From a virus: a stretch of DNA of 64,000 nucleotides. Within the stretch, counting starts at the first letter, position 1. The number at the start of each line of letters is the position of its first letter. The notes beneath the pieces are model-generated. The model was given only the letters and a program-made list of their open reading frames with translations, was not told where the DNA came from and did not search any database. The translations under genes and the position numbers were made by a program. Location: IMG/VR virus record IMGVR_UViG_3300045995_000345, positions 1-64,000 of that record. One strand, given 5' to 3'. Shown here piece by piece: positions 1 to 64,000 of this stretch.

Positions 1-1
1 C

Positions 2-454
2 CGGACGGCGCACGTCGAAGAGGCTGGTGTGCTGAAGGTTGGTCCGGGCACCGTGTTCGCCGCCACCATGAATGAGGGCCTGGATTATTCCGGCACGCAC
101 AGCACGGATCGGGCGATGAAGAACCGCTTCTGCCGAAGGATCGAGCTGGATTACCTGCCGGAAGATCGGGAGGTGTCCGTCCTGTGCGACAAGGTTCCCG
201 GAATCAAGAAGCATCACGCAACCATGCTGGTGCAGGTGGCGGGCGTTATCCGAAGCAAGGCCGCCTCATTCGGTGGACTGAGTGAAACCCTCAGCACCAG
301 ACAATTGCTGGCCGCTGCGTCGGACTTCGTAATCAAAGGCGCGGACAGCTTCCGCAGCACAGTGTTCAATCACTTCTCCTCTGATGGCGGTGACACATCG
401 GAACGCAAGCAGGTGGTGAACATGTTCCAACTGAAGGGCCTGCTCTCCAAGTAA
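2..454 (+). CDS. MoxR/CobS-like AAA+ ATPase, C-terminal part
   Basis: The reading frame is open from the window edge, so the N-terminus with Walker A is missing. The visible part has a sensor-1-like stretch (FAATMNEGLDYSGT) followed by an arginine-finger-like RAMKNRF, as in MoxR/CobS AAA+ proteins, and then a helical lid. The next gene encodes a VWA-domain protein with a long acidic linker. MoxR-type ATPases and VWA proteins normally work in pairs, as chelatase subunits or remodelling chaperones, so a joint complex is inferred. The target of the pair is not visible from the sequence. Confidence 0.8.
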   Translation, partial: RTAHVEEAGVLKVGPGTVFAATMNEGLDYSGTHSTDRAMKNRFCRRIELDYLPEDREVSVLCDKVPGIKKHHATMLVQVAGVIRSKAASFGGLSETLSTRQLLAAASDFVIKGADSFRSTVFNHFSSDGGDTSERKQVVNMFQLKGLLSK

Positions 455-463
455 ACCCTCACG

Positions 464-482
464 TTGGAAACTCAGTTTCCAA
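464..482. repeat. dispersed 19-bp palindrome, site 1
   Basis: TTGGAAACTCAGTTTCCAA is a perfect palindrome around a central C. It lies between the AAA+ gene and the VWA gene and ends 10 bases before the VWA start codon, where a bound protein could block initiation. Confidence 0.9.
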
Positions 483-492
483 ATCGAAACCT

Positions 493-2841
493 ATGAGCAA
501 GATCAAAGAGAAGAACAAGCCCCGCCGCTGGTGGCAGGATGAACTTGAGGATGACGATCAAGAGGAGAGCCTGCTCCAACAGAGCGACCGTTACCTGAGC
601 CGCTCAACCCTGAGCGAAGAGAAGCGTTATGGCTATGGTTCAGACGCCATGAAGAGCAAGCTCAACGATGCGGCTCTGAGCGTGGCCCGGCTGATGAACT
701 CGGTCCGCAACTCAACGAACGGAACGGAACGTGAGTTGAAGATTCAGTGGGCTGCTAGCCACACCGTAACCTTCAATGAACCTGGAGATGGCAACATCGT
801 CCTGTCCCCTGACTTGGTGAAGGATTCAGACCCGGCCACGCTGGATGGCATCGGCGGCGCCGCTCTGCTGGGTGCGACATTGAAGACAACGATGTCACAA
901 GTTGCACACAAATCTGCCTTAGTGAATCGTCATAACCCTGCCAAGAAGCTGGACGTTGACGTGTGGCAGGCGCTCGAAGAAGGCAAGGCGCGCGAAGCTC
1001 TGCTCTCAGAGTGGCCCGGAGGAACACCCTACCTGTCACGACATGAGAAGCTGGCTGGCCTGACTCAACTGGAACAGGTGCAAGACTTCGTGAGCAGGGC
1101 AGAGGACAAGGTGGCAGCCGCAGTGACGGCGCTCAACTGGACCATGGTTCACCCCATGAAACCGCTCACGATGGAGCCGAGACTGGAAGCGTTGGTTGAA
1201 GAAGTGGCCAGTGAACTTGGTGAAGCCGACAAGACTGCGAGATTCACGGCGGCCGAACAAGCGGTCGCCAAGATCCGCAAGTGGGTTGAGGACACGCCCC
1301 CGCCGCCGCCACCACCACAGCCTGAGCCCGAGCCTGAGCCCGAGCCTGAAGAGAAACCCGAAGAGGAGAAGCCTGAGCCTGAGAAGGAAGAGGATCCTAA
1401 GCCCGAAGAGAAGAAGGACGAAGAGGATCACAGCGAATCCGATGAGGACAAGTCCGAGCGGGAAAGCTCCTACCCAGAAGACAAGGATCCCGACAAGGGC
1501 GAAGGTGAGCCGGAGGAGAAGCCGGACGATAAGGGAGAGGGGGATCCCGAGAAGAGCGAGGACAAGCCTTCCGAAGGTGACAAGGAAGAGTCCGAAGACA
1601 AGGGCGACTCGGAAGAGAAGGGTGACGACAGCGGGGGCGACGGGAAAGGGGACAAGCCAGACAGCGAAGAGAAGTCCGATGAAGAGGGCGAGGGCGAGAA
1701 CAAAGACGAAGAGGGTAAGGGTGGTGATTCCAAGGATGAATCGGACGGCGGCGATAAGAAGGAGAACGGTGACGGCAAGCCTGAAGATTCCAAAGAGGGT
1801 GAAGGTGAAGGCAGCGGGGAATCCGAAGAGCCTGCCGAGCCTGCAACGCCACCACCAACCGCGCAACCCAAGATCACGGACGGGAAGCAGTTCGGTGAAT
1901 ACGTTCCATCCTCAGCGTCTTCAAGCGATGTCCCAGAACCCATGTCCATCACCATCAACCCGGATGACTTGGATAAGCCGATCGTTCCACCTCGATGCAG
2001 TGTTGTTCCGGTTGACTTGATGCCAGTTCAGGCAAGCAACCATCACACTCAAGCTTACGGAGAGATCGCGAAACGAATGCAGCCGATGATCAAGTCGGTC
2101 ATTCAGTCGTTGCACTTCCGAAAGCTGGCTCCTGATTATCCGTTGCACGGACTCAGGTCCGGCGACCTGGATGATGGTTCACTCGATAAGCTGGCCTTGC
2201 GAGAGCAGCACCCGCACATATTCGAGCGGAAAGAGATCGTCTCCATGCCAGACGTGGCCATCGCAATCCTGGTGGACGAAAGCGGAAGCATGGCTGCCAA
2301 TGTGAAAGGTGGACCATCACGTTACGAAACGGCACGCGACATCTGCATCGCCTTGGTTGAAGCGTTACGGAAACTGCAAGGCATCAAGCTCTGCGTTTAC
2401 GGACACACCTGCGACTCACAACGATTTGGAAGAGCTACCGTTTTCGAGTATGTCAGTCCCAATCTGCCGCAGCCTTTCGCGCTGTCTCAGATCACAAGCC
2501 GAAGAAATAACGCGGATGGTTACGCCATGGAATGCGTCATCCGACAACTGCATCGGCATTACCATCATGCCCAACAGAAGATCATGTTCGTTCTGTCAGA
2601 CGGGCAGCCATCCAGCTCAAGTTACGGAGGCAATCTGGCTATGATTCACATGGGCAACGTGTGCCGCTGGGGCCTGTCAAAGTTCGGGATCAGAACCTAC
2701 GGGATAGGGATCGATGGATTGCCCAGTCAAGAGGATGGCATCAAGATGTATGGCGAGGGTCATTTCGTCTGCCTGCCCAACGTAATCGATTCGGCCCGGG
2801 TCATCTCAACGTTCCTGGCCAAGGTAACAGCCAAAGTATGA
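493..2841 (+). CDS. CobT-like VWA-domain protein with acidic linker
   Basis: This 782-residue protein has three parts. Residues 1-265 are a mostly helical N-terminal region. Residues about 268-455 are a Pro/Glu/Asp/Lys/Ser-rich linker. The C-terminal part is a VWA domain with the MIDAS motif DESGS at 595-599 and a later LSDGQPS. The arrangement matches CobT-like chelatase subunits and other VWA partners of MoxR ATPases, and the gene follows such an ATPase directly. No cobalamin biosynthesis genes are present, so a metal-chelatase role is doubtful; protein remodelling during infection is an alternative inference. No clear Shine-Dalgarno precedes the ATG. Confidence 0.8.
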   Translation: MSKIKEKNKPRRWWQDELEDDDQEESLLQQSDRYLSRSTLSEEKRYGYGSDAMKSKLNDAALSVARLMNSVRNSTNGTERELKIQWAASHTVTFNEPGDGNIVLSPDLVKDSDPATLDGIGGAALLGATLKTTMSQVAHKSALVNRHNPAKKLDVDVWQALEEGKAREALLSEWPGGTPYLSRHEKLAGLTQLEQVQDFVSRAEDKVAAAVTALNWTMVHPMKPLTMEPRLEALVEEVASELGEADKTARFTAAEQAVAKIRKWVEDTPPPPPPPQPEPEPEPEPEEKPEEEKPEPEKEEDPKPEEKKDEEDHSESDEDKSERESSYPEDKDPDKGEGEPEEKPDDKGEGDPEKSEDKPSEGDKEESEDKGDSEEKGDDSGGDGKGDKPDSEEKSDEEGEGENKDEEGKGGDSKDESDGGDKKENGDGKPEDSKEGEGEGSGESEEPAEPATPPPTAQPKITDGKQFGEYVPSSASSSDVPEPMSITINPDDLDKPIVPPRCSVVPVDLMPVQASNHHTQAYGEIAKRMQPMIKSVIQSLHFRKLAPDYPLHGLRSGDLDDGSLDKLALREQHPHIFERKEIVSMPDVAIAILVDESGSMAANVKGGPSRYETARDICIALVEALRKLQGIKLCVYGHTCDSQRFGRATVFEYVSPNLPQPFALSQITSRRNNADGYAMECVIRQLHRHYHHAQQKIMFVLSDGQPSSSSYGGNLAMIHMGNVCRWGLSKFGIRTYGIGIDGLPSQEDGIKMYGEGHFVCLPNVIDSARVISTFLAKVTAKV

Positions 2842-3032
2842 AAGCCACAACAAGACAACGCGACAAGCGATGGGTCGTCGGCTCAGTGTGGAAGACTGGT
2901 GATCGGAAGGCGACGTTCGAGGTTATCGATCTTGTCCCGCACTTCGCACTGCTCCGCATGATTCAGCCCTACCAAATCAACAAGACATTCCGACAATGCA
3001 AAGTCCCCGACTCATGGATTCAAATCAATTGA
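2838..3032 (+). CDS. small hypothetical protein
   Basis: A 64-residue basic protein starting MKATTRQRDKRW. The start is set by an ATGA overlap with the stop of the VWA gene, the usual coupling in this operon. A central WVVGSVWKTGDRKATF stretch suggests a small beta-barrel. No family is recognised. Confidence 0.65.
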   Translation: MKATTRQRDKRWVVGSVWKTGDRKATFEVIDLVPHFALLRMIQPYQINKTFRQCKVPDSWIQIN

Positions 3033-3286
3033 AAGCAACCACCACCACACCGCTGGGTCTATGGGATCCAGTCGGACAATGCTGGCTCGGCAATGCTGCC
3101 GGGCCTTTCAAATACACGGGATCGGCGACTGCACAAGCGGCGGCGCTGATTGCAGGAACACGAATGCGCTACCGGATCCACGCCAAGCCAATGGATGAAG
3201 AAGCATTCACGAAGAAGGATGAAGTAACCCCGCCGCTGAACCTGGCTGAAGCGTTCGCGGAGATTGCGAAAGGAAACATCCCATGA
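3014..3286 (+). CDS. hypothetical protein
   Basis: About 90 residues, overlapping the end of the previous gene in another frame. An alternative ATG lies at 2996 and neither start has a convincing Shine-Dalgarno. It ends with an ATGA overlap into the next gene. The fold is unknown; the central GLWDPVGQCWLGNA part is likely beta-rich. Confidence 0.6.
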   Translation: MDSNQLKATTTTPLGLWDPVGQCWLGNAAGPFKYTGSATAQAAALIAGTRMRYRIHAKPMDEEAFTKKDEVTPPLNLAEAFAEIAKGNIP

Positions 3287-3528
3287 ATCCCGCTTTCTAT
3301 AACCTACTGTCACGCACCAATCTGCGCATTCCAGATCCCGCCGCCCCGGGTCGTGGGAATAAAGCGGCTCGCCGCGCGATAGCGACAGAGATGGGAAGGG
3401 AACATATTCGCTGGGTTGGTGAGGACATCTACACAGACCGGCCCGCGATTCTAAAACGCGGACACCAACTGCTCATTGCTGATTCATGCAAGGATCCGGA
3501 GGTTGCTCGCATGATACGAGAAAGCTAA
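3283..3528 (+). CDS. hypothetical protein
   Basis: 81 residues, with the start fixed by an ATGA overlap with the upstream stop. The C-terminal half (RPAILKRGHQLLIADSC) is amphipathic. No recognisable domain. Its place in a chain of coupled small genes supports it being real. Confidence 0.6.
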   Translation: MNPAFYNLLSRTNLRIPDPAAPGRGNKAARRAIATEMGREHIRWVGEDIYTDRPAILKRGHQLLIADSCKDPEVARMIRES

Positions 3529-3533
3529 ACACC

Positions 3534-3971
3534 ATGACACTGGACATCATCAAGGCTGAGTTCATCGCCGGCGTGGCAGGCACAACCCGGAGCACGTTCA
3601 AGGTTCTGTTTGGAAACACAGTTTCCAAGCTGAGGGCGGAAGGCGTCACCGATGATCATTGCATTGAGCTGATGCACGCCTGGGGCAGGGAAGCTGGCAT
3701 CACCCGGCAATGGGTCAATGCCTGCCTGCGTGATGGAGGTATCCGGCAGAGAAGGGAGCGCGTTGCTTCGCTGCCCAAGGATGAACCTGAAGCTGGATCA
3801 TCCCCGGCAGTTGAGGTTGCGCCGTCTGGTGGGGAGAAGTTCATCAAGGTGGACATCGCCCACCTGAACGCAACGATCCTTTCCAACATTGTCCTGATTG
3901 CAATAGGCGACAGGGCAGCCGGCGCAACCATGCTGCTCGACGCGTCGGACATCGTGCTCGGTAAACCATAA
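3534..3971 (+). CDS. hypothetical protein
   Basis: 145 residues from the ATG at 3534. The frame extends upstream to 3486, but that part overlaps the preceding gene. The N-terminal half is helical with no clear motif. Dispersed palindrome site 2 lies inside the gene and is read as GNTVSK. Confidence 0.6.
   Translation: MTLDIIKAEFIAGVAGTTRSTFKVLFGNTVSKLRAEGVTDDHCIELMHAWGREAGITRQWVNACLRDGGIRQRRERVASLPKDEPEAGSSPAVEVAPSGGEKFIKVDIAHLNATILSNIVLIAIGDRAAGATMLLDASDIVLGKP
3610..3628. repeat. dispersed 19-bp palindrome, site 2
   Basis: TTGGAAACACAGTTTCCAA differs from a perfect palindrome at one position pair. It lies inside a coding region and is translated GNTVSK. Confidence 0.9.
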
Positions 3972-3983
3972 CCAACAAACAAC

Positions 3984-4598
3984 ATGAACCCATCGAACTA
4001 CCACCCCACAACTCCTGAAGAATTCATCGGCCAAGCAAATGCCGTGGCGCAACTGCTCCAACGCAAGGCGAACACCGCACTCAGCGGAGGCGACGGTCCT
4101 GTCAAGCTGCTGCTCTACGGGGCAAGTGGAGTGGGCAAGACGCGACTGGCTGAGATGCTGGCCAAGCGCATCGCCCCTCACAAAATCTTCATCGAATCCA
4201 CCAACGGTCGCAACGTCACGATCGACGTAGTTCGCAACTGGATGCAGGCCGCTGCCTACAGGCCGCAAGGTTGGACGGTGAAGATCGTGAACGAACTGGA
4301 CACGGCGCCGGCTGCCGCTCAGGACTTGCTCCTTACTTACCTGGATGAAATGCGTGAAGGCCATGCGTTCATCGGCACCAGTAACATGCAGCTCAACCTG
4401 TTGCAAGAGCGGTTTCAAACCAGACTGCAACAGCTTCCCGTTCAAGCGCCGGACACCGAGACGATCGTTCAGTTCCTCCGCTCCAAGTGGAAGGAGATAC
4501 AGGCAGACGTGGCGGCACAGATTGCAGTCGGATCAGGGGGGAATGTGCGGGCTGCCTTGATGGATGCACAGTCCTACTTGGATTCAATGCCCGCTTAA
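3984..4598 (+). CDS. AAA+ ATPase, clamp-loader/RuvB-like
   Basis: A 204-residue ATPase. It opens with a PTTPEEFIGQ-type box typical of clamp loaders and RuvB. Walker A is GASGVGKT at 46-53, a Walker-B-like VKIVNELD lies near 99-106, and the sensor-1-like FIGTSN follows. Walker B has ELD in place of the usual DE(A/V)D. The short length leaves little beyond the ATPase core and part of the lid. It probably acts in phage replication or repair, but the partner cannot be named. Confidence 0.75.
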   Translation: MNPSNYHPTTPEEFIGQANAVAQLLQRKANTALSGGDGPVKLLLYGASGVGKTRLAEMLAKRIAPHKIFIESTNGRNVTIDVVRNWMQAAAYRPQGWTVKIVNELDTAPAAAQDLLLTYLDEMREGHAFIGTSNMQLNLLQERFQTRLQQLPVQAPDTETIVQFLRSKWKEIQADVAAQIAVGSGGNVRAALMDAQSYLDSMPA

Positions 4599-4610
4599 CC
4601 AACACACCCT

Positions 4611-4976
4611 ATGGCAAATCAAACACTGACACCTGAAGTTACGGCCGTAATCACCCACTCAACAATCACCGGCAACCAACTCGTGCTGCCTGCCAGCCTC
4701 GAACGCAAGCTGTACGAATCCGTGAACAAGGTGCTCCTGAACGCTGGCGGCAAGTGGAACAGATCAGCGAAGGCGCACGTCTTCAACGGAGATCCCCTTG
4801 CGAAGCTGGGACTGATACTCGAAACCGGCGTGGCCATCGATGAGAAGAAGAAGTGGCAGGCTTTCTACACGCCGCCCGAACTGGCTGATGAGACATCGCG
4901 GCTCTGGCCGACGTGGCTGGGCACATCGTTCTTGAGCCGTCTGCTGGCGAAGGTGCGCTGGCCGATGCCTGCATGA
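4611..4976 (+). CDS. DNA methyltransferase, N-terminal part (frame disrupted)
   Basis: The 121-residue frame begins MANQTLTPEV and runs through a KLYESVNKVLLNAGGKWNR segment and YTPPELADE, features seen at the front of phage class I methyltransferases. Homology-like sequence then stops at about residue 98 and continues in the -1 frame at 4913. The last 20 residues (from WPTWLGTSF) are out-of-frame sequence. This and the next entry are best read as one gene split by a frameshift. Confidence 0.7.
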   Translation: MANQTLTPEVTAVITHSTITGNQLVLPASLERKLYESVNKVLLNAGGKWNRSAKAHVFNGDPLAKLGLILETGVAIDEKKKWQAFYTPPELADETSRLWPTWLGTSFLSRLLAKVRWPMPA

Positions 4977-5341
4977 AGGCGGGAGCAATGGACGTTTACT
5001 GCATCGAGATGAACCCAGAGTCAGCAGTCCAGTTGAGAGCCAAAGGCTACTCAACAGTACTCACCTCCAACTTCCTGACCACGCCGCCGGGGTCGGGGTA
5101 CCAGCGCATCGTAATGAACCCACCGTTCACCAAGAACCAAGACATCAAGCATGTGGCGCACGCGCTGACGTGGCTGGCTCCCGGCGGGCTGCTTGTGGCG
5201 GTGATGCTTGGCAACACTGAACGCCCGAAGCTCAAGGAAGTGCTGGATGGATACGACTGGGACTTCATCGAAGTGCCGGCTGGAGCGTTCAAGGAATCTG
5301 GAACGAACATCAAAACCGCAATCCTGACAGTCCAACGCTGA
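4913..5341 (+). CDS. SAM-dependent DNA adenine methyltransferase, catalytic part
   Basis: The frame carries methyltransferase motif I (VLEPSAGEGALADA) and motif IV (NPPF), the catalytic motif of amino-methyltransferases that act on adenine or cytosine N4. The only standard start is GTG at 4913, placed just before motif I. Reading one base back near 4903 joins it smoothly to the upstream 121-residue frame (ETSRL then LADVAGHIVLEPS). A real frameshift, programmed slippage or a sequence error could each explain this. A role in protecting phage DNA from restriction is inferred. Confidence 0.75.
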   Translation: MAGHIVLEPSAGEGALADACMKAGAMDVYCIEMNPESAVQLRAKGYSTVLTSNFLTTPPGSGYQRIVMNPPFTKNQDIKHVAHALTWLAPGGLLVAVMLGNTERPKLKEVLDGYDWDFIEVPAGAFKESGTNIKTAILTVQR

Positions 5342-5343
5342 AC

Positions 5344-5628
5344 ATGAACATCATCTACAACAAAGACACGAGGGCAGCCTACGCATTCGACACGCCCATC
5401 GAGCCACCGCCAACCGAGGTAGAGCGACAACGCCTCAGTCCCGGGACGTGCGTCATGGAGCGGAAGTATGAATCCGAATGGACGCGCAAGTGCGGAAGGG
5501 TTTCCGTTAAGGATGACTTCAAAGACGTGGCCGTTGTCATTGGCCACGGCTGCGATGAATCCGAAATGGAACAGTTCACCTGGGAAGGAACCATCAAAGA
5601 GTTCGACGAGTCATGGGATATCGACTGA
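5344..5628 (+). CDS. hypothetical protein
   Basis: A 94-residue acidic protein starting two bases after the methyltransferase stop. No known motif. The C-terminal half contains many Asp/Glu residues (HGCDESEMEQFTWEGT). Function unknown. Confidence 0.6.
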   Translation: MNIIYNKDTRAAYAFDTPIEPPPTEVERQRLSPGTCVMERKYESEWTRKCGRVSVKDDFKDVAVVIGHGCDESEMEQFTWEGTIKEFDESWDID

Positions 5629-5630
5629 GA

Positions 5631-5649
5631 ATAGAAAGTGAGTTTCTAA
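5631..5649. repeat. dispersed 19-bp palindrome, site 3
   Basis: ATAGAAAGTGAGTTTCTAA sits between two genes and ends two bases before the ATG at 5652, covering the position where a ribosome binding site would be. Confidence 0.9.
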
Positions 5650-5651
5650 TT

Positions 5652-6086
5652 ATGAGCACAGAACCAACACCAACACCCATCACCTACCGCTTCTCCACGT
5701 TCCAAGAACTGGTGGACCGAGTGCCAGCCGAAAGCATCCGCGATTGCATGGAGGAGCTGGGAGCGTCATTCGAGGTGGCTAAGGGAACTGCCGAGCTGGC
5801 AACCGACGTGGCCTACGCCTTGGCGGAGCGCGACGGCAAGCCGCGACCACCTTGGCCAGACTCGGTTATCACCCTGCCCAATGAGTTTGAATGGCTGGAT
5901 GACGGGAAGCGTGACATCAAGGTTGACCTTGAGACATCGCCCGGAACACACCTCGTAACAGTCGAACTCGTGAAGGAGAAGCAGTGCGACCACAACGCGA
6001 TGGTTGCGAACGGTGATCCCAAACACGTCTGGAAATGCTCCCGTTGCGGGTGCGTTTACGGATCCACACAGGAGAATAAGGAATGA
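5652..6086 (+). CDS. hypothetical protein with C-terminal zinc ribbon
   Basis: 144 residues from the ATG after palindrome site 3. The C-terminus has C-x-x-H/N and C-x-x-C pairs (KQCDHN and CSRCGC), as in small zinc ribbons. The N-terminal part is helical. It ends with an ATGA overlap into the next gene. Confidence 0.6.
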   Translation: MSTEPTPTPITYRFSTFQELVDRVPAESIRDCMEELGASFEVAKGTAELATDVAYALAERDGKPRPPWPDSVITLPNEFEWLDDGKRDIKVDLETSPGTHLVTVELVKEKQCDHNAMVANGDPKHVWKCSRCGCVYGSTQENKE

Positions 6087-6343
6087 GCAACCTCAAGAAC
6101 ACCTGTCAGGAGTTTCAAGACAAGATCGCCGCCATCAGCAAGGCTGGCGGAGTTCCAACGGCAAAGGTTTATTCACTGTGGCGCAAGTATCAGCAGCGAT
6201 GCGACTGGTCCGATCAATCGGCTATCCTCTGGGAGTTCGTCCAGTGGTACGAGGAGGAACTTGGTGCCCACGTCCAAGACCTGAGAGAGGCCATGGCAAA
6301 GGTGGATGCCGAACGAATCAGGAAGGAGACGAACAAACCATGA
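6083..6343 (+). CDS. hypothetical protein
   Basis: 86 residues, predicted mostly helical (WRKYQQRCDWSDQSAILWEF). The start is fixed by ATGA overlap and the end by another ATGA overlap, so it is translationally coupled on both sides. No family recognised. Confidence 0.6.
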   Translation: MSNLKNTCQEFQDKIAAISKAGGVPTAKVYSLWRKYQQRCDWSDQSAILWEFVQWYEEELGAHVQDLREAMAKVDAERIRKETNKP

Positions 6344-6585
6344 ACTGCCGCATCTGCAACACCCCATCCGCACCGTGCGAGCTGGCGGACAAGAAGGAAG
6401 ACGGCAAGGGCTTGTGCCTTGCGTGTCTTGTGAAACAGCGGGACGAAATGGTGGCGATGTTCGCTAAATTGAAAGGCGAGATCATAGCCATTGAAGCAAC
6501 CTCCACACTGCCCGACGGAGATGGAGTGAATGTTTCGACTTCGCTGTGGTTTGAAGAGTGGGCGAGGAGGCTAAGCATTCCATGA
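6340..6585 (+). CDS. small zinc-ribbon protein
   Basis: 81 residues. CRIC at the N-terminus and CLAC near residue 27 form a four-cysteine zinc-binding site. A good Shine-Dalgarno (aaggag) lies 13 bases upstream, and the ATG overlaps the previous stop. The C-terminal half is helical. Function unknown. Confidence 0.65.
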   Translation: MNCRICNTPSAPCELADKKEDGKGLCLACLVKQRDEMVAMFAKLKGEIIAIEATSTLPDGDGVNVSTSLWFEEWARRLSIP

Positions 6586-6686
6586 GACGTTTCAACTGGC
6601 CGCTTGTTCTGCTGGGGATCGGCAGCCTGATTCTCTGGGCGCTGATTGCCAAGCTTCTCCTTTTCCTATTCAGGCACTTGACCTAA
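6582..6686 (+). CDS. 34-residue membrane peptide
   Basis: A very short gene coupled by ATGA overlap. Translation starts MRRFNWPLVLLGIG and consists mainly of one hydrophobic helix (about residues 7-30) with basic residues at both ends. Single-span phage peptides can act in host membranes, but no function can be assigned. Confidence 0.5.
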   Translation: MRRFNWPLVLLGIGSLILWALIAKLLLFLFRHLT

Positions 6687-6701
6687 TCAGGAACGTGTGC
6701 G

Positions 6702-7121
6702 ATGTCTCCACCCATGACATCACCACGCAAGCCAACCGGGCCTTACGGGCAACTGTTCTGGGCGAGACTGAATCGTTTCTCGCCGCTCCTCTGTAGGTTG
6801 CTGGCCCGGGTGCCAAGGGGCAGACCCCTGGAGTCAACGGAGATTGCCGAACGATCCGGCCTCTCCGTTTCGCAGGTCGATGCCATCAGCCAACAAACGG
6901 ACTGGCGTGGCATCGATCTTCCAACCGCGCACCAGTTCATGCTGGCGTGCGACACGGACCTGTCAAACCGGCAGCACTGCCGGCGAATGCGGATGTTCTT
7001 GAAGAGCCAGCCCAAGCACCGCGAAGGACGGTTCCAACACCTGAAGAGATCACCAAATTGGAAAGTCACTTTCCTACCGTTGTTGGTGAGGCTGGAAAAC
7101 CATGTGAAAGCGAAGAAGTAA
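6702..7121 (+). CDS. hypothetical protein, HTH-like
   Basis: 139 residues, very basic. Residues 44-62 (STEIAERSGLSVSQVDAIS) resemble a helix-turn-helix, so DNA binding is possible. Near the C-terminus it reads through palindrome site 4 as NWKVTFL. The stop is immediately followed by the next ATG. Confidence 0.55.
   Translation: MSPPMTSPRKPTGPYGQLFWARLNRFSPLLCRLLARVPRGRPLESTEIAERSGLSVSQVDAISQQTDWRGIDLPTAHQFMLACDTDLSNRQHCRRMRMFLKSQPKHREGRFQHLKRSPNWKVTFLPLLVRLENHVKAKK
7058..7076. repeat. dispersed 19-bp palindrome, site 4
   Basis: TTGGAAAGTCACTTTCCTA lies near the 3' end of a coding region. It is the one clear intragenic copy read in a different frame from the others (NWKVTFL). Confidence 0.88.
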
Positions 7122-7613
7122 ATGAGTCAACCACACACACATCTGGGTCAGCCGCAAGACATGTATTACTGCTCCGGCTGCAACCAAGACAAACTCAGGA
7201 GCGAGTTCCCGGACACTGGCGTAACATACCCATTCCCCGGACTCTGCAAAGAATGCGCAAGGGTGGCAGCCAACGAACCGTCAACCGATGCGGAGCAACG
7301 CCTTGGCACCATCCGCAAGATGATCGAGAATCAGATGGGGCCAAGAGCCATGCTCGATTTCAGGTCTGAGTTTATTCGAGTGGTGAAACTCCTGCTTGAA
7401 GTTCGCGACATCGCAGCCCGGGGTGAGCCGATGCCGGACTTCTCCAAGGATGAGCCGAAGAGCGAGGTTGTCTGTTCAATCTGCGGACACAGCACAATCA
7501 CCAACGGCGTGGTGATGGGAAGCTGTAACCAGCTCTGCCCGACGTGCGGCACGGTCACCATTCACATCATCGAGCCCATTGAAAGCACGCTGAGAAAGGA
7601 TGCCAATGAATGA
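7122..7613 (+). CDS. hypothetical protein with two zinc-ribbon motifs
   Basis: 163 residues. CSGC and CKEC near the N-terminus and CSIC and CPTC near the C-terminus frame a helical middle region. The arrangement suggests two zinc-binding modules for nucleic acid or protein contact. It starts directly after the preceding stop. Confidence 0.65.
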   Translation: MSQPHTHLGQPQDMYYCSGCNQDKLRSEFPDTGVTYPFPGLCKECARVAANEPSTDAEQRLGTIRKMIENQMGPRAMLDFRSEFIRVVKLLLEVRDIAARGEPMPDFSKDEPKSEVVCSICGHSTITNGVVMGSCNQLCPTCGTVTIHIIEPIESTLRKDANE

Positions 7614-7779
7614 TCCCACCGTCAGGGCTGCGAACTTCTACTTCAAGGCGACACTAGTTGGGTTGGTGATAGGCTGCTTGATCGACATTGCTATGCACAC
7701 GGACGGACCGGAGTTCCCGTTGGCAGTGTTAGTCTTGTGCCTATTCGCCTACCACCACATCGAGGTTTACAAACCATGA
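7606..7779 (+). CDS. small membrane protein
   Basis: 57 residues starting MNDPTVRAANFYF. Two hydrophobic stretches (around 15-30 and 37-48) suggest two membrane helices. It overlaps the previous stop by a few bases and is coupled to the integrase by ATGA. Confidence 0.5.
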   Translation: MNDPTVRAANFYFKATLVGLVIGCLIDIAMHTDGPEFPLAVLVLCLFAYHHIEVYKP

Positions 7780-8858
7780 AGCTACTCAGAACAGGCAGCT
7801 CTGACTTCTGGCAGGCAGAGGTTATGACTGAGGACGGCAGCAAGAAGCTGCTCAACACGTTCTGCTCCACCAAGACGGAAGCTCTGGCTGTCGTTGAACG
7901 CTCCAAGCTGGTCGAGCTTGAGACTGCATCCAAGGCGCACCGGCTCACCGCTGAGGTTGTCACCCTGATCACCGCGAACCGCACTGTCACGGTGGAGCAG
8001 GCCATGGAGGAATGGGATGCCTGGATGGTTACCTCCTGCCGGTCGGATAGAACCAGAGTCAACAACCAGACAGACATCCGGCGCTGGATCCAAGACATGA
8101 AGCTGGCCGGCAAGACGATTGGAAGCATCACCACCGATGACATCCGGCTCTGGATCAACAGCGTGGACTCGAAGAACAAGCTGGGCACCCGGAAGCAGAA
8201 GCTCGCCAGTGTTCGGAACTTCATGACGTTCTGCAACATCAAGCGGTACATCCTGAGCGACCCGTCGCAACTGGTGCGGATCGATTACAAGCTGCTGCCG
8301 TTCATCCAGAAGGAGACGAAGCACAAGAAGGTGTTCGCGGATGACGAGATCGAGTTCCTCTTGGGCGTGTGCGCCAATCAGGATCCGCCTTCCGTGAGTC
8401 GTGGATTCCTGCGGGCAGCAATCATCCTGGGCAGAGACTTGGCCTTGCGCCTGGGCGACATCTGCAATCTGGAATGGCCGTGCTTCCAAGGTGACACACT
8501 CGCCATCTGGCAGGGCAAGACTAACACGCGCTTAGAAATTCCAGTTTCTAAGAGGGTCAAGGATCTGGTGGAGTCCTTACCCAGAGAGGACGTCCGGTTC
8601 CTGTTCCCAAAGGAGCGGGCCATAATCAACGACACGAAGCGTCGGGCGAACCTGTCCGTCGCGTTCAAGGTGTTCCTGGATCGGTTCGGATTCAACGGCT
8701 ACAGCTTCCATTGTCTGAGAGCCACACTGGCTACGACGATGGCGAACAATGGCGCCACGCTGACAGACATTGCCGAGAGGCTGGGCCACCACAAGGGCAG
8801 CGAAGCAACCAAGGCTTACGTCCGAAAGGATGGGGCATCGATGGTCAACCAAAGGTAA
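7776..8858 (+). CDS. int: tyrosine recombinase (phage integrase)
   Basis: 360 residues from the ATG at 7776, which overlaps the upstream stop. The catalytic set is visible: Arg225 (LALRLGD), Lys248 (QGKTN), His312 and Arg315 (HCLRAT), His338/339 (LGHHKG) and Tyr348 (AYVR). An N-terminal arm-type and core-binding region precedes them. It indicates the ability to integrate, so the element is probably temperate. No attP core is recognisable nearby. It reads through palindrome site 5 as LEIPVSK. Confidence 0.9.
   Translation: MKLLRTGSSDFWQAEVMTEDGSKKLLNTFCSTKTEALAVVERSKLVELETASKAHRLTAEVVTLITANRTVTVEQAMEEWDAWMVTSCRSDRTRVNNQTDIRRWIQDMKLAGKTIGSITTDDIRLWINSVDSKNKLGTRKQKLASVRNFMTFCNIKRYILSDPSQLVRIDYKLLPFIQKETKHKKVFADDEIEFLLGVCANQDPPSVSRGFLRAAIILGRDLALRLGDICNLEWPCFQGDTLAIWQGKTNTRLEIPVSKRVKDLVESLPREDVRFLFPKERAIINDTKRRANLSVAFKVFLDRFGFNGYSFHCLRATLATTMANNGATLTDIAERLGHHKGSEATKAYVRKDGASMVNQR
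8532..8551. repeat. dispersed palindrome, site 5 (20 bp)
   Basis: TTAGAAATTCCAGTTTCTAA lies inside the integrase gene. The spacer between GAAA and TTTC is six bases rather than five. Confidence 0.8.
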
Positions 8859-8863
8859 TCAAC

Positions 8864-9364
8864 ATGAACGAACAACCAACTAAAGATAGTCCCCCAACCG
8901 TGCCAGTGCCTCAAGTCAAACATGAACTGGTTCTGTCCAAGTGCGCGAACAATCGGGCAATCAGCGTGTGTATCGCAACGCATCAAGCCCTGGCTTGGAT
9001 CAAGCTGTGCGATTGCTACTTCAACAGGCTGACCGTGGCTTTACTTGCAATGAGTGAAGCCTCCGGGAACAGGCTTCCGATGGACACGGTCCTGATCGTG
9101 CCGGAGTGTTACGACTTCAATGAAGTCTGGAACTTCATCGCCAGCAAACCGTTCGCGCATCAGATGGGGCAGAAACAAAGCGACCCAGATTCGGAAGGCT
9201 GGACCGTTCAAGCCTCCGACTACGACCGTGTGTCCAACGCGCTGCGTGCATTGCGCAACGCTTGCGAGGACAGGCTGCCACCGGGACACTACGAAAAGCT
9301 GGAAGAGGAATGCCGGGAAGCGGACGTGGTGCTGGGCAGAAAGACGAAAGCTGACAAACCATGA
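8864..9364 (+). CDS. hypothetical protein
   Basis: 166 residues from the ATG at 8864, five bases after the integrase stop. The frame is open further upstream but that part overlaps integrase. Mixed helical composition with several Cys; no family recognised. Confidence 0.6.
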   Translation: MNEQPTKDSPPTVPVPQVKHELVLSKCANNRAISVCIATHQALAWIKLCDCYFNRLTVALLAMSEASGNRLPMDTVLIVPECYDFNEVWNFIASKPFAHQMGQKQSDPDSEGWTVQASDYDRVSNALRALRNACEDRLPPGHYEKLEEECREADVVLGRKTKADKP

Positions 9365-9696
9365 CACCCGGCAACTGGGACGAACCACAGGGTCGTGCGG
9401 CACAGGCGGAGGTGCCTGGGGCGACGTGTTCGGCGTCTGATACCCCAATAACCGACCGACTGGAACACGAACAAGAGTGCAACTTCGATGTCGGATGGGA
9501 AGACGCATGTCGAGAACTTGAACGCGAAAGCACGCGACTGCGAAAGGCGCTGAAAACCGTCTTGGCATCAGCGCATCCTCACCCAATGGAAAACGGCGCG
9601 ATGTATGAAGCGTGGGAATTTGCGAAGAAGGCCCTGACGCCGAACACTGTTAATCGCATCACCCCAGTTGACGCCGCTCAAACCGTGAAGCCGTAA
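9361..9696 (+). CDS. hypothetical protein, coiled-coil-like
   Basis: 111 residues, start fixed by ATGA overlap. The middle (ITDRLEHEQECNFDVGWEDA, then CRELERESTRLRKALK) has the look of small phage proteins with a short coiled coil. Function unknown. Confidence 0.6.
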   Translation: MTPGNWDEPQGRAAQAEVPGATCSASDTPITDRLEHEQECNFDVGWEDACRELERESTRLRKALKTVLASAHPHPMENGAMYEAWEFAKKALTPNTVNRITPVDAAQTVKP

Positions 9697-9703
9697 AAAA
9701 ACT

Positions 9704-9949
9704 ATGACAATCGAACAAAAGCTGAAAACCCTTTGCGAAGAGAACGGGCTATGGAAAGAGGAAGCTGACGCCGTGGTTGCCGCTTATCGTGAAGAAGTAG
9801 ACGGCGACATGAAGCGAAGGTGGAACGACAACGTTGAGGATTACCCCGTGCAAATGATTGCCGTGCTCTGGATGGGCACGAAGCGCTGCGCTCTGGACTA
9901 CATTGACAAGAAATGTCCGGAGCACTTTGCGCGTCCAATGTTCGCCTAA
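9704..9949 (+). CDS. hypothetical protein
   Basis: 81 residues, helical and charged (TLCEENGLWKEEADAVVAAY). It is the last gene before the 291-base leader region of the HNH gene. No domain recognised. Confidence 0.6.
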   Translation: MTIEQKLKTLCEENGLWKEEADAVVAAYREEVDGDMKRRWNDNVEDYPVQMIAVLWMGTKRCALDYIDKKCPEHFARPMFA

Positions 9950-10107
9950 TTCTTTCTCAGCCAGCGGACGCGGCCGGGATGTTCTGGTAGTGCATCCATC
10001 GGTCTGGAACTCTGCGAAGGCTCCGGGATCCGCTCCTTTCATACGGACACCAGGAGCCGGCTGAACTTTTCGGTTGACAGAATTTAGATGCGTGTTTCAT
10101 TGGAGAC
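9950..10107 (+). other. non-coding stretch with promoter-like box
   Basis: No gene is seen. A TTGACA at 10074-10079 is a good -35 match, with TCATTG 17 bases downstream as a poor -10. The same TTGAC box lies at nearly the same distance upstream of the second structured RNA copy. A weak GGCTCC/GGAGCC inverted repeat with a long loop lies within 10018-10062. Confidence 0.4.
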
Positions 10108-10240
10108 GTCCCGCAAATCAGGACACATCGACTAGACCCGATGAAACACACAACGACAGTTCCGAAATGCCAGCCAGCCGGGAGCAGCACGTCCTCGCTG
10201 TTCCGGTCTAGCGGTTGGCTGGCATTTCAGAGTGGTCACC
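10108..10240 (+). ncRNA. structured RNA leader, copy A (pseudoknot)
   Basis: Visible elements: hairpin P0 (GTCC 10108-10111 with GGAC 10121-10124); P1 5' strand CTAGACC 10132-10138; P2 5' strand AAATGCCAGCC 10165-10175; hairpin P3 (GAGCAGC 10182-10188 with GCTGTTC 10197-10203); P1 3' strand GGTCTAG 10205-10211; P2 3' strand GGCTGGCATTT 10217-10227. P1 and P2 interleave, giving a pseudoknot. The ATG of the HNH gene follows at 10241. The copy at 55510-55641 keeps the core sequences ACATCGACT and TTCCGA and the order of helices while the paired bases differ. Confidence 0.75.
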
Positions 10241-10921
10241 ATGAGTTCGAGATACGAGAAGAACTGCCCCATCTGCGGCAAGATCTTCGTAGTCGCACAA
10301 AATCTCTGCGCCTGTTCGCGTGATTGCCGAAGACAGATGAACCAACGGTGGGCGAAGGCCAAGCTAGAGAAGCGACGACTCGCCACTCAGTCTCGGCAAT
10401 CGGGCAGCCCATCAATCCAGACTTCCAGACCGTGCAAGAACTGCGGCCGCGACCGCAGGAAGAACAAGATCTTCTGCTGCGTATCCTGCTATGAATCGTT
10501 CCAGAAGAGGCCAAAGACTACGCAGGAACTGGCGGAGATAAAGCTCGCGAAGTCGGAGAAGTTCAGGCGCAAGCGGCAGGCCCGTGGTCAACGCGAGTTT
10601 GAGCTGAACCCCACCCGGTTCACCTACTACCACCACGTCTATCTAAACTCCGATCGGTGGGGGGAACTTCGGAAGCTCAAACTCCAAGAGCGCGATTGCT
10701 GCGCCAATTGCAGCAGCCGGACGAAGTTGCACGTCCATCACTGGGATTACCACAACCTGACCGATGTCCTCCTGATTGATCTGGAAGTCGTTTGCGAGCT
10801 GTGCCACAACGAGATTCACCGCCGGATCGACCGCTTTCCCAAGTCGGAGTGGACCAGATTGAGAGACCTGTTCAGGGAACTCGGAATGGACGGGCTTCCC
10901 ATCAATCCGAAGCACCATTAG
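10241..10921 (+). CDS. HNH endonuclease with N-terminal zinc fingers
   Basis: 226 residues. CPIC and CSRDC (9-29) and CKNC with CVSC (65-83) are two cysteine zinc fingers. The C-terminal HNH core has CANC (154-157), HHWDY (166-170) and CELCH (185-189). Candidate roles are a homing nuclease or a packaging/replication nuclease. The start is directly downstream of the structured RNA; a GTG at 10232 is the alternative. The stop codon lies within palindrome site 6, at the junction with the convergent late operon. Confidence 0.8.
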   Translation: MSSRYEKNCPICGKIFVVAQNLCACSRDCRRQMNQRWAKAKLEKRRLATQSRQSGSPSIQTSRPCKNCGRDRRKNKIFCCVSCYESFQKRPKTTQELAEIKLAKSEKFRRKRQARGQREFELNPTRFTYYHHVYLNSDRWGELRKLKLQERDCCANCSSRTKLHVHHWDYHNLTDVLLIDLEVVCELCHNEIHRRIDRFPKSEWTRLRDLFRELGMDGLPINPKHH

Positions 10922-10936
10922 AAACTCAGTTTCCAT
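10918..10936. repeat. dispersed 19-bp palindrome, site 6
   Basis: TTAGAAACTCAGTTTCCAT lies at the convergent junction. It supplies both the TAG stop of the plus-strand HNH gene and the TGA stop of the minus-strand gene. Confidence 0.9.
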
Positions 10937-11714
10937 CCTTGGGCAAATCAATTACAGCCGGCGCCGGCAGGTGACTCCTTCCATTTCCATTCGCCACCGT
11001 CACATTTCCGTCAACACGCATGTTGACCATTGGCGACAGCGGCGAGAACTTCGGGCTCCGTTTATTCTGGATCGCTTCCTTCTGCTCCGCGCGCCGCAAC
11101 TCAATCATGGCTGCCGCGATTCCAGCCTGCCGGATCTTGTCGTAGGTATCGAGCATGAGGCCGTAGAGCGTGGCCCTGTCCTGCCTGAGCATCCTCAGCC
11201 TGACCAGCCTTTGGTCAAGGTTCTCTCCGGTCAGTGGATCCAAGGGTGCGGTATCGAGCAAGGCGATCCTCTCCGTTGTTGCCTTGGCTTCAGTCTGGAA
11301 ACTCAGGTAGAGGGACAGGAGGCCACCGCCAGTCATGGCGCCGATCTGCTTGAAGTGTTTGGCGAACAGGTCGGCTTGATTGATGGCGGTCTTGGCTACG
11401 TCTTCGGGAATTCCGATGGAGGTAAGAGCTTCTGCCGTCATGCAGACATTCTCCAAACGCTTCATTGAGGATTCAACGTCGCGAGCTAATGACGCTCCCG
11501 GATCTCTCGCATCCACCGCCGATGCTTTCTCAGCTCTGAGTTGATCGAAGACGGCCTTTAGCTTTGCGTTGTCCATGATCCGCAAGCGTAGCTTCTCCGG
11601 ATTCCTTCCGAGCAATCTAGCCGCCCCCGCTATGGATCCAGACTGAAGCAAAGCCTCCCTTATCTGTAATTGCGTGGTTACTCTAGGAGCTTGCTCTGGT
11701 GTGGCGGTGTTCAT
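10926..11714 (-). CDS. hypothetical late protein, possible HTH
   Basis: 262 residues. Residues about 16-45 (QIREALLQSGSIAGAARLLG) resemble a Fis-type or terminase-small-subunit helix-turn-helix; the rest is helical. It is the last late gene, coupled by ATGA overlap to the giant gene. A small-terminase role is possible but unproven, since TerL lies far away on the other strand. Confidence 0.55.
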   Translation of the reverse strand: MNTATPEQAPRVTTQLQIREALLQSGSIAGAARLLGRNPEKLRLRIMDNAKLKAVFDQLRAEKASAVDARDPGASLARDVESSMKRLENVCMTAEALTSIGIPEDVAKTAINQADLFAKHFKQIGAMTGGGLLSLYLSFQTEAKATTERIALLDTAPLDPLTGENLDQRLVRLRMLRQDRATLYGLMLDTYDKIRQAGIAAAMIELRRAEQKEAIQNKRSPKFSPLSPMVNMRVDGNVTVANGNGRSHLPAPAVIDLPKDGN

Positions 11715-14700
11715 CTCCCAAACCCCGCAGCGATTGAACGGTAATCCCTTGCCCCACCACCGCCACCGGACATGGAGCTGGATCCGTAGATGTTCACGGC
11801 CCTGCGTTCTGTGCCGAAGAACGGGGTGAGCCCTCCCGTGTTGGCTCGGCTCTTTCGCACCTGCGCTCCGTAGGCGTTGAAGTTGCGGATGGCTGCCGAC
11901 ACTTCGGTTGCGCTGTCACCCAGAGAAGCCAGCATCTTCTGGTACTCGCCAGCGCTGGGGGACTTGTTGAACGTGGAGCGGAGAGGATTCATGCGCTCGT
12001 AAGCTTCAGCCACGTCTGCGTAGGGATCAACCTCCGGGTCAGTTACAGCCTTCAGGCTGGCGACTTCAAGGGCCTTGGAGTACGCCTCGCGGAATGCGGC
12101 CGGGTCGTTGACGTAGGCAGCCAGGACCATGTTTCCCACCCAAGGTTTCACCGGGTTGGGTATGGCGTTGATCATGCCGGCGGCTGAACCCCGGAAGATT
12201 CTCAGGTCAAGTCCCTGTTCCCTGCCGGCCACACGGATCAGGTTGCCCACGTTGATGCGTTCAACAATGCGGCGCTCGGTGTTGTCGAGGTCCAGCATGT
12301 TGTTGATCGCATCAAAGTTCTGGAGGTAACCAGTTCCACCAGCAGCCTGAATGAACTGGCGCCAGGTTGAAGCGTAGGTGGAATTCGACGGGCCTTGACG
12401 CGCCAGCTTGGTGAGCACAGCGCCAAGGTTCATGATGGTGGAGGCGACGAACACCCGGCTGTCCACGCTGAACTCTCGGGCAGTGGACACGTTGAAGATG
12501 GAGTTGACGGGTTCGCTGATGATTCCGAACGTGCCAAGGCGGGAGAACGAATCAAGCAGGGCGAGGGGCAGGTTCTCATCCAGCTTGAACGGAAGCTGGT
12601 TGGGCGCCTTGCCAACGATGTCCTTCTCGTACTCCTTGCGCATCACGGCGTAGGCGATGGTCACTGGAACGATGGCCAGGGTGAATGCTGTGGCGGCGGA
12701 AGCGGCTGCCCTCAAGGATGCTCTACCCTCCGGCTCTCGCGAACTCTTCACCACGTCGGCGGTCTTGATCAGAGCCCAGCCAGTCAGGGGTGAGACAATG
12801 CGGCCGAAGGTATTGTTGAGCGTCCAAGGCGCACGCGTGGTGATGCCCGTGTTGAGCAGCACCTCGGTGTTCGCCAGCGCAATGACGGATCGAATCTGAT
12901 CGAAGGTCAAAGGCTCCGCTCCAGAAAGTCGCTTTCTAGCAGCGTCCTCCAGTTGGATTCCGTTCTTCTCCAGCGTGGTGTAGAAGTACTTGAACGCCCG
13001 ATCGTCCAGCATCAGCCCGCTCAGGTTCTTGCGCGAGAAGTTCGCCGTCTTGGCGCTGAACTTGAAGTTGGGATCCGCTGCATCTGCCGGGTGGTATTGG
13101 AAATAAAGGGCTGCCTTGTTGATCCCGTCGTTCGTGAACTCAAGCCACGTCCGAGCTGCGGCGCGCTGCATGATGATGTTGTTCATGGAGAACGGTGCCC
13201 ACCACTTGAGGGTAGCGGCTGCCGTCTCAACGTTCTTCGGCTTGCCAACCCCAGTGCTCAGGAACACACGCGCTGCCGCGTTGACCCGCTTCGTTACGGC
13301 GCGCACCACTTCACCGGGCACCCTCAGCGGGGATGCCGTGCTTCTCCACGCCACAGCCCAGAGGGACGCCTCCGCTCCAAGCTGCTGCCGATAGCGGTCC
13401 AGCATACTTCTCCACCCACGGCGTTCGGTGAGCGAGTCAAGGTCCGCCGCCCCACCGCTGTTCAATAGGCGAGTGTTCTTGGCGTTCTCCGCGTTCATCC
13501 GCATCTCCCAGCTCATCGCCTGCCACATGCTGTGCATCAACTCGAATGCGTAGTTCTTGTAGTACCCACCGAACAGGACGGACACCGCTTCCTTGCTGAA
13601 CCCGAACTTCCGGAACGCATGGTCAGGCAGTGAGATGTGATCGGACACGGCGGAGGTGACGCCCTGCAGTACGAACCCGCTCATAACGCCAACCATGTCC
13701 ATCAACGTCTGGTAACTCTGACCTCCGCCGCTGTGGGTGCGAATGAGTGAGAAGAGAACGTCCTCGTTCTTTTGGGCGTACTCGAGATTGTAAACGGCAT
13801 TCTCGCGCATCTTCCTCAGTCCAGGCCGATCTCCATTCAGCCCGTTCTCCATGTAATCTTTCGACAGCGCTGGGTTGCTGGTCTTGATCGCCTCTGCCGC
13901 CTTGAAGTCATCCGCCAGCAGCGTCAGTTCAGTCTGGAGTTTCGCCAGGTTGGCCTTCAGGTCTGTGGCTCCAGCTCCGTAGGCATCCTGCTCTGCCAGG
14001 ACGCGGATGTAGTTCGCGTAATCCTTGTGTCCGTAGGTTCGGAAGTTCAACCATCCAGGAGGGAAGTCCTCTCCCTTGCGCGCATCCAGGAAGGCGCGCC
14101 CAATCGTTCTCAAGTCGTTGCCCTGATCTCCTTCGTCCACCTTGGCGACCTTGTAGAGTTCGTCCATGTAATGTTGGAACGTGGCCATGGTCTGGCCTAC
14201 GAAATCCGAGAGTGTATCGGGACTTCCACCAAGGTCAGCGTGCAGCGTCTCGGCAAACTTCAGGGCATCGAAGGTGCCATCGGCGCGACCAGCCGTGGCT
14301 GCTTGGTAGGCTCCCCTCAACTGCGCGTGCGGGGCCATGTCCACAACTCCGCCAACCTCCGGGCCTTTGAAGTTCGTTTGACCGGGCTTGGAAATCAGTT
14401 CGGCAACGAACGTCGTGTTGACTGGAGCGGTGAACCTCGCGTCCAGCACGGCCTGCAACGCTGCCCGATCCTTGGAGTGCAGCAATGCGACGGCGCTCTT
14501 GGTGAGGCCGACGTGTTCGACGGGGGTGGGATTGCCAGCATCGTCTGTCTCGGCTCCCATCCATGGAGTATTCCAGAACAGCTTCTCACTTCCCTTCATC
14601 CGCATCGCGAGAGCCACGGCTGGCCCTGCGGTGTAACGGCTCATGGTGCTCATCACGCCACCGATGACATCGCGGAAGATGACGCGCCCTCCAACCATGA

Positions 14701-17700
14701 CATCGCGGATCTTGAGCTTTATCCCGCGTCGGACGTTCTGAAGATCCATCGCCGCCGCGAAGTTGGCACGGATGTACTTGTCCACCGCTTCCCATGCGCC
14801 CTTTCGCTCCATGCCTGGGAGCGCCTGCACGAACCTCTTTCCGGTCGCCATGAACTGGTCGAGCTGCTGCTCCGGAGTCAGCCTTGGATCGTAGAGGTGC
14901 TGCTCGGATTGGAACAGGCCGAGGATGTTGTGGTAGAAGTTGGCGTGAAACTCAACAGGGTTGTCGATGCCGGTGGCGATCATTGCGGCACGGGCAAGTT
15001 CGTCCACCTTGTAGTAGAGCCGCTCGTTGATCGAGTTGCGAAGCGACTGCTCCCGGTTGTTGTGCGTCACGATCTGCTGCTCGATGGCGCGCGCTGTCTG
15101 CGTTCCGTGTTGCCGGAACCGCGTCCCGATGTCGCCCATGGAACGGAGGATCCAGCCGCCCAAGCCACGCTGAATATTCTCATTCGCGCTGTTCGCTTGA
15201 CGCCCGGCAGCCTCTCTCACCACACGTTCCAGAAAAGCGAATCTCCCTGATCCTTGAGATCCCGGGTGCTCCGCCATCCAGCTCACAATCTTCGTGAGAT
15301 TCTGCTGAATATTCGCGTCGCTGTAGTTGTCGCCATGCTGAACCGTCTGGCGAAACTCAGGCTTCGTGAAAAGATCATCCTCAGTTGTCAGGTTGCTCTC
15401 GGGAACCAAGTAAACCGCGTTGTTCACCCACTTGAACTGCCGGCTTTGTTCTCCGAAGGTGCCTTCCTCCAGGTCGCGCATTCGTTCCAGCTTGCGAATC
15501 TCCTCAGCCTGAATCTTGGAAATGATGTGCCACTCCACATCCCACTGCGAGAGTTGTGCCGCCTGCTTGAGCAGCTTCTCGTTCTCCGCCTTGATTGTGT
15601 CGAGGCGCTTTAGGATTCGGTCGGCGTGAACGAACAGGGTGCCCACGCGGGAGAGCTGGCCCACTGCAAGCGCCCGGGCATCCGGCTTGTTGCTGACCGC
15701 CAGTTTGATCATCTGGTTGATGGCGGTCTTCTGGACACCCTTGTCATCGTAGGCTGTCCGCACCGCCAGGAGATCCATCGCGATCGGCCGGCGTCGTGCG
15801 AACTGGAGAGCCAGGGCAAGGCGAGCTGGGTCGGCTGCGATGTTCCGAGCGTTCGGGTTGGCGCTGGCTGCCGCCGCTGCCTGCACGTCGCCTGGGGTCA
15901 GGGACACCTTGCCAGCGGATGTCAGTGAGACATTTCCCACGGTGGAGTAGTCGATGCCTAGCTCTGCTAGGGCTTGAAGCTGGTCGCCAAAGGCAATCTT
16001 GTTTCCCTCAATCGCTCCAGCCGCGATCCTCAGCGCTTCCTTGAAGCCAGTCTTAATGCCCAAGGCTTCAAGGATGGATTGCGCCCCGGTGCCAGTGGCC
16101 TCGCGCAAGGCGTCCTTCATGGACTTCAGGAACTGGCCGGTCACCACGTCGAGGTTCTGGTAGTTCTGGGTCAGCTCGTAAAGCTCCAGGTTCGATTCGC
16201 TGATGCGCTCGGTGAGCTTGCCTTCGCCGAACTCATGATCGGAGAGTGCCTTGCGCGCCTGCCACCGGGTCCGGTCCTTGTAGTGAATCTCCAGGGCTGC
16301 CATCTGCGCCTTGGGCGCTTCGTTGGTCTGCTCCAGGTCTGCGAACGTGAGGCTGGTAGAAACTGGCTTTCCAGTGGTGCCGTCTTTGGTGAGCGCGCTG
16401 TTGATTGCGGCCTTGATGTCCTCGGCTGGATCTTCCCCGCCTTGAATAAGTGAGGCGAACGAGTTCTGAATCCACTCGGCCTCCGTGGCAACCGGCTTCC
16501 CTGTGGTGGTGACGTTGTTCCCGCTCTTAACGAGGGCGTCGAAGTACTTGGAACGTGCGGCGGCAACCTCATTCGTGACCGCCATCATTCGCTTGGCCTC
16601 GTTCTCGTACTCTCGCGTTGGGCTGATCTCTGTGCGTTCCCCGGCGAGGCCCTTGATCTGGCGGTAGCGCATCTCATCCGCATTCATCGGCCCCGTGTTG
16701 GGTCGCAAGACGCGCCACGCCTTGTCCCTCGCCGCCGCCGCTTCGTCGTAGTTCTGGAGCAACGTGGTGACCAGCTTGTAGGCTTCGTCCGCAACGTTCT
16801 TGTCGCTGGTCAGGCCAACTGCCTTGAGCAGGTTCGCCACCAGGCGCTTGAACGCATCCCACAAGGACAACGATGTCGGGTCACCGAAGTTCGGAGGCAG
16901 CGCAATCTTGGTGAGCTTGTCTCGAAACTCCGGGTCTGACAGCACGGCAACGGCGAACTCATCCGATCCAACCAGACCTTCCGCTGACTGCTGCCACGTC
17001 AGGCCCGCTGCCTTTGCGGCTTCAACCAGTGTGTGCAATTTTTGCACGAACTCCTGTTCGCCAACTGTCAGCGATGCCGGGTTGTTCCTCGCACGCAAGA
17101 GCAGTCGCGAGATGAAAGGATGCAGCGCCTCGTGAACAACTGAGACATGGAAGTCCTCCACGTTCCGAGCGTTGGCTGGGAACACGGTGGCTTCATTGTT
17201 GGCCACGCTGTAAGATCCACCAAGCGGAGTCCCGACTTGAGTCTCTGGAGAGATTGTCAGCTTTGCCTCAGTGACATCCGCTCTTCCGGCAAGGAACTTG
17301 GCTAAGGCAGCCAGTTCCCCACCCGCCTCCGCCACCTTCTCCAAGGCAGCCGCCAGCGTCGGGTAATCCTTCTTCAACGCGGCGATGTTCATCTCGCTCA
17401 GCAACCCGTGCTGAGTGGCTGGCAGCTTGCTCTTGGCCAGTCGTTTGAGATTGAAGATGACGTTCTCCACGGAGTCGGGAAGAAGCTCCGGCGCCGTGAT
17501 CGTCTGCGCATCCAGGTCAACGGCGTCCATCGCGTCTGGATCCAACTGGCGTTCGCGGGATGGCGTGACGGCTTCTTGAGCCACGTCCAGGGCGGTCTCG
17601 ATTCCGTGCGGAGTCCTCGCCTTCGTGATCATGTCGAGGATCTGATCCCTCTGACCATCACTCAACCCGCCGTCTTCGTGCAGACTCAAGATGACGCCAA

Positions 17701-20700
17701 CCGCCTCCGCCTTCAGCGGCACAAGGGCGCGCATCTTCTCCGACATCGCGTCTAGAGTTGCTACGGAGGTGGGGCTTGGTTCAAGTCTTGCACTTGTTCC
17801 GGTCTCACTTGGGGCTTGCGCGGGTTGCGCTGCTGCCGGCGGCGTGCCTTGGCCAACGCCTGCGACAATCCCACCATCAGCAGCATTATCCCGTTGCGAA
17901 TTTCCGGTCGCGCCTTCTGCAATGGCGGAGGAACTTCCAGCATTTGTGTTCTCATTGGAAAGAGCCTTTCTAACTCCATTCCAGTTCGTGATGATGGTTG
18001 GCAGTGTTTCATCCAACATTCGCTGGATCATTGCCCGGTCTTCGATGGAGTCGTAGGAGGCCGCAACGCTTGCCTGAAGTTCTTTCGCGAACTGCTGAAT
18101 CAACTCGGGCGACGTAACGACGTGGTCCTTTTGAAACGCCACGATCTGCGCCACCATCGGCATGTTGTTCTTCACCCAATCAGCAAACCTGAGTTGCTCC
18201 TTCCGGTTCAACGCCTGCTCTGGTGTGAAGTTCCTCGCGTTGACGATGTCTCCGGACGCCGTCCTCACGTTGTCGGTTGAGTATCCGTAGGCGTCATCCC
18301 TTGCCTGCTTCAGTCCACCGAACTCGCCCTCGTAATCAGCCACGCTGCGGATGGCTCGCGCAAGCTGGTTGCGTGGCGACCGCAAGAGCATGGACGAATA
18401 CGGCACGAACCCAGCCTCCAGCAAATCAATCACCCCAACTGTGTCCTTGGCCCCATCACCAATGGCGAATCGGAATTGCAGGTTGGCAATGACTTTGTTC
18501 GCGCGGAGCTTCTTGCTCACCGCGTTCACGTCGCCCTTGGTCTTCTTCAGCGCCTTTCCGAGTTCCGTCAGCGTGACTGTCTTGGGTGAAGACTTCAACG
18601 CCTTGGCCGCTTCCTTTTTCGTAATACCGAAACCCGCCGCCGCCTCTTCCAGCGTGTAGGTGATCGCCCTGTTGCGGTTGTAGGCCAGCGAAAGAATGAC
18701 GCGGCCGGCCGGGGTGATCCAACCAGCAACCCGTCGGCTCAACGAAGAGGACTGCTTGCCCACCGCAACCTGCTTGCCCTTCTCACTTCTCTTGGCTGTG
18801 CCCACCTGGGACTGGGCAGTGAGCAACGTGCCGATCAGCTTCGCGGCGTATTCCTTCTCGCCCTGAGTCTTGGCTTCGTTGTAGAGCTTGTGAGCTTCAG
18901 ACAGATCGTGACCGCCACCAGTGTCGTCCTTCGTGTCGTAGTAACCCGGGAGCTTGGCGATCTTGCGAGCGGCCTCTTCGCTGTCCAAAGTAGCCTGCGC
19001 ATCAGAGGATTCGTCAGGCGTCATTCCTGGCTCGTCACCAGACGTCGGATCTTCCACGCGGCCGAATGCGTTTTCGACTGCGGTGGATCCAGAATCATCA
19101 ACGAGCGAATCACCATGCCCGCGTTGAGACGGATCTTCCGAAGGCTTGGCTGCATCCAGAGAACCATACTCGAACTCCACCGCTGCCGGCCCGATGGCTT
19201 GAACGATGGATTGCTCCTCCGCTTTGAAGTTGGCAATGGCACGCTCCAGCTTTGAGATGCTCAGGATCAGATCAGCGTGTCGGTCAACGAGCGCCTCGGC
19301 GTCCTTGTCAGCCTTCTTCAGCTCGGCAATGAGCGATTCGACCTGCTTGAGTTCAGCCTGCTGGGCAGCCAAGTCGGTCTTGAGATACTCCAGGTTCTTC
19401 TTGCCATCGTAGTTCTCTCCGAGCGCATCGACCTTGGCAACGACGTTGGCGGCGAAACCGAGAGCTTCAGGCTTCAGTGCTTCTTCGACTTTGCGTACTT
19501 CTTTGCCCACGACGGGAGCTTGTCCTTTGACTTCACCTTGGACGGGAGCTTGCTGAACGACGGTGTTTCCTTGGCCCACCGCTTGGCCCACGGTTGGTGC
19601 GTTGAGAATGCGAACTTCTGTTGCGAGGTGCTGAGGAATGGGGGCATTGGATTCCTTGGTTGGTGCTGACTGGCTGCGCGCTTGGATCTTGGCAGCCATC
19701 TCGGCGGGCCTGGGTTGGCGAGACTGACTGAGCCGCTGAATGCGTGCGGCCATATCCGCTGGGCGCGGAGCCTGCGTCTTGAAGTACGTCTTGAGCGCGG
19801 CAACTGCGGCCTTGGGAGTTTCGGGAGGAGAAGCCTGTTGAGCCTCCGATGGAGGCGGTGCTTCCTTGGTAGCGAGCGCTGCGGGTGCAGCCGGCACAAC
19901 AGGTGAAGGCGATTGGGCAACCTCAGCGTTGCGCGTCACGGTCGGGTCACGCATGGCTTCAGCGTAAACCATCAGGTGCGCTTCAACGGGCGTGCCAGCC
20001 GGGATCATCTGCGTGTCCACGGGAACGAACGTAGCGCCAGCCTTGACGAACAGTTCGAGCTTGTTGCCCCCGTCCTTCTGCGGCGTCACCACGGAACGGA
20101 ACAGCACCTTGCCCGTGTCATCCTTGGCTTCGAGGATGCGTGGTGTCAGCGGAACTCCCAGCTTGCGCGATTCGGCCCACGTCAACTGTTGGTTCACGTT
20201 GCGCTGCTTCACCACATCAGGAATCGAGGCTTCTGTCTTGGGATCATATCGAAGCCCCAGCTTGGCAGCCATCTGTTGCAGGTCGGCGCGCGTGAGCGTG
20301 TCCTTATTTAGCAGTTCGGCTACATCGCGAACCTCCGGGCTTCTCTGGTCTTCGGGAACGGACTGAACCAGATCCTTCGCGAACTGGTAGAGCGGCACCT
20401 TGGAGACGGCGGGGCGTTCAGCTTCAGCCGTAGCCGAAACCCCACCCGCACCAGTTTCGCTGGGAACGCTGGCTGGTGCGGGCGTTGATGTCTCGGTAAC
20501 CGGAGGTGCTACTTGCAACTCTTGGGTCCCTTGACCTTGGGCATTTGCTTCTTCGCCATTGGGAGTCTCACCGCCTTTCTCGTTGGAAAGTGACTTTCCA
20601 AGTTCGTCGCTTCTGGCTTGAAGGATCCTGGTCCACTCCTGATTGAAGATTGCTTTCGAGTCTGAGTTGAGTTTCAGGATCTCAAGCTCGACGGCGGGGT

Positions 20701-22111
20701 CGCCGGCAGCCTTGCGCTGCACCAGTAATGCGATGCCGGCCCTGTCAACATCGTAGATGTCCTTGGCTACGTCGCTCCCAATCGTCCCGGTCTTCAGCGC
20801 GTCCGGCGGCGGAGGCGGTTCGTTCGTCGCCTCCTTCTTGGGCGGGGGCTGCTGCTCTCCACGCTTCTTGCCTGTGAACAGTTCGGTAACGGCGGACGTG
20901 GCGCCACCGCCCATGGTCCCGGCGATACCAGAGTTGATGATGTCATCCTTCTCCGCCTGATTCAGTGGAGCCCAAAGCTTGCCCTCGTCATGGTCATGCA
21001 GGAAAGCTCCGTAACGCTGGCCGGCAACGTCAACAAGCGATTGGAACGCCTCAGTGCTCCCTTCCCATGGCACCGTCTTGGCGACCTCTGGGGCGAGGCG
21101 TGTGACGTAGGCGTAAAACGGCTTCTTCAGAGGTTCAACCGCCGCGTCTGTCAGCTCGCGGCCGGCCCTGCCCATTGCCTTGCCCAACCGTCCGACGATG
21201 TAGGTGGGCAGGACTGTATCGGGGACCGCCTTTATGCCACCACCCACCAAGGCGATGTTGGCCGCGTCATCCTGGCTGAGTTCGCCCTTGTTCACCTGAT
21301 CCTGCAACTCCATGAACAACTCGCCGGAGTTCTGCTGCATGGACGCAGCGGCACCACCCGTGAGGTTGCCGATCATCTGGCCGACCGTTGCCGCCTGGCG
21401 AACCGTTGCTGCCCGCAGGAGTTCCTTGGCCGGAGCGCTGAGTGCGTCCTTCAGGATCGTGCCAGCTGCGTACTTCTCGATCTCACCCTTCAGTTCAGCC
21501 GACACCTTCGCCTTCACCAGCGCCTTGAGGGCTCCACGTTCAAACAACCCAGCCGCCGCGCCCGGAATCCCGCCCACGCCAGCACCAGTCGCCGCACCAA
21601 TGGCGGCGCCCGCACCCGCCGCAACCACGGACTCACCAATCGACGGCACCAAGTTGCCAAACTGGTTGGCCGCATAGAGCATCGCCGTGCGCGGCCCGCT
21701 CACGTCACGCCAGTTGGCCACTGCCGGCTGGTAGTAATCCGCCGCCTCTTGCTGTTGCTCCGCTGCCTTGCCGATCAGGGTCTTGGCGATGTTAGTCGCG
21801 CCTAACTTCTGCGCCACCATGCCGCCTGCCCCGTAGGCAAGCGCCTGAGTCTGGTCAATGCCCGCACCCAGAGAACCCTTGAACTCCTGCCACGTTGACG
21901 TGTTGGCAATGCGGTCCTCCTTCTGGATTCGGTCCCAGTCAGCGGCGAAGTCCGGGTACTCCTTGAACACGTCCCTGCCTTGGGCGGAATACTCGGGGGC
22001 CTGAGCGGCGTAGAGCCGTGTGATGTCGTCATCCTTGAGGGCCGACATGTCCTCCGGATTCCAACCCAAAGGGTTGTTCTTCCGAACGAAGTCAACGAGT
22101 TGGTTGGGCAT
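11711..22111 (-). CDS. giant virion-associated polyvalent protein
   Basis: 3466 residues. An Ala/Gly-rich hydrophobic segment near 165-195 could insert in membrane. Long low-complexity and coiled-coil regions fill residues about 500-1100. HEALH at 1660-1664 is a HExxH zinc-metalloprotease motif. A late hydrophobic region lies near residues 3100-3200, and the tail is Gly/Ser-rich. Its place after two internal-virion-like genes suggests an ejected internal protein. Length is near that of N4 virion RNA polymerase, but no polymerase motifs were found. Palindrome sites 7-10 lie inside it. Confidence 0.7.
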   Translation of the reverse strand: MPNQLVDFVRKNNPLGWNPEDMSALKDDDITRLYAAQAPEYSAQGRDVFKEYPDFAADWDRIQKEDRIANTSTWQEFKGSLGAGIDQTQALAYGAGGMVAQKLGATNIAKTLIGKAAEQQQEAADYYQPAVANWRDVSGPRTAMLYAANQFGNLVPSIGESVVAAGAGAAIGAATGAGVGGIPGAAAGLFERGALKALVKAKVSAELKGEIEKYAAGTILKDALSAPAKELLRAATVRQAATVGQMIGNLTGGAAASMQQNSGELFMELQDQVNKGELSQDDAANIALVGGGIKAVPDTVLPTYIVGRLGKAMGRAGRELTDAAVEPLKKPFYAYVTRLAPEVAKTVPWEGSTEAFQSLVDVAGQRYGAFLHDHDEGKLWAPLNQAEKDDIINSGIAGTMGGGATSAVTELFTGKKRGEQQPPPKKEATNEPPPPPDALKTGTIGSDVAKDIYDVDRAGIALLVQRKAAGDPAVELEILKLNSDSKAIFNQEWTRILQARSDELGKSLSNEKGGETPNGEEANAQGQGTQELQVAPPVTETSTPAPASVPSETGAGGVSATAEAERPAVSKVPLYQFAKDLVQSVPEDQRSPEVRDVAELLNKDTLTRADLQQMAAKLGLRYDPKTEASIPDVVKQRNVNQQLTWAESRKLGVPLTPRILEAKDDTGKVLFRSVVTPQKDGGNKLELFVKAGATFVPVDTQMIPAGTPVEAHLMVYAEAMRDPTVTRNAEVAQSPSPVVPAAPAALATKEAPPPSEAQQASPPETPKAAVAALKTYFKTQAPRPADMAARIQRLSQSRQPRPAEMAAKIQARSQSAPTKESNAPIPQHLATEVRILNAPTVGQAVGQGNTVVQQAPVQGEVKGQAPVVGKEVRKVEEALKPEALGFAANVVAKVDALGENYDGKKNLEYLKTDLAAQQAELKQVESLIAELKKADKDAEALVDRHADLILSISKLERAIANFKAEEQSIVQAIGPAAVEFEYGSLDAAKPSEDPSQRGHGDSLVDDSGSTAVENAFGRVEDPTSGDEPGMTPDESSDAQATLDSEEAARKIAKLPGYYDTKDDTGGGHDLSEAHKLYNEAKTQGEKEYAAKLIGTLLTAQSQVGTAKRSEKGKQVAVGKQSSSLSRRVAGWITPAGRVILSLAYNRNRAITYTLEEAAAGFGITKKEAAKALKSSPKTVTLTELGKALKKTKGDVNAVSKKLRANKVIANLQFRFAIGDGAKDTVGVIDLLEAGFVPYSSMLLRSPRNQLARAIRSVADYEGEFGGLKQARDDAYGYSTDNVRTASGDIVNARNFTPEQALNRKEQLRFADWVKNNMPMVAQIVAFQKDHVVTSPELIQQFAKELQASVAASYDSIEDRAMIQRMLDETLPTIITNWNGVRKALSNENTNAGSSSAIAEGATGNSQRDNAADGGIVAGVGQGTPPAAAQPAQAPSETGTSARLEPSPTSVATLDAMSEKMRALVPLKAEAVGVILSLHEDGGLSDGQRDQILDMITKARTPHGIETALDVAQEAVTPSRERQLDPDAMDAVDLDAQTITAPELLPDSVENVIFNLKRLAKSKLPATQHGLLSEMNIAALKKDYPTLAAALEKVAEAGGELAALAKFLAGRADVTEAKLTISPETQVGTPLGGSYSVANNEATVFPANARNVEDFHVSVVHEALHPFISRLLLRARNNPASLTVGEQEFVQKLHTLVEAAKAAGLTWQQSAEGLVGSDEFAVAVLSDPEFRDKLTKIALPPNFGDPTSLSLWDAFKRLVANLLKAVGLTSDKNVADEAYKLVTTLLQNYDEAAAARDKAWRVLRPNTGPMNADEMRYRQIKGLAGERTEISPTREYENEAKRMMAVTNEVAAARSKYFDALVKSGNNVTTTGKPVATEAEWIQNSFASLIQGGEDPAEDIKAAINSALTKDGTTGKPVSTSLTFADLEQTNEAPKAQMAALEIHYKDRTRWQARKALSDHEFGEGKLTERISESNLELYELTQNYQNLDVVTGQFLKSMKDALREATGTGAQSILEALGIKTGFKEALRIAAGAIEGNKIAFGDQLQALAELGIDYSTVGNVSLTSAGKVSLTPGDVQAAAAASANPNARNIAADPARLALALQFARRRPIAMDLLAVRTAYDDKGVQKTAINQMIKLAVSNKPDARALAVGQLSRVGTLFVHADRILKRLDTIKAENEKLLKQAAQLSQWDVEWHIISKIQAEEIRKLERMRDLEEGTFGEQSRQFKWVNNAVYLVPESNLTTEDDLFTKPEFRQTVQHGDNYSDANIQQNLTKIVSWMAEHPGSQGSGRFAFLERVVREAAGRQANSANENIQRGLGGWILRSMGDIGTRFRQHGTQTARAIEQQIVTHNNREQSLRNSINERLYYKVDELARAAMIATGIDNPVEFHANFYHNILGLFQSEQHLYDPRLTPEQQLDQFMATGKRFVQALPGMERKGAWEAVDKYIRANFAAAMDLQNVRRGIKLKIRDVMVGGRVIFRDVIGGVMSTMSRYTAGPAVALAMRMKGSEKLFWNTPWMGAETDDAGNPTPVEHVGLTKSAVALLHSKDRAALQAVLDARFTAPVNTTFVAELISKPGQTNFKGPEVGGVVDMAPHAQLRGAYQAATAGRADGTFDALKFAETLHADLGGSPDTLSDFVGQTMATFQHYMDELYKVAKVDEGDQGNDLRTIGRAFLDARKGEDFPPGWLNFRTYGHKDYANYIRVLAEQDAYGAGATDLKANLAKLQTELTLLADDFKAAEAIKTSNPALSKDYMENGLNGDRPGLRKMRENAVYNLEYAQKNEDVLFSLIRTHSGGGQSYQTLMDMVGVMSGFVLQGVTSAVSDHISLPDHAFRKFGFSKEAVSVLFGGYYKNYAFELMHSMWQAMSWEMRMNAENAKNTRLLNSGGAADLDSLTERRGWRSMLDRYRQQLGAEASLWAVAWRSTASPLRVPGEVVRAVTKRVNAAARVFLSTGVGKPKNVETAAATLKWWAPFSMNNIIMQRAAARTWLEFTNDGINKAALYFQYHPADAADPNFKFSAKTANFSRKNLSGLMLDDRAFKYFYTTLEKNGIQLEDAARKRLSGAEPLTFDQIRSVIALANTEVLLNTGITTRAPWTLNNTFGRIVSPLTGWALIKTADVVKSSREPEGRASLRAAASAATAFTLAIVPVTIAYAVMRKEYEKDIVGKAPNQLPFKLDENLPLALLDSFSRLGTFGIISEPVNSIFNVSTAREFSVDSRVFVASTIMNLGAVLTKLARQGPSNSTYASTWRQFIQAAGGTGYLQNFDAINNMLDLDNTERRIVERINVGNLIRVAGREQGLDLRIFRGSAAGMINAIPNPVKPWVGNMVLAAYVNDPAAFREAYSKALEVASLKAVTDPEVDPYADVAEAYERMNPLRSTFNKSPSAGEYQKMLASLGDSATEVSAAIRNFNAYGAQVRKSRANTGGLTPFFGTERRAVNIYGSSSMSGGGGGARDYRSIAAGFGR
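12921..12939. repeat. dispersed 19-bp palindrome, site 7
   Basis: CCAGAAAGTCGCTTTCTAG lies within the giant gene and is read on the minus strand as RKRLSG. Confidence 0.82.
16356..16374. repeat. dispersed 19-bp palindrome, site 8
   Basis: GTAGAAACTGGCTTTCCAG lies within the giant gene and is read on the minus strand as GKPVST. Confidence 0.82.
17955..17973. repeat. dispersed 19-bp palindrome, site 9
   Basis: TTGGAAAGAGCCTTTCTAA lies within the giant gene and is read on the minus strand as RKALSN. Confidence 0.85.
20583..20601. repeat. dispersed 19-bp palindrome, site 10
   Basis: TTGGAAAGTGACTTTCCAA is a perfect palindrome inside the giant gene, read on the minus strand as GKSLSN in a linker-like region. 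Confidence 0.9.
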
Positions 22112-22114
22112 GGC

Positions 22115-23827
22115 TTACTCGTAGGGACTCGGCTGCTGCGCCCGAAGAATGCTGAGAAGATCCGACACGTTCTGAATCGGAGCTTGATACTGTGCAGGAA
22201 GGGAAGTCTGGCCTGGATAGAGTTGCCTTAAAAGATCCGCTGCCTTCAAGATGTCGCCTTGCTGAGTGGCCTCTTGCGCACGCTGCTGGATGATCTCTTG
22301 GAAGGTGGCGGGGATCATACGCGAGGGCTCCGAGAAAGATGCGCCTGCTCCATGGAACATGGGAACGACTTGACGGACCATGCCTTGAGGATTCACAATC
22401 CCCACCGGAGCCGCTGCTGCTTGAAGATTGGAGATGGCCCGCGCCGTTGCGCCCGGCATGATGTCGGCCGGAGGAAGGCTGGCGTAATTTGGCATCACCT
22501 GCTGGACGGCTGGCATGGCTGCCTGGGGAATTCCGGCTGTGCCCATCAGACTCAACTCTTGCGGAGAGAGTGGCGGAGCGTTTATGCCACCGGGAGGTGG
22601 GGGTTGAGTTCCGTCTGGAGGAAGGGTCAGAATTCCATTGCCACCAGCGCCACCTGATTGCCGGCCACCGAATCCGGTAGCAGGATTCCGAACCCTTCCG
22701 GCCCCCCAAATGGGCGTCGTGCCATTCCGTTCGTTGAGAGCCTGATTCACCAGCTTGTCTTCAGAAGTCATGCGCTTAAGAGCCAGCCCAACTTGCATTC
22801 CATACTTTTCATCCAGTGAGTTCAGAAAGTTGATTCGATCCGTAGTATCGTTCTGCTGACCGCGTGCGACGTTGGTCAAATCTCTGAGGTAGGCGTTGGC
22901 ATCCGTTCTCTGATTTATCGCCTGATCCATGGCCCCAGCCTTAGCGAGCATGTCGCTCTGCTCGAAGATGATCTGTTGGAGTCTGGCCTTGGTGGCTGGA
23001 TCCAGCTTGTCAACGGCAGCGATCACAGAACCGGGCATACCAGAAGTCAACCCCGTCCGAACGATGGACTGCTGGTTGGGCTTGAGTGTAAGCAGCTCGG
23101 CTTGGAACTTTTCGTTGTTCAAGAGCAACTGACCGAGCGCTTTCTGGGTAACGGGAGTCATCCCCGGATGAGCTTGGGCGTCTGGAATAACTGCCCTCGC
23201 ACGAGGCAAATTCCGGTCAAGCAGAAAGTTACCGTAGTCAGATTGCGCATTCTCCCAGATCGTCTTCCCATTCTCCGCCTTCACGGGATTATTCACAACC
23301 TCGTTGATCAAGTCCATGTCGTGCTGGGTACGGAGCGCGGCCTCTTGCTTTGACTCCGAGATGGCGATTTGCTTGGCCAGTTCAGCATGAGAAACCGGTA
23401 CCCCATCAGGCCACATCGTTGTCACGCCCATCATCTCCGCTTTGTTCTGGAGCTTTCCGACCTCAAGCGCGAGGTTGTCCTTGATCGCTCCGGCCAGCTT
23501 GAGGCCGGACATTGCAGCCGCCTTCTGGGGAGTTGTCAGGTTTGGGTCTGTCCCTCCAGCGGCAGCGTAATCACGATCGATCTGTTTTGAGTACGTCTCC
23601 TCCGCGTCCGCCTTGGTCTCAGTCCTGAGTTGCTGGTGCTGCCCCTCCTGATAGCGCCGGGCGTCCTCCGTCACCTTCTGGTTGTAATTGCGCTGGGACT
23701 CAACGATGGCGTTCTGGTAGGCGCGCGTGATGGCCTGGTCGTTGAGCGCAATCCGGCCACGCTGAAGCGTTTCAAGCGGCTGCGTCGCCGCCTGCATTCC
23801 AGTCCGAAGAACTTCGTAAGGGTCCAT
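22115..23827 (-). CDS. probable internal virion protein
   Basis: 570 residues. The N-terminal 250 residues are Gln/Ala/Glu-rich and helical (AYQNAIVESQRNYNQKVTED), the middle is helical, and the C-terminal 150 are Pro/Gly-rich. It lies between the 335-residue and giant genes, in the position of T7 gp15-like ejection proteins; that role is inferred from position only. Its ATG overlaps palindrome site 11. Confidence 0.55.
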   Translation of the reverse strand: MDPYEVLRTGMQAATQPLETLQRGRIALNDQAITRAYQNAIVESQRNYNQKVTEDARRYQEGQHQQLRTETKADAEETYSKQIDRDYAAAGGTDPNLTTPQKAAAMSGLKLAGAIKDNLALEVGKLQNKAEMMGVTTMWPDGVPVSHAELAKQIAISESKQEAALRTQHDMDLINEVVNNPVKAENGKTIWENAQSDYGNFLLDRNLPRARAVIPDAQAHPGMTPVTQKALGQLLLNNEKFQAELLTLKPNQQSIVRTGLTSGMPGSVIAAVDKLDPATKARLQQIIFEQSDMLAKAGAMDQAINQRTDANAYLRDLTNVARGQQNDTTDRINFLNSLDEKYGMQVGLALKRMTSEDKLVNQALNERNGTTPIWGAGRVRNPATGFGGRQSGGAGGNGILTLPPDGTQPPPPGGINAPPLSPQELSLMGTAGIPQAAMPAVQQVMPNYASLPPADIMPGATARAISNLQAAAAPVGIVNPQGMVRQVVPMFHGAGASFSEPSRMIPATFQEIIQQRAQEATQQGDILKAADLLRQLYPGQTSLPAQYQAPIQNVSDLLSILRAQQPSPYE

Positions 23828-23844
23828 AGAAACTCACTTTCTTA
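23826..23844. repeat. dispersed 19-bp palindrome, site 11
   Basis: ATAGAAACTCACTTTCTTA covers both the stop codon of the 335-residue gene and part of the start codon of the 570-residue gene (minus strand). Confidence 0.88.
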
Positions 23845-24849
23845 GCCTGCGCCAGTGCCGGGATCCAGCATGTAGTTGGTGCTCGGTTGCTGGTATTGGT
23901 AACCCGTGTTCTGGTTGGCGAGGATCATCCTGAGCTGTTCCATCTGCTGCTGCTGAAGCTGCTGGTTGGCGTAGTAATTGCCGATGGCGCCAGCGCCCTG
24001 AGCTGCCCCAGACAACACCATCTGTCCGGCCGACGGGACCGCGCTGTATTGCGGGGTGTTCGGCTGCGGCGGGTTACCCGGGTTCAGCTTGAAGAAGTTC
24101 AAGGGCTGCATCGCCAACTGCTGCCGCTGCACTAGCGCCTGGGCTGGAGCCTGCGAGAGCTGGATCAACTGGTTGGCCCGGTTGATGGGCGTGTCCAGCG
24201 ATCGGAGTTGCAGGTCAACCATGCCTTCCTGCACGGTCCTGGTGTCCCCAGCGTTCTGCAAGGTGGCGTTCGCGCGTGCGCCAGCGGCTGCCTGCCTGCC
24301 TGCGATGGTGGCGCCCAAGAGCTGGTTCTGCGTGTAACCACTCTGACCCACGAAGCCGCGCCGGTTGTTCTCGGTGTTGATGCGATTCAATTCCTGCTGC
24401 AAGCCGAGTTCGAGGGCTGACCCCTGAACGTCTCCGGCTGCCGTCCTTGCCGCAAGCACGGGTTGGAGAGAAGCCATGCGTTGGGCCTCAAGGTCGCCAG
24501 AGTAGATACCGCTGATCAAACGATTCCCGGCGTCGATGGTGGGTTGCTGCTGGTCGATGATGTTCTGATATTCCTGCATCGTCATCGTCACTGGTTGCCC
24601 GGTGATGGAATCGAAGACTTGAATGGCGCTGTCCGCCAGCCGGCGCTCGGTCCCGGTCGGCATGTACATGGGCAGGATGGCGCTGCCATTGCTCCCGCGA
24701 GATTCCTGGAACTGCTGGTAGGCCAGCGCGTTCGTGTCCCGAACGGACTGGGCCTGCTGCTGGGACGCCTTCTTCTGGGCGTTCGCGGCCATGACTCCTG
24801 AACCGATGGCGGCACCAGCCGCGATTACCGCACCTGTGATGGCTGCCAT
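23842..24849 (-). CDS. probable internal virion protein, T7 gp14-like
   Basis: 335 residues. A hydrophobic Ala/Gly N-terminus (AAITGAVIAAGAAIGSGVMA) is followed by Gln-rich helices. This plan is common to phage virion proteins that form a membrane channel during DNA ejection. Its position next to two large virion-like genes fits. Assignment is by composition and context only. Confidence 0.6.
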   Translation of the reverse strand: MAAITGAVIAAGAAIGSGVMAANAQKKASQQQAQSVRDTNALAYQQFQESRGSNGSAILPMYMPTGTERRLADSAIQVFDSITGQPVTMTMQEYQNIIDQQQPTIDAGNRLISGIYSGDLEAQRMASLQPVLAARTAAGDVQGSALELGLQQELNRINTENNRRGFVGQSGYTQNQLLGATIAGRQAAAGARANATLQNAGDTRTVQEGMVDLQLRSLDTPINRANQLIQLSQAPAQALVQRQQLAMQPLNFFKLNPGNPPQPNTPQYSAVPSAGQMVLSGAAQGAGAIGNYYANQQLQQQQMEQLRMILANQNTGYQYQQPSTNYMLDPGTGAG

Positions 24850-24852
24850 AAA

Positions 24853-25311
24853 TCAAATCACTTTCTCGTAAAGTCTCTCTTTAAGGGAGTAGCCTGATCG
24901 TTCGTACCACTTCGCCATACGTTCCGCAACATCGTTCTCAAGGTGGACCATCCAGATCCGCTTGGCGCCATGCACTTTCGCCTCATCTTCGTAGGCTTTC
25001 AACAGGAGGTGGGCCTTGCCCCTCGCCTCCGGGTGAGCGTAGAAGAATGTCTCGCACGCAATGACGTCTCCCGTGTGATCGCACTTGGCAACCACGGCCC
25101 CGAACGCTGCGATGATCTTGGAAAGCGAGTTTCCAGGATCTTCGTCCAGCACTAGGATGAACCGGATGCCTCCAGCAATCCCGGCGGTCATGGCTTCAAT
25201 GAAATGCCCGGGATTCCAGACGCCCTTCTGCTTCGATTCCTTGAAGAACAATTCCCCCAGCTCCAGGAGTCTGGGAACTTCGTGAAGGTGCAGGAGTCTT
25301 GGTGTCATCAT
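24853..25311 (-). CDS. GNAT-family acetyltransferase
   Basis: 152 residues. The acetyl-CoA loop is seen as HPEARGKAHLLL, followed by the beta-5 strand RIWMVH and the C-terminal WYERSGYSLKE typical of GNAT. Several short-tailed phages carry a GNAT gene next to tail genes; the substrate is unknown. It overlaps the upstream fibre gene by four bases. Palindrome site 12 is read as GNSLSK. Confidence 0.8.
   Translation of the reverse strand: MMTPRLLHLHEVPRLLELGELFFKESKQKGVWNPGHFIEAMTAGIAGGIRFILVLDEDPGNSLSKIIAAFGAVVAKCDHTGDVIACETFFYAHPEARGKAHLLLKAYEDEAKVHGAKRIWMVHLENDVAERMAKWYERSGYSLKERLYEKVI
25118..25136. repeat. dispersed 19-bp palindrome, site 12
   Basis: TTGGAAAGCGAGTTTCCAG lies inside the GNAT gene and is read on the minus strand as GNSLSK. 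Confidence 0.88.
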
Positions 25312-26273
25312 ACGCAGGTTGCCCGGACGTAGAGCAGGGCGGAGATGGTTGCGTCCCCGCTGGTCACCGTGGTAACCGCCCTCACTTCAAGTGGGTTGTC
25401 CGCGTTGTGGCCGGCCTCCACGATGCCTTGGTGGATCCACCTGCCCATGCGCTGCGTGTTGTTGGCTACCGGGATAACGTGACCCGTTGTGCTGAAGCCG
25501 TCACCTGGATCGCTGCCTGGGCCAGTCGTTGGAGTTCCCGGAGTGCCGCTGTGGTAGGTCAAGTCTACCTTGATTGACCCGCCGGCTGCCGTGCCGAGGT
25601 CCGCATCAACACCGATCTCGATCTCCTTCCACGTCGTCTTGCCCGCCGGGAGAGCCAGGCTGAGAGTCGTTGTCCCGGCTGTAACGATGGTGTCCGATGC
25701 GTAAACCGACGTCGGATACTGGTTCGCGATGGCCGTGGAGTGGTCCGGGTTGAGCAGTTGGAAGTTCGTCCCGTCGTACACCAACGCAAGGATGGAGTTC
25801 GCCTTGATCATCCCAGCCGTGAGCGCGATACCGAACGCGAGCACCGGAGTTGCCGCCAATCCATTCACCGCGAGCGTGGTGGCACCCGTGTTCTCAGCGG
25901 GCACCTTCACCTGGGCGATAATCCCAGTCAGGGCTGCAAGGTCGGGGATGTAATTCTCGTCTGCGAACGTGACGGAGAAAGCGTCCCCCGTGTTCGTGGC
26001 CTCAGCGTAGAGCTTCCGGTTTCCAACGCGCCGCCACTTGCTGGCTGCCGAGTCCCAGAACATCAAGCCGCGCATGTCGGTTGGCACCCAGAGGATTCCT
26101 TGGCGATCGCCGACGGCGGGCTCGTCTCCGAAGACGAAGTGGGCGCCCGTGAGTACAGTGGCAATCGCGAGGATCGCCGCCTTCAAGTTCTGAAAGTTGG
26201 TGTCCGTTTCCTGCTTGGTCAGGGCGCTTCCCTTGATCAGCCGCAGAACCAGATCGATGTCAGATGGGATCAT
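25308..26273 (-). CDS. tail fibre-like protein, paralogue 1
   Basis: 321 residues. The first ~190 residues (MIPSDIDLVLRLIKGSALT, then a NRKLYA block and LVYDGTNFQLLN) are paralogous to the next gene. The C-terminal part is a distinct beta-rich domain. Shared N-terminus with different tips is typical of fibres that attach to one virion site. Confidence 0.65.
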   Translation of the reverse strand: MIPSDIDLVLRLIKGSALTKQETDTNFQNLKAAILAIATVLTGAHFVFGDEPAVGDRQGILWVPTDMRGLMFWDSAASKWRRVGNRKLYAEATNTGDAFSVTFADENYIPDLAALTGIIAQVKVPAENTGATTLAVNGLAATPVLAFGIALTAGMIKANSILALVYDGTNFQLLNPDHSTAIANQYPTSVYASDTIVTAGTTTLSLALPAGKTTWKEIEIGVDADLGTAAGGSIKVDLTYHSGTPGTPTTGPGSDPGDGFSTTGHVIPVANNTQRMGRWIHQGIVEAGHNADNPLEVRAVTTVTSGDATISALLYVRATCV

Positions 26274-26277
26274 GGGA

Positions 26278-27408
26278 TTAGTATTCGATGGTTACTTGGC
26301 CGTTGGCACCCGCTCCACCTGTGGCTCCAGACGTTGGGTTGAACGCCCCCTGCCCACCTTCTCCGGGATGAACGCCAGCAGCGCCGGCCGCTTCGGTGTA
26401 TCGGAAGGAACCAGATCCCCGGCGTCCGGACTTCGCATTGATGGCAAGAATGCCAGCTCCGGAAGACGACGCTGTCCCGCCGGCACCTTGATCTCCGTAA
26501 CCCGCAGACCCAACCTTACCACCCGCCCCGGCGCCGGCCGTCAGAACCCAGCTTGAAGAGAAATAGTTGGCGACGGTGTTGGACCCAACGGCACCGTCCG
26601 AGGCTCCGACACCACCCGCACCACCCGCACCAGTGGTGAACACGATCTCCTGTCCGGGAGCAACTGTGCAATCAGCGGTAAGGCTGGCGCCATCGCCGCC
26701 GTCCCCAGCGACTACGTTCTGGCCGAGCTGGCTGCCTCCGCCTCCTCCGCCACCACCCACCAGCGTCACTCGAATCTTGGTAATCCCAGCCGGCACAGTC
26801 CACGGGCTTGACGGATCCACCACCATGGTTGGAACGGGCGAGGGAACTACAGGCACAACGTAATCCTCGAACGCACCCTTGGCGTTCAGCAGGTTGAAGT
26901 TTGTCCCGTCGTAAACGAAAGCGCACGTCTCGCCCGACTGCATGGCACCGGACTTGAGCGCGGCAGCAAAGGCTGTAATCGGGGTGACCGCGAACGTGTT
27001 CAGCTTCAGCGTCGATGCGCCTGAGTTCGTGGCTGGGATCTTGGCGAAGACCGTGAAGCCAACGATCGAGGCCAGGTCCGGGATCTTGTTCTCCGCCGCC
27101 AGGGTCAGCGAGTAGGCATTCCCAATGTTCGTCGCGACGGCGTAGAGCTTCCGATTGCTCATCCGAATCCAGCCCGTTCCGTCCCAAGCGTAGATCGCTC
27201 GAAAGTCCGAAGGCACCCAGAACGTGTTCGTCCTGTCAGCAATGGCAGGCTCAGGCCCGAACACAACGCGGCCACCAGCACTCGTGAGCGATGCGGCAAT
27301 GGCAAGGATGGCGTCCTTGAGAGCTTGGAAGTCAGCGTCCGTCTCGTCGTGCGTCAGGGGCGATCCCTTGGTCTGCCGCAGCGTCAGTTGAATGTCAGAG
27401 GGAATCAT
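26278..27408 (-). CDS. tail fibre-like protein, paralogue 2, Gly-rich tip
   Basis: 376 residues. The N-terminal ~190 residues match the downstream paralogue (MIPSDIQLTLRQTKGSPLT). The C-terminal part is glycine-rich (VTLVGGGGGGGGS and several GAGG repeats), as in phage receptor-binding tips with polyglycine sandwiches. A host-recognition role is inferred. Confidence 0.7.
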   Translation of the reverse strand: MIPSDIQLTLRQTKGSPLTHDETDADFQALKDAILAIAASLTSAGGRVVFGPEPAIADRTNTFWVPSDFRAIYAWDGTGWIRMSNRKLYAVATNIGNAYSLTLAAENKIPDLASIVGFTVFAKIPATNSGASTLKLNTFAVTPITAFAAALKSGAMQSGETCAFVYDGTNFNLLNAKGAFEDYVVPVVPSPVPTMVVDPSSPWTVPAGITKIRVTLVGGGGGGGGSQLGQNVVAGDGGDGASLTADCTVAPGQEIVFTTGAGGAGGVGASDGAVGSNTVANYFSSSWVLTAGAGAGGKVGSAGYGDQGAGGTASSSGAGILAINAKSGRRGSGSFRYTEAAGAAGVHPGEGGQGAFNPTSGATGGAGANGQVTIEY

Positions 27409-27559
27409 ATTTTCGCGTGAGAACTTCTTGAACCTGCACCCACCACGTATCCAGGGCCGCTTGTTCCTCTGGGGTCAGCGTCGGAAAGCGAGGAACATCC
27501 GGCAGCTCATTGAGCAGATCCGGGGTCGTCTTGCGCGTGCTCTTGGCTTCGATGGGCAT
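27395..27559 (-). CDS. small hypothetical protein
   Basis: 54 residues starting MPIEAKSTRKTTPDLL and ending LTRKYDSL. It starts two bases after the 805-residue gene stops and overlaps the fibre gene start by 14 bases. Pro-rich and acidic, resembling short tail-associated linkers. Function unknown. Confidence 0.5.
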   Translation of the reverse strand: MPIEAKSTRKTTPDLLNELPDVPRFPTLTPEEQAALDTWWVQVQEVLTRKYDSL

Positions 27560-27561
27560 GG

Positions 27562-29979
27562 TCAGATCCGGTGGTAGCTGGCGCTGTTCACGTAGAAATA
27601 ATCAAACGTTCGGCTGTGAATCCGGATCGGGTTGTTCGTCCCGGTAACCGTGATCGTGTCCCGGAAGAAGTGAGCAATGGAATGCACTGGGATCAGGCCG
27701 TGATCCTCAGCGTTCGTGATCGTCACGGTGCCAACCAGATCCTCCGCCGCAAGCTGGTTGAGCGATGCGTAGAGGCTGGCGGTATAGAGCGGCTGAGTTG
27801 ACCCTTCCACCTGGGGCTGGCTGGAAAGCTGAATCACGTAGGATGTCAGCTCGTGCTCGCCGTGCAGTTCTCCGAAGTGCATCTTGCCACCGGTCAGCGT
27901 GCTGGTAATTCCTACAAGCGTTGCGTTGTACGGGCGCGCGCTCCGTCGGTAGTAGATCCTCTTGCCGTCTTGCCACGACTGAGGACTAGCCACATGCCAC
28001 GCCGCGACCGGTTCCGTCGCGAGGCCGTAAAAAAGGAGAACCCCCTGCGTTGTACCCAAGAGAAACCAGTTCCCCGTTTCACGGAGAATCGGGAAGACTG
28101 CCTCCTTAACCGTGGCGGCAGCGGACGGTGCGAAATCGACCGTTGAAAACGTGTTGTACAGGTAGTCGTAGGCCAGCACTGGCGTTGCAGTATTGGCGGG
28201 GCAGACGACCCATATTTCCTGCGAAGGATGATTATCGGCGGCGTAAATCCGCTCCGTGTCCGCCAGTCGGGCATAATCGTAAAAGACGTTGCCCACGAGA
28301 TCCGAGTTGGCAAGGTATTGTGGCTGACGCGTGGTGAGGTTGAACTGGTAGAATCGATCTCGCCCAGCGTAAACGTGCTGTATGTCACCGATGGAGACGA
28401 GGGTGTGACGGTAAAAGAGTCCTCGCCCTTGCTGAATGTTAACGCGTTCAAATTCAAATGGGTTGGCTGCGATTCCGGTGTAGGTTCCAATGAAAAGGTT
28501 GGTGTCCTTGTAAACGATGATGCGCCCACCGAGCGGCAGCATTCGTAAGATGCCACTGCCGTCATCCTGAAGATCATCCCGGAATGCCGACGAGCCAACG
28601 GACGCGCTCTGCATTAGCGCCACCGTTCCACCCGTGATCGCCAGCTTGTCGAGGCGCACAATGCCAGGCCCAAGCGCGCCGATGGTCGCGTCTGTGAGAA
28701 CGCCACCAGCCGTGCCGGCACCGTCCACCAGAACGCTGTCGTATTTCGCCAAGGACCGAGCTGTCCGGGTCAGCGTAAAAAGTGAGTTTCCAGCGGTGGC
28801 AATCACTGGCGTCCGGGCCGCGAATCTGTCCGGCTTGTTCAACTCGGATCCAATGATGCGGTACTGGAACTCATTGAACGTGGTGATACCTGCGGTGATG
28901 AGCGCTTCCTTGCCAACGTAGGCCAGCGGGTTGTTGAGCGTGCCCTCCTGGGCGGTGAGCGCGTAATCCGTGTCGGTCTTGGCAAGCGTCGAGCTGATTA
29001 CCTCAACGATTTTGCGAACGCTTCCATCCGGAAAGCTGATCAATTCTCCAACCATCCAGCTTGCGAAGAACGCCCCACTCGCGCGGAGTGCGTAAGCCTC
29101 CCATTGACTGTCGAAGAATCCATCCGTAACCCGGAAGGATTGTGACACGGCAACCGTGTGCCCACTGGGAACGGCCATCTGGGTAGGGCTGAGATACGTG
29201 GTGAGGCGTTCCTTGGTTCCGTTGGACCAGACAATGAGACGGTTGGCATCGCCAGCATTGAACATCGAAGTGTCGGCGGTCAGAACGCTGAAATCTGAAA
29301 CACCAGCCCCAAGCCTGAATCCCGCCTGCTGAATCGTCACCGATCCCGACTTAACCACGTTCAGAACTGTGTCCATGCCGCCAGTTGTAAGCTCGGTGAT
29401 GTCGGCCAGAAGCAGGACGCCGTTCAATTCGGAGATGGTTCCAACGCAGACAATGCCCTGCTCACGAAGCTCGTAGGCTGGGCGCACCGCTTCCCACTCA
29501 GCCCGGTATTCAACCGGAAGATCGATTCCATTGCTGAACGTCGTGGTCCCGTCGATGTCGGCGAATTCCCAGCGCCGTCCGTTGGCGGAGAAGCCGCTTC
29601 CGATCACCCGCCAGCGCACGGGGGTTTCCCAGTAGCCGTCGCAGTAATCGGGATCGTCCTCCGTGTACCCGGACATGTCAGCGTAGAAACGGTAGAGCGT
29701 GGTCTTCGTTCCCACCACAATCGCAGCCTCTCCATTGGGCCTTCGGACCAGGTGAATGAGTGTGATTGGATCCGATGAAGGCGACGGGAAGGCTTGCTCC
29801 AAAGCATCGTCAGCGGTGGGGAGTGGGGTGAAGTAATCGTGGCCCTCTCTCCGGATTTCGTCGGACAAGTCCCTACGCCAGTTCGTCTTGGCGGTGTAGT
29901 GGGTGACTCCGGCGTCGGCAGCAGATGCTCGCGTGATGAGTTGTCCACCGTCCGCCGGCCTTACTGTCTGAACGGCCAT
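27562..29979 (-). CDS. large tail protein, T7 gp12/nozzle-like
   Basis: 805 residues, beta-rich with repeated short strands and many Trp/Tyr/Asp turns (EAAIVVGTKTTLYRFYADMS, ISLNELNGVLLLADI-type stretches). Size and place, downstream of the adaptor region and before fibres, match tail tubular protein B or nozzle proteins of short-tailed phages. No signature motif proves it. Palindrome site 13 is read as GNSLF. Confidence 0.55.
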   Translation of the reverse strand: MAVQTVRPADGGQLITRASAADAGVTHYTAKTNWRRDLSDEIRREGHDYFTPLPTADDALEQAFPSPSSDPITLIHLVRRPNGEAAIVVGTKTTLYRFYADMSGYTEDDPDYCDGYWETPVRWRVIGSGFSANGRRWEFADIDGTTTFSNGIDLPVEYRAEWEAVRPAYELREQGIVCVGTISELNGVLLLADITELTTGGMDTVLNVVKSGSVTIQQAGFRLGAGVSDFSVLTADTSMFNAGDANRLIVWSNGTKERLTTYLSPTQMAVPSGHTVAVSQSFRVTDGFFDSQWEAYALRASGAFFASWMVGELISFPDGSVRKIVEVISSTLAKTDTDYALTAQEGTLNNPLAYVGKEALITAGITTFNEFQYRIIGSELNKPDRFAARTPVIATAGNSLFTLTRTARSLAKYDSVLVDGAGTAGGVLTDATIGALGPGIVRLDKLAITGGTVALMQSASVGSSAFRDDLQDDGSGILRMLPLGGRIIVYKDTNLFIGTYTGIAANPFEFERVNIQQGRGLFYRHTLVSIGDIQHVYAGRDRFYQFNLTTRQPQYLANSDLVGNVFYDYARLADTERIYAADNHPSQEIWVVCPANTATPVLAYDYLYNTFSTVDFAPSAAATVKEAVFPILRETGNWFLLGTTQGVLLFYGLATEPVAAWHVASPQSWQDGKRIYYRRSARPYNATLVGITSTLTGGKMHFGELHGEHELTSYVIQLSSQPQVEGSTQPLYTASLYASLNQLAAEDLVGTVTITNAEDHGLIPVHSIAHFFRDTITVTGTNNPIRIHSRTFDYFYVNSASYHRI
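28775..28793. repeat. dispersed 19-bp palindrome, site 13
   Basis: GTAAAAAGTGAGTTTCCAG has one core mismatch (AAAA in place of GAAA). It lies within the 805-residue tail gene and is read as GNSLF. Confidence 0.75.
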
Positions 29980-30010
29980 GGCCTATCCCTAACCCGCTTC
30001 CTGCCAAGGT

Positions 30011-30658
30011 TCAAGCCCCAACTGGAGGCAAGCCGTAAGCGACTTCTTCGGGATCCATGTGCAAAGATCCAGGCACCATCACCCCGGCATGATTGGCGAG
30101 AGACTGGATCGGCTTGAAGCACCCGCAGGAAATGGTCACCAGATCCCAGTCGTAAGCGTGACTCCATTCTTCCGGCATGAGTTCCAGGCTGCGCTTCACG
30201 AGCTTGCGGTGGCCGTACAGGGTTGCCCCTCCGAACGCGTGCCCCAGCACGGTCTCGAATTCCCATTGCCTGTCGCTCTTGACGTGCTTGGCGCTCCGGT
30301 AAGGCGACACCCAGAAGAACGGCCTGAGCGCGTGGCTTGCAACGCACTCGTAGCAGAAAGCGTCGTAGTGTTTGGAAAAGGTCATGTCCCCATCCACGAA
30401 CAGGCCGTAGCAGTCCGACTCGCCGGGATCCGTTTCGTCCAGGAAGAGTTCCATGGCAGCTCGCCGGGCCTCTCCCTGTCCCTTGTGCGGCCAGGTAATC
30501 ACTTGGTCAGCGTGAATCGCCAGCTCGGTTGTGTCGCACCCACCGCCATCGTCAATGACAGTGATCGGGAAGTTCTCGCTCGCGTTCTCGCGCAAGCTCT
30601 TGACCGTCTGGACCGCGAGGTCGATCCGCTTGTAAACGTTGACGTAGCAGTGAATCAT
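30011..30658 (-). CDS. GT2/GT-A-type glycosyltransferase
   Basis: 215 residues from the internal ATG at 30658. The N-terminal YKRIDLAVQTVKSLRE, the ITVIDDGGG strand and the FVDGDMTF segment (a DxD-like metal site) match GT-A glycosyltransferases. It is one of four glycan-related genes in this stretch. The sugar and acceptor are unknown; virion or host surface modification is inferred. Confidence 0.7.
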   Translation of the reverse strand: MIHCYVNVYKRIDLAVQTVKSLRENASENFPITVIDDGGGCDTTELAIHADQVITWPHKGQGEARRAAMELFLDETDPGESDCYGLFVDGDMTFSKHYDAFCYECVASHALRPFFWVSPYRSAKHVKSDRQWEFETVLGHAFGGATLYGHRKLVKRSLELMPEEWSHAYDWDLVTISCGCFKPIQSLANHAGVMVPGSLHMDPEEVAYGLPPVGA

Positions 30659-30663
30659 AAAGG

Positions 30664-31248
30664 TTAATACACTAAAGGCGTGTCGGAGCGTTCTAAATGC
30701 GGCATGATCTTCCCCATCCTTGAGGGGTGTCTCAATTTCCTGAGTGCTTTCGTTTCGACCATCCTGATAGTTTCGGGAAACTTTCGGTAACGTGCTGCGA
30801 TTTCCGCTAACGTCTTTCCCTCCCAAAATCTGGCTCTTATGACGGGTGCATGATAATCGCCTAATGATTCAACATTGGCTTCGATTGCCTTATCCAGCTC
30901 AGTTGTATCGTCGGGGCTGGGGGCTGGTAGCAACATTGCTTCCGAGCAGCCAAGCAGATTCTCCATTTCCACATCGGCTGTCTGTTCTATCTTAAACCCT
31001 CGCTTGAAACCTGCGAAAGATTCCGGCCATTCCGATAGGACATCTAAGTATTCTCCGGCTTCTCCGAAGGCTTTCTGAATTGCATCGGCTTGTTCTGGAA
31101 GCGGTCGCCTAATCAGGTTAATAATCCTCCCGATTATGAATATCGAAAGCCCAGACTTCTCGGCGAGATCCTTTTGGGTCCAGTTCAACTTCTTCAGGAG
31201 CGCGTAAATGTTTCCGTGCTTGTATCGCGTGACGGCGGTGATCTTCAT
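30664..31248 (-). CDS. XRE helix-turn-helix plus sigma-70 region 4 regulator
   Basis: 194 residues. The N-terminal domain has an XRE helix-turn-helix (WTQKDLAEKSGLSIFIIGRI). The C-terminal domain (residues ~140-190) closely resembles sigma-70 region 4.2: TLAEIAARYRKFPETIR followed by KALRKLRHPSR. Sigma regions 2 and 3 are absent. The pairing suggests a regulator that contacts both DNA and RNA polymerase, or a -35 binder. It is embedded among glycosyltransferase genes and its sequence looks more AT-rich than its neighbours. It is a candidate ligand of the dispersed palindrome, which is only inference. Confidence 0.75.
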   Translation of the reverse strand: MKITAVTRYKHGNIYALLKKLNWTQKDLAEKSGLSIFIIGRIINLIRRPLPEQADAIQKAFGEAGEYLDVLSEWPESFAGFKRGFKIEQTADVEMENLLGCSEAMLLPAPSPDDTTELDKAIEANVESLGDYHAPVIRARFWEGKTLAEIAARYRKFPETIRMVETKALRKLRHPSRMGKIMPHLERSDTPLVY

Positions 31249-31322
31249 TTCAGCACAGTGTAAGCGATGTTCGTCCCTTCGACATGCCGGACATCAAGTT
31301 TGTGTAACCCTTTCTTTGTGGT

Positions 31323-31943
31323 TCACGGCCTTGCAATCAACGTGTTTGCGCTGCGTCCCTCAATCGTTGTGCGGCCGATGATCTTGGTGAAACCGTAACC
31401 GCTCAGAAGCGCCAGGACGGAATCGTAATACGCCTGGGAGAATGCAGTGAACGGAAGGGCGTCCTCGAAGCACAGGAGGCGCGTGTTGGAAAGTAGGTTT
31501 CCAGCCACGCTCAACACACCGAAGTCCGCCCCCTCGATGTCGATGGAGACGAAGTCCCATTTGCTCCCAAGTGTCTTCACGATGTCATCTGGCGTGATGG
31601 CGGCGATCCAGTACTCACGCTGGACGTATTCGTACAGATAACCAGCCCCATCGGTGGCGCTGGTAAGTTGGCTGTTCGTGTCCGCAAGATGCACCAGGCC
31701 AGAGTGTGGCATCACCGCAGCGTTCACGCAGACGATCTCGGGGACCAGTCGATTCTCGATCAGCTTGGTGAAGTTGAATGGGCTCGCCTCAATCAGTGCG
31801 CCTTTCCAGCCTCGATCGTCCAGCGCCCGCGTGTTGCTGCCCTCCACCCCGTCGTAAGCGCCAAGGTCAAGGAATGTTCCGACGTGGTCCCCGAAATAAT
31901 CGAGGATGATTTGCTGCTCTCCCCATTGGGAATAATCGATCAT
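31323..31943 (-). CDS. FkbM-family methyltransferase
   Basis: 206 residues. The SAM-binding region FLDLGAYDG followed by GWKGALIEASP and then VSIDIEGADFGVL are hallmarks of FkbM-type sugar O-methyltransferases. It lies in the glycan cluster, so it probably methylates a transferred sugar. Palindrome site 14 is read as GNLLSN. Confidence 0.8.
   Translation of the reverse strand: MIDYSQWGEQQIILDYFGDHVGTFLDLGAYDGVEGSNTRALDDRGWKGALIEASPFNFTKLIENRLVPEIVCVNAAVMPHSGLVHLADTNSQLTSATDGAGYLYEYVQREYWIAAITPDDIVKTLGSKWDFVSIDIEGADFGVLSVAGNLLSNTRLLCFEDALPFTAFSQAYYDSVLALLSGYGFTKIIGRTTIEGRSANTLIARP
31486..31504. repeat. dispersed 19-bp palindrome, site 14
   Basis: TTGGAAAGTAGGTTTCCAG lies inside the FkbM methyltransferase gene and is read as GNLLSN. 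Confidence 0.85.
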
Positions 31944-31955
31944 GGTGCGCTCTCC

Positions 31956-32573
31956 CTATTCAAGTGGTCGATGCGCTCCGAACGATCCGTTTGGTTTCGT
32001 CCCGTGAGTCGAGAACATTTGCGCCAAGCCAGCGGTGGCAAATTGACAACCCATATCCTCCAGCCTCTTTCTCTGCTCAACGCAGATAACGTAGTCTTCA
32101 TGACGCCTCCATCTGGGGGTTGTCCACGTCTCGTAACTGAGCTTGTGCATGCAGTCCAAGAGACGCTGGCTACGCAGGGAGAATCCCCCGCAGCCCACCA
32201 CGCCGCTTCCGAACGGGGCACCGATGTAATCGCAGAACAGGAAGTCATCCGTCCACGCGGCCGGGTTCACGATGAATCCGTCGTGCTGAATGACGAGGAT
32301 GTGAGACCCCAAGAACAGATGCCGCTTCAGCGGAAGCTCGTGGATCATGTAGTGAGAATACTCCTCAATGGATCGGACGCAGTTGGGGTAAACGTTGACT
32401 CCTCCGGCGCAGTCGGAGACGAGATCCGTGAACCACCAGACAGAGCTGAAATCACAGTAGTCCCGGCAGCGCTTCAATGAGGATAGGCACGCATTCGTGT
32501 AAGCCTCCCGCTCCAGGGTCGCGGACCTGTTTCCGCTGACCATTACCAGGTCAATGTCGAGTTTCAGCTTCAC
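31956..32573 (-). CDS. DUF5672-like putative glycosyltransferase
   Basis: 205 residues from a GTG at 32573 that overlaps the upstream stop as GTGA. The block GSHILVIQHDGFIVNP, then DYIGAPF and GCGGFSLRS, matches DUF5672-type proteins linked to polysaccharide synthesis. The frame is open upstream, but that part overlaps the neighbouring gene. Confidence 0.7.
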   Translation of the reverse strand: MKLKLDIDLVMVSGNRSATLEREAYTNACLSSLKRCRDYCDFSSVWWFTDLVSDCAGGVNVYPNCVRSIEEYSHYMIHELPLKRHLFLGSHILVIQHDGFIVNPAAWTDDFLFCDYIGAPFGSGVVGCGGFSLRSQRLLDCMHKLSYETWTTPRWRRHEDYVICVEQRKRLEDMGCQFATAGLAQMFSTHGTKPNGSFGAHRPLE

Positions 32574-32761
32574 GCGCTGACCTTTCTGCTTCTCCAAGCG
32601 TGGGCCAAAAGGATCATTCTTCGCCAGTCCTTGGAACCATCTTCGAGCTGTTCCGGAAGCAAGTCCATGTCGTAGAGCAACGACAATAGTTCCGGGGTGG
32701 AGCTGATGTAACGCATGAGAGCAGCCTGAAACTCTCGCTGTTTCTTGGTCCATTGTCTCAC
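32570..32761 (-). CDS. small hypothetical protein
   Basis: 63 residues from GTG at 32761, linked by GTGA overlaps on both sides. It is basic and helical (TKKQREFQAALMRYISSTPE). Two GTG starts in a row mark this as one translationally coupled block with the flanking glycosyltransferases. Confidence 0.55.
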   Translation of the reverse strand: MRQWTKKQREFQAALMRYISSTPELLSLLYDMDLLPEQLEDGSKDWRRMILLAHAWRSRKVSA

Positions 32762-33705
32762 GCGCTTATCATTTCCAGGAACCGCTTCGGATCCTCGTAG
32801 GGGTACGTCTCCATCTGAAACGCTGCCTCCAGGTTCTTCTCGCTGAACTTCGGCCAGTGCCGGCTGTCGTGGTCTTGGTGCAGGATGTGGCTCTGAGGGT
32901 AAAGCCACTCCGCCTCCACCACGTCAACGTTCTTGATGACCGGAAGCATGAGCATCCACGGCGCCGGGAAGTTGATGATGCAGATCGTTCGGACACCCAA
33001 GGCATGGGCGATGTGGTAAGGCCCTGAGATGATCCCGATGTGCAGGACGCAGGACGCCATGCGCTGAACCACGTCCGCCAGCGGCCAGCCCTTCGTGTTC
33101 CGAACCTGATCGGCCAGCACGTCTCCGCCCACCTCAATGAAGTCGAATTCGCTGTGCTTGGAAATCCACTTTCTAAGGATCTTCAGGTTCTCCGGGTAAA
33201 CCTCGCGCGCCCTGGGGTGAACCGCGCGTTGCTGATCCAGAACGTGGGGTCCAGGAACAAGGTGCAGGCTGATCAACTTGCGCTTCCGGGCTCCCTTAGG
33301 CGGGATAATGCAGCCCTTGGGCGCCGGGTCCACCGGTAGGTTGAAGAGTCGCCGCACTCGCTGGAAGTTGTGCCCCGGCCCAAGGTCAAAGTTCTGCTGC
33401 ATGGTGGACAGGCTCACCATGAACGGGCGCTGGGCGTTCTTGTGGTATGGATTGAGCTTGGTTATCTCCGTGAAGTGCGGGCTTGGGATCCATGCCGTAG
33501 CCGCGATGTGCGCCAGGCAGATGTCCGTCATCATCACGCTGTCTCCTATGCCCCCGGCGGCATTTGTAAGCGTCCACTGGTAGGGCTCCAGCTTGCGACC
33601 GAACGGCACCTTGGTTGTGCCGGGTCGGCCACGGTAGAACTTGATGATGTCGTCCTGGGTTACGCGACCCTTGGACAGCTTCCTCTTTGCTGCTCTCAGT
33701 ATCAT
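32758..33705 (-). CDS. GT9-like (heptosyltransferase-type) glycosyltransferase
   Basis: 315 residues from the ATG at 33705, preceded by a strong Shine-Dalgarno (AAGGAG). The N-terminal GGIGDSVMMTD loop and the C-terminal GIISGPYHIAHALGVRTI, in the position of the nucleotide-sugar site, resemble GT9. It probably adds a sugar to a phage or host surface glycan. Palindrome site 15 lies within it, and site 16 abuts its ribosome binding site. Confidence 0.7.
   Translation of the reverse strand: MILRAAKRKLSKGRVTQDDIIKFYRGRPGTTKVPFGRKLEPYQWTLTNAAGGIGDSVMMTDICLAHIAATAWIPSPHFTEITKLNPYHKNAQRPFMVSLSTMQQNFDLGPGHNFQRVRRLFNLPVDPAPKGCIIPPKGARKRKLISLHLVPGPHVLDQQRAVHPRAREVYPENLKILRKWISKHSEFDFIEVGGDVLADQVRNTKGWPLADVVQRMASCVLHIGIISGPYHIAHALGVRTICIINFPAPWMLMLPVIKNVDVVEAEWLYPQSHILHQDHDSRHWPKFSEKNLEAAFQMETYPYEDPKRFLEMISA
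33158..33176. repeat. dispersed 19-bp palindrome, site 15
   Basis: TTGGAAATCCACTTTCTAA lies inside the GT9-like gene and is read as RKWISK. Confidence 0.82.
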
Positions 33706-33716
33706 GCTCTCTCTCC

Positions 33717-33735
33717 TTAGAAACTGGGTTTCTAT
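33717..33735. repeat. dispersed 19-bp palindrome, site 16
   Basis: TTAGAAACTGGGTTTCTAT supplies the stop of the adaptor-phosphatase gene and touches the AAGGAG ribosome binding site of the GT9-like gene (minus strand). Confidence 0.88.
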
Positions 33736-35375
33736 GTCTTCTTCATGGTGACTCGGTCGATGACTTCGTTGTCCACGGTCCGCATTTCCCACTGAAGCTC
33801 CGTGGCCGTAGCCGTGAAGCGCAGGAAACCGTGCTTGGAATTGTAGAAGAACTGGCTGCCGGGCAGGCTGACCGTAGCCGCAGCGCCCCGCAACGTGGAT
33901 CCACCCGTGCCGCAAATGACGTGCGTCAACCCGGTGGCGTCTCTCAGGCGCTCGTAATTGTGCGCGTGGCCGGACACTACAAGATCAACCCCGAGATGGA
34001 GCAGTTCGTCCGTGAACTGCTTCACCACGGCTGATCCCGGATAATGGTTCACGTCTGAACACGCAGCCGGCCGGTGAACACAGACAATCACCCAAGGCTC
34101 AGAGGCAGCGTTGATGGTTGACTCCACCCACGTCAACTCCGTGTCCAGCGTGACCAGCGGGTCTGAATCATCCAGGCCGGAGTTCACCACGATGAACCGC
34201 ACGTTCCCCCTGGCGAACGTGTAATGTAGGAGGTGGGCGACCAGGTTGTCGTGACCAATCAACCCGCTGGTGGTGGTGAGCACGTTCAGGAATGGCTGTC
34301 CGTAGCCAGTCTCCAGATCGTGGTTTCCCATCGTCAGGTAGAACTTGTCCGGCAGGAAGTTCCAGTAGTGCTTCAGGAGTAGATCGTAAATCAGGTAGTC
34401 GGCCCCTCCGGTCTGGGTGCCCACAGCCTGGGATGGCGTCTCTTCGCTTCCTGCCCGGCGGTTCTCAGCGTAGGCCGCGTCGCCAAGGTGAACGATGAAC
34501 TGGGGATCCACCGCCTTGACGGCCGTAGCCACGGCGATCGTGTCTGCGATCGTGGTCTGCTGGCCGCTGTCACCGAACATCACCCACTCGTCTTGAGGAA
34601 TCACAATCTCTGGGCAGTAACCGGAAGCGTAACTGACGGAGGTGTCGCCACAGGCGCAAAGGCCGTTGTCGAACATACCCTCCGCGCAAGGTTGGGGAAC
34701 GCAGCCGGCCTGGGACTCGGCGACCTTGAGGCGTTGACGTTCCTCCGCTTCAGCGAAGAGCTTCGCGCGCGCCAACCTGTAACCGTCCCGGTATTCCCGA
34801 GAGAGGGAGACATTCCGGTCAACCTCACGCGTGAGCTTCCACTTCACGAACTCGTGAACTGCATCGGCGAAAGGCTCATCGAACGGGACTTCATCCGCGT
34901 CGAGGTAATCGGCGTTTGTCCGCCCGATGATGGCATCCCAGACGATTTGAACCGCGTAACCCTCCGTCACCCTGGGGTAAACCCAGAACGTCTTCCCGCC
35001 GTCGCGCTTGTCCAACACGAATCGGAACTGGGAACGCTCCGTGCCGATGCTGAGAACGCCAGCCCGCAAATCATTCCGCAGGGAAAACTCGTAGGGCACC
35101 ATCGGACGCCGCACCCACATCGAACCGGTCTTGACGTGGTAAAGCTCACGCAGAGCCGCCCCTCTTGGAATGGATCCCTTGGACGCGAACCCGTCCGAAC
35201 TCAGATCATCTTCCTCCAGCGTGGTGGTGATGCCCTTGCGGTAGTAGGGGATGAAGGATTGAAGATCACCAACGGCAATGCGGACCTGGGCGTCAATGAA
35301 TGTCTGGGCGCCAAGGCGCTTCCGTTCAACTGCGAGGGATCCGTCAACCAGCGTCTTGAACGCGCTCCAGATCAT
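33732..35375 (-). CDS. head-tail adaptor fused to purple acid phosphatase-like domain
   Basis: 547 residues. Residues 1-215 resemble phage head-tail adaptors or tail tubular protein A (MIWSAFKTLVDGSLAVERK, then LSREYRDGYRLARAKLF). Residues ~255-547 are a metallophosphoesterase with the full purple acid phosphatase set: GDSG (Asp269), GDAAY (Asp299), GNHD (350-353), a VHRP segment and GHAHNYER (469-476). All metal ligands appear present. A phosphatase displayed on the virion neck would be unusual. A Cys-rich linker (CVPQPCAEGMFDNGLCAC) joins the parts. Confidence 0.8.
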   Translation of the reverse strand: MIWSAFKTLVDGSLAVERKRLGAQTFIDAQVRIAVGDLQSFIPYYRKGITTTLEEDDLSSDGFASKGSIPRGAALRELYHVKTGSMWVRRPMVPYEFSLRNDLRAGVLSIGTERSQFRFVLDKRDGGKTFWVYPRVTEGYAVQIVWDAIIGRTNADYLDADEVPFDEPFADAVHEFVKWKLTREVDRNVSLSREYRDGYRLARAKLFAEAEERQRLKVAESQAGCVPQPCAEGMFDNGLCACGDTSVSYASGYCPEIVIPQDEWVMFGDSGQQTTIADTIAVATAVKAVDPQFIVHLGDAAYAENRRAGSEETPSQAVGTQTGGADYLIYDLLLKHYWNFLPDKFYLTMGNHDLETGYGQPFLNVLTTTSGLIGHDNLVAHLLHYTFARGNVRFIVVNSGLDDSDPLVTLDTELTWVESTINAASEPWVIVCVHRPAACSDVNHYPGSAVVKQFTDELLHLGVDLVVSGHAHNYERLRDATGLTHVICGTGGSTLRGAAATVSLPGSQFFYNSKHGFLRFTATATELQWEMRTVDNEVIDRVTMKKT

Positions 35376-35791
35376 GGGGTGACAATCTCAGCCCGGCGCC
35401 GCTGCGGAACCGGAGCCGGCTTGGCGAGTGAGTCGAGGGAAAGTTCAGCAACCTTGGGTGGCCTTGCCGGTTCCGCTTCAGGCTTTGCTGCCCTTTCCGC
35501 CGCAAGTGGAACACCCTGGCTGGACGGCACTAGCCTGAAGTTGTCCGAGGGCGATTGCCCCTGCGCTTTTTTTTTCAGTTGGTCCTCGTATTCCGCCTTG
35601 GAAATCTCAGCGGCCCCGCGCTTCCTCAGCCTGGCCAGTTCCACCTCGTCACCCTCGATCTTGCCGACGCCGTACCACGTCCCAGTGATGTGGCCCACCG
35701 GATCGAAGTAGGGCGATTCATCGGTGGCAAACAGGCGGAAGAAGACTGGCGGTTTGGGATCGGGTTCTGGGGGATTCATGGTCAGTGTCAC
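35372..35791 (-). CDS. hypothetical structural-region protein
   Basis: 139 residues. A beta-rich N-terminal part is followed by a Lys/Ala/Pro-rich tail. An ATGA overlap couples it to the adaptor-phosphatase. A run of nine A residues in the coding strand (35567-35575) encodes three lysines and could allow slippage. No family recognised. Confidence 0.55.
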   Translation of the reverse strand: MTLTMNPPEPDPKPPVFFRLFATDESPYFDPVGHITGTWYGVGKIEGDEVELARLRKRGAAEISKAEYEDQLKKKAQGQSPSDNFRLVPSSQGVPLAAERAAKPEAEPARPPKVAELSLDSLAKPAPVPQRRRAEIVTP

Positions 35792-35845
35792 AGTGTCGTT
35801 GTTTCAATCGCACCAATGCCTCATTCCGTCAAGAACTCACGTCCG

Positions 35846-36628
35846 TCAGATCGTTACTCCGCCATAGGTCGCTAAGTAATTCTTATGAACCGCCTGAATT
35901 GCATCTCCGTTCGAGGCGTTGGAGATGATGCACGCACCCAAGTCGAACTTGGCGTGATAGGCGCCCACCGTCTGGATGCCACCGATCCACGCCCACATCG
36001 GGTCGATGGTCGTAGCGTCGGTCGGGTTGCCGGTCACCGGCGCGAGGTTGTTCACCTGGAGCGTGCTGGCTGCCCCGGCGAACTTCGCAGTAAGGACGAA
36101 CCACGCTCCCGTCGGGAACGTGGCGAGCGACGGAGCGAGCAGTGGGGACGACAGCGACAGCTTGCCGGACGTGTTGGGCTGCATACTGATTCCGGCCGTG
36201 TTAGCCCTGACCACGTTTCCGCCGTCAAAGACGTACTTCGGATACTGCCACGTCGGAATCATTAGCAGCATGTAGACGGTGCAGTTGCGGCTGAGGTTGG
36301 CCAGGCCACCGCTCTGCGGGGTCCATTGAGTCGGGATCGTGACACCCAGATCGGTCGGGTCGAACCGGATGACCGGCTTTCCCGAAGGCAGCGCGACAGG
36401 CGCTTCGGCCGAGAGCTTGTAGAGCGTGTAGCGGTCGGCGTTCGAGGACAGGTGACGAGCCCCAGAACTCCGGTCCAGCCAGTTGTTATTGGAGGACATC
36501 TTCTTGCTCGTCGGGTCGTAGGTGACCCCGTAGTCGCTCGCCACCCAGAGCCAGAGGTTCGGGTCTGAAGCGGGGCCGCCCGCCCTGGCGGCGTTGAAAC
36601 CGGTGAGTTGAGAGGTGGAGAGTGGCAT
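35846..36628 (-). CDS. LamG/concanavalin-like virion protein
   Basis: 260 residues from the ATG at 36628. Beta-rich with motifs typical of phage LamG-type domains (PNLWLWVASDYGVTYDP, then RNCTVYMLLMI and GAWFVLTAKF). Likely a capsid decoration or fibre protein that may bind carbohydrate. The start overlaps the upstream stop as TAATG. Confidence 0.65.
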   Translation of the reverse strand: MPLSTSQLTGFNAARAGGPASDPNLWLWVASDYGVTYDPTSKKMSSNNNWLDRSSGARHLSSNADRYTLYKLSAEAPVALPSGKPVIRFDPTDLGVTIPTQWTPQSGGLANLSRNCTVYMLLMIPTWQYPKYVFDGGNVVRANTAGISMQPNTSGKLSLSSPLLAPSLATFPTGAWFVLTAKFAGAASTLQVNNLAPVTGNPTDATTIDPMWAWIGGIQTVGAYHAKFDLGACIISNASNGDAIQAVHKNYLATYGGVTI

Positions 36629-37347
36629 TACGCGTCCGTGTGAGCGTTCTCGGTGAAGAACAATTTGACTCCGATCAGCTTCGCGTCCTCGGCGAGATTG
36701 TCGGCGCTGACGTCGCGGAAGACCTGGAGGAACGAGATGGACGGGTCGTCCGTGCTTCCGCCGAGGGTGAAGGCGGCCGTTTCCGGGGACCACCTCACCA
36801 CGTTGCCGACCCCTCCGAACGTGACTACGCCAGCCACTACGGGAGCCCCGAAGGCAGCGTCAATGTTTTCGTCGTCCACCATGACCTGACCTTGTATCGC
36901 CCACGCCACCGTCTTGTCTTGCGCCCCGGCGGCGGCGGTGCAACAGAAGCGCGCGGTGAGCGTGCCGCGGTTCCAGCTCTTGGGGAGTGCCACCGTGAAC
37001 TGCGCGAACTCGTCCGCCGCCGCGTCGAAGTCGAGCGTCGCGAGCATGACCTTGTTGGTGGCCGTCTCCACGGTCCCGGCAGCCGCGCCGGAAGTGGTCC
37101 GGGCCACCATGGCCGTGGCGGGAATCCAGACGGTCGACTTCTTCGGCAAGAGGTCCGCCGCGTTCGCCTTCAAGGCGAGGTCTGCCGCAGTGGCTCCCTG
37201 CAGCTCTTTGGGCAGTGCATCCCGAGGATCCACTGGAAGCTGCAAACCCTCCAGCTTGTGTTGGTTCATGCTCACGTTGCCAGGCTCCGTTCGCATCGGA
37301 ATCTGCGTGGCAAACGTCTGGTAAGGGGGGACCCGTGATTGTGCCAT
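36628..37347 (-). CDS. virion-associated protein, shared N-terminal tag
   Basis: 239 residues. The first ~17 residues (MAQSRVPPYQTFATQIP) match the start of the 136-residue gene upstream, which suggests a shared docking peptide. The rest is beta-rich, similar in texture to decoration or fibre domains. Confidence 0.55.
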   Translation of the reverse strand: MAQSRVPPYQTFATQIPMRTEPGNVSMNQHKLEGLQLPVDPRDALPKELQGATAADLALKANAADLLPKKSTVWIPATAMVARTTSGAAAGTVETATNKVMLATLDFDAAADEFAQFTVALPKSWNRGTLTARFCCTAAAGAQDKTVAWAIQGQVMVDDENIDAAFGAPVVAGVVTFGGVGNVVRWSPETAAFTLGGSTDDPSISFLQVFRDVSADNLAEDAKLIGVKLFFTENAHTDA

Positions 37348-37376
37348 GTCGTTATGTCCTGTCTTAATAATTACTC

Positions 37377-37412
37377 AAAACCCCGGCGCGACGCTTGTGA
37401 CGCCGGCCGGGG
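37377..37412 (-). terminator. rho-independent terminator (minus strand)
   Basis: On the minus strand CCCCGGCCGGCG pairs with CGTCGCGCCGGGG and is followed by TTTTGAG. It lies between the 136- and 239-residue genes. Confidence 0.75.
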
Positions 37413-37450
37413 CTGCGTAAGGGGGCAGGAGAGAGGGCAGCCCCCAAAAA

Positions 37451-37861
37451 TTAGGACGCCGACCAAGTGGTTCCGTCGATGCAGCGGTACGTCCGGGGAA
37501 CTTTGGTGACGTGCGAGAAAGCTGCATCGGTGCTGCCGTCATTGATGTCTCCGCCGACGGGCGGGTACACCTTGAGGGTGCTTGCCGTTCCGTTGTAGAG
37601 GATGATCTCCAGGCCGGCGGAACCGGGCGGGAGAACCACTCCCTTGGTGTTATCGGCAGCCGTGACATCAATGATGCGCGCCGTGGTGGGGACGGCGGCG
37701 GCGTCAGCCTGCGTGCTGCCGGTTGCAGCCACGGTTCCAACCGTGCTGACCGGGGGAACGCTCTGGGTCACGGGGCCTTTGAAGACTCTCTGGCCACCCA
37801 CGGTAACCTGGGGCACCTGGGTCGCGTAAGTCTGACTGGATGGGACTTGGGAATTTGCCAT
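37451..37861 (-). CDS. small virion protein, shared N-terminal tag
   Basis: 136 residues starting MANSQVPSSQTYATQVP, paralogous at the N-terminus to the next gene downstream. The rest is beta-rich (IIDVTAADNTKGVVLPPGSA), like phage decoration proteins. Confidence 0.6.
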   Translation of the reverse strand: MANSQVPSSQTYATQVPQVTVGGQRVFKGPVTQSVPPVSTVGTVAATGSTQADAAAVPTTARIIDVTAADNTKGVVLPPGSAGLEIILYNGTASTLKVYPPVGGDINDGSTDAAFSHVTKVPRTYRCIDGTTWSAS

Positions 37862-37906
37862 AAACTGTGAGTGTCGAGTGTTGCTGTTGCTGTCTGTCGG
37901 GGTTGA

Positions 37907-38311
37907 TTACGGGATTGGTGCCCATTCAGCGGGCAGGACCAGGTAGGAAACTCGGTTGGTGTCCGCCGCTTCAGTGCTGAAGATCGTGAACGAGACGCCA
38001 TTCGTGATGTTGCCAGTCCATAAGATCCCATTCGTAATGCTCCTACTCCCGGTTGCCTTGGAAAGCAGGATCATCGAATGCGTGTTCGTCACGTAGGACG
38101 ATGCCACCACCACACCGCCGGTCGAAAGGATGGCCGTGCCGTACTCGGCATACTTCAGCCACGCCAGGCGGTTTGTGGTAACGGTGGAAGCTGCGAGCTT
38201 GCTCCGGATGGTTCCCAGCGAATCAGTGTTCCTGAACGGCTGGTCAGCAATCGCCAGTGCGAACATCGCCACCAGCGAGCAGAGGATAACGGCTGCGAGA
38301 AGTTTCTTCAT
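37907..38311 (-). CDS. protein with signal peptide, capsid-proximal
   Basis: 134 residues. The N-terminus MKKLLAAVILCSLVAMFALA is a clear signal peptide with Ala-x-Ala-like cleavage near residue 22. The mature part is beta-rich with Thr/Ser/Asn. A secreted protein beside the capsid gene is unusual; it may act in the host envelope rather than the virion. Confidence 0.6.
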   Translation of the reverse strand: MKKLLAAVILCSLVAMFALAIADQPFRNTDSLGTIRSKLAASTVTTNRLAWLKYAEYGTAILSTGGVVVASSYVTNTHSMILLSKATGSRSITNGILWTGNITNGVSFTIFSTEAADTNRVSYLVLPAEWAPIP

Positions 38312-38343
38312 GGTATCAGATGGGTTGGATCGTTGAGTTGGAA

Positions 38344-38377
38344 TCCGGCCGGAGGCTGCCTAAACACTCCGGCCGGA
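38344..38377. terminator. strong hairpin after the capsid gene
   Basis: TCCGGCCGGAG (38344-38354) and CTCCGGCCGGA (38367-38377) form an 11-bp perfect stem with a 12-base loop, just past the capsid stop. There is no T-run, so it may be an RNA-stabilising or partial terminator hairpin. Confidence 0.6.
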
Positions 38378-38391
38378 CCACCATGCACCTG

Positions 38392-40182
38392 TTAGCTAAT
38401 CTCACACCCCGGAACCGTGACGGTCGGGCACGAATCCGGGAAGTTCTCGATGATCGCGTGACGGTTCACGTTCCCAACCTGAACCTCAATCGTGCGGGAG
38501 TTCAGCTTGTAGTGATTGATGTTCGGATCGATCACGCAGTTGTAAATGTTGTCCGCCACGTTGGTCTGGCGCGTCACCGACCGGCTGCCCAGCACGCCGA
38601 TGTTGATGTCCGACCAATCGATGAACCACAGCGAACGCGCCCGGTTCTTGGTGGAGTTCAGCGTCGCGGAGGCGCCGATGCGATCGTCGAAGTACTGGTC
38701 CGTGAAGACCGCCCACTGCACGCCCTGATCCGGAAGGTCGTAGATGTCGTACTCGAACACGAACCGCTTGCTGACGGTGTCCACGATCTTCTGGTTCGGC
38801 TGCATCATGATGTTGATGTCCGCCGAACTGCGGGCCTTGTAGTACTTGATCATCAGATCCCGAATCTTGCCCTTGGTGAACCTGTCCGTGAACGAATCGA
38901 TGACGGTGATGGACGAACCATCGTTCTCGCGCTCGCGCTTGAGCGAGTACACCAGCTCCATGATCGTGTCCGCGTTGAGGGCGACGCCTGCGCGGTCCGT
39001 GATCTTGGAACACTCGCCGAGCTGGGTCCGGATGCCGAGCGTGTTGGACTTGTACTCGAGCGTGCAGCCCGGGTTGGTGATGTCGTCCACCGTCGGGAGC
39101 GAAGTCCACGTCGAGACGGCCTGCAAGTTGGAGATGCGCTGGCCGTAGAAGATCGTGTTGTAGTACCAGAGCTGCATCAGGGCTTCCTGCTGCCGGCGCT
39201 GTTCCGCGATCGGGAGCGTGCGGAATTTCTTGAAGAACTCGCTGGTCGCCGGGGCTTCGAGCGCTTTGAGGTACTCGTCGTTGTACTGGTGCGTCCAGCG
39301 ATACGTCTGGCGCCAGTATTCAATGAGGCCGAGGTTGTTGACGGCCGGCTGTTGGTAGCACCAGGCTTCCTTGTCGGACACGGAGTTGAGACCCAGCATG
39401 AGCGTGCCGATTTCGACGCGGACCTTGTGAGCGAGCGCCTGGGGGGAGGGAGATCCGGAGGTGTCGGCCACGTATGCAGTCCACGCGGAGGCCGTAGCTT
39501 CGTAGGATTGGAAGTCCACGGGGGCGACGGCGACGTAGCAGACGGTCGTGCTGCCAGACTTGCCAACGGCGGAAACCACACGGTAGGCGACGGGGCCAAG
39601 GGCGGCGTCGTAATTGCCGGCGGTCACGTAGGACTTCCAGGCGGCGCCCGCGTAGCGGTTCGTCGATTCGACGTAGAGGTACATCCCGGGCAGGAAGTAC
39701 TTCTCGATGCTGGTGATGGCCGAGCCGAATCCGCCAGTGCTCGCGTTGACAGTGAGATACCAAGTGGTCGCTGGGAGCGTGGACGGCCAAGACTGGCCGC
39801 TGATCGGATCGGCCGGCTGCGTGGCCGTGCCTGCCGACACGAGGAAATAGCTGATGTTGACCTGGGACCGGCGCGGCACCAGCCGGTAGGGGGCGATGAC
39901 GCTCTGGTTGGGGCCGGGCGACGCGGACTTCATCGGCACATGCCGGCTGATCAAGAGATCCATCAAGGACCGTTGGCGCGCACCCATCAACCGGGCCTCC
40001 TTGGTCTGGGCGATGATGCGGTCCATGCCCACTTCCTTGAATTCTTGGGCGGAAAAATCGCTTTTGGTGAAGGGGCGGATGTCGGCGCGGGTCAGCGTGC
40101 AGCCGGTGCTGCCGTCAACTCCGAAAAAGAGGGGCGTGCAGTTGTCGGCGTTGAAACCAGGGAAAGCAACGTTTGAGGACAT
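38392..40182 (-). CDS. major capsid protein (probable)
   Basis: 596 residues. It follows portal and scaffold-like genes, the normal capsid position. The N-terminal region is helical (a KEVGMDRIIAQTKEARLMG stretch) and the rest mixed alpha-beta, consistent with HK97-like coats with an inserted domain, but no signature motif proves it. No Shine-Dalgarno precedes the ATG. Isolated by a terminator upstream and a hairpin downstream, so it probably has its own transcript. Confidence 0.7.
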   Translation of the reverse strand: MSSNVAFPGFNADNCTPLFFGVDGSTGCTLTRADIRPFTKSDFSAQEFKEVGMDRIIAQTKEARLMGARQRSLMDLLISRHVPMKSASPGPNQSVIAPYRLVPRRSQVNISYFLVSAGTATQPADPISGQSWPSTLPATTWYLTVNASTGGFGSAITSIEKYFLPGMYLYVESTNRYAGAAWKSYVTAGNYDAALGPVAYRVVSAVGKSGSTTVCYVAVAPVDFQSYEATASAWTAYVADTSGSPSPQALAHKVRVEIGTLMLGLNSVSDKEAWCYQQPAVNNLGLIEYWRQTYRWTHQYNDEYLKALEAPATSEFFKKFRTLPIAEQRRQQEALMQLWYYNTIFYGQRISNLQAVSTWTSLPTVDDITNPGCTLEYKSNTLGIRTQLGECSKITDRAGVALNADTIMELVYSLKRERENDGSSITVIDSFTDRFTKGKIRDLMIKYYKARSSADINIMMQPNQKIVDTVSKRFVFEYDIYDLPDQGVQWAVFTDQYFDDRIGASATLNSTKNRARSLWFIDWSDINIGVLGSRSVTRQTNVADNIYNCVIDPNINHYKLNSRTIEVQVGNVNRHAIIENFPDSCPTVTVPGCEIS

Positions 40183-40256
40183 AGGGTGAAGTTCGTTTTG
40201 TTCGATGTTCTTCTATCGCGATGCTATTCATCTGCAACGGAATGCGTATCTGCAAA

Positions 40257-40299
40257 CAAAAGCCCCGTCTGACGCGATTTTCTTTCACGCCAGACGGGG
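40257..40299 (-). terminator. rho-independent terminator upstream of capsid
   Basis: On the minus strand CCCCGTCTGGCG pairs with CGTCAGACGGGG and is followed by CTTTTGTTT. It separates the scaffold-like gene from the capsid gene, implying a capsid promoter within 40183-40256 or partial read-through. A weak TTGCAG-N16-TAGAAG pair is present there. Confidence 0.8.
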
Positions 40300-40326
40300 T
40301 GCTGTCCCCGTGCCCGATTGGTCAGA

Positions 40327-41676
40327 TCACTTTTTCAGTTCTAGAGTGTCCAAAATCTCCCGTTGAAGCTCCGTAAGTTGTTGGGTTGCAGTTCCGTCAA
40401 CGGCTCCAGGCGCGGCGCTCGGGAGAACGCGTGTTCCGGATGACTGAGGCAGTCCTTCTGCCTGTTTGGGTGCTGGAGTCACCTTAACCCTCGCGAAACC
40501 TCGCTTCACGGCGCGCTCTTCTTCAGTTTTGATGACGGTTTTCGCGTCGTTGATGGCTTGAACGCGCAACATTCGGAGCACGTCGTTGCTGGTGAGCGTC
40601 CAGTTGTTGGAAACCGACTTTCCAGACTGTTGCAGCTCCATCCATTTCCCGGGCGTGATGAACATCTTGCCGTCGCGCACCTTGGCGTCCCCTCCCTTGC
40701 GATCGAATATCTCCGCCTGGGTGGAAACGAACTGCATGAGGTAGTTGTGACGCTGGAACAGGTCTGGTTCCTTGGCTGGATCTGCAATTCGGTCCACGCC
40801 ATGGATGAGTCGCAGGTAATCCGTCGCCAACTGGGATGCCGATTGGCGGAAGCTCTCGAATACCTCAGCCTCCAGTGGATCTTCGCTCTTGGTCTCGGCT
40901 GCCAGCTCTGTTTCAAACGTCCCAACCTGCTTGTCGATCTGGGGTCTCACTCGCGCCTCGAGGGCGTCGCGCTCTGCTTTTTCGAGCCGGCCAGATTGAG
41001 CCTTGTCGCGTTCGGCCATCTTCACTTCCGCGCGCGCGTCCGCGATTCGCTCGATGCGAACTCGTTCCCGGCTGCCGGACCAGTCCGGCTTGTTCTTGCC
41101 GAGAAACTCCATGAACTGGGGATCGTTCTCGTCAAACGTGCGGTCTGAGTCCCCCTCATGTTCCTTCACCCACACGTCCATCTTCTTGTAGAACCCGGTG
41201 AGCTTGTCCTTCAGCCCTTTGAACTTGGGATCGAACTTCTCGGCGTACTCCGCGTCGGCAATCTCCTCAGTCTGCTCCGGGGACATCGCCTCGCCAGCCG
41301 ATGGCGCGACTGCCTCCTCTTTCTTCGGCGGCAGCGCCTCTGCTGTCTTGGGAGGAAGGGGAGGTGCCTGGCCGCTCCGGTTCAGCTCCTCCATCTTCTT
41401 CGCAAAGACATCCTCCGCGATGGCCCTTGGATCCTGGCGTTGCTTGGTGGTGACCTTGGGCGCTGGAGGGGGTGTCTCTTCAGCGGGCTTGATGACTGGC
41501 GGGGCCTCTGCGGGAGTCCCGTCGTCCTTCTGCCTCTCGGCTGCGATCACAATGCTGAGGTCGTCAGCAAGTGCGCCCAGTAGCGGATCATCTACGATCC
41601 GTGGTATTTTCTCTTCTGCTGCGGGCGGTGCGCCCGGTGCCTCCGCTTTCGCGGGCGGCGTGCTCTCTCCTGCCAT
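40327..41676 (-). CDS. scaffold-like protein
   Basis: 449 residues. The N-terminal ~145 residues are Pro/Ala/Glu-rich and disordered. A charged helical middle (RERVRIERIADARAEVKMAE) follows. The position between portal and capsid is that of scaffolding proteins. Palindrome site 17 is read as GKSVSN. Confidence 0.65.
   Translation of the reverse strand: MAGESTPPAKAEAPGAPPAAEEKIPRIVDDPLLGALADDLSIVIAAERQKDDGTPAEAPPVIKPAEETPPPAPKVTTKQRQDPRAIAEDVFAKKMEELNRSGQAPPLPPKTAEALPPKKEEAVAPSAGEAMSPEQTEEIADAEYAEKFDPKFKGLKDKLTGFYKKMDVWVKEHEGDSDRTFDENDPQFMEFLGKNKPDWSGSRERVRIERIADARAEVKMAERDKAQSGRLEKAERDALEARVRPQIDKQVGTFETELAAETKSEDPLEAEVFESFRQSASQLATDYLRLIHGVDRIADPAKEPDLFQRHNYLMQFVSTQAEIFDRKGGDAKVRDGKMFITPGKWMELQQSGKSVSNNWTLTSNDVLRMLRVQAINDAKTVIKTEEERAVKRGFARVKVTPAPKQAEGLPQSSGTRVLPSAAPGAVDGTATQQLTELQREILDTLELKK
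40607..40625. repeat. dispersed 19-bp palindrome, site 17
   Basis: TTGGAAACCGACTTTCCAG lies in the scaffold-like gene and is read as GKSVSN. Confidence 0.85.
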
Positions 41677-41679
41677 AAA

Positions 41680-43920
41680 TTACTGCGTCGGTAACTGCGC
41701 CTGCTCCACGCCCACAGGCGGCCCTTGCGGGGCCATGGGTGCCTGCGGCTGCGGCGGCAACACCATCATGGCGTCCTGGCCTGGCGGCGGCTCAATGAGC
41801 ACGTCGGCCCCGGCGCCCGACTGACGGACGATGGAGTTAAGCACGTCGGCGAGCTGGCCCTTGGTGACCATGGCCATGGCTGCCGGCTGCATGAGGACAC
41901 CCAACATCTGGACCAGCGTTTGGGCAGCCTGAATGTTGCTCGATCGTTCCGACCCGTCCCGAGAGTTGAAGATGTACTCCGCCGAGAGCTTGGCCTTGCT
42001 GCCGGTAACCACGAAATGCGTCCGGTCAGTGCCTGGGGCCATCTCTTCTTCATCCGTGACCCGAAATCCTGCCAGTTCTGCGGTCTTCCGGCGATAACGG
42101 GCGATGACCGGAAGGGAAATCTCGTCTTCACCGCACGAAAGCAGGGCGTTGTAGAGATAACGCTTCAAGGCGGCGCGGCCCGCATCGATGGAGTCCGAGA
42201 TCATCTGGTAGAGGTTCTCGGTTGTGCCGGCGATCACCTGAATCTCCGTCGCCGAAGTCTCGCGCGGACTCAGTTGGGCCTGTTCCTGGGGGGACATAGC
42301 CATTACGCGTTCGGTGATAGCAAGCACCTGGGAGATGCAGTTCAGCAACACGTTGATCTGCGTGTTGGGCGTCTGGCGGATGACCTTGAACACGTTGTCC
42401 AAGTCAACGCCAAGCTCCTTCATCTTGATGATACTCACCTCCAGCATGGAGATGGTCGTCCAGAAGTTCTCGCTCCTGAATGCGGCCCTGAATTCTTTCA
42501 GCACCTTCTGGGCGTTCTCATCTGCGGTTGGGAACGCATCGATGTTGAGCACGGCAATCCCGAACAGGTCGCGCCGAGCGCATTCGAGAAGCTGCGTGAA
42601 CAGGTTCGTGAGCTGGTCCTGCCACGGCAGAAGCTCGTGCGCCATGCTCAGGTTGTTCTGCCTCTGAGCTGACGTGTTGTGCGTGAAAACGAATCCTGGG
42701 CAGTCGGGCATGAACTCAGCCGCCACAACGGTCCGGCTGTTGGCGATAACCAGGTGGAGCCACACCGGGAACGGGTACCGTCCCATCCGCCATTGGTTGG
42801 GTTTGATCTTCCAGTAGAGGTGCGTCAGATAAACCGCCGCGTCCCGCTGGGATGAGGAGTACCTACCAATGTTGGCCTTGCGATCGTTTTCGCTGGCCAG
42901 AGTTGGGTCGCTCTGGGGAGCCGTCACCGTCGTGTAATACTGGGAGAAGTAGCTGCTGTAGCTGCCCATCCAGTTCATGGACACTTCGCCGAAGCTGAGT
43001 TCGGAACGGTTGAACATGTCCGCGTTGTCGGCTACCTGACCGTAACGGACAACGTCCCAGAACCCGAACCACTCGCAGCCCGTGTCGCTGTTGATGCTGT
43101 GAATGGGGTGGGCGCTGTCGTAAATAACCCGGCTGGGATGCGGAGCCACCAAGGGCACTCCCTGGCGTTTGATCCGGCTCTGAATGATCGGTTCTCCGTC
43201 CTCTCCCAACTGGAATTCCGGCGCCGTTCCATCGTCGGCCGAAACCCATTCGGACTCGCGATCCCAGACGCACGCCGGGAACACCACGCAGTAGGGGTAC
43301 AGGAGCATGTCCCGAATCCACTGGATCTGAGCCTCCCGGTAGCCGTACTGGTCCGCCATAATGTCCTGGCGCTGGGATGTGAGGTCCGCCCGAAGCTTGT
43401 CCGCCTCGCCGGTGCCGCGCGTCTCGTAACGGAAGAACGGGTAGAGGTTCGTGAACCTGGCAGACTGGGCAGCCACGCGCCGGGTAATCACTGAGCGGAC
43501 GATGTTGACGTTTACCTCCGAGAACTTGGGCAGCTCGATGTACTGCTGCTTCTTGTCGGGACTGTTCTTGACGTACTCATCCTTGCATCCCAGCGAATTC
43601 AGGGCAGTGATGCACGCTTCGATACCGATGCGCCGCTGGGCGTAGAGGACAAGGGGAATGGTGCGACGCGTGATGGTGGACGAATCCCACGCGAGATCCA
43701 CGGCGGCGAACAGGTGCGAATTCTTCAGCGTTTGCAGAATGGCGTCATCGATTCGACTGCCAATGAGATCCTCAATGCGGCGGCGCATCTCGCAGTCTAA
43801 CCGTGCTTCCTCGCGCTCCTTGTCGCTCGCATCAAGCGCGGCCGGCTTCGCTGTGAACAGCTCTTGGAGTCGCTTCTGGCTGGTTCCCAGCTTTTCGAGC
43901 AGCGCATAATTTAGCGGCAT
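41680..43920 (-). CDS. portal protein (podovirus-type, probable)
   Basis: 746 residues, the size of large short-tailed phage portals. The mainly helical body, the SVITRRVAAQSARFTNLYPF region, and the Pro/Gln/Met-rich C-terminal tail fit. It leads the scaffold and capsid genes. Its start overlaps the preceding small gene by 89 bases, so a later start cannot be excluded. Confidence 0.7.
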   Translation of the reverse strand: MPLNYALLEKLGTSQKRLQELFTAKPAALDASDKEREEARLDCEMRRRIEDLIGSRIDDAILQTLKNSHLFAAVDLAWDSSTITRRTIPLVLYAQRRIGIEACITALNSLGCKDEYVKNSPDKKQQYIELPKFSEVNVNIVRSVITRRVAAQSARFTNLYPFFRYETRGTGEADKLRADLTSQRQDIMADQYGYREAQIQWIRDMLLYPYCVVFPACVWDRESEWVSADDGTAPEFQLGEDGEPIIQSRIKRQGVPLVAPHPSRVIYDSAHPIHSINSDTGCEWFGFWDVVRYGQVADNADMFNRSELSFGEVSMNWMGSYSSYFSQYYTTVTAPQSDPTLASENDRKANIGRYSSSQRDAAVYLTHLYWKIKPNQWRMGRYPFPVWLHLVIANSRTVVAAEFMPDCPGFVFTHNTSAQRQNNLSMAHELLPWQDQLTNLFTQLLECARRDLFGIAVLNIDAFPTADENAQKVLKEFRAAFRSENFWTTISMLEVSIIKMKELGVDLDNVFKVIRQTPNTQINVLLNCISQVLAITERVMAMSPQEQAQLSPRETSATEIQVIAGTTENLYQMISDSIDAGRAALKRYLYNALLSCGEDEISLPVIARYRRKTAELAGFRVTDEEEMAPGTDRTHFVVTGSKAKLSAEYIFNSRDGSERSSNIQAAQTLVQMLGVLMQPAAMAMVTKGQLADVLNSIVRQSGAGADVLIEPPPGQDAMMVLPPQPQAPMAPQGPPVGVEQAQLPTQ

Positions 43921-44185
43921 AGTCGGCCTTGTCTTTTCGGAATTGAGTCTCCCTCATCAAGAACAGGAGGGCAGCGTGTGGGGGGATGTGATTATCCTTG
44001 ATCCACCGATCGATGGTGATGGACGGAACGCAGCACATGGCCCCGAGAACGTAACGGTTTTCCTGAACGAACTCGCAGCACTTCTCAAAGCGTTCCTTGG
44101 TCCACCCGGAGGTGACGCCGAGATCCCGGTAAACTCTGAAGAACTGGTAAACACGAGGGTTGCGGACTTTCAGTGTGCGGTCTAG
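43832..44185 (-). CDS. frame lacking a standard start, possibly frameshift product
   Basis: The frame reads LDRTLKVRNPRVYQFFRVYR and on through SITIDRWIKDNHIPPHAALL, with codon use like its neighbours. The first standard start is ATG at 44038, yet coding-like sequence continues upstream without any ATG, GTG or TTG until it overlaps the stop of the 96-residue gene at 44182. A -1 shift at AAG AAG just before that stop, or a non-standard start, would explain it. A 68-residue protein from 44038 is the conservative reading. Confidence 0.5.
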   Translation of the reverse strand, partial: LDRTLKVRNPRVYQFFRVYRDLGVTSGWTKERFEKCCEFVQENRYVLGAMCCVPSITIDRWIKDNHIPPHAALLFLMRETQFRKDKADYAAKLCAARKAGNQPEATPRAVHSEAGRA

Positions 44186-44472
44186 CTCTTCTTCATCATT
44201 GCGGCCATGACTGCGGGCATTGCGCCTCCTTCGGAAGCCCCACTTTCTTCCGCCGTCATCGATTCCCCCATGGCTCCAGCCTCCTCTTCGGTCTCCGGCG
44301 GTTCCTCCATGATGCTGGCGCTTTCGACGGAGAAGACGGCTTGATCCCCGGCGACTTCGTCCAGGGAGGCTTCCACCTCGAATGTGGCCTTGTCGTTGGG
44401 GGCCAGTTTGGAGAGCTTTTCCTTCAGGTCCGGGTTGCCTGAGATCCCGAGAACGAGTTTGTTGGTGTTCAT
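44182..44472 (-). CDS. small acidic Met/Ala/Glu-rich protein
   Basis: 96 residues from ATG at 44472; 44493 is an alternative. The N-terminal part (NTNKLVLGISGNPDLKEKLS) is globular and the C-terminal half is acidic, ending AAMMKKS. It is the first gene of the late operon and may be linked to the next frame by a frameshift. Confidence 0.55.
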   Translation of the reverse strand: MNTNKLVLGISGNPDLKEKLSKLAPNDKATFEVEASLDEVAGDQAVFSVESASIMEEPPETEEEAGAMGESMTAEESGASEGGAMPAVMAAMMKKS

Positions 44473-44568
44473 CGCTGTTTGATGTGCTACCATTTTCTTA
44501 GTTTCAATCCGCGCCCGTCTCTCAACCGGGCGATGGGGCCACGATGCCATCCAACCAACGCCTAGTCA
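44473..44568. promoter_or_regulatory. divergent region between late operon and TerL
   Basis: 96 bases separate the divergent starts. A CGCCCG/CGGGCG inverted repeat (44512-44517 and 44527-44532) lies in the middle. No convincing -35/-10 pair is seen on either strand, but promoters for both directions should lie here or nearby. Confidence 0.4.
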
Positions 44569-46143
44569 ATGCCCACCGACAAACTCACGGAAATCGAGAT
44601 CGACACGTTCGCCTCGTTGGATGAAGTGGAGCAGGGCGATTGGAGGCGATCTCCGATCGATTACGAACCCGATCACAAGCCCCGACCCACCAAGACCGAG
44701 CCCTGGGAGCCGGACCTTAATCCAACCCAGAAACTCGCTTTCGATGATCCCACCAAGTTCATCTTGATGGCTGGTGAGAAGTTCAGCGGAAAGTCGATCG
44801 GGGCGGAGCACAAACTGGTCCGGCATTGTTACGAGAACTGGGACGCGCTTGGGTTGGTGTTCACGCCCTCAATCCGCACAGGAAAGTTTGGCGTGATGGC
44901 TGACCTTGAAACTCTGATCCTGCCATCCTGGGAGGAGGGCATAGGATTGGAGTGGAAACCCAGCCGGCTGGATCCAAGCACCAAGGATAGGGTGATGAAA
45001 GTGGGCAACCGGTTCGGAGGTTGGTCCACGATCCTGCAAATCTCGATCCCCTACGAAGAGGCCATCGCCTCGCGCATCAAGGGCGTTGCGCCTTCCTTCA
45101 TTTTGGGAGACGAGCTTACGGACTGCGATGGGCGCAAGTATTTCTCAACGATGGTGAGCCAGCTTGGCAGGCGGCGCAACATCACGGGACCTCAGCAATT
45201 CGTTGGGACGTGCAACCCCAAAGGCCCAAGCAACTGGGTTTACAAGGTCTGGTTTGAGGAACCGGTTGATCACGTCACAGGTGTTTCAAATCCTAATTTC
45301 AAGGTTTACCACGTTCCGTTCACTGAGAACTCCCACCGCCCGGAAGCCACCGAGTACATCGCGACCTTGCTGGAGGCGGTGAGGTACGACCCAATCGAGA
45401 AGGCGCGCCTGGTTGACGGCAAGTGGATCGAGATGCCCACTGGAGATTCTCTGTTCCGGGAACACTTCAAATCCACGGAGCATGTCGTTGGCAACTCAGC
45501 CTTGGGAACCGGCATTGTTCCCAACCCAGCCTTCCCGTGTTACGTCGGCTACGACTTGGGGCAGGTTTACAGCGCGGCGGTGTTCCTTCAGCTTGTCCCC
45601 ACAAATCAGGGTGACGTGTGGACCGTGTTCGACGAGATCGTTCACCTGCGGGAGAAGATCCTCTACAAGAACATGGCCAAAGAAGTGGTTGACCAGATGC
45701 TTCTCTGGAACAAGGCGCTTGGGCGAAACCTCGCCTGGGAACACATCGCGGACGATTCAGCCATCAACCAGTGGCGCCCGGGGTCTGGCTCTTACGATGC
45801 CTGGGAATTCGAGCGGGAGTTCAACAAGGCCGCTCTGGTGCATGGGTTGCAAGAGATGCGTATGATTGGCTGCCCGAAGGGACCGGGGAGCGTTGGGGCT
45901 AGGACACGCATTGGCAAGGCTCTACTGATGGCGGATCGCATCCTGATTTCGGACATCTGCGACCGGGTGAAGGACATGTTCCTGATGATCGAATCCGAGA
46001 AGGATGACCCAACCAAACCGAAGAAGACTGTCGCCGGCCACATCCATGTCTGGGACGCCCTGTCCTATCCACTGCTCAAGTATGAACTGAAAGGCGGAGC
46101 CTCAGTTGGCCCCGCCGTGCTTTCGTTCTCCCAAGGGAGATAG
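44569..46143 (+). CDS. terL: terminase large subunit
   Basis: 524 residues. Walker-A-like GEKFSGKS (69-76), Walker B ILGDE (Asp181-Glu182) and coupling motif FVGTCNP form the ATPase. The nuclease has YDLG (Asp329), ADDSA and the late HIHVWDALSYP acidic site. It lies on the opposite strand from the portal and capsid genes. The stop TAG is part of palindrome site 18. Confidence 0.9.
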   Translation: MPTDKLTEIEIDTFASLDEVEQGDWRRSPIDYEPDHKPRPTKTEPWEPDLNPTQKLAFDDPTKFILMAGEKFSGKSIGAEHKLVRHCYENWDALGLVFTPSIRTGKFGVMADLETLILPSWEEGIGLEWKPSRLDPSTKDRVMKVGNRFGGWSTILQISIPYEEAIASRIKGVAPSFILGDELTDCDGRKYFSTMVSQLGRRRNITGPQQFVGTCNPKGPSNWVYKVWFEEPVDHVTGVSNPNFKVYHVPFTENSHRPEATEYIATLLEAVRYDPIEKARLVDGKWIEMPTGDSLFREHFKSTEHVVGNSALGTGIVPNPAFPCYVGYDLGQVYSAAVFLQLVPTNQGDVWTVFDEIVHLREKILYKNMAKEVVDQMLLWNKALGRNLAWEHIADDSAINQWRPGSGSYDAWEFEREFNKAALVHGLQEMRMIGCPKGPGSVGARTRIGKALLMADRILISDICDRVKDMFLMIESEKDDPTKPKKTVAGHIHVWDALSYPLLKYELKGGASVGPAVLSFSQGR

Positions 46144-46158
46144 AAACTCAGTTTCTAA
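46140..46158. repeat. dispersed 19-bp palindrome, site 18
   Basis: ATAGAAACTCAGTTTCTAA supplies the TerL stop codon and lies at the convergent junction with the lysis-region operon. Confidence 0.9.
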
Positions 46159-46164
46159 GACGGA

Positions 46165-46269
46165 TCACTTGGCGTATTCCACTTGGGGAAGTTCAATTTG
46201 GACTTTCGGCTGAGGCGCCGCGCACCCGGACAGGAGTGCTACGGCGACAATTGCGAGGAGGCGTCTCAT
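46165..46269 (-). CDS. 34-residue lipoprotein, o-spanin-like
   Basis: MRRLLAIVAVALLSGCAAPQ begins a peptide with a clear lipobox (LLSGC, Cys16) and a short Pro-containing mature part. Rz1-like outer-membrane spanins look like this, and it ends a lysis-type cassette. The start overlaps the upstream stop by ATGA. Its mature part is very short for a spanin. Confidence 0.55.
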   Translation of the reverse strand: MRRLLAIVAVALLSGCAAPQPKVQIELPQVEYAK

Positions 46270-46709
46270 ATTGTGAGGATAAACAGACTGCGGCGTTCCT
46301 GTTCGCTCATCGTGAATTCCATCTGTGTCTGCGGCTCCCACTCGACGATTACGGCTACGCCGTTACGCTCGACAATCACCGGATTGATCTCGTGCCGCTC
46401 CCCATCGTCCCGGTCGTAGATGCACCACCCGAACGGAAGCCCGGTCGCCCCGGCGGTTGGTGTCCGGCCGTGCATCGCCGCCGCCTGAGACCACGAGTGC
46501 CGCGCGAACTTGTCGCAGTCCCGCTTGTTCTCCTGGAAGAAGTCGATCCCCATCGCCGCCATGTTCCGACCGAATGCCGGAGCGAACACGTTGACGAGCC
46601 ACGCCTCAGTCGGGACCTGATAGGCGGAGTCCAACAGGACGAAGCCGCGCTCCGGCTCCTGGTAGCGCCGGACCAGCATCTCTCCGAGCTGTTGGGTGGT
46701 GAGGATCAT
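46266..46709 (-). CDS. hypothetical protein with conserved Cys/His-like residues
   Basis: 147 residues from ATG at 46709, which overlaps the upstream stop. A CDKFARHSW segment followed by a HEINPVIV strand and VEWEPQT resembles phage proteins with a possible cysteine-hydrolase layout, but the catalytic set is not secure. It is placed in the lysis region. Confidence 0.5.
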   Translation of the reverse strand: MILTTQQLGEMLVRRYQEPERGFVLLDSAYQVPTEAWLVNVFAPAFGRNMAAMGIDFFQENKRDCDKFARHSWSQAAAMHGRTPTAGATGLPFGWCIYDRDDGERHEINPVIVERNGVAVIVEWEPQTQMEFTMSEQERRSLFILTI

Positions 46710-46897
46710 TGCGGCTTCGGAGGCAGCGGGCCGTGAACCTTCCACGCGGGAGATGCGAACATGGCGTTCTTCGCAGCATCAAACGCTGCCACCTGTTCCG
46801 GCGTCCATTCGTTGGTTCGCACGGCTTCGTTGCGAATATCCGTAGCTACCTTGATCAACGAGGGCAGCATTCCCATAATCATCATGGCGAGTTCCAT
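46706..46897 (-). CDS. small hypothetical protein
   Basis: 63 residues with a hydrophobic N-terminal helix (ELAMMIMGMLPSLIKVATDI) and a charged C-terminal part. Coupled by ATGA to the next gene. Possibly membrane associated. Confidence 0.5.
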   Translation of the reverse strand: MELAMMIMGMLPSLIKVATDIRNEAVRTNEWTPEQVAAFDAAKNAMFASPAWKVHGPLPPKPQ

Positions 46898-46900
46898 AGG

Positions 46901-47335
46901 TCACTTCACTTTCTTTTGTTGGGCTTGGGCTTCGGCGAGATGTTTCGTGGTTTCGTCGATGCCGGTTTGGAGGACTGCTAACGCGGTCAACAGGCTGGCT
47001 TTGTTGTCAATCGTTCGGTTGGCCCGATAAGCGTCAACAAGTGCCTGAGCCGTGTTGATCCATCCGGGTGCGTCTTGGCGAACATTGTCAGCGGCCGTGC
47101 GAACAGCCTGTCCGAGTTCTCCATTCTTGTTGTGGGCGTCCTCGTAATTAACGAAGGTGTCCGTCACGGACTTGCCAATGGCGAGCGTCTGTTCGGCGCG
47201 AATCAGCACAGGGTCGCCGTGCAGGTTGGCGCAGCCAGACGAACACCCCGCGACAATGCCGACGGGCGCGATGTAGGTGAGTGGGATGATGACGGCCAGA
47301 ATAACGGCCCCAAAGAGTGATCTGATTTTGTTCAT
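46901..47335 (-). CDS. membrane/lipoprotein-like helical protein
   Basis: 144 residues. The N-terminal hydrophobic helix (AVILAVIIPLTYIAPVGIVA) ends in a lipobox-like VAGC. The remainder is helical and charged. The place next to holin-like genes suggests an envelope role during lysis. Confidence 0.55.
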   Translation of the reverse strand: MNKIRSLFGAVILAVIIPLTYIAPVGIVAGCSSGCANLHGDPVLIRAEQTLAIGKSVTDTFVNYEDAHNKNGELGQAVRTAADNVRQDAPGWINTAQALVDAYRANRTIDNKASLLTALAVLQTGIDETTKHLAEAQAQQKKVK

Positions 47336-47712
47336 GGTTTTCGTGGTGAGAAGTCCTGACCGTCCAAGTTCGGGCGGTTCGGGTCTTTGGTTTTCGGTTT
47401 CGTGATGAACTCGGTGTTGCTGGTTTTCAGTCCAAGGATCTGCCGGAACTGCTGATTGAGTGCAACCGACATCCCGCCGATGGCCGAGCCAAGGACGATG
47501 TTGTAAACGAGCGGGCTCTTGACAGTCGGAACTTGCTTGGCGATGTCAGCGATGAACGGATAGACCAACGCCCCGACAGCCATCGCGATCATCGGCAGCG
47601 CCCAGTCTGGGGGCCACGGTGTTCGCTTGAGCGCGTACAGCAATAGGTTTATCGCCAAGGCCAATATCAGCGGAGGGCTCGCCTCAAGGAGTGTGTTGAT
47701 CGTTTCGTTCAT
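47332..47712 (-). CDS. holin-like membrane protein
   Basis: 126 residues with three hydrophobic segments (ILALAINLLLYAL, LPMIAMAVGALVYPFIADI and NIVLGSAIGGMSVAL) and a charged C-terminus. The layout fits class I phage holins. Coupled by ATGA to its neighbours. Confidence 0.65.
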   Translation of the reverse strand: MNETINTLLEASPPLILALAINLLLYALKRTPWPPDWALPMIAMAVGALVYPFIADIAKQVPTVKSPLVYNIVLGSAIGGMSVALNQQFRQILGLKTSNTEFITKPKTKDPNRPNLDGQDFSPRKP

Positions 47713-48086
47713 GCCGGTTTCTGAGCGGCCGTAACTGCTGCAAGTGCGGCCATTACAGCCGTTGAGTGCGCGGGCACGTCATTGAGCGTTTTCCCCGCCG
47801 GCAACCCAAGCACAAGCGCCAAGTCGTTCAACGTGTTGGCGGCCCAATCGGTGTCATAATTCGCTGGCAGAACGAGCCCGTCACACAGCCCTACGGCCCG
47901 GCCCTTAATCGGGTTCGTGAGCGGGAGCGCGCTCATTACGTTGGTCGCATGTCGAACCAGGGATCCGATCGTGTTGTCCTCGTCCAGTTTCAGGATGCTC
48001 GCCGATTTGACGAGGATGCTAGTCGCCCAGTTCTCCAGACTCTCGCCTTGGAGGTTCATTCCGGTGGGGATAGCGATTCGTGTCAT
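47709..48086 (-). CDS. hypothetical protein
   Basis: 125 residues, mostly helical, no membrane span. Coupled to the holin-like gene by overlap. No family recognised. Confidence 0.55.
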   Translation of the reverse strand: MTRIAIPTGMNLQGESLENWATSILVKSASILKLDEDNTIGSLVRHATNVMSALPLTNPIKGRAVGLCDGLVLPANYDTDWAANTLNDLALVLGLPAGKTLNDVPAHSTAVMAALAAVTAAQKPA

Positions 48087-48451
48087 GATGTTCTGCTTTC
48101 TTCCTTGGCCACCAAGGCGGTTACTTTTTCTTTTAGGTCGTTTTCTGCAAGTTTCTGGACAAGGGTAGCGTTTGCCTTGCTGATTTCGAGAACCTGCGCG
48201 GTGAGATCCGAGATTTTGTTATCCAGAGCAGTCTTGGAACTATTCACTGCAACGTGGATCTTCGTTAGTTCGTCGGTCTGTCGCTTCGACTCTGCGTTGA
48301 TCTTCGCCATGAAAATGCCGATGATGCTAGGGACGGCCAGACCAAGAATACCAACCAGCGCCATCAAGATTGGATTCCAGTCGGTTGCCACAGCGGCAGC
48401 GCCGAGAGTTGCGAGTTGGCCGGAAGCCAAGAGTGCTGGGTGATGGATCAT
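48083..48451 (-). CDS. membrane-anchored coiled-coil protein, i-spanin-like
   Basis: 122 residues. One strong membrane helix (ILMALVGILGLAVPSIIGIF) is followed by a long charged coiled coil to the C-terminus. This is the plan of inner-membrane spanins, and the lipoprotein at 46165-46269 could be its partner. The pairing is inferred. Confidence 0.5.
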   Translation of the reverse strand: MIHHPALLASGQLATLGAAAVATDWNPILMALVGILGLAVPSIIGIFMAKINAESKRQTDELTKIHVAVNSSKTALDNKISDLTAQVLEISKANATLVQKLAENDLKEKVTALVAKEESRTS

Positions 48452-48455
48452 AATA

Positions 48456-48683
48456 TCACCAGTGAATGAAACGAGGGTGATCCGTCACTGTGCCGTTCAG
48501 GATGTCGATGATCACCACCACAGTCAGGATAACGAGGATGACAGTCGCAACCTTCTTCCACGGCTCCGGTGGGTTGATCACCCCGAGCGCCCACCATAGG
48601 ACCCAGAAGATGATGCCCCACTTGCACACTTCCCAAAGAAGGGCAGCAAGGCCCCCGCCGCTGATGAGAGCGAGGAGGGTCAC
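48456..48683 (-). CDS. small membrane protein, holin/antiholin candidate
   Basis: 75 residues with two hydrophobic segments (WGIIFWVLWWALGVI and VATVILVILTVVVIIDIL) separated by a short polar turn. Two-span proteins in lysis cassettes are often holins or antiholins. Confidence 0.55.
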   Translation of the reverse strand: MTLLALISGGGLAALLWEVCKWGIIFWVLWWALGVINPPEPWKKVATVILVILTVVVIIDILNGTVTDHPRFIHW

Positions 48684-49042
48684 TTGCCACCCCCGAGCGC
48701 AGCCTCCACCGCGTTAGTCACTCCCAGTTTGTTCGCCTCGGCGATCAACTTGTTGACGAACGCCAGTTCCTTCGCTTGTCGGGCGTTGATCTCCACGATC
48801 TCCGCCTGCTTTTGCGCCACCTGAGCGTCCCATTGTTTCTGGATCTCGTCCCGCTGCTTCAGAAGAAAGTCGTAGCTGAACTGTTTTGCCGGCAGCACCT
48901 TCGCCGCGACGATCTCCTGCGGTACCGTCTCAACTACTGAGATTGTGCCGCTGTTGACCTTCGTGTAGGTGTTGGTCTGTGCGACCAAAGCGAGACAGGC
49001 AACGGCCGATACGCAAAGGGTGAGTGTGAGTTTCTTGTTCAT
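48680..49042 (-). CDS. exported coiled-coil protein
   Basis: 120 residues with an N-terminal signal peptide (LTLTLCVSAVACLALVAQ) and a charged helical C-terminal part (LKQRDEIQKQWDAQVAQKQA). Probably acts in the envelope in the lysis module. ATG overlaps the upstream-coded region by ATGA. Confidence 0.55.
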   Translation of the reverse strand: MNKKLTLTLCVSAVACLALVAQTNTYTKVNSGTISVVETVPQEIVAAKVLPAKQFSYDFLLKQRDEIQKQWDAQVAQKQAEIVEINARQAKELAFVNKLIAEANKLGVTNAVEAALGGGK

Positions 49043-49105
49043 AGGAGTTGGATTTTCTTCGAGATTTGCTTGTGTTGTATGTTACGCTGTGAAATAATTA
49101 TCGAC

Positions 49106-49726
49106 ATGTCCTGGAAATACAAAGACCGGCCCAGACTTTACCGCATATTTGGCAATATGTGTTCTCGTTGTCGCAATCCCAAATTGCCAAGTTTTCCCAA
49201 TTATGGAGGACGTGGTATTTCTGTATGCCCCGAGTGGAAGCGTTACAAACCATTTGAACAATGGGCTTTGAACAACGGATATGAAGCTGGACTGACCATT
49301 GAACGCATTGACAACAATGGAAATTACTCTCCCGAGAATTGCACATGGATTACACATTCGCAACAGACTAGAAACAAAAGAACCAATAGTCACATTACCA
49401 TTTTTAATGAGACTAAAACTGTGGTTGAATGGTCGGAAGACTCCCGTTGTAAAGTTTCCAATTCCTTGTTTCGGAACAGACTGCGTAAACAATGGAATCC
49501 CGAAGACGCCCTTACTGAGCCTAAGCAAGCTATTGCAAAACAAGAATCTCGATTGATTACCCATGCAGGCAGAACTCTGACACTCTTTAATTGGTGTAAA
49601 GTCCTTGGTTTGAAACCGGCCGCTATCTACGCGAGATGCTATCGGGGACTTACCCCAAGGGAGATTCTGGCTCCCGTTAAGAGAGTTGCCGCTTACGGAT
49701 CTAAGAAAGTTACTCACAAGACTTAA
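49106..49726 (+). CDS. HNH-type phage homing endonuclease-like protein
   Basis: 206 residues from ATG at 49106. The YGGRGISVCPEWKRY, LTIERIDNNGNYSPENCTW and TRNKRTN run is the hallmark of small HNH-like phage endonucleases, here with a C-terminal AP2/NUMOD-like tail. It is on the plus strand inside a minus-strand operon and is visibly more AT-rich than its surroundings, so recent insertion is likely. Confidence 0.75.
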   Translation: MSWKYKDRPRLYRIFGNMCSRCRNPKLPSFPNYGGRGISVCPEWKRYKPFEQWALNNGYEAGLTIERIDNNGNYSPENCTWITHSQQTRNKRTNSHITIFNETKTVVEWSEDSRCKVSNSLFRNRLRKQWNPEDALTEPKQAIAKQESRLITHAGRTLTLFNWCKVLGLKPAAIYARCYRGLTPREILAPVKRVAAYGSKKVTHKT

Positions 49727-51006
49727 ATCTTCTTGATGACCGCCTCAGCCGAGTAGGTGCAGCCCGTGAATGTGCCCGTCGTCGCGATGGTAATTGTTGT
49801 GTTGGCTTTAACTCGCAGGTGCAGTGCCACGCCCTCGTAGGGAACTGCTCCATTGGCGAAGTTGACGATCGCCACTGAAGCTCCGGCCAGCGTGATGAAC
49901 GGCAAGGTGAGCGTTCGAGCGGTATTGCCCTCATCCGTGTAGACACAGGTGACGGTGAAGTTCTCCGTGCCAGAAGTTGTTACCAGAACATTAGCCGACA
50001 CCTCGTAGCTCCAGTCCGATGGTCCAGCGGTATGAGTCGCAACCGAAGCGTTGGCTGCTGTCTGAGCCGTCACCCGTCCGGTAGTGGTGGTCACGATCTT
50101 GCTGCGGACTGCACCAGTGGTCCGCGTGAAGTAAAGGGTATCAGTCAGAAACTCCATCGCTCCAGCTTCAGCCGTGGTAGTCAACGTGCCGGAAGTGAAT
50201 TTGAGCGGTGCTGTATTAGCCGTAGCTGTGCCGGCTTTCAGCATCACGACTGCGGTTGGTTCGGGCGTCCCCAACCCGACGTTGCCGCTTTCTCTTATGA
50301 CCATTGCTGTATTGGGTGTTCCACCCTTACTGACAACGAATTTTATGGCATTTTGGTCGGTGCCGTTTATTCCGGCAGGAACATATCCCACCACTCTCGC
50401 TGTTCTAGCCGCAACACTAGTTTGGAAATCAAGAGACCCGAACTCCCTATCGCTTGGGTCTGAACCTGGCGTCAGTCCTATATTCGAGACGATAAGTTTC
50501 TTGAATGTCGAGTTGCCACTGTAGGACAGATGCAGCAAATCGCTCGGCGTCAGCGTCCCGATCCCAACATTCCCATTCGTCGTCGCAAGCGTCGTCGTGT
50601 AAATCAGGTTCGACATCGCATTAGCCCTGTCGCTCGCCGTCGCGAACTCGCCGAGGAAGTTGGCTTTGTGGAGGTCACCAATCCCACCCCGTTCAAGCCA
50701 GCGCCCGGCATACCCCGTGGGCTTGAACACCGAGTTAGTGTTGGTGGCCGTGGAGGAACTGGCGTCGTAGTAGAACAGGCCGCCCAGACCATCTGTAGCC
50801 GTGGCCCGCCCAAGGGTGAAGACATCCGGGGTCGTCTGGCTGGGCGCGACCAGCACCAGTTGCGCTGTCGTGTTGACCACACGGGGGACGCGTATGGTTG
50901 GGGTGGCGATTGCCGCGCCGAACAGGTCGCAGAGCGCGAGCACGCCGCCCAGTAGTGAACCAATGATGTAACCCCGCAAGAAGCAGAGTGAGAAGTTGCG
51001 TTTCAT
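49723..51006 (-). CDS. fibre-like protein with N-terminal membrane segment
   Basis: 427 residues from ATG at 51006. The N-terminal hydrophobic segment (GYIIGSLLGGVLALCDLFGA) precedes a beta-rich Thr/Gly body with GNVGIGT-type repeats (NVGIGTLTPS, NVGLGTPEP) common in phage tail fibres. A chaperone-like or exported fibre is possible. Confidence 0.6.
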   Translation of the reverse strand: MKRNFSLCFLRGYIIGSLLGGVLALCDLFGAAIATPTIRVPRVVNTTAQLVLVAPSQTTPDVFTLGRATATDGLGGLFYYDASSSTATNTNSVFKPTGYAGRWLERGGIGDLHKANFLGEFATASDRANAMSNLIYTTTLATTNGNVGIGTLTPSDLLHLSYSGNSTFKKLIVSNIGLTPGSDPSDREFGSLDFQTSVAARTARVVGYVPAGINGTDQNAIKFVVSKGGTPNTAMVIRESGNVGLGTPEPTAVVMLKAGTATANTAPLKFTSGTLTTTAEAGAMEFLTDTLYFTRTTGAVRSKIVTTTTGRVTAQTAANASVATHTAGPSDWSYEVSANVLVTTSGTENFTVTCVYTDEGNTARTLTLPFITLAGASVAIVNFANGAVPYEGVALHLRVKANTTITIATTGTFTGCTYSAEAVIKKI

Positions 51007-51007
51007 G

Positions 51008-51604
51008 TTAGAAAGAGGTAATGCGAACCCATTGGCCGGTTCCTGGATCGTTGATGACATTCACGGCGTCTGGAGTAAGAGTCTGCGACATAGAGCCCCG
51101 GAACAACCCGCTCCGGCCGAGTCCGGCGGAGTCGTAAACCATCATGGGGAGCCCTTCGATTGTCACTGTCTGTGAACCAATATCGGTGAAGTTTACCCAC
51201 ACTCCAGTACCAGTCGCGTTGGTTGTTCCCCCCGCCATCGTGGTGCCCGAAACACTGATGGATGCTGTGTCGCTCGAACTGATGGGAATTGTGTTGCCCG
51301 ATAAGCCAGGCACGGTGGCGATTACGTAAACTCTCGTTCCGGTGTACGATGCGTAGAGAAAATTGATCGGATTCCCGAGGGTGGCATCTCCAATCGCTGA
51401 ACCGAGAATGTTTCGGCACGCGTTGATGGCATTGCTTAGGGACTTTGCCACATCGAAGGTGCTGTTGCCGGAAAAGTCTGTGCCGAACGTATAAGTCCGG
51501 AGCCCAGCCGTAATGGTCATCCCGATGGCTGGAACAGCACTGACCGTGAAGTAGCCGGTGGCCGGAAGGCCAAACGGCATGTAATATGTAAAACCAGGAT
51601 TCAT
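51008..51604 (-). CDS. hypothetical beta-rich protein
   Basis: 198 residues, Thr/Ser/Gly-rich and beta-rich (TFGTDFSGNSTFDVAKSLSN). It precedes the fibre-like gene by one base, so the two are co-expressed. A GAGGA ribosome binding site lies upstream. Likely a tail-fibre partner. Confidence 0.55.
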   Translation of the reverse strand: MNPGFTYYMPFGLPATGYFTVSAVPAIGMTITAGLRTYTFGTDFSGNSTFDVAKSLSNAINACRNILGSAIGDATLGNPINFLYASYTGTRVYVIATVPGLSGNTIPISSSDTASISVSGTTMAGGTTNATGTGVWVNFTDIGSQTVTIEGLPMMVYDSAGLGRSGLFRGSMSQTLTPDAVNVINDPGTGQWVRITSF

Positions 51605-51787
51605 CGCATCCTCTTGTTTTCAGATTGTTTGGAACGCTTTACTGCATTGGATGTTCCTTTAATCCCTGAAGAAGAGTTTAGTCAAGCGAAGTTTCTTGAA
51701 ATAGTCCATTGACCTGATTGGGCACAAGAGTATTTTGGAAGCATGAAAATCAGCCAGAGACAGTAAAACACCAACCTCACCATCACC
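51605..51787. promoter_or_regulatory. divergent early/late promoter region
   Basis: Plus strand: TTGACC (51709-51714), 16-base spacer, TATTTT (51731-51736) is a good sigma-70-type promoter for the recT operon. Minus strand: TTGACT (51685-51680) with a weak TTAAAG about 17 bases on. No palindrome copy lies here. Confidence 0.55.
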
Positions 51788-53137
51788 ATGTCTGAGCAGC
51801 AACAAACCAAAGCACTCTCAACGATCGATACAGCGAAGTCGTTCCTCGCGGACCCGGCGCTCCTGGCGCAAATCAGGGTCGCGTGTTCGCGCACCATGAC
51901 CCCGGAGCGGGTTGCGCGAATTGCCCTCACGGCGGTCCTGTCCTCACCGAAGCTGGGCCAGTGTTTCATGACGAAGCCCGGGAAGGCGTCCATTGCCAAG
52001 GCGCTGATCACGGCCAGTCAGCGCGGGCTGGAATGCGACGGCAGGCAGGGGCACCTCGTTCCGTTCAACTGCAAGCAACCGGACGGCACCTCGGCAATGA
52101 CCGCCCAATTCCTGCCGGGTTACCAGGGCTTGATCGACCTCGCCTACAACCATCCCAACGTCGGCGCAATCTGGGCGGAAGCCGTGTTTGAGAAGGACGA
52201 GTTCGCCTACCGTAAGGGATTGGACCGAGAGCTGAGTCACGTCCCCTACGCTGGCGAGGATGATCCCGGTCCGCTGGTGGCGACTTATGCTGTCTGCGAA
52301 ATGAGGAGTGGATCGAAGGTGTTCGTGGTTCTGTTCCCTCGCGACATCAAAAAGATCATCGCCTTCTCCGCCAGCGCCGCCGGCGAAGATTCGATCTGGA
52401 AGAAGCACCCGGAGTCCATGTGGAAGAAGTCGGCCATTCGTGCCCTGTGCAAGTACATCCCGCAGTCCAACGAGCTGCGCGACCTGCTGAACGACGAAGA
52501 CGAAATTGACCGCTCGATTGGTGGAACTTCCCTTGGCGGATCCTTTGCGGACATGAAGCCGGCGAACGTGACGCCGTTGCCGCAGGTGGGGGATGCGATG
52601 ACGGCCACGCCTCCGGTGGCAGCCACTCCGTTGCCGCCGCAACCCCAACCTCCGGTCGCAGTCACCGCTCCGCCGCCGGTTGCCGAACCTGCCAAGCGAG
52701 GCCCTGGCCGTCCTAGAAAGCCAGTTTCCAGCGACATGCCTACGGATGTCACTCCTCCGGCTGAACCCGAAACCGATGCTGCTCCGTCCGATCCTGCGCT
52801 TCCTCCGGACTCAACTCCTGCTGCTACCGAGCCTGAACTTCCAGCCGAAGACTTCATCAACGTCACCCGCGCCACCGACCCGGCCAGCAACCACCACAAG
52901 CTGATGCTGGCGGTTGAGGGCGTGGACGTCCCGGTCAAGATCACGGATCTCGCCGGGGCTGTAACCACGTCCAGCCGCAAGGCCACGTTCAAAGACTTCC
53001 GCGATCTGGCAATCGGTTCGGGCTGGTTTGGTGAGACCGTTAAGAACTGGCCCTCTGTGCCGCAGGAGATTGCGGACATGCTTGTCGTCAGGCAGAAGGC
53101 CCTGGCGAAGAAACTCGCTGACGCGGCCACAGCCTAA
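51788..53137 (+). CDS. recT: RecT-family single-strand annealing protein
   Basis: 449 residues. Residues 1-250 match RecT (SSPKLGQCFMTKPGKASIAK, GHLVPFN, FLPGYQGLIDLAY, HPESMWKKSAIRAL). Beyond this lies a ~200-residue extension: a Pro-rich linker, an AT-hook-like KRGPGRPRKP, and a further alpha-beta segment. Ordinary RecT proteins end near residue 270. The nuclease partner follows. Palindrome site 19 lies in the linker. Confidence 0.9.
   Translation: MSEQQQTKALSTIDTAKSFLADPALLAQIRVACSRTMTPERVARIALTAVLSSPKLGQCFMTKPGKASIAKALITASQRGLECDGRQGHLVPFNCKQPDGTSAMTAQFLPGYQGLIDLAYNHPNVGAIWAEAVFEKDEFAYRKGLDRELSHVPYAGEDDPGPLVATYAVCEMRSGSKVFVVLFPRDIKKIIAFSASAAGEDSIWKKHPESMWKKSAIRALCKYIPQSNELRDLLNDEDEIDRSIGGTSLGGSFADMKPANVTPLPQVGDAMTATPPVAATPLPPQPQPPVAVTAPPPVAEPAKRGPGRPRKPVSSDMPTDVTPPAEPETDAAPSDPALPPDSTPAATEPELPAEDFINVTRATDPASNHHKLMLAVEGVDVPVKITDLAGAVTTSSRKATFKDFRDLAIGSGWFGETVKNWPSVPQEIADMLVVRQKALAKKLADAATA
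52713..52731. repeat. dispersed 19-bp palindrome, site 19
   Basis: CTAGAAAGCCAGTTTCCAG lies in the RecT linker, next to the AT-hook-like codons, and is read as RKPVSS. Confidence 0.82.
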
Positions 53138-53152
53138 CCCGCTCTACAACCC

Positions 53153-54274
53153 ATGGAAGACGAGCGCAAAGGTTGTCCGTCGGCTTCCGGTATGCAGCGG
53201 TACGCGCTGTGTGCCGGGAGCTGGCCCTTGGAGCAGAGCCTCTCCATTCCCGAGTTCACATCTGAATGGGCTGAGTCCGGCACTCGCATTCACGATTACG
53301 TTCGGCTTGGGTTACGCGGCACAGACGAATCTGCGAAACTCAAGGATGATGCGGAGCGCGAGACTGGCTCTGCCATTCTTGAGCAGACCAAGGTGCTGAT
53401 CGAGGACGCCATCACGCACTGGGCCGATGGTGGAAGGCCAACGGAATACACGGAGGTCCGCCTCTGGGACACGCCGCTGTCCAGCATTACTGGCGGTAAG
53501 ACCTATTCCGGGAAGTTCGACCTTATGCTGATCGATTCCAGTGGCCAGCGAGCCATCCTGATCGATTACAAGTCCGGCTGGGGTGAAGTCCCACCTGCCG
53601 ACCAGAACCTTCAGATGCGCTGTTACGCGGCCCTGGCGCGCATCAACTACAACGTCCGCAGCATCATCGTAGCCATCGTTCAGCCCAACAAAGGAAAGCC
53701 ATCCGTGGCGCATTACAGCGAGACGGACTTGGTTGAGTCGGTGAAGTGGATTCGCGCAACCATCTCTGCCTGTCACGAACCTGGTGCGCCACGAAAAGCC
53801 GCAGCCGCAGCCTGCAAATACTGCAATGCCAAATCGAAATGTCCCGAAGCCACTGAAGTCCTTATGAACCTCGCCACCGGAGTTATCCCCAGCGATTTTG
53901 CGTCTGCCCTTGAGCAGACTGAGATCGCCAAGCTCGTCATCAAAGACATCGAGCAACGCGCCAAAGCGGAACTCGAAAAGGATCCAGCCTGCATTCCTGG
54001 CTGGCACCTGAAGCCGGGCAACACTCGGCGCACGGCGCCTGAAGTTACCAATGTCCAACAACGGGTGGTTGACCTGCTGCCGTTGGAGAAGTTCCTGCCG
54101 TGCTGCACGGTGGCGATTGGCAAGCTGGAGAAGGCTTACAGCAAGAGCGCCGGGCTCAAAGGAGAAACTGGCAAGAAGGCGCTGGAATCCAGGCTGGGTG
54201 AACTGATCGTCAAGAAACAGAACGCCCCCACGCTGGCGCGAGTCGGCGCTGAGGACGAAGAAGGAGAGGAGTGA
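53153..54274 (+). CDS. RecE/Cas4-like PD-(D/E)XK exonuclease (DUF2800-type)
   Basis: 373 residues. GKFDLMLID followed by AILIDYKSG gives the D-(x)n-DxK nuclease core, with QMRCYAAL as the following helix motif. A C-x2-C-x5-C cluster (CKYCNAKSKC) resembles the Fe-S or zinc knot of Cas4/AddB nucleases. Acts with RecT in strand resection. The C-terminal ~120 residues are a helical extension. Confidence 0.85.
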   Translation: MEDERKGCPSASGMQRYALCAGSWPLEQSLSIPEFTSEWAESGTRIHDYVRLGLRGTDESAKLKDDAERETGSAILEQTKVLIEDAITHWADGGRPTEYTEVRLWDTPLSSITGGKTYSGKFDLMLIDSSGQRAILIDYKSGWGEVPPADQNLQMRCYAALARINYNVRSIIVAIVQPNKGKPSVAHYSETDLVESVKWIRATISACHEPGAPRKAAAAACKYCNAKSKCPEATEVLMNLATGVIPSDFASALEQTEIAKLVIKDIEQRAKAELEKDPACIPGWHLKPGNTRRTAPEVTNVQQRVVDLLPLEKFLPCCTVAIGKLEKAYSKSAGLKGETGKKALESRLGELIVKKQNAPTLARVGAEDEEGEE

Positions 54275-54279
54275 ACATC

Positions 54280-54450
54280 ATGAAGCTGACCAAAGAACAA
54301 TCATCCGAAATGCTCGACGCAGCCAAGCCGCTCATCAAGTGGCTCAACGAAAACTGTCACCCGCACTGCGAAGCGCACGTGAGCCAGACCACCGTTGAAC
54401 TCAATGAGGTGATTGCCAGCAACATCACCAACGAATACCTGCGAGATTAA
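54280..54450 (+). CDS. small hypothetical protein
   Basis: 56 residues starting MKLTKEQSSEMLDAAK, with a strong GGAGAGGAG sequence upstream. A GTG at 54271 is the alternative start. Contains NCHPHCEAHV, possibly a metal-binding turn. Position suggests an accessory replication gene. Confidence 0.55.
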   Translation: MKLTKEQSSEMLDAAKPLIKWLNENCHPHCEAHVSQTTVELNEVIASNITNEYLRD

Positions 54451-54463
54451 CACCGTAATTCCC

Positions 54464-54625
54464 ATGCGCAAATTCATCGACAGCGCCGCCTTCCCGTGGG
54501 TGGTAACCATCGGGGCAGCCTTGCTGGTGCTCGCGCTCCGGGAGCTGGGCGTCACGTCCACGCTGGTTCTTCTGGCCGTCTGGTTCGGAATTGGACTTGG
54601 CGCCATGTCACTCCGCTTCAAATAG
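54464..54625 (+). CDS. small membrane protein
   Basis: 53 residues starting MRKFIDSAAFPWVVTI with two hydrophobic stretches (VVTIGAALLVLAL and LVLLAVWFGIGLGAM). Directly before the endolysin gene; a holin role is possible, but it is in the early-strand operon. Confidence 0.5.
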   Translation: MRKFIDSAAFPWVVTIGAALLVLALRELGVTSTLVLLAVWFGIGLGAMSLRFK

Positions 54626-54627
54626 CC

Positions 54628-55467
54628 ATGCGCTTCCTGCTCCCATTGATCCTGTGCTACAGCGCCAGCGCCGCTGACTTGATGGATGGCATCGTAAAGG
54701 TGGAGTCCGGGGGCAGGAACGGCGCCAGGGGAGACAAGGTCCACGGCGTTCCGCATTCACGCGGCAAGACCCAGATCCAGAAGGACGCGTGGAACGATGC
54801 CTGCAAGCGTCTGCATGTCAGGTGGCGCTGGGAAACGGACGCGCACGATCCAGCCAAGACCATGATCGTTTCACGCAACCACCTCGACTGGCTGCGAGTT
54901 CAGTTCAAGTCCGCGACCGGAAGATCTCCCAGCGTTGCGGACGACTACGCACTCTGGAATCTGGGTTTCCAAGGGTACGCACGCCGGGGATTGCGCATTA
55001 CGAATACCCCGAAGAGAACGCAGAGGGCTGCGTCTGAGATTTCTCCCACCGCGCTCCGGGTAACACCGACGGCAAGATTAGGGATGGCCGCAACTGCGCG
55101 GGAAGGCGCGGCCCCCAAACTCGTAACGGGTAAATGCGGTCGAACCATGACCAACAGCGAGGACAGAGGTGACAGCCGGGAAAGACCGGCAACCGTCCTA
55201 CCCCTCCCGTCCGCCAACAACATCAAGGAGTCCGACCCAATCGGGGCGTTGGGGAACACAGACAACGCCATTCACAAACTCGGATCAAGGACGGGAGGCT
55301 CCCTTTCCCCCGCGCCCGCAGAGCTGGGATTTACTTCCAAACGTAAAACGCCCAGTGAAGCGAGCAAACCTGCCCAGCTTGTGCTGAAGCAGGGCGGGGC
55401 CACTTTCCATCCCGCGTTGGCGACCAGCGAAACGGCCGACAAGGCGACAGTGCGGACCAGTCGCTAA
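54628..55467 (+). CDS. secreted lytic transglycosylase-like endolysin
   Basis: 279 residues from ATG at 54628, with a signal peptide (MRFLLPLILCYSASAADL). Residues ~20-130 have a lysozyme-like ESGG (Glu29) and SRGKTQIQ layout and a WNLGFQGYARRG segment. The last ~140 residues are low complexity Ser/Thr/Ala/Pro-rich and may be non-catalytic. A role in cell-wall lysis or entry is inferred. Confidence 0.65.
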   Translation: MRFLLPLILCYSASAADLMDGIVKVESGGRNGARGDKVHGVPHSRGKTQIQKDAWNDACKRLHVRWRWETDAHDPAKTMIVSRNHLDWLRVQFKSATGRSPSVADDYALWNLGFQGYARRGLRITNTPKRTQRAASEISPTALRVTPTARLGMAATAREGAAPKLVTGKCGRTMTNSEDRGDSRERPATVLPLPSANNIKESDPIGALGNTDNAIHKLGSRTGGSLSPAPAELGFTSKRKTPSEASKPAQLVLKQGGATFHPALATSETADKATVRTSR

Positions 55468-55509
55468 CGCGGGATGCTTGACTTCCTGAAATACTCAGTT
55501 ACTCCTTGA
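55468..55509 (+). promoter_or_regulatory. promoter-like box before RNA copy B
   Basis: TTGACT at 55478-55483 lies 50 bases before the ACATCGACT core, nearly the same distance (51) as the TTGACA before copy A. The -10 element is weak (TACTCC). Confidence 0.4.
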
Positions 55510-55641
55510 GTGAGTCCGAAAGGATTCACATCGACTCAACCCGGTGAAGACAGACACGACAATTCCGAACCTCCCACACGTTGGGGCAAGACGCCAGTCC
55601 TGCCCGGTTGAGCAGCGCGTGGGAGGTTCTGAGGTGTCACG
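55510..55641 (+). ncRNA. structured RNA leader, copy B (pseudoknot)
   Basis: Elements: P0 GTGAGTCC-GAAA-GGATTCAC (55510-55529); P1 5' strand CTCAACC 55535-55541; P2 5' strand AACCTCCCAC 55568-55577; P3 GGGCA 55584-55588 with TGCCC 55601-55605; P1 3' strand GGTTGAG 55606-55612; P2 3' strand GTGGGAGGTT 55619-55628. A GAGGTG ribosome binding site and the ATG at 55642 follow. Compared with copy A every helix has changed sequence but kept pairing, while ACATCGACT and TTCCGA stayed. Confidence 0.75.
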
Positions 55642-55830
55642 ATGAAGTTGATATTCAGCAAGCAGGAGATCGCGCAGGCGGTCGAAGTTTACTGGGGCGG
55701 CGAATTACTCAACGCGGCAGAGAATTACACGGAGGGTGAGTGTGGTGTTTTTTACGACATGGAAACCGGGGAAATAACCGCTGAGATTGAGATCACCCAA
55801 AAGTCGTTGAGTGAAAGGAAGGCCGAATGA
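55642..55830 (+). CDS. small protein controlled by the structured RNA
   Basis: 62 residues, acidic and helical (SKQEIAQAVEVYWGGELLNA). It opens the DUF1376-helicase-SSB operon, starting just after RNA copy B and ending in an ATGA overlap. It could itself be a replication accessory protein, or a leader coupling the RNA to downstream genes. Confidence 0.6.
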   Translation: MKLIFSKQEIAQAVEVYWGGELLNAAENYTEGECGVFYDMETGEITAEIEITQKSLSERKAE

Positions 55831-56729
55831 GCGCCCCCGCTTCCTTCCCGTTCTACCCCGACGACTTCCTGGCCGGAACCATGGAGATGTCCACTGATGA
55901 GGTTGGAGCCTACATCCGGCTCCTCTCTCACCAATGGAACCGCGGTTCAATTCCGGTTCAAACCGAAAAGCAACAACGGTTGGCTGGGGGCTCAGTCTCG
56001 GCCGACGTAATTTCCAAGTTTGAGGTGTGTGAAGACGGCCTTCTCCGGAACGCGAGGATGGAGTTTGAGCGAGAGAAGCAATGTAAGTATCGTGATGCTC
56101 AAGCACTTAAGGGTCGCCTTAGTGGCCAGGCAAGGCGAACCCCGGTTGAACCCCGGTTGAACCCCGGTTCAGTTTTGGTTGGAACCCAATCGAACCCCCC
56201 CGTCCCCGTCCCCGTCCCCGTCCCAATTGTACAAATACCCAGCAAGCCGGGCGGTGGAGTTTCGGAATTACCGAAAGACGCAGAAGACATCGAGGCTCAG
56301 ATCGACCAGCTCTACTCCGCCTACCCGAAGCACGTCGGCGTAGCGAATGCGAAGAGGGCGATTCGGAAGGCATTGAAAAAGGCGACGTTTGAAGTCCTCT
56401 TCGAAGCCGTCACTGCCTTTGCAGTTTCCCAGGCCAGTAGGTCGGCGGAGACGAAGAAGTTCATTCCCGACCCGGCGACGTGGTTCAACGCGGAACGTTG
56501 GACAGACGACCGCACCACATGGACGGTTGGGCAGAACGGCTCCACGGTCCCGCCCCACAAGCAGCTTGACGCGGTCAAGCTCTCGATCGAGACGCACCCC
56601 GCGAACCGGGAGTATGTCGGCTACGACGAACGGAAGGTCACGCCAGAGTTGAAGACCCAGCTCTCCGACCTTCGGAAGGCGGCAGAGCAGTTGACGCTTC
56701 GGATCGCGAAAGGATCCATCCATGGGTAA
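55827..56729 (+). CDS. DUF1376-like replication-associated protein
   Basis: 300 residues. The N-terminal 90 residues (FPFYPDDFLAGTMEMSTDEV, then GAYIRLLSHQW) are DUF1376-like. The C-terminal half resembles phage helicase-loader or origin-binding tails. A middle linker is built from short tandem repeats: three copies of a GAACCCCGGTT unit and a repeated GTCCCC (VPVPVPVP). Acts before DnaB in the operon. Confidence 0.75.
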   Translation: MSAPASFPFYPDDFLAGTMEMSTDEVGAYIRLLSHQWNRGSIPVQTEKQQRLAGGSVSADVISKFEVCEDGLLRNARMEFEREKQCKYRDAQALKGRLSGQARRTPVEPRLNPGSVLVGTQSNPPVPVPVPVPIVQIPSKPGGGVSELPKDAEDIEAQIDQLYSAYPKHVGVANAKRAIRKALKKATFEVLFEAVTAFAVSQASRSAETKKFIPDPATWFNAERWTDDRTTWTVGQNGSTVPPHKQLDAVKLSIETHPANREYVGYDERKVTPELKTQLSDLRKAAEQLTLRIAKGSIHG

Positions 56730-58149
56730 GCAGTTCCTCAGTGATATGCCCATCGACAGGCTCCCGCCGCACGCACCAGAGGCGGAGCAAGCCGTGATCG
56801 GATGCTGCCTACTCACAAACGACGCCATAGATGAAGTCTTGGAAACTGGACTTTCCAGTGAATGGTTCTATGACCTTCGCTTGCGGGATATGTGGACGGT
56901 GTTGTCTACGATGCGCGCTGCCGGAATTCCCATCGACTTGATTTCGCTTCCGCAGAAGTTGCGCGACGCTGGGAAGCTGGAGGCCGTTGGTGGGATTGCC
57001 TATATCACCGCCCTGATTGACGGAGTTCCGAGCGCAAGCATAGTCGGATACTACGTCGGGATGCTTCGCGATAAGTGGCTTTTGAGGAAGGCTATTGCCG
57101 TCTGCACTGAGCATGTGTCGAAAGCCTACGAGGGTTGCGACGCTGAGGATGTTGTGGCTTCACTTGAACGAGACTCACTCGCCATCCGTGATGACAAGTC
57201 TGACAAGCGCGCCGAGACAATGCAGACCATCGCAAGGCGTGTGGTGGAGAACATCGAGAAACGGATGACTTCCGGTGAGGGAGTTATCAGCACAGGCTTC
57301 ACGGATCTGGACAAGTACACTTCCGGAGGGCTGAAGGATTCCGAGATGTGGATCATGGCGGCGCGCCCGTCACTTGGTAAGACTTCGCTCGCGATGAACA
57401 TCGCCGCTAACGTCGCTGACGCTTTCCGGTCCGAATGGTTATCCTCGCACGCGAAGGAAGAACCCTACGCAGGCCAAAGCGTTCTCGTGTTCAGTTTGGA
57501 GATGACCGCCGAAGCCCTCACTGAGCGCATGGTGTCCAGCTACGCTAGGGTGGGAACCCGAAGGACGGAGGCGTTCAACGAACGGGAAATGGTAAGGCTC
57601 ACCACGGCGGTTGGTGTCGTGTCCAAACTCCCACTCATCATTGAAGATTCTCCAATGACGCTTGGCCGGATTATGGCCAAGGCGCGCCGGCACGTTTCGC
57701 GTGACAACACGAAGGTGATCGTTGTGGATTATCTCCAGTGCATTCTGAGCACCCCCGACGCGCGCTCCCAGGATCGAAGGGTTGAGGTTGACGGGTTCAG
57801 CCGGGGCCTGAAGCAAATGGCGAAAGAGCTGAAGGTCCCCGTGCTGGTTGCCGCCCAGCTCAACCGGGATCTTGAGCGCGAAAAGAACCGACGCCCGCGC
57901 ATGTCTGATTTGCGCGAGGCTGGCGGCATCGAAGCCGACGCGGACTTCATAGGGTTCCTTTACAAGCCGTCATCAAAGGGCGAAGAAGAGGAATCGGATT
58001 CGTGTGCCGTGAACCTGCTCATTGGGAAGCAGCGCAACGGAATGGCCAACGTCGATGTCGCCCTAACCTTCCTCAAACAGTTCACGCGTTTTGAAAGCGC
58101 CGCAAAAGTATGCTCGGAAGACTATCGCCCCACCCACTCGGACCCATGA
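56722..58149 (+). CDS. dnaB: DnaB-type replicative helicase
   Basis: 475 residues. N-terminal DnaB domain (PPHAPEAEQAVIGCCLL), Walker A ARPSLGKT (214-221), Walker B-like VIVVDYLQ, and a late RNGMANV helicase motif are present. It unwinds the replication fork. A PHAPEAE start and DLREAGGIEADAD are typical. Palindrome site 20 is read LETGLSS. Confidence 0.9.
   Translation: MGKQFLSDMPIDRLPPHAPEAEQAVIGCCLLTNDAIDEVLETGLSSEWFYDLRLRDMWTVLSTMRAAGIPIDLISLPQKLRDAGKLEAVGGIAYITALIDGVPSASIVGYYVGMLRDKWLLRKAIAVCTEHVSKAYEGCDAEDVVASLERDSLAIRDDKSDKRAETMQTIARRVVENIEKRMTSGEGVISTGFTDLDKYTSGGLKDSEMWIMAARPSLGKTSLAMNIAANVADAFRSEWLSSHAKEEPYAGQSVLVFSLEMTAEALTERMVSSYARVGTRRTEAFNEREMVRLTTAVGVVSKLPLIIEDSPMTLGRIMAKARRHVSRDNTKVIVVDYLQCILSTPDARSQDRRVEVDGFSRGLKQMAKELKVPVLVAAQLNRDLEREKNRRPRMSDLREAGGIEADADFIGFLYKPSSKGEEEESDSCAVNLLIGKQRNGMANVDVALTFLKQFTRFESAAKVCSEDYRPTHSDP
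56839..56858. repeat. dispersed palindrome, site 20 (20 bp)
   Basis: TTGGAAACTGGACTTTCCAG has a six-base spacer. It lies near the 5' end of the helicase gene. Confidence 0.78.
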
Positions 58150-58358
58150 TCCCCGGCACCCACCGTTCCAGTCTGCGCCACATCGCGAAGCCGCTCAAGG
58201 GCGAGTGCTTCGTGTGCGGCCGCAAAGGTGCGCACAAGTGGTGGGACGATGAATGCAACGCCATGATCTGCGAGCGCTGCGTCCAGCCAACGCTCACCGC
58301 CGAACGTTTCCTGCACATCCAAGGACCGAGATGCGGCGTGGAGAAACCTCAGCCATGA
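58146..58358 (+). CDS. small zinc-binding protein
   Basis: 70 residues, start fixed by ATGA overlap. CFVCGRKG and CERC form a treble-clef-like four-cysteine site. Likely a DNA- or protein-binding accessory of the helicase operon. Confidence 0.6.
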   Translation: MIPGTHRSSLRHIAKPLKGECFVCGRKGAHKWWDDECNAMICERCVQPTLTAERFLHIQGPRCGVEKPQP

Positions 58359-58678
58359 AGACTCGCAAGTCACACTTTGAATTCGACGCGCACAGTTCCA
58401 TGTGGCGTGGAACGTTCGATCCAACCACAGAGACATTCAGCCTATGGAAAAAGAACTCTCGAAAGACCAAGCGCCTGCGCCTGAGCGGGGACCAGATAGT
58501 GGACGCGGCAGTGGGGCAGCTCCACTTCGTATGCTCTACACCGATCGTGAAGGAGTCCAGTGGACCCTCAGCGACATCACCGAGAACAAGTCCTTCCCCG
58601 GATTCATCAACGCCGTCCGAGTTAAAGACGGACGAAGAATCTGCATCAACGCCAGCACCAGCAACCCTGATACCCTGA
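58355..58678 (+). CDS. hypothetical protein, overlapped by next frame
   Basis: 107 residues from an ATGA-coupled start. The first ~60 residues (MKTRKSHFEFDAHSSMWRG) look protein-like, while the last part is Ser/Pro/Thr-rich and lies opposite the better frame at 58444. Either two overlapping genes or a +1 shift joins them. Confidence 0.45.
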   Translation: MKTRKSHFEFDAHSSMWRGTFDPTTETFSLWKKNSRKTKRLRLSGDQIVDAAVGQLHFVCSTPIVKESSGPSATSPRTSPSPDSSTPSELKTDEESASTPAPATLIP

Positions 58679-58689
58679 GAATTCTATGA
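58444..58689 (+). CDS. hypothetical protein in alternative frame
   Basis: 81 residues from ATG at 58444; a later ATG is at 58531. The C-terminal half (GVQWTLSDITENKSFPGFIN) is convincing, and the stop overlaps the SSB start by ATGA. The N-terminal part may be shadow. Confidence 0.55.
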   Translation: MEKELSKDQAPAPERGPDSGRGSGAAPLRMLYTDREGVQWTLSDITENKSFPGFINAVRVKDGRRICINASTSNPDTLRIL

Positions 58690-59138
58690 TCGGCAAAGCT
58701 ACACTCATCGGCCGCGTCACACGCTGCACCCTCGTTTCACCAGACGGAAAGAAACCGTTCGCGTCCGTCGCCATTGAAGACTTGGTGGGCCGAGAATGGA
58801 ACGGCAAGACCTACCACGACAAGGCAGAGATCAAATGCTACCGGCAGCCGGAGGGGCTGGTTCAATCCATGGTCCTTGGCTGCGTCGTGATGGCGTCAGG
58901 CACGCCGAAGGCCGAGACGAACGAATGGCAGGGGAAGACCTACGGCAAGCTCACCATGATGGCCGATGACTTCTGCGTGGTGCAGGCTGCGGGTGGGAGT
59001 GCGGCGCCGGCTCCGGCTACAACGGCAGCACGCCCAGCAACCACAGCAGCGCCAGCGCCACAGAGCGCGACGGCGCCAGCCCCAGCGCAATCACCGGCTG
59101 CAATGGCGGAGGATAAAGATGATTCGATTCCGTTTTGA
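58686..59138 (+). CDS. ssb: single-stranded DNA-binding protein
   Basis: 150 residues. An OB-fold-like N-terminal part (MIGKATLIGRVTRCTLVSPD) is followed by an Ala/Pro/Thr-rich tail and an acidic tip ending DDSIPF, the hallmark of SSB partner-binding ends. Works with the helicase and RecT/exonuclease genes. Confidence 0.8.
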   Translation: MIGKATLIGRVTRCTLVSPDGKKPFASVAIEDLVGREWNGKTYHDKAEIKCYRQPEGLVQSMVLGCVVMASGTPKAETNEWQGKTYGKLTMMADDFCVVQAAGGSAAPAPATTAARPATTAAPAPQSATAPAPAQSPAAMAEDKDDSIPF

Positions 59139-59142
59139 CCCT

Positions 59143-59763
59143 ATGAAACCTCTCTCCCCCGAATTCCACAAGTACGCTTGGGACTTCAAACTCCTGCGCC
59201 GCCGCGACCGAATCGCCATGTTCATCAAGACCCGCGGAAAGTCAGTTTCTTACGAGGTGGTGAAGGTGAAGGATCAAAAGGCTCACACCTGGCCGGCTGG
59301 GAATACCACCGAAGCCTGCGAGAATCTTCCAGGCTCCAACGAGTGGGGCGTAAAAGGCTGGACCTACCAGACCGAAGAAGACGCTCTCCACAAGTTCAAC
59401 GCTCTTGCGGCCAGCCAACAATCCCAAGGCGAACCTGCTTCGTCTCCCACGCCCAGCACCCGCCCCCGAAGCGTATCTTCGATGGCATGTGACAGCCACA
59501 TCCCAGATGGCTTCCTTCCCAGGGCCGGCATTGATGTCGGTGACGGTTGTAGAGCGTACAGCCGCGACACCAGCCCAGATGCTCCAGGGTATTCTCGCGC
59601 GACCTCCAGCTCCAGAACCGAGCCAGCGTCAGTCCAATCTTCAACCAACGGCGCGGAGTCAGATGCTCTCTGCGCACAGCTTGCCGCCACTCGATCACTC
59701 GCTTCTTTGCGCACAACCAAAATAAAGGGTTCATCGATTCTGGATCTGCCGGTTGACGGCTGA
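59143..59763 (+). CDS. hypothetical protein
   Basis: 206 residues from ATG at 59143. The first ~100 residues are a compact Trp-containing domain (EFHKYAWDFKLLRRRDRIAM), the rest Ser/Ala/Pro-rich. Palindrome site 21 is read as GKSVSY. No family recognised. Confidence 0.5.
   Translation: MKPLSPEFHKYAWDFKLLRRRDRIAMFIKTRGKSVSYEVVKVKDQKAHTWPAGNTTEACENLPGSNEWGVKGWTYQTEEDALHKFNALAASQQSQGEPASSPTPSTRPRSVSSMACDSHIPDGFLPRAGIDVGDGCRAYSRDTSPDAPGYSRATSSSRTEPASVQSSTNGAESDALCAQLAATRSLASLRTTKIKGSSILDLPVDG
59234..59252. repeat. dispersed 19-bp palindrome, site 21
   Basis: GCGGAAAGTCAGTTTCTTA lies in the 206-residue gene and is read as GKSVSY. The outer bases are degenerate. Confidence 0.78.
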
Positions 59764-59806
59764 ACAGACGCAGCGTAACTCAACGCTGAACCAAAGCAAA
59801 CACACC

Positions 59807-60280
59807 ATGAAGACACCGGGACAGATCAACTTCGAGGCGTTCCATAAAAGGCCGGAGCCGCCGAATTATTATACCGATTCGCAGTACTCTCAGAGGGACT
59901 GGGAGCGCGCTGCCCAGGCCGTCATCAAGGACTACGAACAGCGCCAGTCCCAGATCACCAGCGGGGGCATCGTGAAGCCTACGACGCCACTCTCGCTCGG
60001 ACCAGAAGTCGGAAGATGCTCGGAGTGCCATCGATGCACATGGGCTCGTAGCGATCTTGGAACTCCATGCGGAATGACACAACCAGATGGATCGCGATGC
60101 TTGGGAGTATTTGGAGAAGCCGTATTTGTTTCCGAATCGACTCAACCCTGCATCACCGGAAACTGCATCCAGGCCGGCGGCTACCCCAATGCCACCATCA
60201 CCATGGACGCTGACATCACCCAGATCCAGAACTTCCCATCCAACCTGCTCTTCAAGCGGGTCAAACTCACACTCGAATGA
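59807..60280 (+). CDS. hypothetical protein with Cys cluster
   Basis: 157 residues from ATG at 59807. A C-x-x-C...C pattern (RCSECHRCTW, then CGM and CLG) could bind zinc. The N-terminal part is charged helical. Confidence 0.5.
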   Translation: MKTPGQINFEAFHKRPEPPNYYTDSQYSQRDWERAAQAVIKDYEQRQSQITSGGIVKPTTPLSLGPEVGRCSECHRCTWARSDLGTPCGMTQPDGSRCLGVFGEAVFVSESTQPCITGNCIQAGGYPNATITMDADITQIQNFPSNLLFKRVKLTLE

Positions 60281-60537
60281 ATCCTGAACGAAAACAAGTC
60301 CCCGTGCATTGCGCCCATGGCAGTCCATGCACGCCCTGCATCATTTACATCGAGAGGCCGGTTCCTGAGTTCGGCATGGATGGCTGGGAGAAGAAGAGCC
60401 TGCAACTCTTCATCGACGAAGCCGACACCATCGTTAGCGCGCTGGTGGCCAGCCTTCCTGGCGGAACCCTCTCCCAGGTACACGCCCGGCTGGCTCAGCA
60501 CTTCGCGGACAAGTGCCTGCTCAGGGTAACCTCGTAA
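60277..60537 (+). CDS. hypothetical protein
   Basis: 86 residues, start by ATGA overlap. HCAHGSPCTPC near the N-terminus may be a metal site; the rest is helical (QLFIDEADTIVSALVASLPG). Confidence 0.5.
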   Translation: MNPERKQVPVHCAHGSPCTPCIIYIERPVPEFGMDGWEKKSLQLFIDEADTIVSALVASLPGGTLSQVHARLAQHFADKCLLRVTS

Positions 60538-60542
60538 ACACC

Positions 60543-60821
60543 ATGTTCAAAGTCACCATCGAAGCAGTAGGAGAAACAAGAGACATAGCAATCGCTCAGG
60601 CTATCTCCTGCGCGTCCGGGCTGATTGGCCACCCCAATATGGGCATCTATTCGGTGGGGTCCACAGTGAGAGGATCCACAGCCTCGGTCAGTCCAGTGGA
60701 AGCTCGAGAACAGAAGCCTCTGGATGTCGGGATGGCGCGCGTGGATCGATTCGCGAAACTGGCGGTTCAGCCAACGAAGCCCGAACGCTACTCCCCGCTA
60801 CGGAGAAATCCTCCAGCTTAA
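60543..60821 (+). CDS. hypothetical protein
   Basis: 92 residues. The first half is beta-alpha (MFKVTIEAVGETRDIAIAQA). Its 3' part converges with the opposite-strand nuclease-like gene over 134 bases. Its TAA stop lies in palindrome site 22. Confidence 0.5.
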   Translation: MFKVTIEAVGETRDIAIAQAISCASGLIGHPNMGIYSVGSTVRGSTASVSPVEAREQKPLDVGMARVDRFAKLAVQPTKPERYSPLRRNPPA

Positions 60822-61161
60822 AAACCCGCTTTCTAATCTCCCACTTCATGGCCTTCCCTCCGCGCTTCACCTTGAGCTTCCTCCAGCCCCACAGTTCAAG
60901 GTGAGCGCCAGGAGTCTTCAGCCAGTCCACGCAGTCCTTTGCCTTCTCGCCAAGCATAGCAAGTTCGTGTTCCCGGAACGCCTGTCCCGTTGACTGAATG
61001 CCGATCACGCCACGGGAATGATCGAGGGCAAGTATATCGATGCACCCGAACAGGTCTTGACGAATTCCGTGCGGACCCACGAAGCGGTTGAACTTCTCCA
61101 CGATCCCCGCGCGGTGCCCCTGCTTCCTGATCTCCGCTAGCGTTCTCTGGGTTGGGCTCAT
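60688..61161 (-). CDS. VRR-NUC/PD-(D/E)XK nuclease-like protein
   Basis: 157 residues. LFGCIDILALDHSRGVIGIQ contains the D...(x)nQ/E-type active-site spacing of small phage nucleases. A role in Holliday or repair processing is inferred. The C-terminal ~40 residues overlap the convergent gene. Confidence 0.6.
   Translation of the reverse strand: MSPTQRTLAEIRKQGHRAGIVEKFNRFVGPHGIRQDLFGCIDILALDHSRGVIGIQSTGQAFREHELAMLGEKAKDCVDWLKTPGAHLELWGWRKLKVKRGGKAMKWEIRKRVFKLEDFSVAGSSVRASLAEPPVSRIDPRAPSRHPEASVLELPLD
60818..60836. repeat. dispersed 19-bp palindrome, site 22
   Basis: TTAAAAACCCGCTTTCTAA has an AAAA core. It supplies the TAA of the plus-strand 92-residue gene at the convergent junction. Confidence 0.72.
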
Positions 61162-61208
61162 GATTCATTATCCTCGCACTGCCCCCTCAGGTGGACCCTG
61201 GTCCGCTC

Positions 61209-61403
61209 CTATTCCCTCACTATCCATTCCCGCACCTGGCCGTAGCGGGCGTACCAGTTTCCGGTTCCGTGGCTCACTCGGATAGTCCCGCTTGCCAGCT
61301 CGGACTCATAGCGTGTGGCGAAGATGATCACGGCGTCGAAATGCTCACCCAACGCTTCAGCAGCTTCGCGCACACGCTTTTCGTCTGGAGAAAAGTCGGT
61401 CAC
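61209..61403 (-). CDS. small hypothetical protein
   Basis: 64 residues, start overlaps the upstream stop by ATGA. Predicted alpha-beta (EALGEHFDAVIIFATRYESE). No family recognised. Confidence 0.55.
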   Translation of the reverse strand: MTDFSPDEKRVREAAEALGEHFDAVIIFATRYESELASGTIRVSHGTGNWYARYGQVREWIVRE

Positions 61404-62473
61404 TGGGAGTTGGGTTTCAGAGGCTGTCTGAGCTGCCCAGTGAGTCGTTTTATTTCGGTCGCCAGATCTCCGTTCTGCTGAACCAGCTCACCCTCCCTCT
61501 GGTTGAGTCGTTCTATCTCCAGCCTGAGTTCGTCTATCTGATTCAGGAGTTCTGTTCTGGACTGCTCCAGTTCCTGTTCCCTATGGAACGGGATATACAC
61601 CACGCTCTGCGCATCGGTGCCCGCCTGAACCAACCGCGTGAAGTCGCCGCACGCGATAGCTTGCTTGAAAGCTTCGATCGTCTGTTCCCTCGTAACACCC
61701 TCGATGGCGACAAGCTTTTCGTCGATCATCTTCTTGATGGCTTCGTCTGCCTTCGCCCTGTAAGCAGCGAACCCGTAGTTCCCGTCCGCGCATTCAGCAG
61801 CAGTCCTCGGCATGGGACCAGGAGTAATCTGAGTTGCGCTCTTCCCAGCCGGCATACCATCCGCGAACGATTTCGGCGTGGGGAACGTGAACGCGCCTTT
61901 CTCCTTGAGCATTTTTTCAAGCGCGGCCTCATAGGCATCGGATGTATATCTCGACCCCCGCTCCATCGGGGGGCCTGGAACTAATATCGGCAACCTGCTT
62001 CTCATCCCGATCAACTCCTCCAAGATCCGCTCCAGCAATCCCAGCGACTTGTCACTCATGGCGAAGTGGCGCTCGTTGACCCTGTCAGCTTCCTTCGGCG
62101 GCGCCGTCTTGAACGCCTCCCGGTAGAGAACCTCTTCCCGAACGCGCTCCGCTGCCACCCACCATGCATTCAGAACTTCAGGAATCAAGCTCTCGAATTT
62201 CAGCCCAGGCAGACGAGTGTCCGCCTCCTCTCCGTGCGCCGCCCGGTAACCTGAGTTCCACCCCAGGTAAGCCACCTCCGCCAGGGACACCTTAGAAACT
62301 GAGTTTCCAGGCAGCGGCGGATCCCCAATCAAGGCGTCCAGACCACGCTGGGTTTCCTCACGCGAAAGCCCCACTTTCGGAACCTCTCCCGGGGCCATGG
62401 AAGTCATCCCGGGGATTCCCCCGGAAACGTTACCACCCGAAATCCCACCCAAACCGACAGTCTGATCGTTCAT
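61400..62473 (-). CDS. hypothetical protein with C-terminal coiled coil
   Basis: 357 residues. The first ~40 are Gly/Pro-rich, a helical middle follows, and residues ~305-350 form a clear coiled coil (LLNQIDELRLEIERLNQREG). Palindrome site 23 is read as GNSVSK. Possibly a structural or regulatory oligomer. Confidence 0.55.
   Translation of the reverse strand: MNDQTVGLGGISGGNVSGGIPGMTSMAPGEVPKVGLSREETQRGLDALIGDPPLPGNSVSKVSLAEVAYLGWNSGYRAAHGEEADTRLPGLKFESLIPEVLNAWWVAAERVREEVLYREAFKTAPPKEADRVNERHFAMSDKSLGLLERILEELIGMRSRLPILVPGPPMERGSRYTSDAYEAALEKMLKEKGAFTFPTPKSFADGMPAGKSATQITPGPMPRTAAECADGNYGFAAYRAKADEAIKKMIDEKLVAIEGVTREQTIEAFKQAIACGDFTRLVQAGTDAQSVVYIPFHREQELEQSRTELLNQIDELRLEIERLNQREGELVQQNGDLATEIKRLTGQLRQPLKPNSQ
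62292..62310. repeat. dispersed 19-bp palindrome, site 23
   Basis: TTAGAAACTGAGTTTCCAG lies in the coiled-coil gene and is read on the minus strand as GNSVSK. Confidence 0.88.
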
Positions 62474-62523
62474 CTGAATGCCTTTCTTTACATGTTGCGT
62501 AGCTCAAGGACGCGTTTTTAGCC

Positions 62524-62793
62524 TCAGGGTGCCACCTTGGTAGCCAAACCCCCTCCCGACGCGTCCACGGAAGGTTCTTTTTTCTGACCCACCCAAACCC
62601 CGCTGGGACCCCAGCGATCCCGATAATCCGAAACCGCCTTGTCCGCCCACCGAGTTGCCGTTTCCGGTTGCTCCACCCCGATGACCCCGGAAAGCGTCAC
62701 CCACACCCTAACCCAGAGGTCCTTCTCCTGAGCCATGGCTTGGGCCTTCAACGCCTGCTCATCAATCCTCCGCTCAAGTTGTTCCATTGTCAT
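62524..62793 (-). CDS. hypothetical protein
   Basis: 89 residues from ATG at 62793, coupled by ATGA. Helical N-terminal part (MTMEQLERRIDEQALKAQAM) and a Trp-rich C-terminal part. No family recognised. Confidence 0.5.
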   Translation of the reverse strand: MTMEQLERRIDEQALKAQAMAQEKDLWVRVWVTLSGVIGVEQPETATRWADKAVSDYRDRWGPSGVWVGQKKEPSVDASGGGLATKVAP

Positions 62794-63032
62794 GCTGCAC
62801 CTCCAGCTTCTTCCACCACGTCCACCCTCGCTCCAAGAACCTCCTTGAACTCCCCGATCTTGGCCGTGTCCATCTGAAACCTCAAAGACGCATACCCAGC
62901 AGGACACGTTGTGTCCCAGCCAGCGTATATCACTTTCGCACCAGTCGTGATGATCGCCTCCGCCAGCCGGTAGCCGGACACCTTCGTCAGCCTCCACGGA
63001 TCTGCCTCTCCAATCGAATAGCTCTGTATCAT
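62790..63032 (-). CDS. hypothetical protein
   Basis: 80 residues, ATGA-coupled on both sides. Beta-alpha composition (RLAEAIITTGAKVIYAGWDT). No motif known. Confidence 0.55.
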   Translation of the reverse strand: MIQSYSIGEADPWRLTKVSGYRLAEAIITTGAKVIYAGWDTTCPAGYASLRFQMDTAKIGEFKEVLGARVDVVEEAGGAA

Positions 63033-63376
63033 GATTTTGCCTTTCTCGCTTCCTTCATCTCCACCTGCACCTGCTTCATCGCCGCGTAGTGACTCCCCTC
63101 CAGCTTCCCAGTCTTCAACATGTTCGCCTCCGCACGGCGCTCAACCTCCACGACGAATAGGTCCAACGCTTCCTCAAAACCAGGCACCGGCAACGATCGC
63201 ACGTCCGGATGCTCTTCTCGCAACACGGAACTCCGCACAACCTCAGCCGAGTAGCTCCACGCGTTCCTATACCTCTGTTCCAACAATCCCCACGGTATAG
63301 GTTGCTCCATACCAAGGCGCGCGTAGAACGCTTCGTGATTCAACTCGCCCAACCGAAATTCAGCGGTCTTGCTCAT
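63029..63376 (-). CDS. hypothetical protein
   Basis: 115 residues, ATGA-coupled, helical with a charged C-terminal part (AMKQVQVEMKEARKAKS). No family recognised. Confidence 0.55.
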   Translation of the reverse strand: MSKTAEFRLGELNHEAFYARLGMEQPIPWGLLEQRYRNAWSYSAEVVRSSVLREEHPDVRSLPVPGFEEALDLFVVEVERRAEANMLKTGKLEGSHYAAMKQVQVEMKEARKAKS

Positions 63377-63954
63377 AGTTCCTCTGGTTTCATGTATGGC
63401 AGCCCAACAAACGCGAATACCTCAGCCTCCGATCCCATTGCGCGCGCCTCGCCGCTACCACTATTTGTAAATCCAGATCCATACGGATTCCACTTCCACC
63501 CGCGCTCCTGCGCCGCCATGCAGATTCGAGTGTTGCTGTCCGCCGGCCCCGTCCGACACACCAGATAGTTCCACCAGTTCTCCGCCGTCGCCGCAAACAA
63601 GTCCACAGGCATGCCCGTAGCACAGTGGCGCATCAGCTTGTTCTTCGGCCCATACATCTCCGACCCATTCACGTTCTTACGCCTCTCCAACACCCCGGCC
63701 CTCTCCAATCCCGCAATCACTTCATCCGCAAGATTCACCGTGATGCTCGCAAACATGTCCGCAGGATCAGCCCTCACCTCAGTCTTCCCAATGTAGAGTA
63801 TCTCCACATCACCCACCGTCTCCTTCCGCCTACGCAACGAACCCGCAACGATAATCCGCTCACACGCCGGCCCCAGCACAGCGCACAGCTCGTCCGACAC
63901 CGCAAGGCCAACAGCCCTGTCGTATCGCTTCTTCTCTGTCGTTGTGCTTTCCAT
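63373..63954 (-). CDS. Pol-beta/PolX-like nucleotidyltransferase
   Basis: 193 residues. VAGSLRRRKETVGDVEIL gives the GS...D-x-E motif (Gly38-Ser39, Asp49, Glu51) of Pol-beta-type nucleotidyltransferases; the third carboxylate could be Asp in PVDLFA. A WWNYLVCRTGP segment is typical of phage members. Possible repair or RNA/DNA end modification. GGAG precedes the ATG. Confidence 0.7.
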   Translation of the reverse strand: MESTTTEKKRYDRAVGLAVSDELCAVLGPACERIIVAGSLRRRKETVGDVEILYIGKTEVRADPADMFASITVNLADEVIAGLERAGVLERRKNVNGSEMYGPKNKLMRHCATGMPVDLFAATAENWWNYLVCRTGPADSNTRICMAAQERGWKWNPYGSGFTNSGSGEARAMGSEAEVFAFVGLPYMKPEEL

Positions 63955-63964
63955 AGCTCCTCTC

Positions 63965-64000
63965 TCAATCCACCGGCAACGAATCCAAAGTTACTTCATC
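63965..64000 (-). CDS. C-terminal end of an unknown gene
   Basis: The last codons read DEVTLDSLPVD and stop just before the nucleotidyltransferase gene; the rest lies outside the window. Confidence 0.5.
   Translation of the reverse strand, partial: DEVTLDSLPVD

What the first reader, a model, noticed from the sequence alone, without database searches (positions are those of the whole stretch)
10108..10240. Covarying pseudoknot RNA shared by two phage leaders
This region and 55510-55641 align over ~130 bases. The order P0, ACATCGACT, P1a, a well-conserved ~27-base core containing GACA and TTCCGA, P2a, P3, P1b, P2b, then ATG is the same. P1 (CTAGACC/GGTCTAG versus CTCAACC/GGTTGAG), P2 and P3 all differ in sequence but stay paired. 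P1 and P2 interleave as an H-type pseudoknot with a hairpin insert. No RNA class known to me fits. It resembles riboswitches or protein-bound leaders where P2 ends at the ribosome site.
Basis: seen in the sequence. Interest (0 to 1): 0.9.

Follow-up and report, generated by a model that had tools for sequence, protein, structure and literature searches.

The report
Pseudoknotted leader of phage HNH genes
A phage genome carries, just before the start codons of two genes, the same elaborately folded RNA structure that keeps its shape while its letters change; a third copy in a related phage also sits before a DNA-cutting (HNH) enzyme gene, so it is probably a new form of built-in brake on translation of such genes.

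Summary
A (10108-10243) and B (55512-55644) align almost without gaps. Two interleaved helices (P1 7 bp, P2 16 bp) and an inserted hairpin stay paired through 10 double-sided changes. No Rfam family matches. Three amendments. (1) P1a is not free: in the predicted fold it is the loop of a small hairpin (CATCG/CGRTG) and P1b is a 7-nt bulge of the P2 hairpin, so P1 is a loop-bulge kissing helix. (2) Part of the supposed unpaired core (GACANTTC) can pair with the ribosome-binding site and extend P2. (3) A third instance, C, alike in architecture but not significantly in sequence, lies in a related phage; A, B and C are the top three hits in 449 kb. C precedes an HNH endonuclease ORF, as does A; B precedes a 62-aa ORF overlapping the replication-initiator start, the locus where C's HNH gene sits in the other phage. 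The P2 foot lies 12/12/13 nt before ATG; TTGAC lies 34/34/35 nt before the first hairpin. Most likely a cis-acting translational control leader, working like the RBS hairpins of T4/Aeh1 homing-endonuclease genes but pseudoknotted. What it senses, if anything, is unknown; no host and no further homologues were found.

The parts
10074..10079 (+). TTGACA, possible -35 element of leader A, 34 nt before the first hairpin
   Evidence: Sequence; same spacing in B and C; no consensus -10
10108..10124 (+). A, hairpin P0 (GTCC/GGAC)
10126..10143 (+). A, hairpin P1x (CATCG/CGATG) whose loop holds P1a
   Evidence: MFE fold
10132..10138 (+). A, P1a CTAGACC (loop side of the kissing helix)
10155..10162 (+). 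A, P2x 5' strand GACAGTTC, complementary to the RBS region
10164..10179 (+). A, P2a
   Evidence: 16 bp with P2b
10180..10204 (+). A, P3 hairpin
10205..10211 (+). A, P1b GGTCTAG (bulge side of the kissing helix)
10213..10228 (+). A, P2b
10230..10237 (+). A, RBS region GAGTGGTC = P2x 3' strand
10241..10921 (+). HNH endonuclease-like ORF, 226 aa, downstream of A
   Evidence: phrog_119 E 3.6e-5; no Pfam match above cut-off
55478..55483 (+). TTGACT, possible -35 element of leader B, 34 nt before the first hairpin
55512..55527 (+). B, hairpin P0 (GAGTCC/GGATTC)
55529..55546 (+). B, hairpin P1x (CATCG/CGGTG) with P1a in its loop
55535..55541 (+). B, P1a CTCAACC
55558..55565 (+). B, P2x 5' strand GACAATTC
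55567..55582 (+). B, P2a
55583..55605 (+). B, P3 hairpin
55606..55612 (+). B, P1b GGTTGAG
55614..55629 (+). B, P2b
55631..55638 (+). B, RBS GAGGTGTC = P2x 3' strand
55642..55830 (+). 62-aa ORF downstream of B; its stop overlaps the start of the replication initiator (ATGA)
   Evidence: no PHROG match
55827..56729 (+). replication initiation/primosomal protein
   Evidence: phrog_9327 E 4e-24, phrog_270
56722..58149 (+). DnaB helicase, same operon
   Evidence: Pfam PF03796 E 4e-73

Best explanation
It is a cis-acting 5' leader RNA of phage mRNAs that controls translation of the first gene. Transcription probably starts at the first hairpin. The RNA folds into a small hairpin (P1x) and a long hairpin (P2 capped by P3); the P1x loop kisses a bulge that directly precedes the 3' arm of P2, which locks the long hairpin. 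The foot of P2 stands 12-13 nt before AUG, where a 30S subunit must land, and a weaker extension (P2x) pairs with the RBS, so the folded state should hold translation down until something (timing, ribosome, a protein, cleavage) opens it. It goes with HNH (homing-type) endonuclease genes and, at the B/C locus, heads the replication operon. Shown: structure, covariation, strand, spacing, gene context. Inferred: start site, repression, homology of C (by architecture), and the trigger.
For: Covariation and slide controls; G-U versus A-C asymmetry; MFE folds z -6.6/-4.4 with P1a in a loop and P1b in a bulge; leaders A and B are 5th and 2nd most stable of 86 in the genome. Third instance C in G010 (L040:3058-3210:-) found by structure alone: score 29, reached by 2 of 400 shuffled G010 genomes, against 26.5 at best in 313 kb of unrelated real DNA and 24.0 for the next hit in 449 kb of related phage DNA; it ends 13 nt before the ATG of an HNH ORF (phrog_119 E 1e-13). 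P2 foot to ATG 12/12/13 nt; TTGAC to first hairpin 34/34/35 nt. Relatives of C's HNH protein occur only in the two related records that have the element. T4/Aeh1 homing-endonuclease genes are known to be controlled by RBS hairpins (PMC2988022).
Against: RBS accessibility is low but not extreme (13th lowest of 86 for B, 23rd for A, 33rd of 79 for C); C has no good SD. B is not followed by an HNH gene. P2x rests on 7 of 8 pairs in A and in B without covariation. C's linker is not significantly similar to A or B. HNH relatives in other phages lack the element. Only three instances; no expression data.
Confidence: 0.6

Rival explanations
1. A ligand- or protein-sensing leader (riboswitch or autogenous protein-binding site): the kissing pseudoknot is the sensor and P2/P2x the expression platform.
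For: Pseudoknot topology with a P2 foot at the RBS recalls translational pseudoknot riboswitches; two copies with different partners keep the same form.
Against: No Rfam match. Downstream genes (HNH, 62-aa ORF/replication) share no metabolite. No significant linker conservation in C, whereas aptamer cores are usually the most conserved part.
Confidence: 0.18
2. A control element of the replication operon (in B and C it heads the initiator-DnaB operon), comparable to pseudoknot control of repZ in IncB/IncI plasmids; copy A was secondarily attached to an HNH gene.
For: B and C lie at the same locus, upstream of the replication initiator; the B ORF overlaps the initiator start codon.
Against: Related phages G004, G005 and G011 carry the replication region without a comparable element; A lies near the integrase, far from replication genes.
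Confidence: 0.14
3. A self-cleaving or processing RNA that frees the HNH message, as lariat-capping or HDV-like ribozymes do elsewhere.
For: Interleaved helices directly upstream of endonuclease genes.
Against: No match to any ribozyme or group I intron family in Rfam; no invariant core shared with C.
Confidence: 0.03
4. A DNA-level inverted repeat (origin, protein site or cruciform) rather than an RNA.
For: P2 is a long inverted repeat; B is near replication genes.
Against: G-U bias on one strand, fixed spacing to ATG, and an interleaved P1 has no role in a cruciform.
Confidence: 0.03

Closest known systems
RBS-sequestering RNA hairpins of T4/Aeh1 homing-endonuclease genes (I-TevI, I-TevII, I-TevIII, segB, mobE)
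   Same: Stable 5' structure at the RBS of a phage homing-endonuclease gene, holding translation down (PMC2988022).
   Different: Those are simple hairpins, relieved by a late promoter placed so that late transcripts lack the hairpin; here a kissing pseudoknot, with the possible promoter before the whole structure.
seg43(25) leader of Aeromonas phage 25
   Same: Very stable hairpin whose foot lies immediately upstream of the RBS of an endonuclease gene (PMC2988022).
   Different: No pseudoknot is described there; a segD-like gene.
Translational pseudoknot riboswitches (SAM-II, preQ1-II/III)
   Same: Pseudoknot next to the RBS.
   Different: No match to these Rfam models; no metabolic gene; 16-bp P2 and loop-bulge kissing; no conserved core shared by all three instances.
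repZ leader pseudoknot of IncB/IncI plasmids (recalled, not tested)
   Same: Long-range loop pairing near the start of a replication gene with a small coupled ORF.
   Different: There the pseudoknot activates translation and an antisense RNA controls it; none was sought or found here.

Membership tests
Any Rfam 15 family | score above the family's gathering cut-off | tested here: not met
   No match in the window or in 64001-73024; only sub-threshold chance matches on the opposite strand of the A, B and C loci
Homing-endonuclease RBS hairpin | structured 5' leader directly before an endonuclease ORF | tested here: met
   A and C precede HNH ORFs; B does not
Homing-endonuclease RBS hairpin | RBS inside the stem | tested here: inconclusive
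   P2x pairs 7 of 8 positions with the RBS region in A and in B, but predicted accessibility ranks only 23rd and 13th lowest of 86
Homing-endonuclease RBS hairpin | internal late promoter that yields a hairpin-free transcript | tested here: inconclusive
   No sigma-70-like promoter in the regions; phage-type promoters are not covered
Homing-endonuclease RBS hairpin | downstream enzyme is a homing endonuclease that cuts the element-free allele | not testable with these tools
   Only the HNH family assignment is available
Pseudoknot riboswitch | ligand binding changes RBS access | not testable with these tools
   Needs biochemistry
HDV-like, lariat-capping or other known ribozyme | matches the family's model | tested here: not met

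The most novel reading that the evidence does not exclude
A new class of sensing leader RNA, built around a loop-bulge kissing helix, that times expression of phage endonucleases and of the replication operon in response to a phage or host factor, and that moves between genes as a module.
Probability: 0.2. Interest if true: 0.8.

Novelty: new variant of a known kind. Interest (0 to 1): 0.55.

Why it matters
Structured leaders of phage endonuclease genes are described chiefly as simple hairpins in T4-like phages. A covarying kissing pseudoknot with fixed geometry to the likely start site and to AUG, found in two phages although its sequence differs almost completely between them, suggests strong selection on shape and gives a compact, directly testable model for translation control of mobile endonucleases or phage replication genes. 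It is absent from Rfam and very rare in the collections searched.

Tried and rejected
Pattern scan of IMG/VR for CATCGACT..GACANTTCCGA: 17 matches, all look like chance; L002 alone has a possible P2 but no P1. Pattern scan of GTDB genomes: 21 matches, all chance. blastn of A, B and C against 50,697 phages: nothing. Covariance model R1 of A and B finds only A and B in this record and nothing in related records; it gives C only 3.1 bits because C differs in sequence. Protein searches with the A HNH and the 62-aa ORF in IMG/VR: none. Phage HNH relatives in Abp95, Pan5 and Comrade have no such leader. Host search by terminase profile: none in about 1,580 genomes of four groups, nor by collection scan. 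A tRNA-like reading of the sequence before C was dropped (no tRNA). Terminator: no U run after P2. RNA-guided nuclease (IscB/omega-RNA-like) reading: no RuvC match and no HEARO match, so dropped.

Full report
What was checked. The window is part (1-64000) of a 73,024-base virus record. It encodes an integrase (7737-8858) and a terminase (44569-46143), RecT, exonuclease, replication initiator and DnaB, so it is probably a temperate tailed phage. Stretches A and B are at the stated places and are the only two copies of that sequence in the record.

Structure. On alignment A2, P1 pairs columns 9-15 with 82-88, P2 pairs 41-56 with 90-105, and P3 lies between P2a and P1b. Of 60 cells 96.7% pair; 10 pairs changed on both sides; no shuffle of 500 reaches these values and sliding one arm destroys pairing. 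G-U pairs outnumber A-C mismatches 11 to 1 on the sense strand in A, B and C together, so the thing conserved is an RNA in the sense of the downstream gene.

Refinement. The nested minimum-energy folds of A and B have the same topology: hairpin CATCG/CGRTG with an 8-nt loop that contains P1a; then an A-rich linker; then a long hairpin P2x-P2-P3 with a 7-nt bulge that is P1b. P1 is therefore a kissing helix between a hairpin loop and a bulge. Whether the rest of the core is under selection cannot be said from two copies.

A third instance. Because sequence searches found nothing, I wrote a descriptor (hairpin loop containing P1a; P2 score at least 8; P1b directly before P2b) and scanned 449 kb of this phage and its relatives, found through conserved virion and terminase genes. 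A, B and one place in G010 (IMGVR_UViG_3300009167_000007, 43210-43058 minus; L040:3058-3210:-) score 31.5, 29 and 29; the next best is 24.0. Unrelated real DNA (313 kb) reaches 26.5; 2 of 400 shuffled G010 genomes reach 29. The G010 place, C, was not chosen for its context, yet its P2 ends 13 nt before the ATG of an ORF (12 in A and B), and TTGAC lies 35 nt before its first hairpin (34 in A and B). C's linker is not significantly like that of A or B, so its homology rests on architecture, spacing and locus.

Gene context. C precedes a 150-aa HNH ORF (phrog_119 E 1e-13), which is followed by the replication initiator and DnaB. A precedes a 226-aa ORF with an HNH-like C-terminal half (phrog_119 E 3.6e-5; 36% identity to C's protein over 64 residues of the HNH region). 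B lies at the locus of C, before the replication initiator, but its first ORF is a 62-aa protein of unknown family whose stop overlaps the initiator's start. Related records G004, G005 and G011 have the replication region without a comparable element, and no relative of C's HNH protein occurs in the related records other than G000 and G010. In G005 the integrase gene and the homologue of ORF 10926-11714 are about 140 bases apart, whereas here about 2 kb with A and its HNH gene lie between them. The element is thus accessory and seems to go with inserted HNH-type genes rather than with the replication genes as such; B may be a case where the HNH gene was lost or exchanged (inference).

Mechanism. 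The constant distance from P2 foot to AUG places a very stable helix, locked by the kissing helix, at the edge of the ribosome landing site, and P2x covers the RBS. The simplest reading is translational hold-down of the first gene. For T4 and Aeh1 homing-endonuclease genes this is established with simple hairpins, and for seg43(25) a stable hairpin immediately upstream of a free RBS is described (PMC2988022). What relieves it here is unknown. I put 0.6 on cis-acting translation control, 0.18 on a true sensor, 0.14 on replication-operon control as the primary role.

Known or new. No Rfam family matches, and a limited search of an open-access paper library found no description. It works like an endonuclease-gene leader hairpin but differs by its pseudoknot and promoter placement; I file it as a new variant of that kind, not as a member of a known family.

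Limits. Only three instances, in one IMG/VR family of phages; no host found; no transcript data; the promoter reading rests on a -35-like element without a consensus -10.

Noticed in passing
window 466, 3612, 7060, 20585, 25120, 31488, 40609; record 65356, 66083, 66891, 67656, 68188, 68726, 69145, 70013, 71667 (L019): A palindrome of the form TTTGGAAAGTNACTTTCCAAA (GGAAA-N5-TTTCC) occurs 16 times exactly in the record, 9 of them in the last 9 kb, and in none of 11 related records; with 2 mismatches 19 and 24 strand matches against 0.04 and 0.33 expected. It looks like dispersed operator or stoperator sites of a phage repressor.
   Followed up: partly
window 493-2841: 782-aa protein with a weak VWA domain match and similarity to CobT-like phage proteins (phrog_17276, phrog_1576).
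   Followed up: no
window 11711-22111: 3,466-aa ORF without Pfam matches in three separately scanned thirds; about 33% identical in related phages.
   Followed up: no
window 33732-35375: Protein with a calcineurin-like phosphoesterase domain (Metallophos E 3e-14) in the structural gene region, with a weak SU10 adaptor match.
   Followed up: no
L040:3210-3238, minus strand, just before instance C: The stretch GGGGTCCGTGGTGTAATGGTCTGG resembles the 5' end of a tRNA, but no tRNA is predicted.
   Followed up: partly
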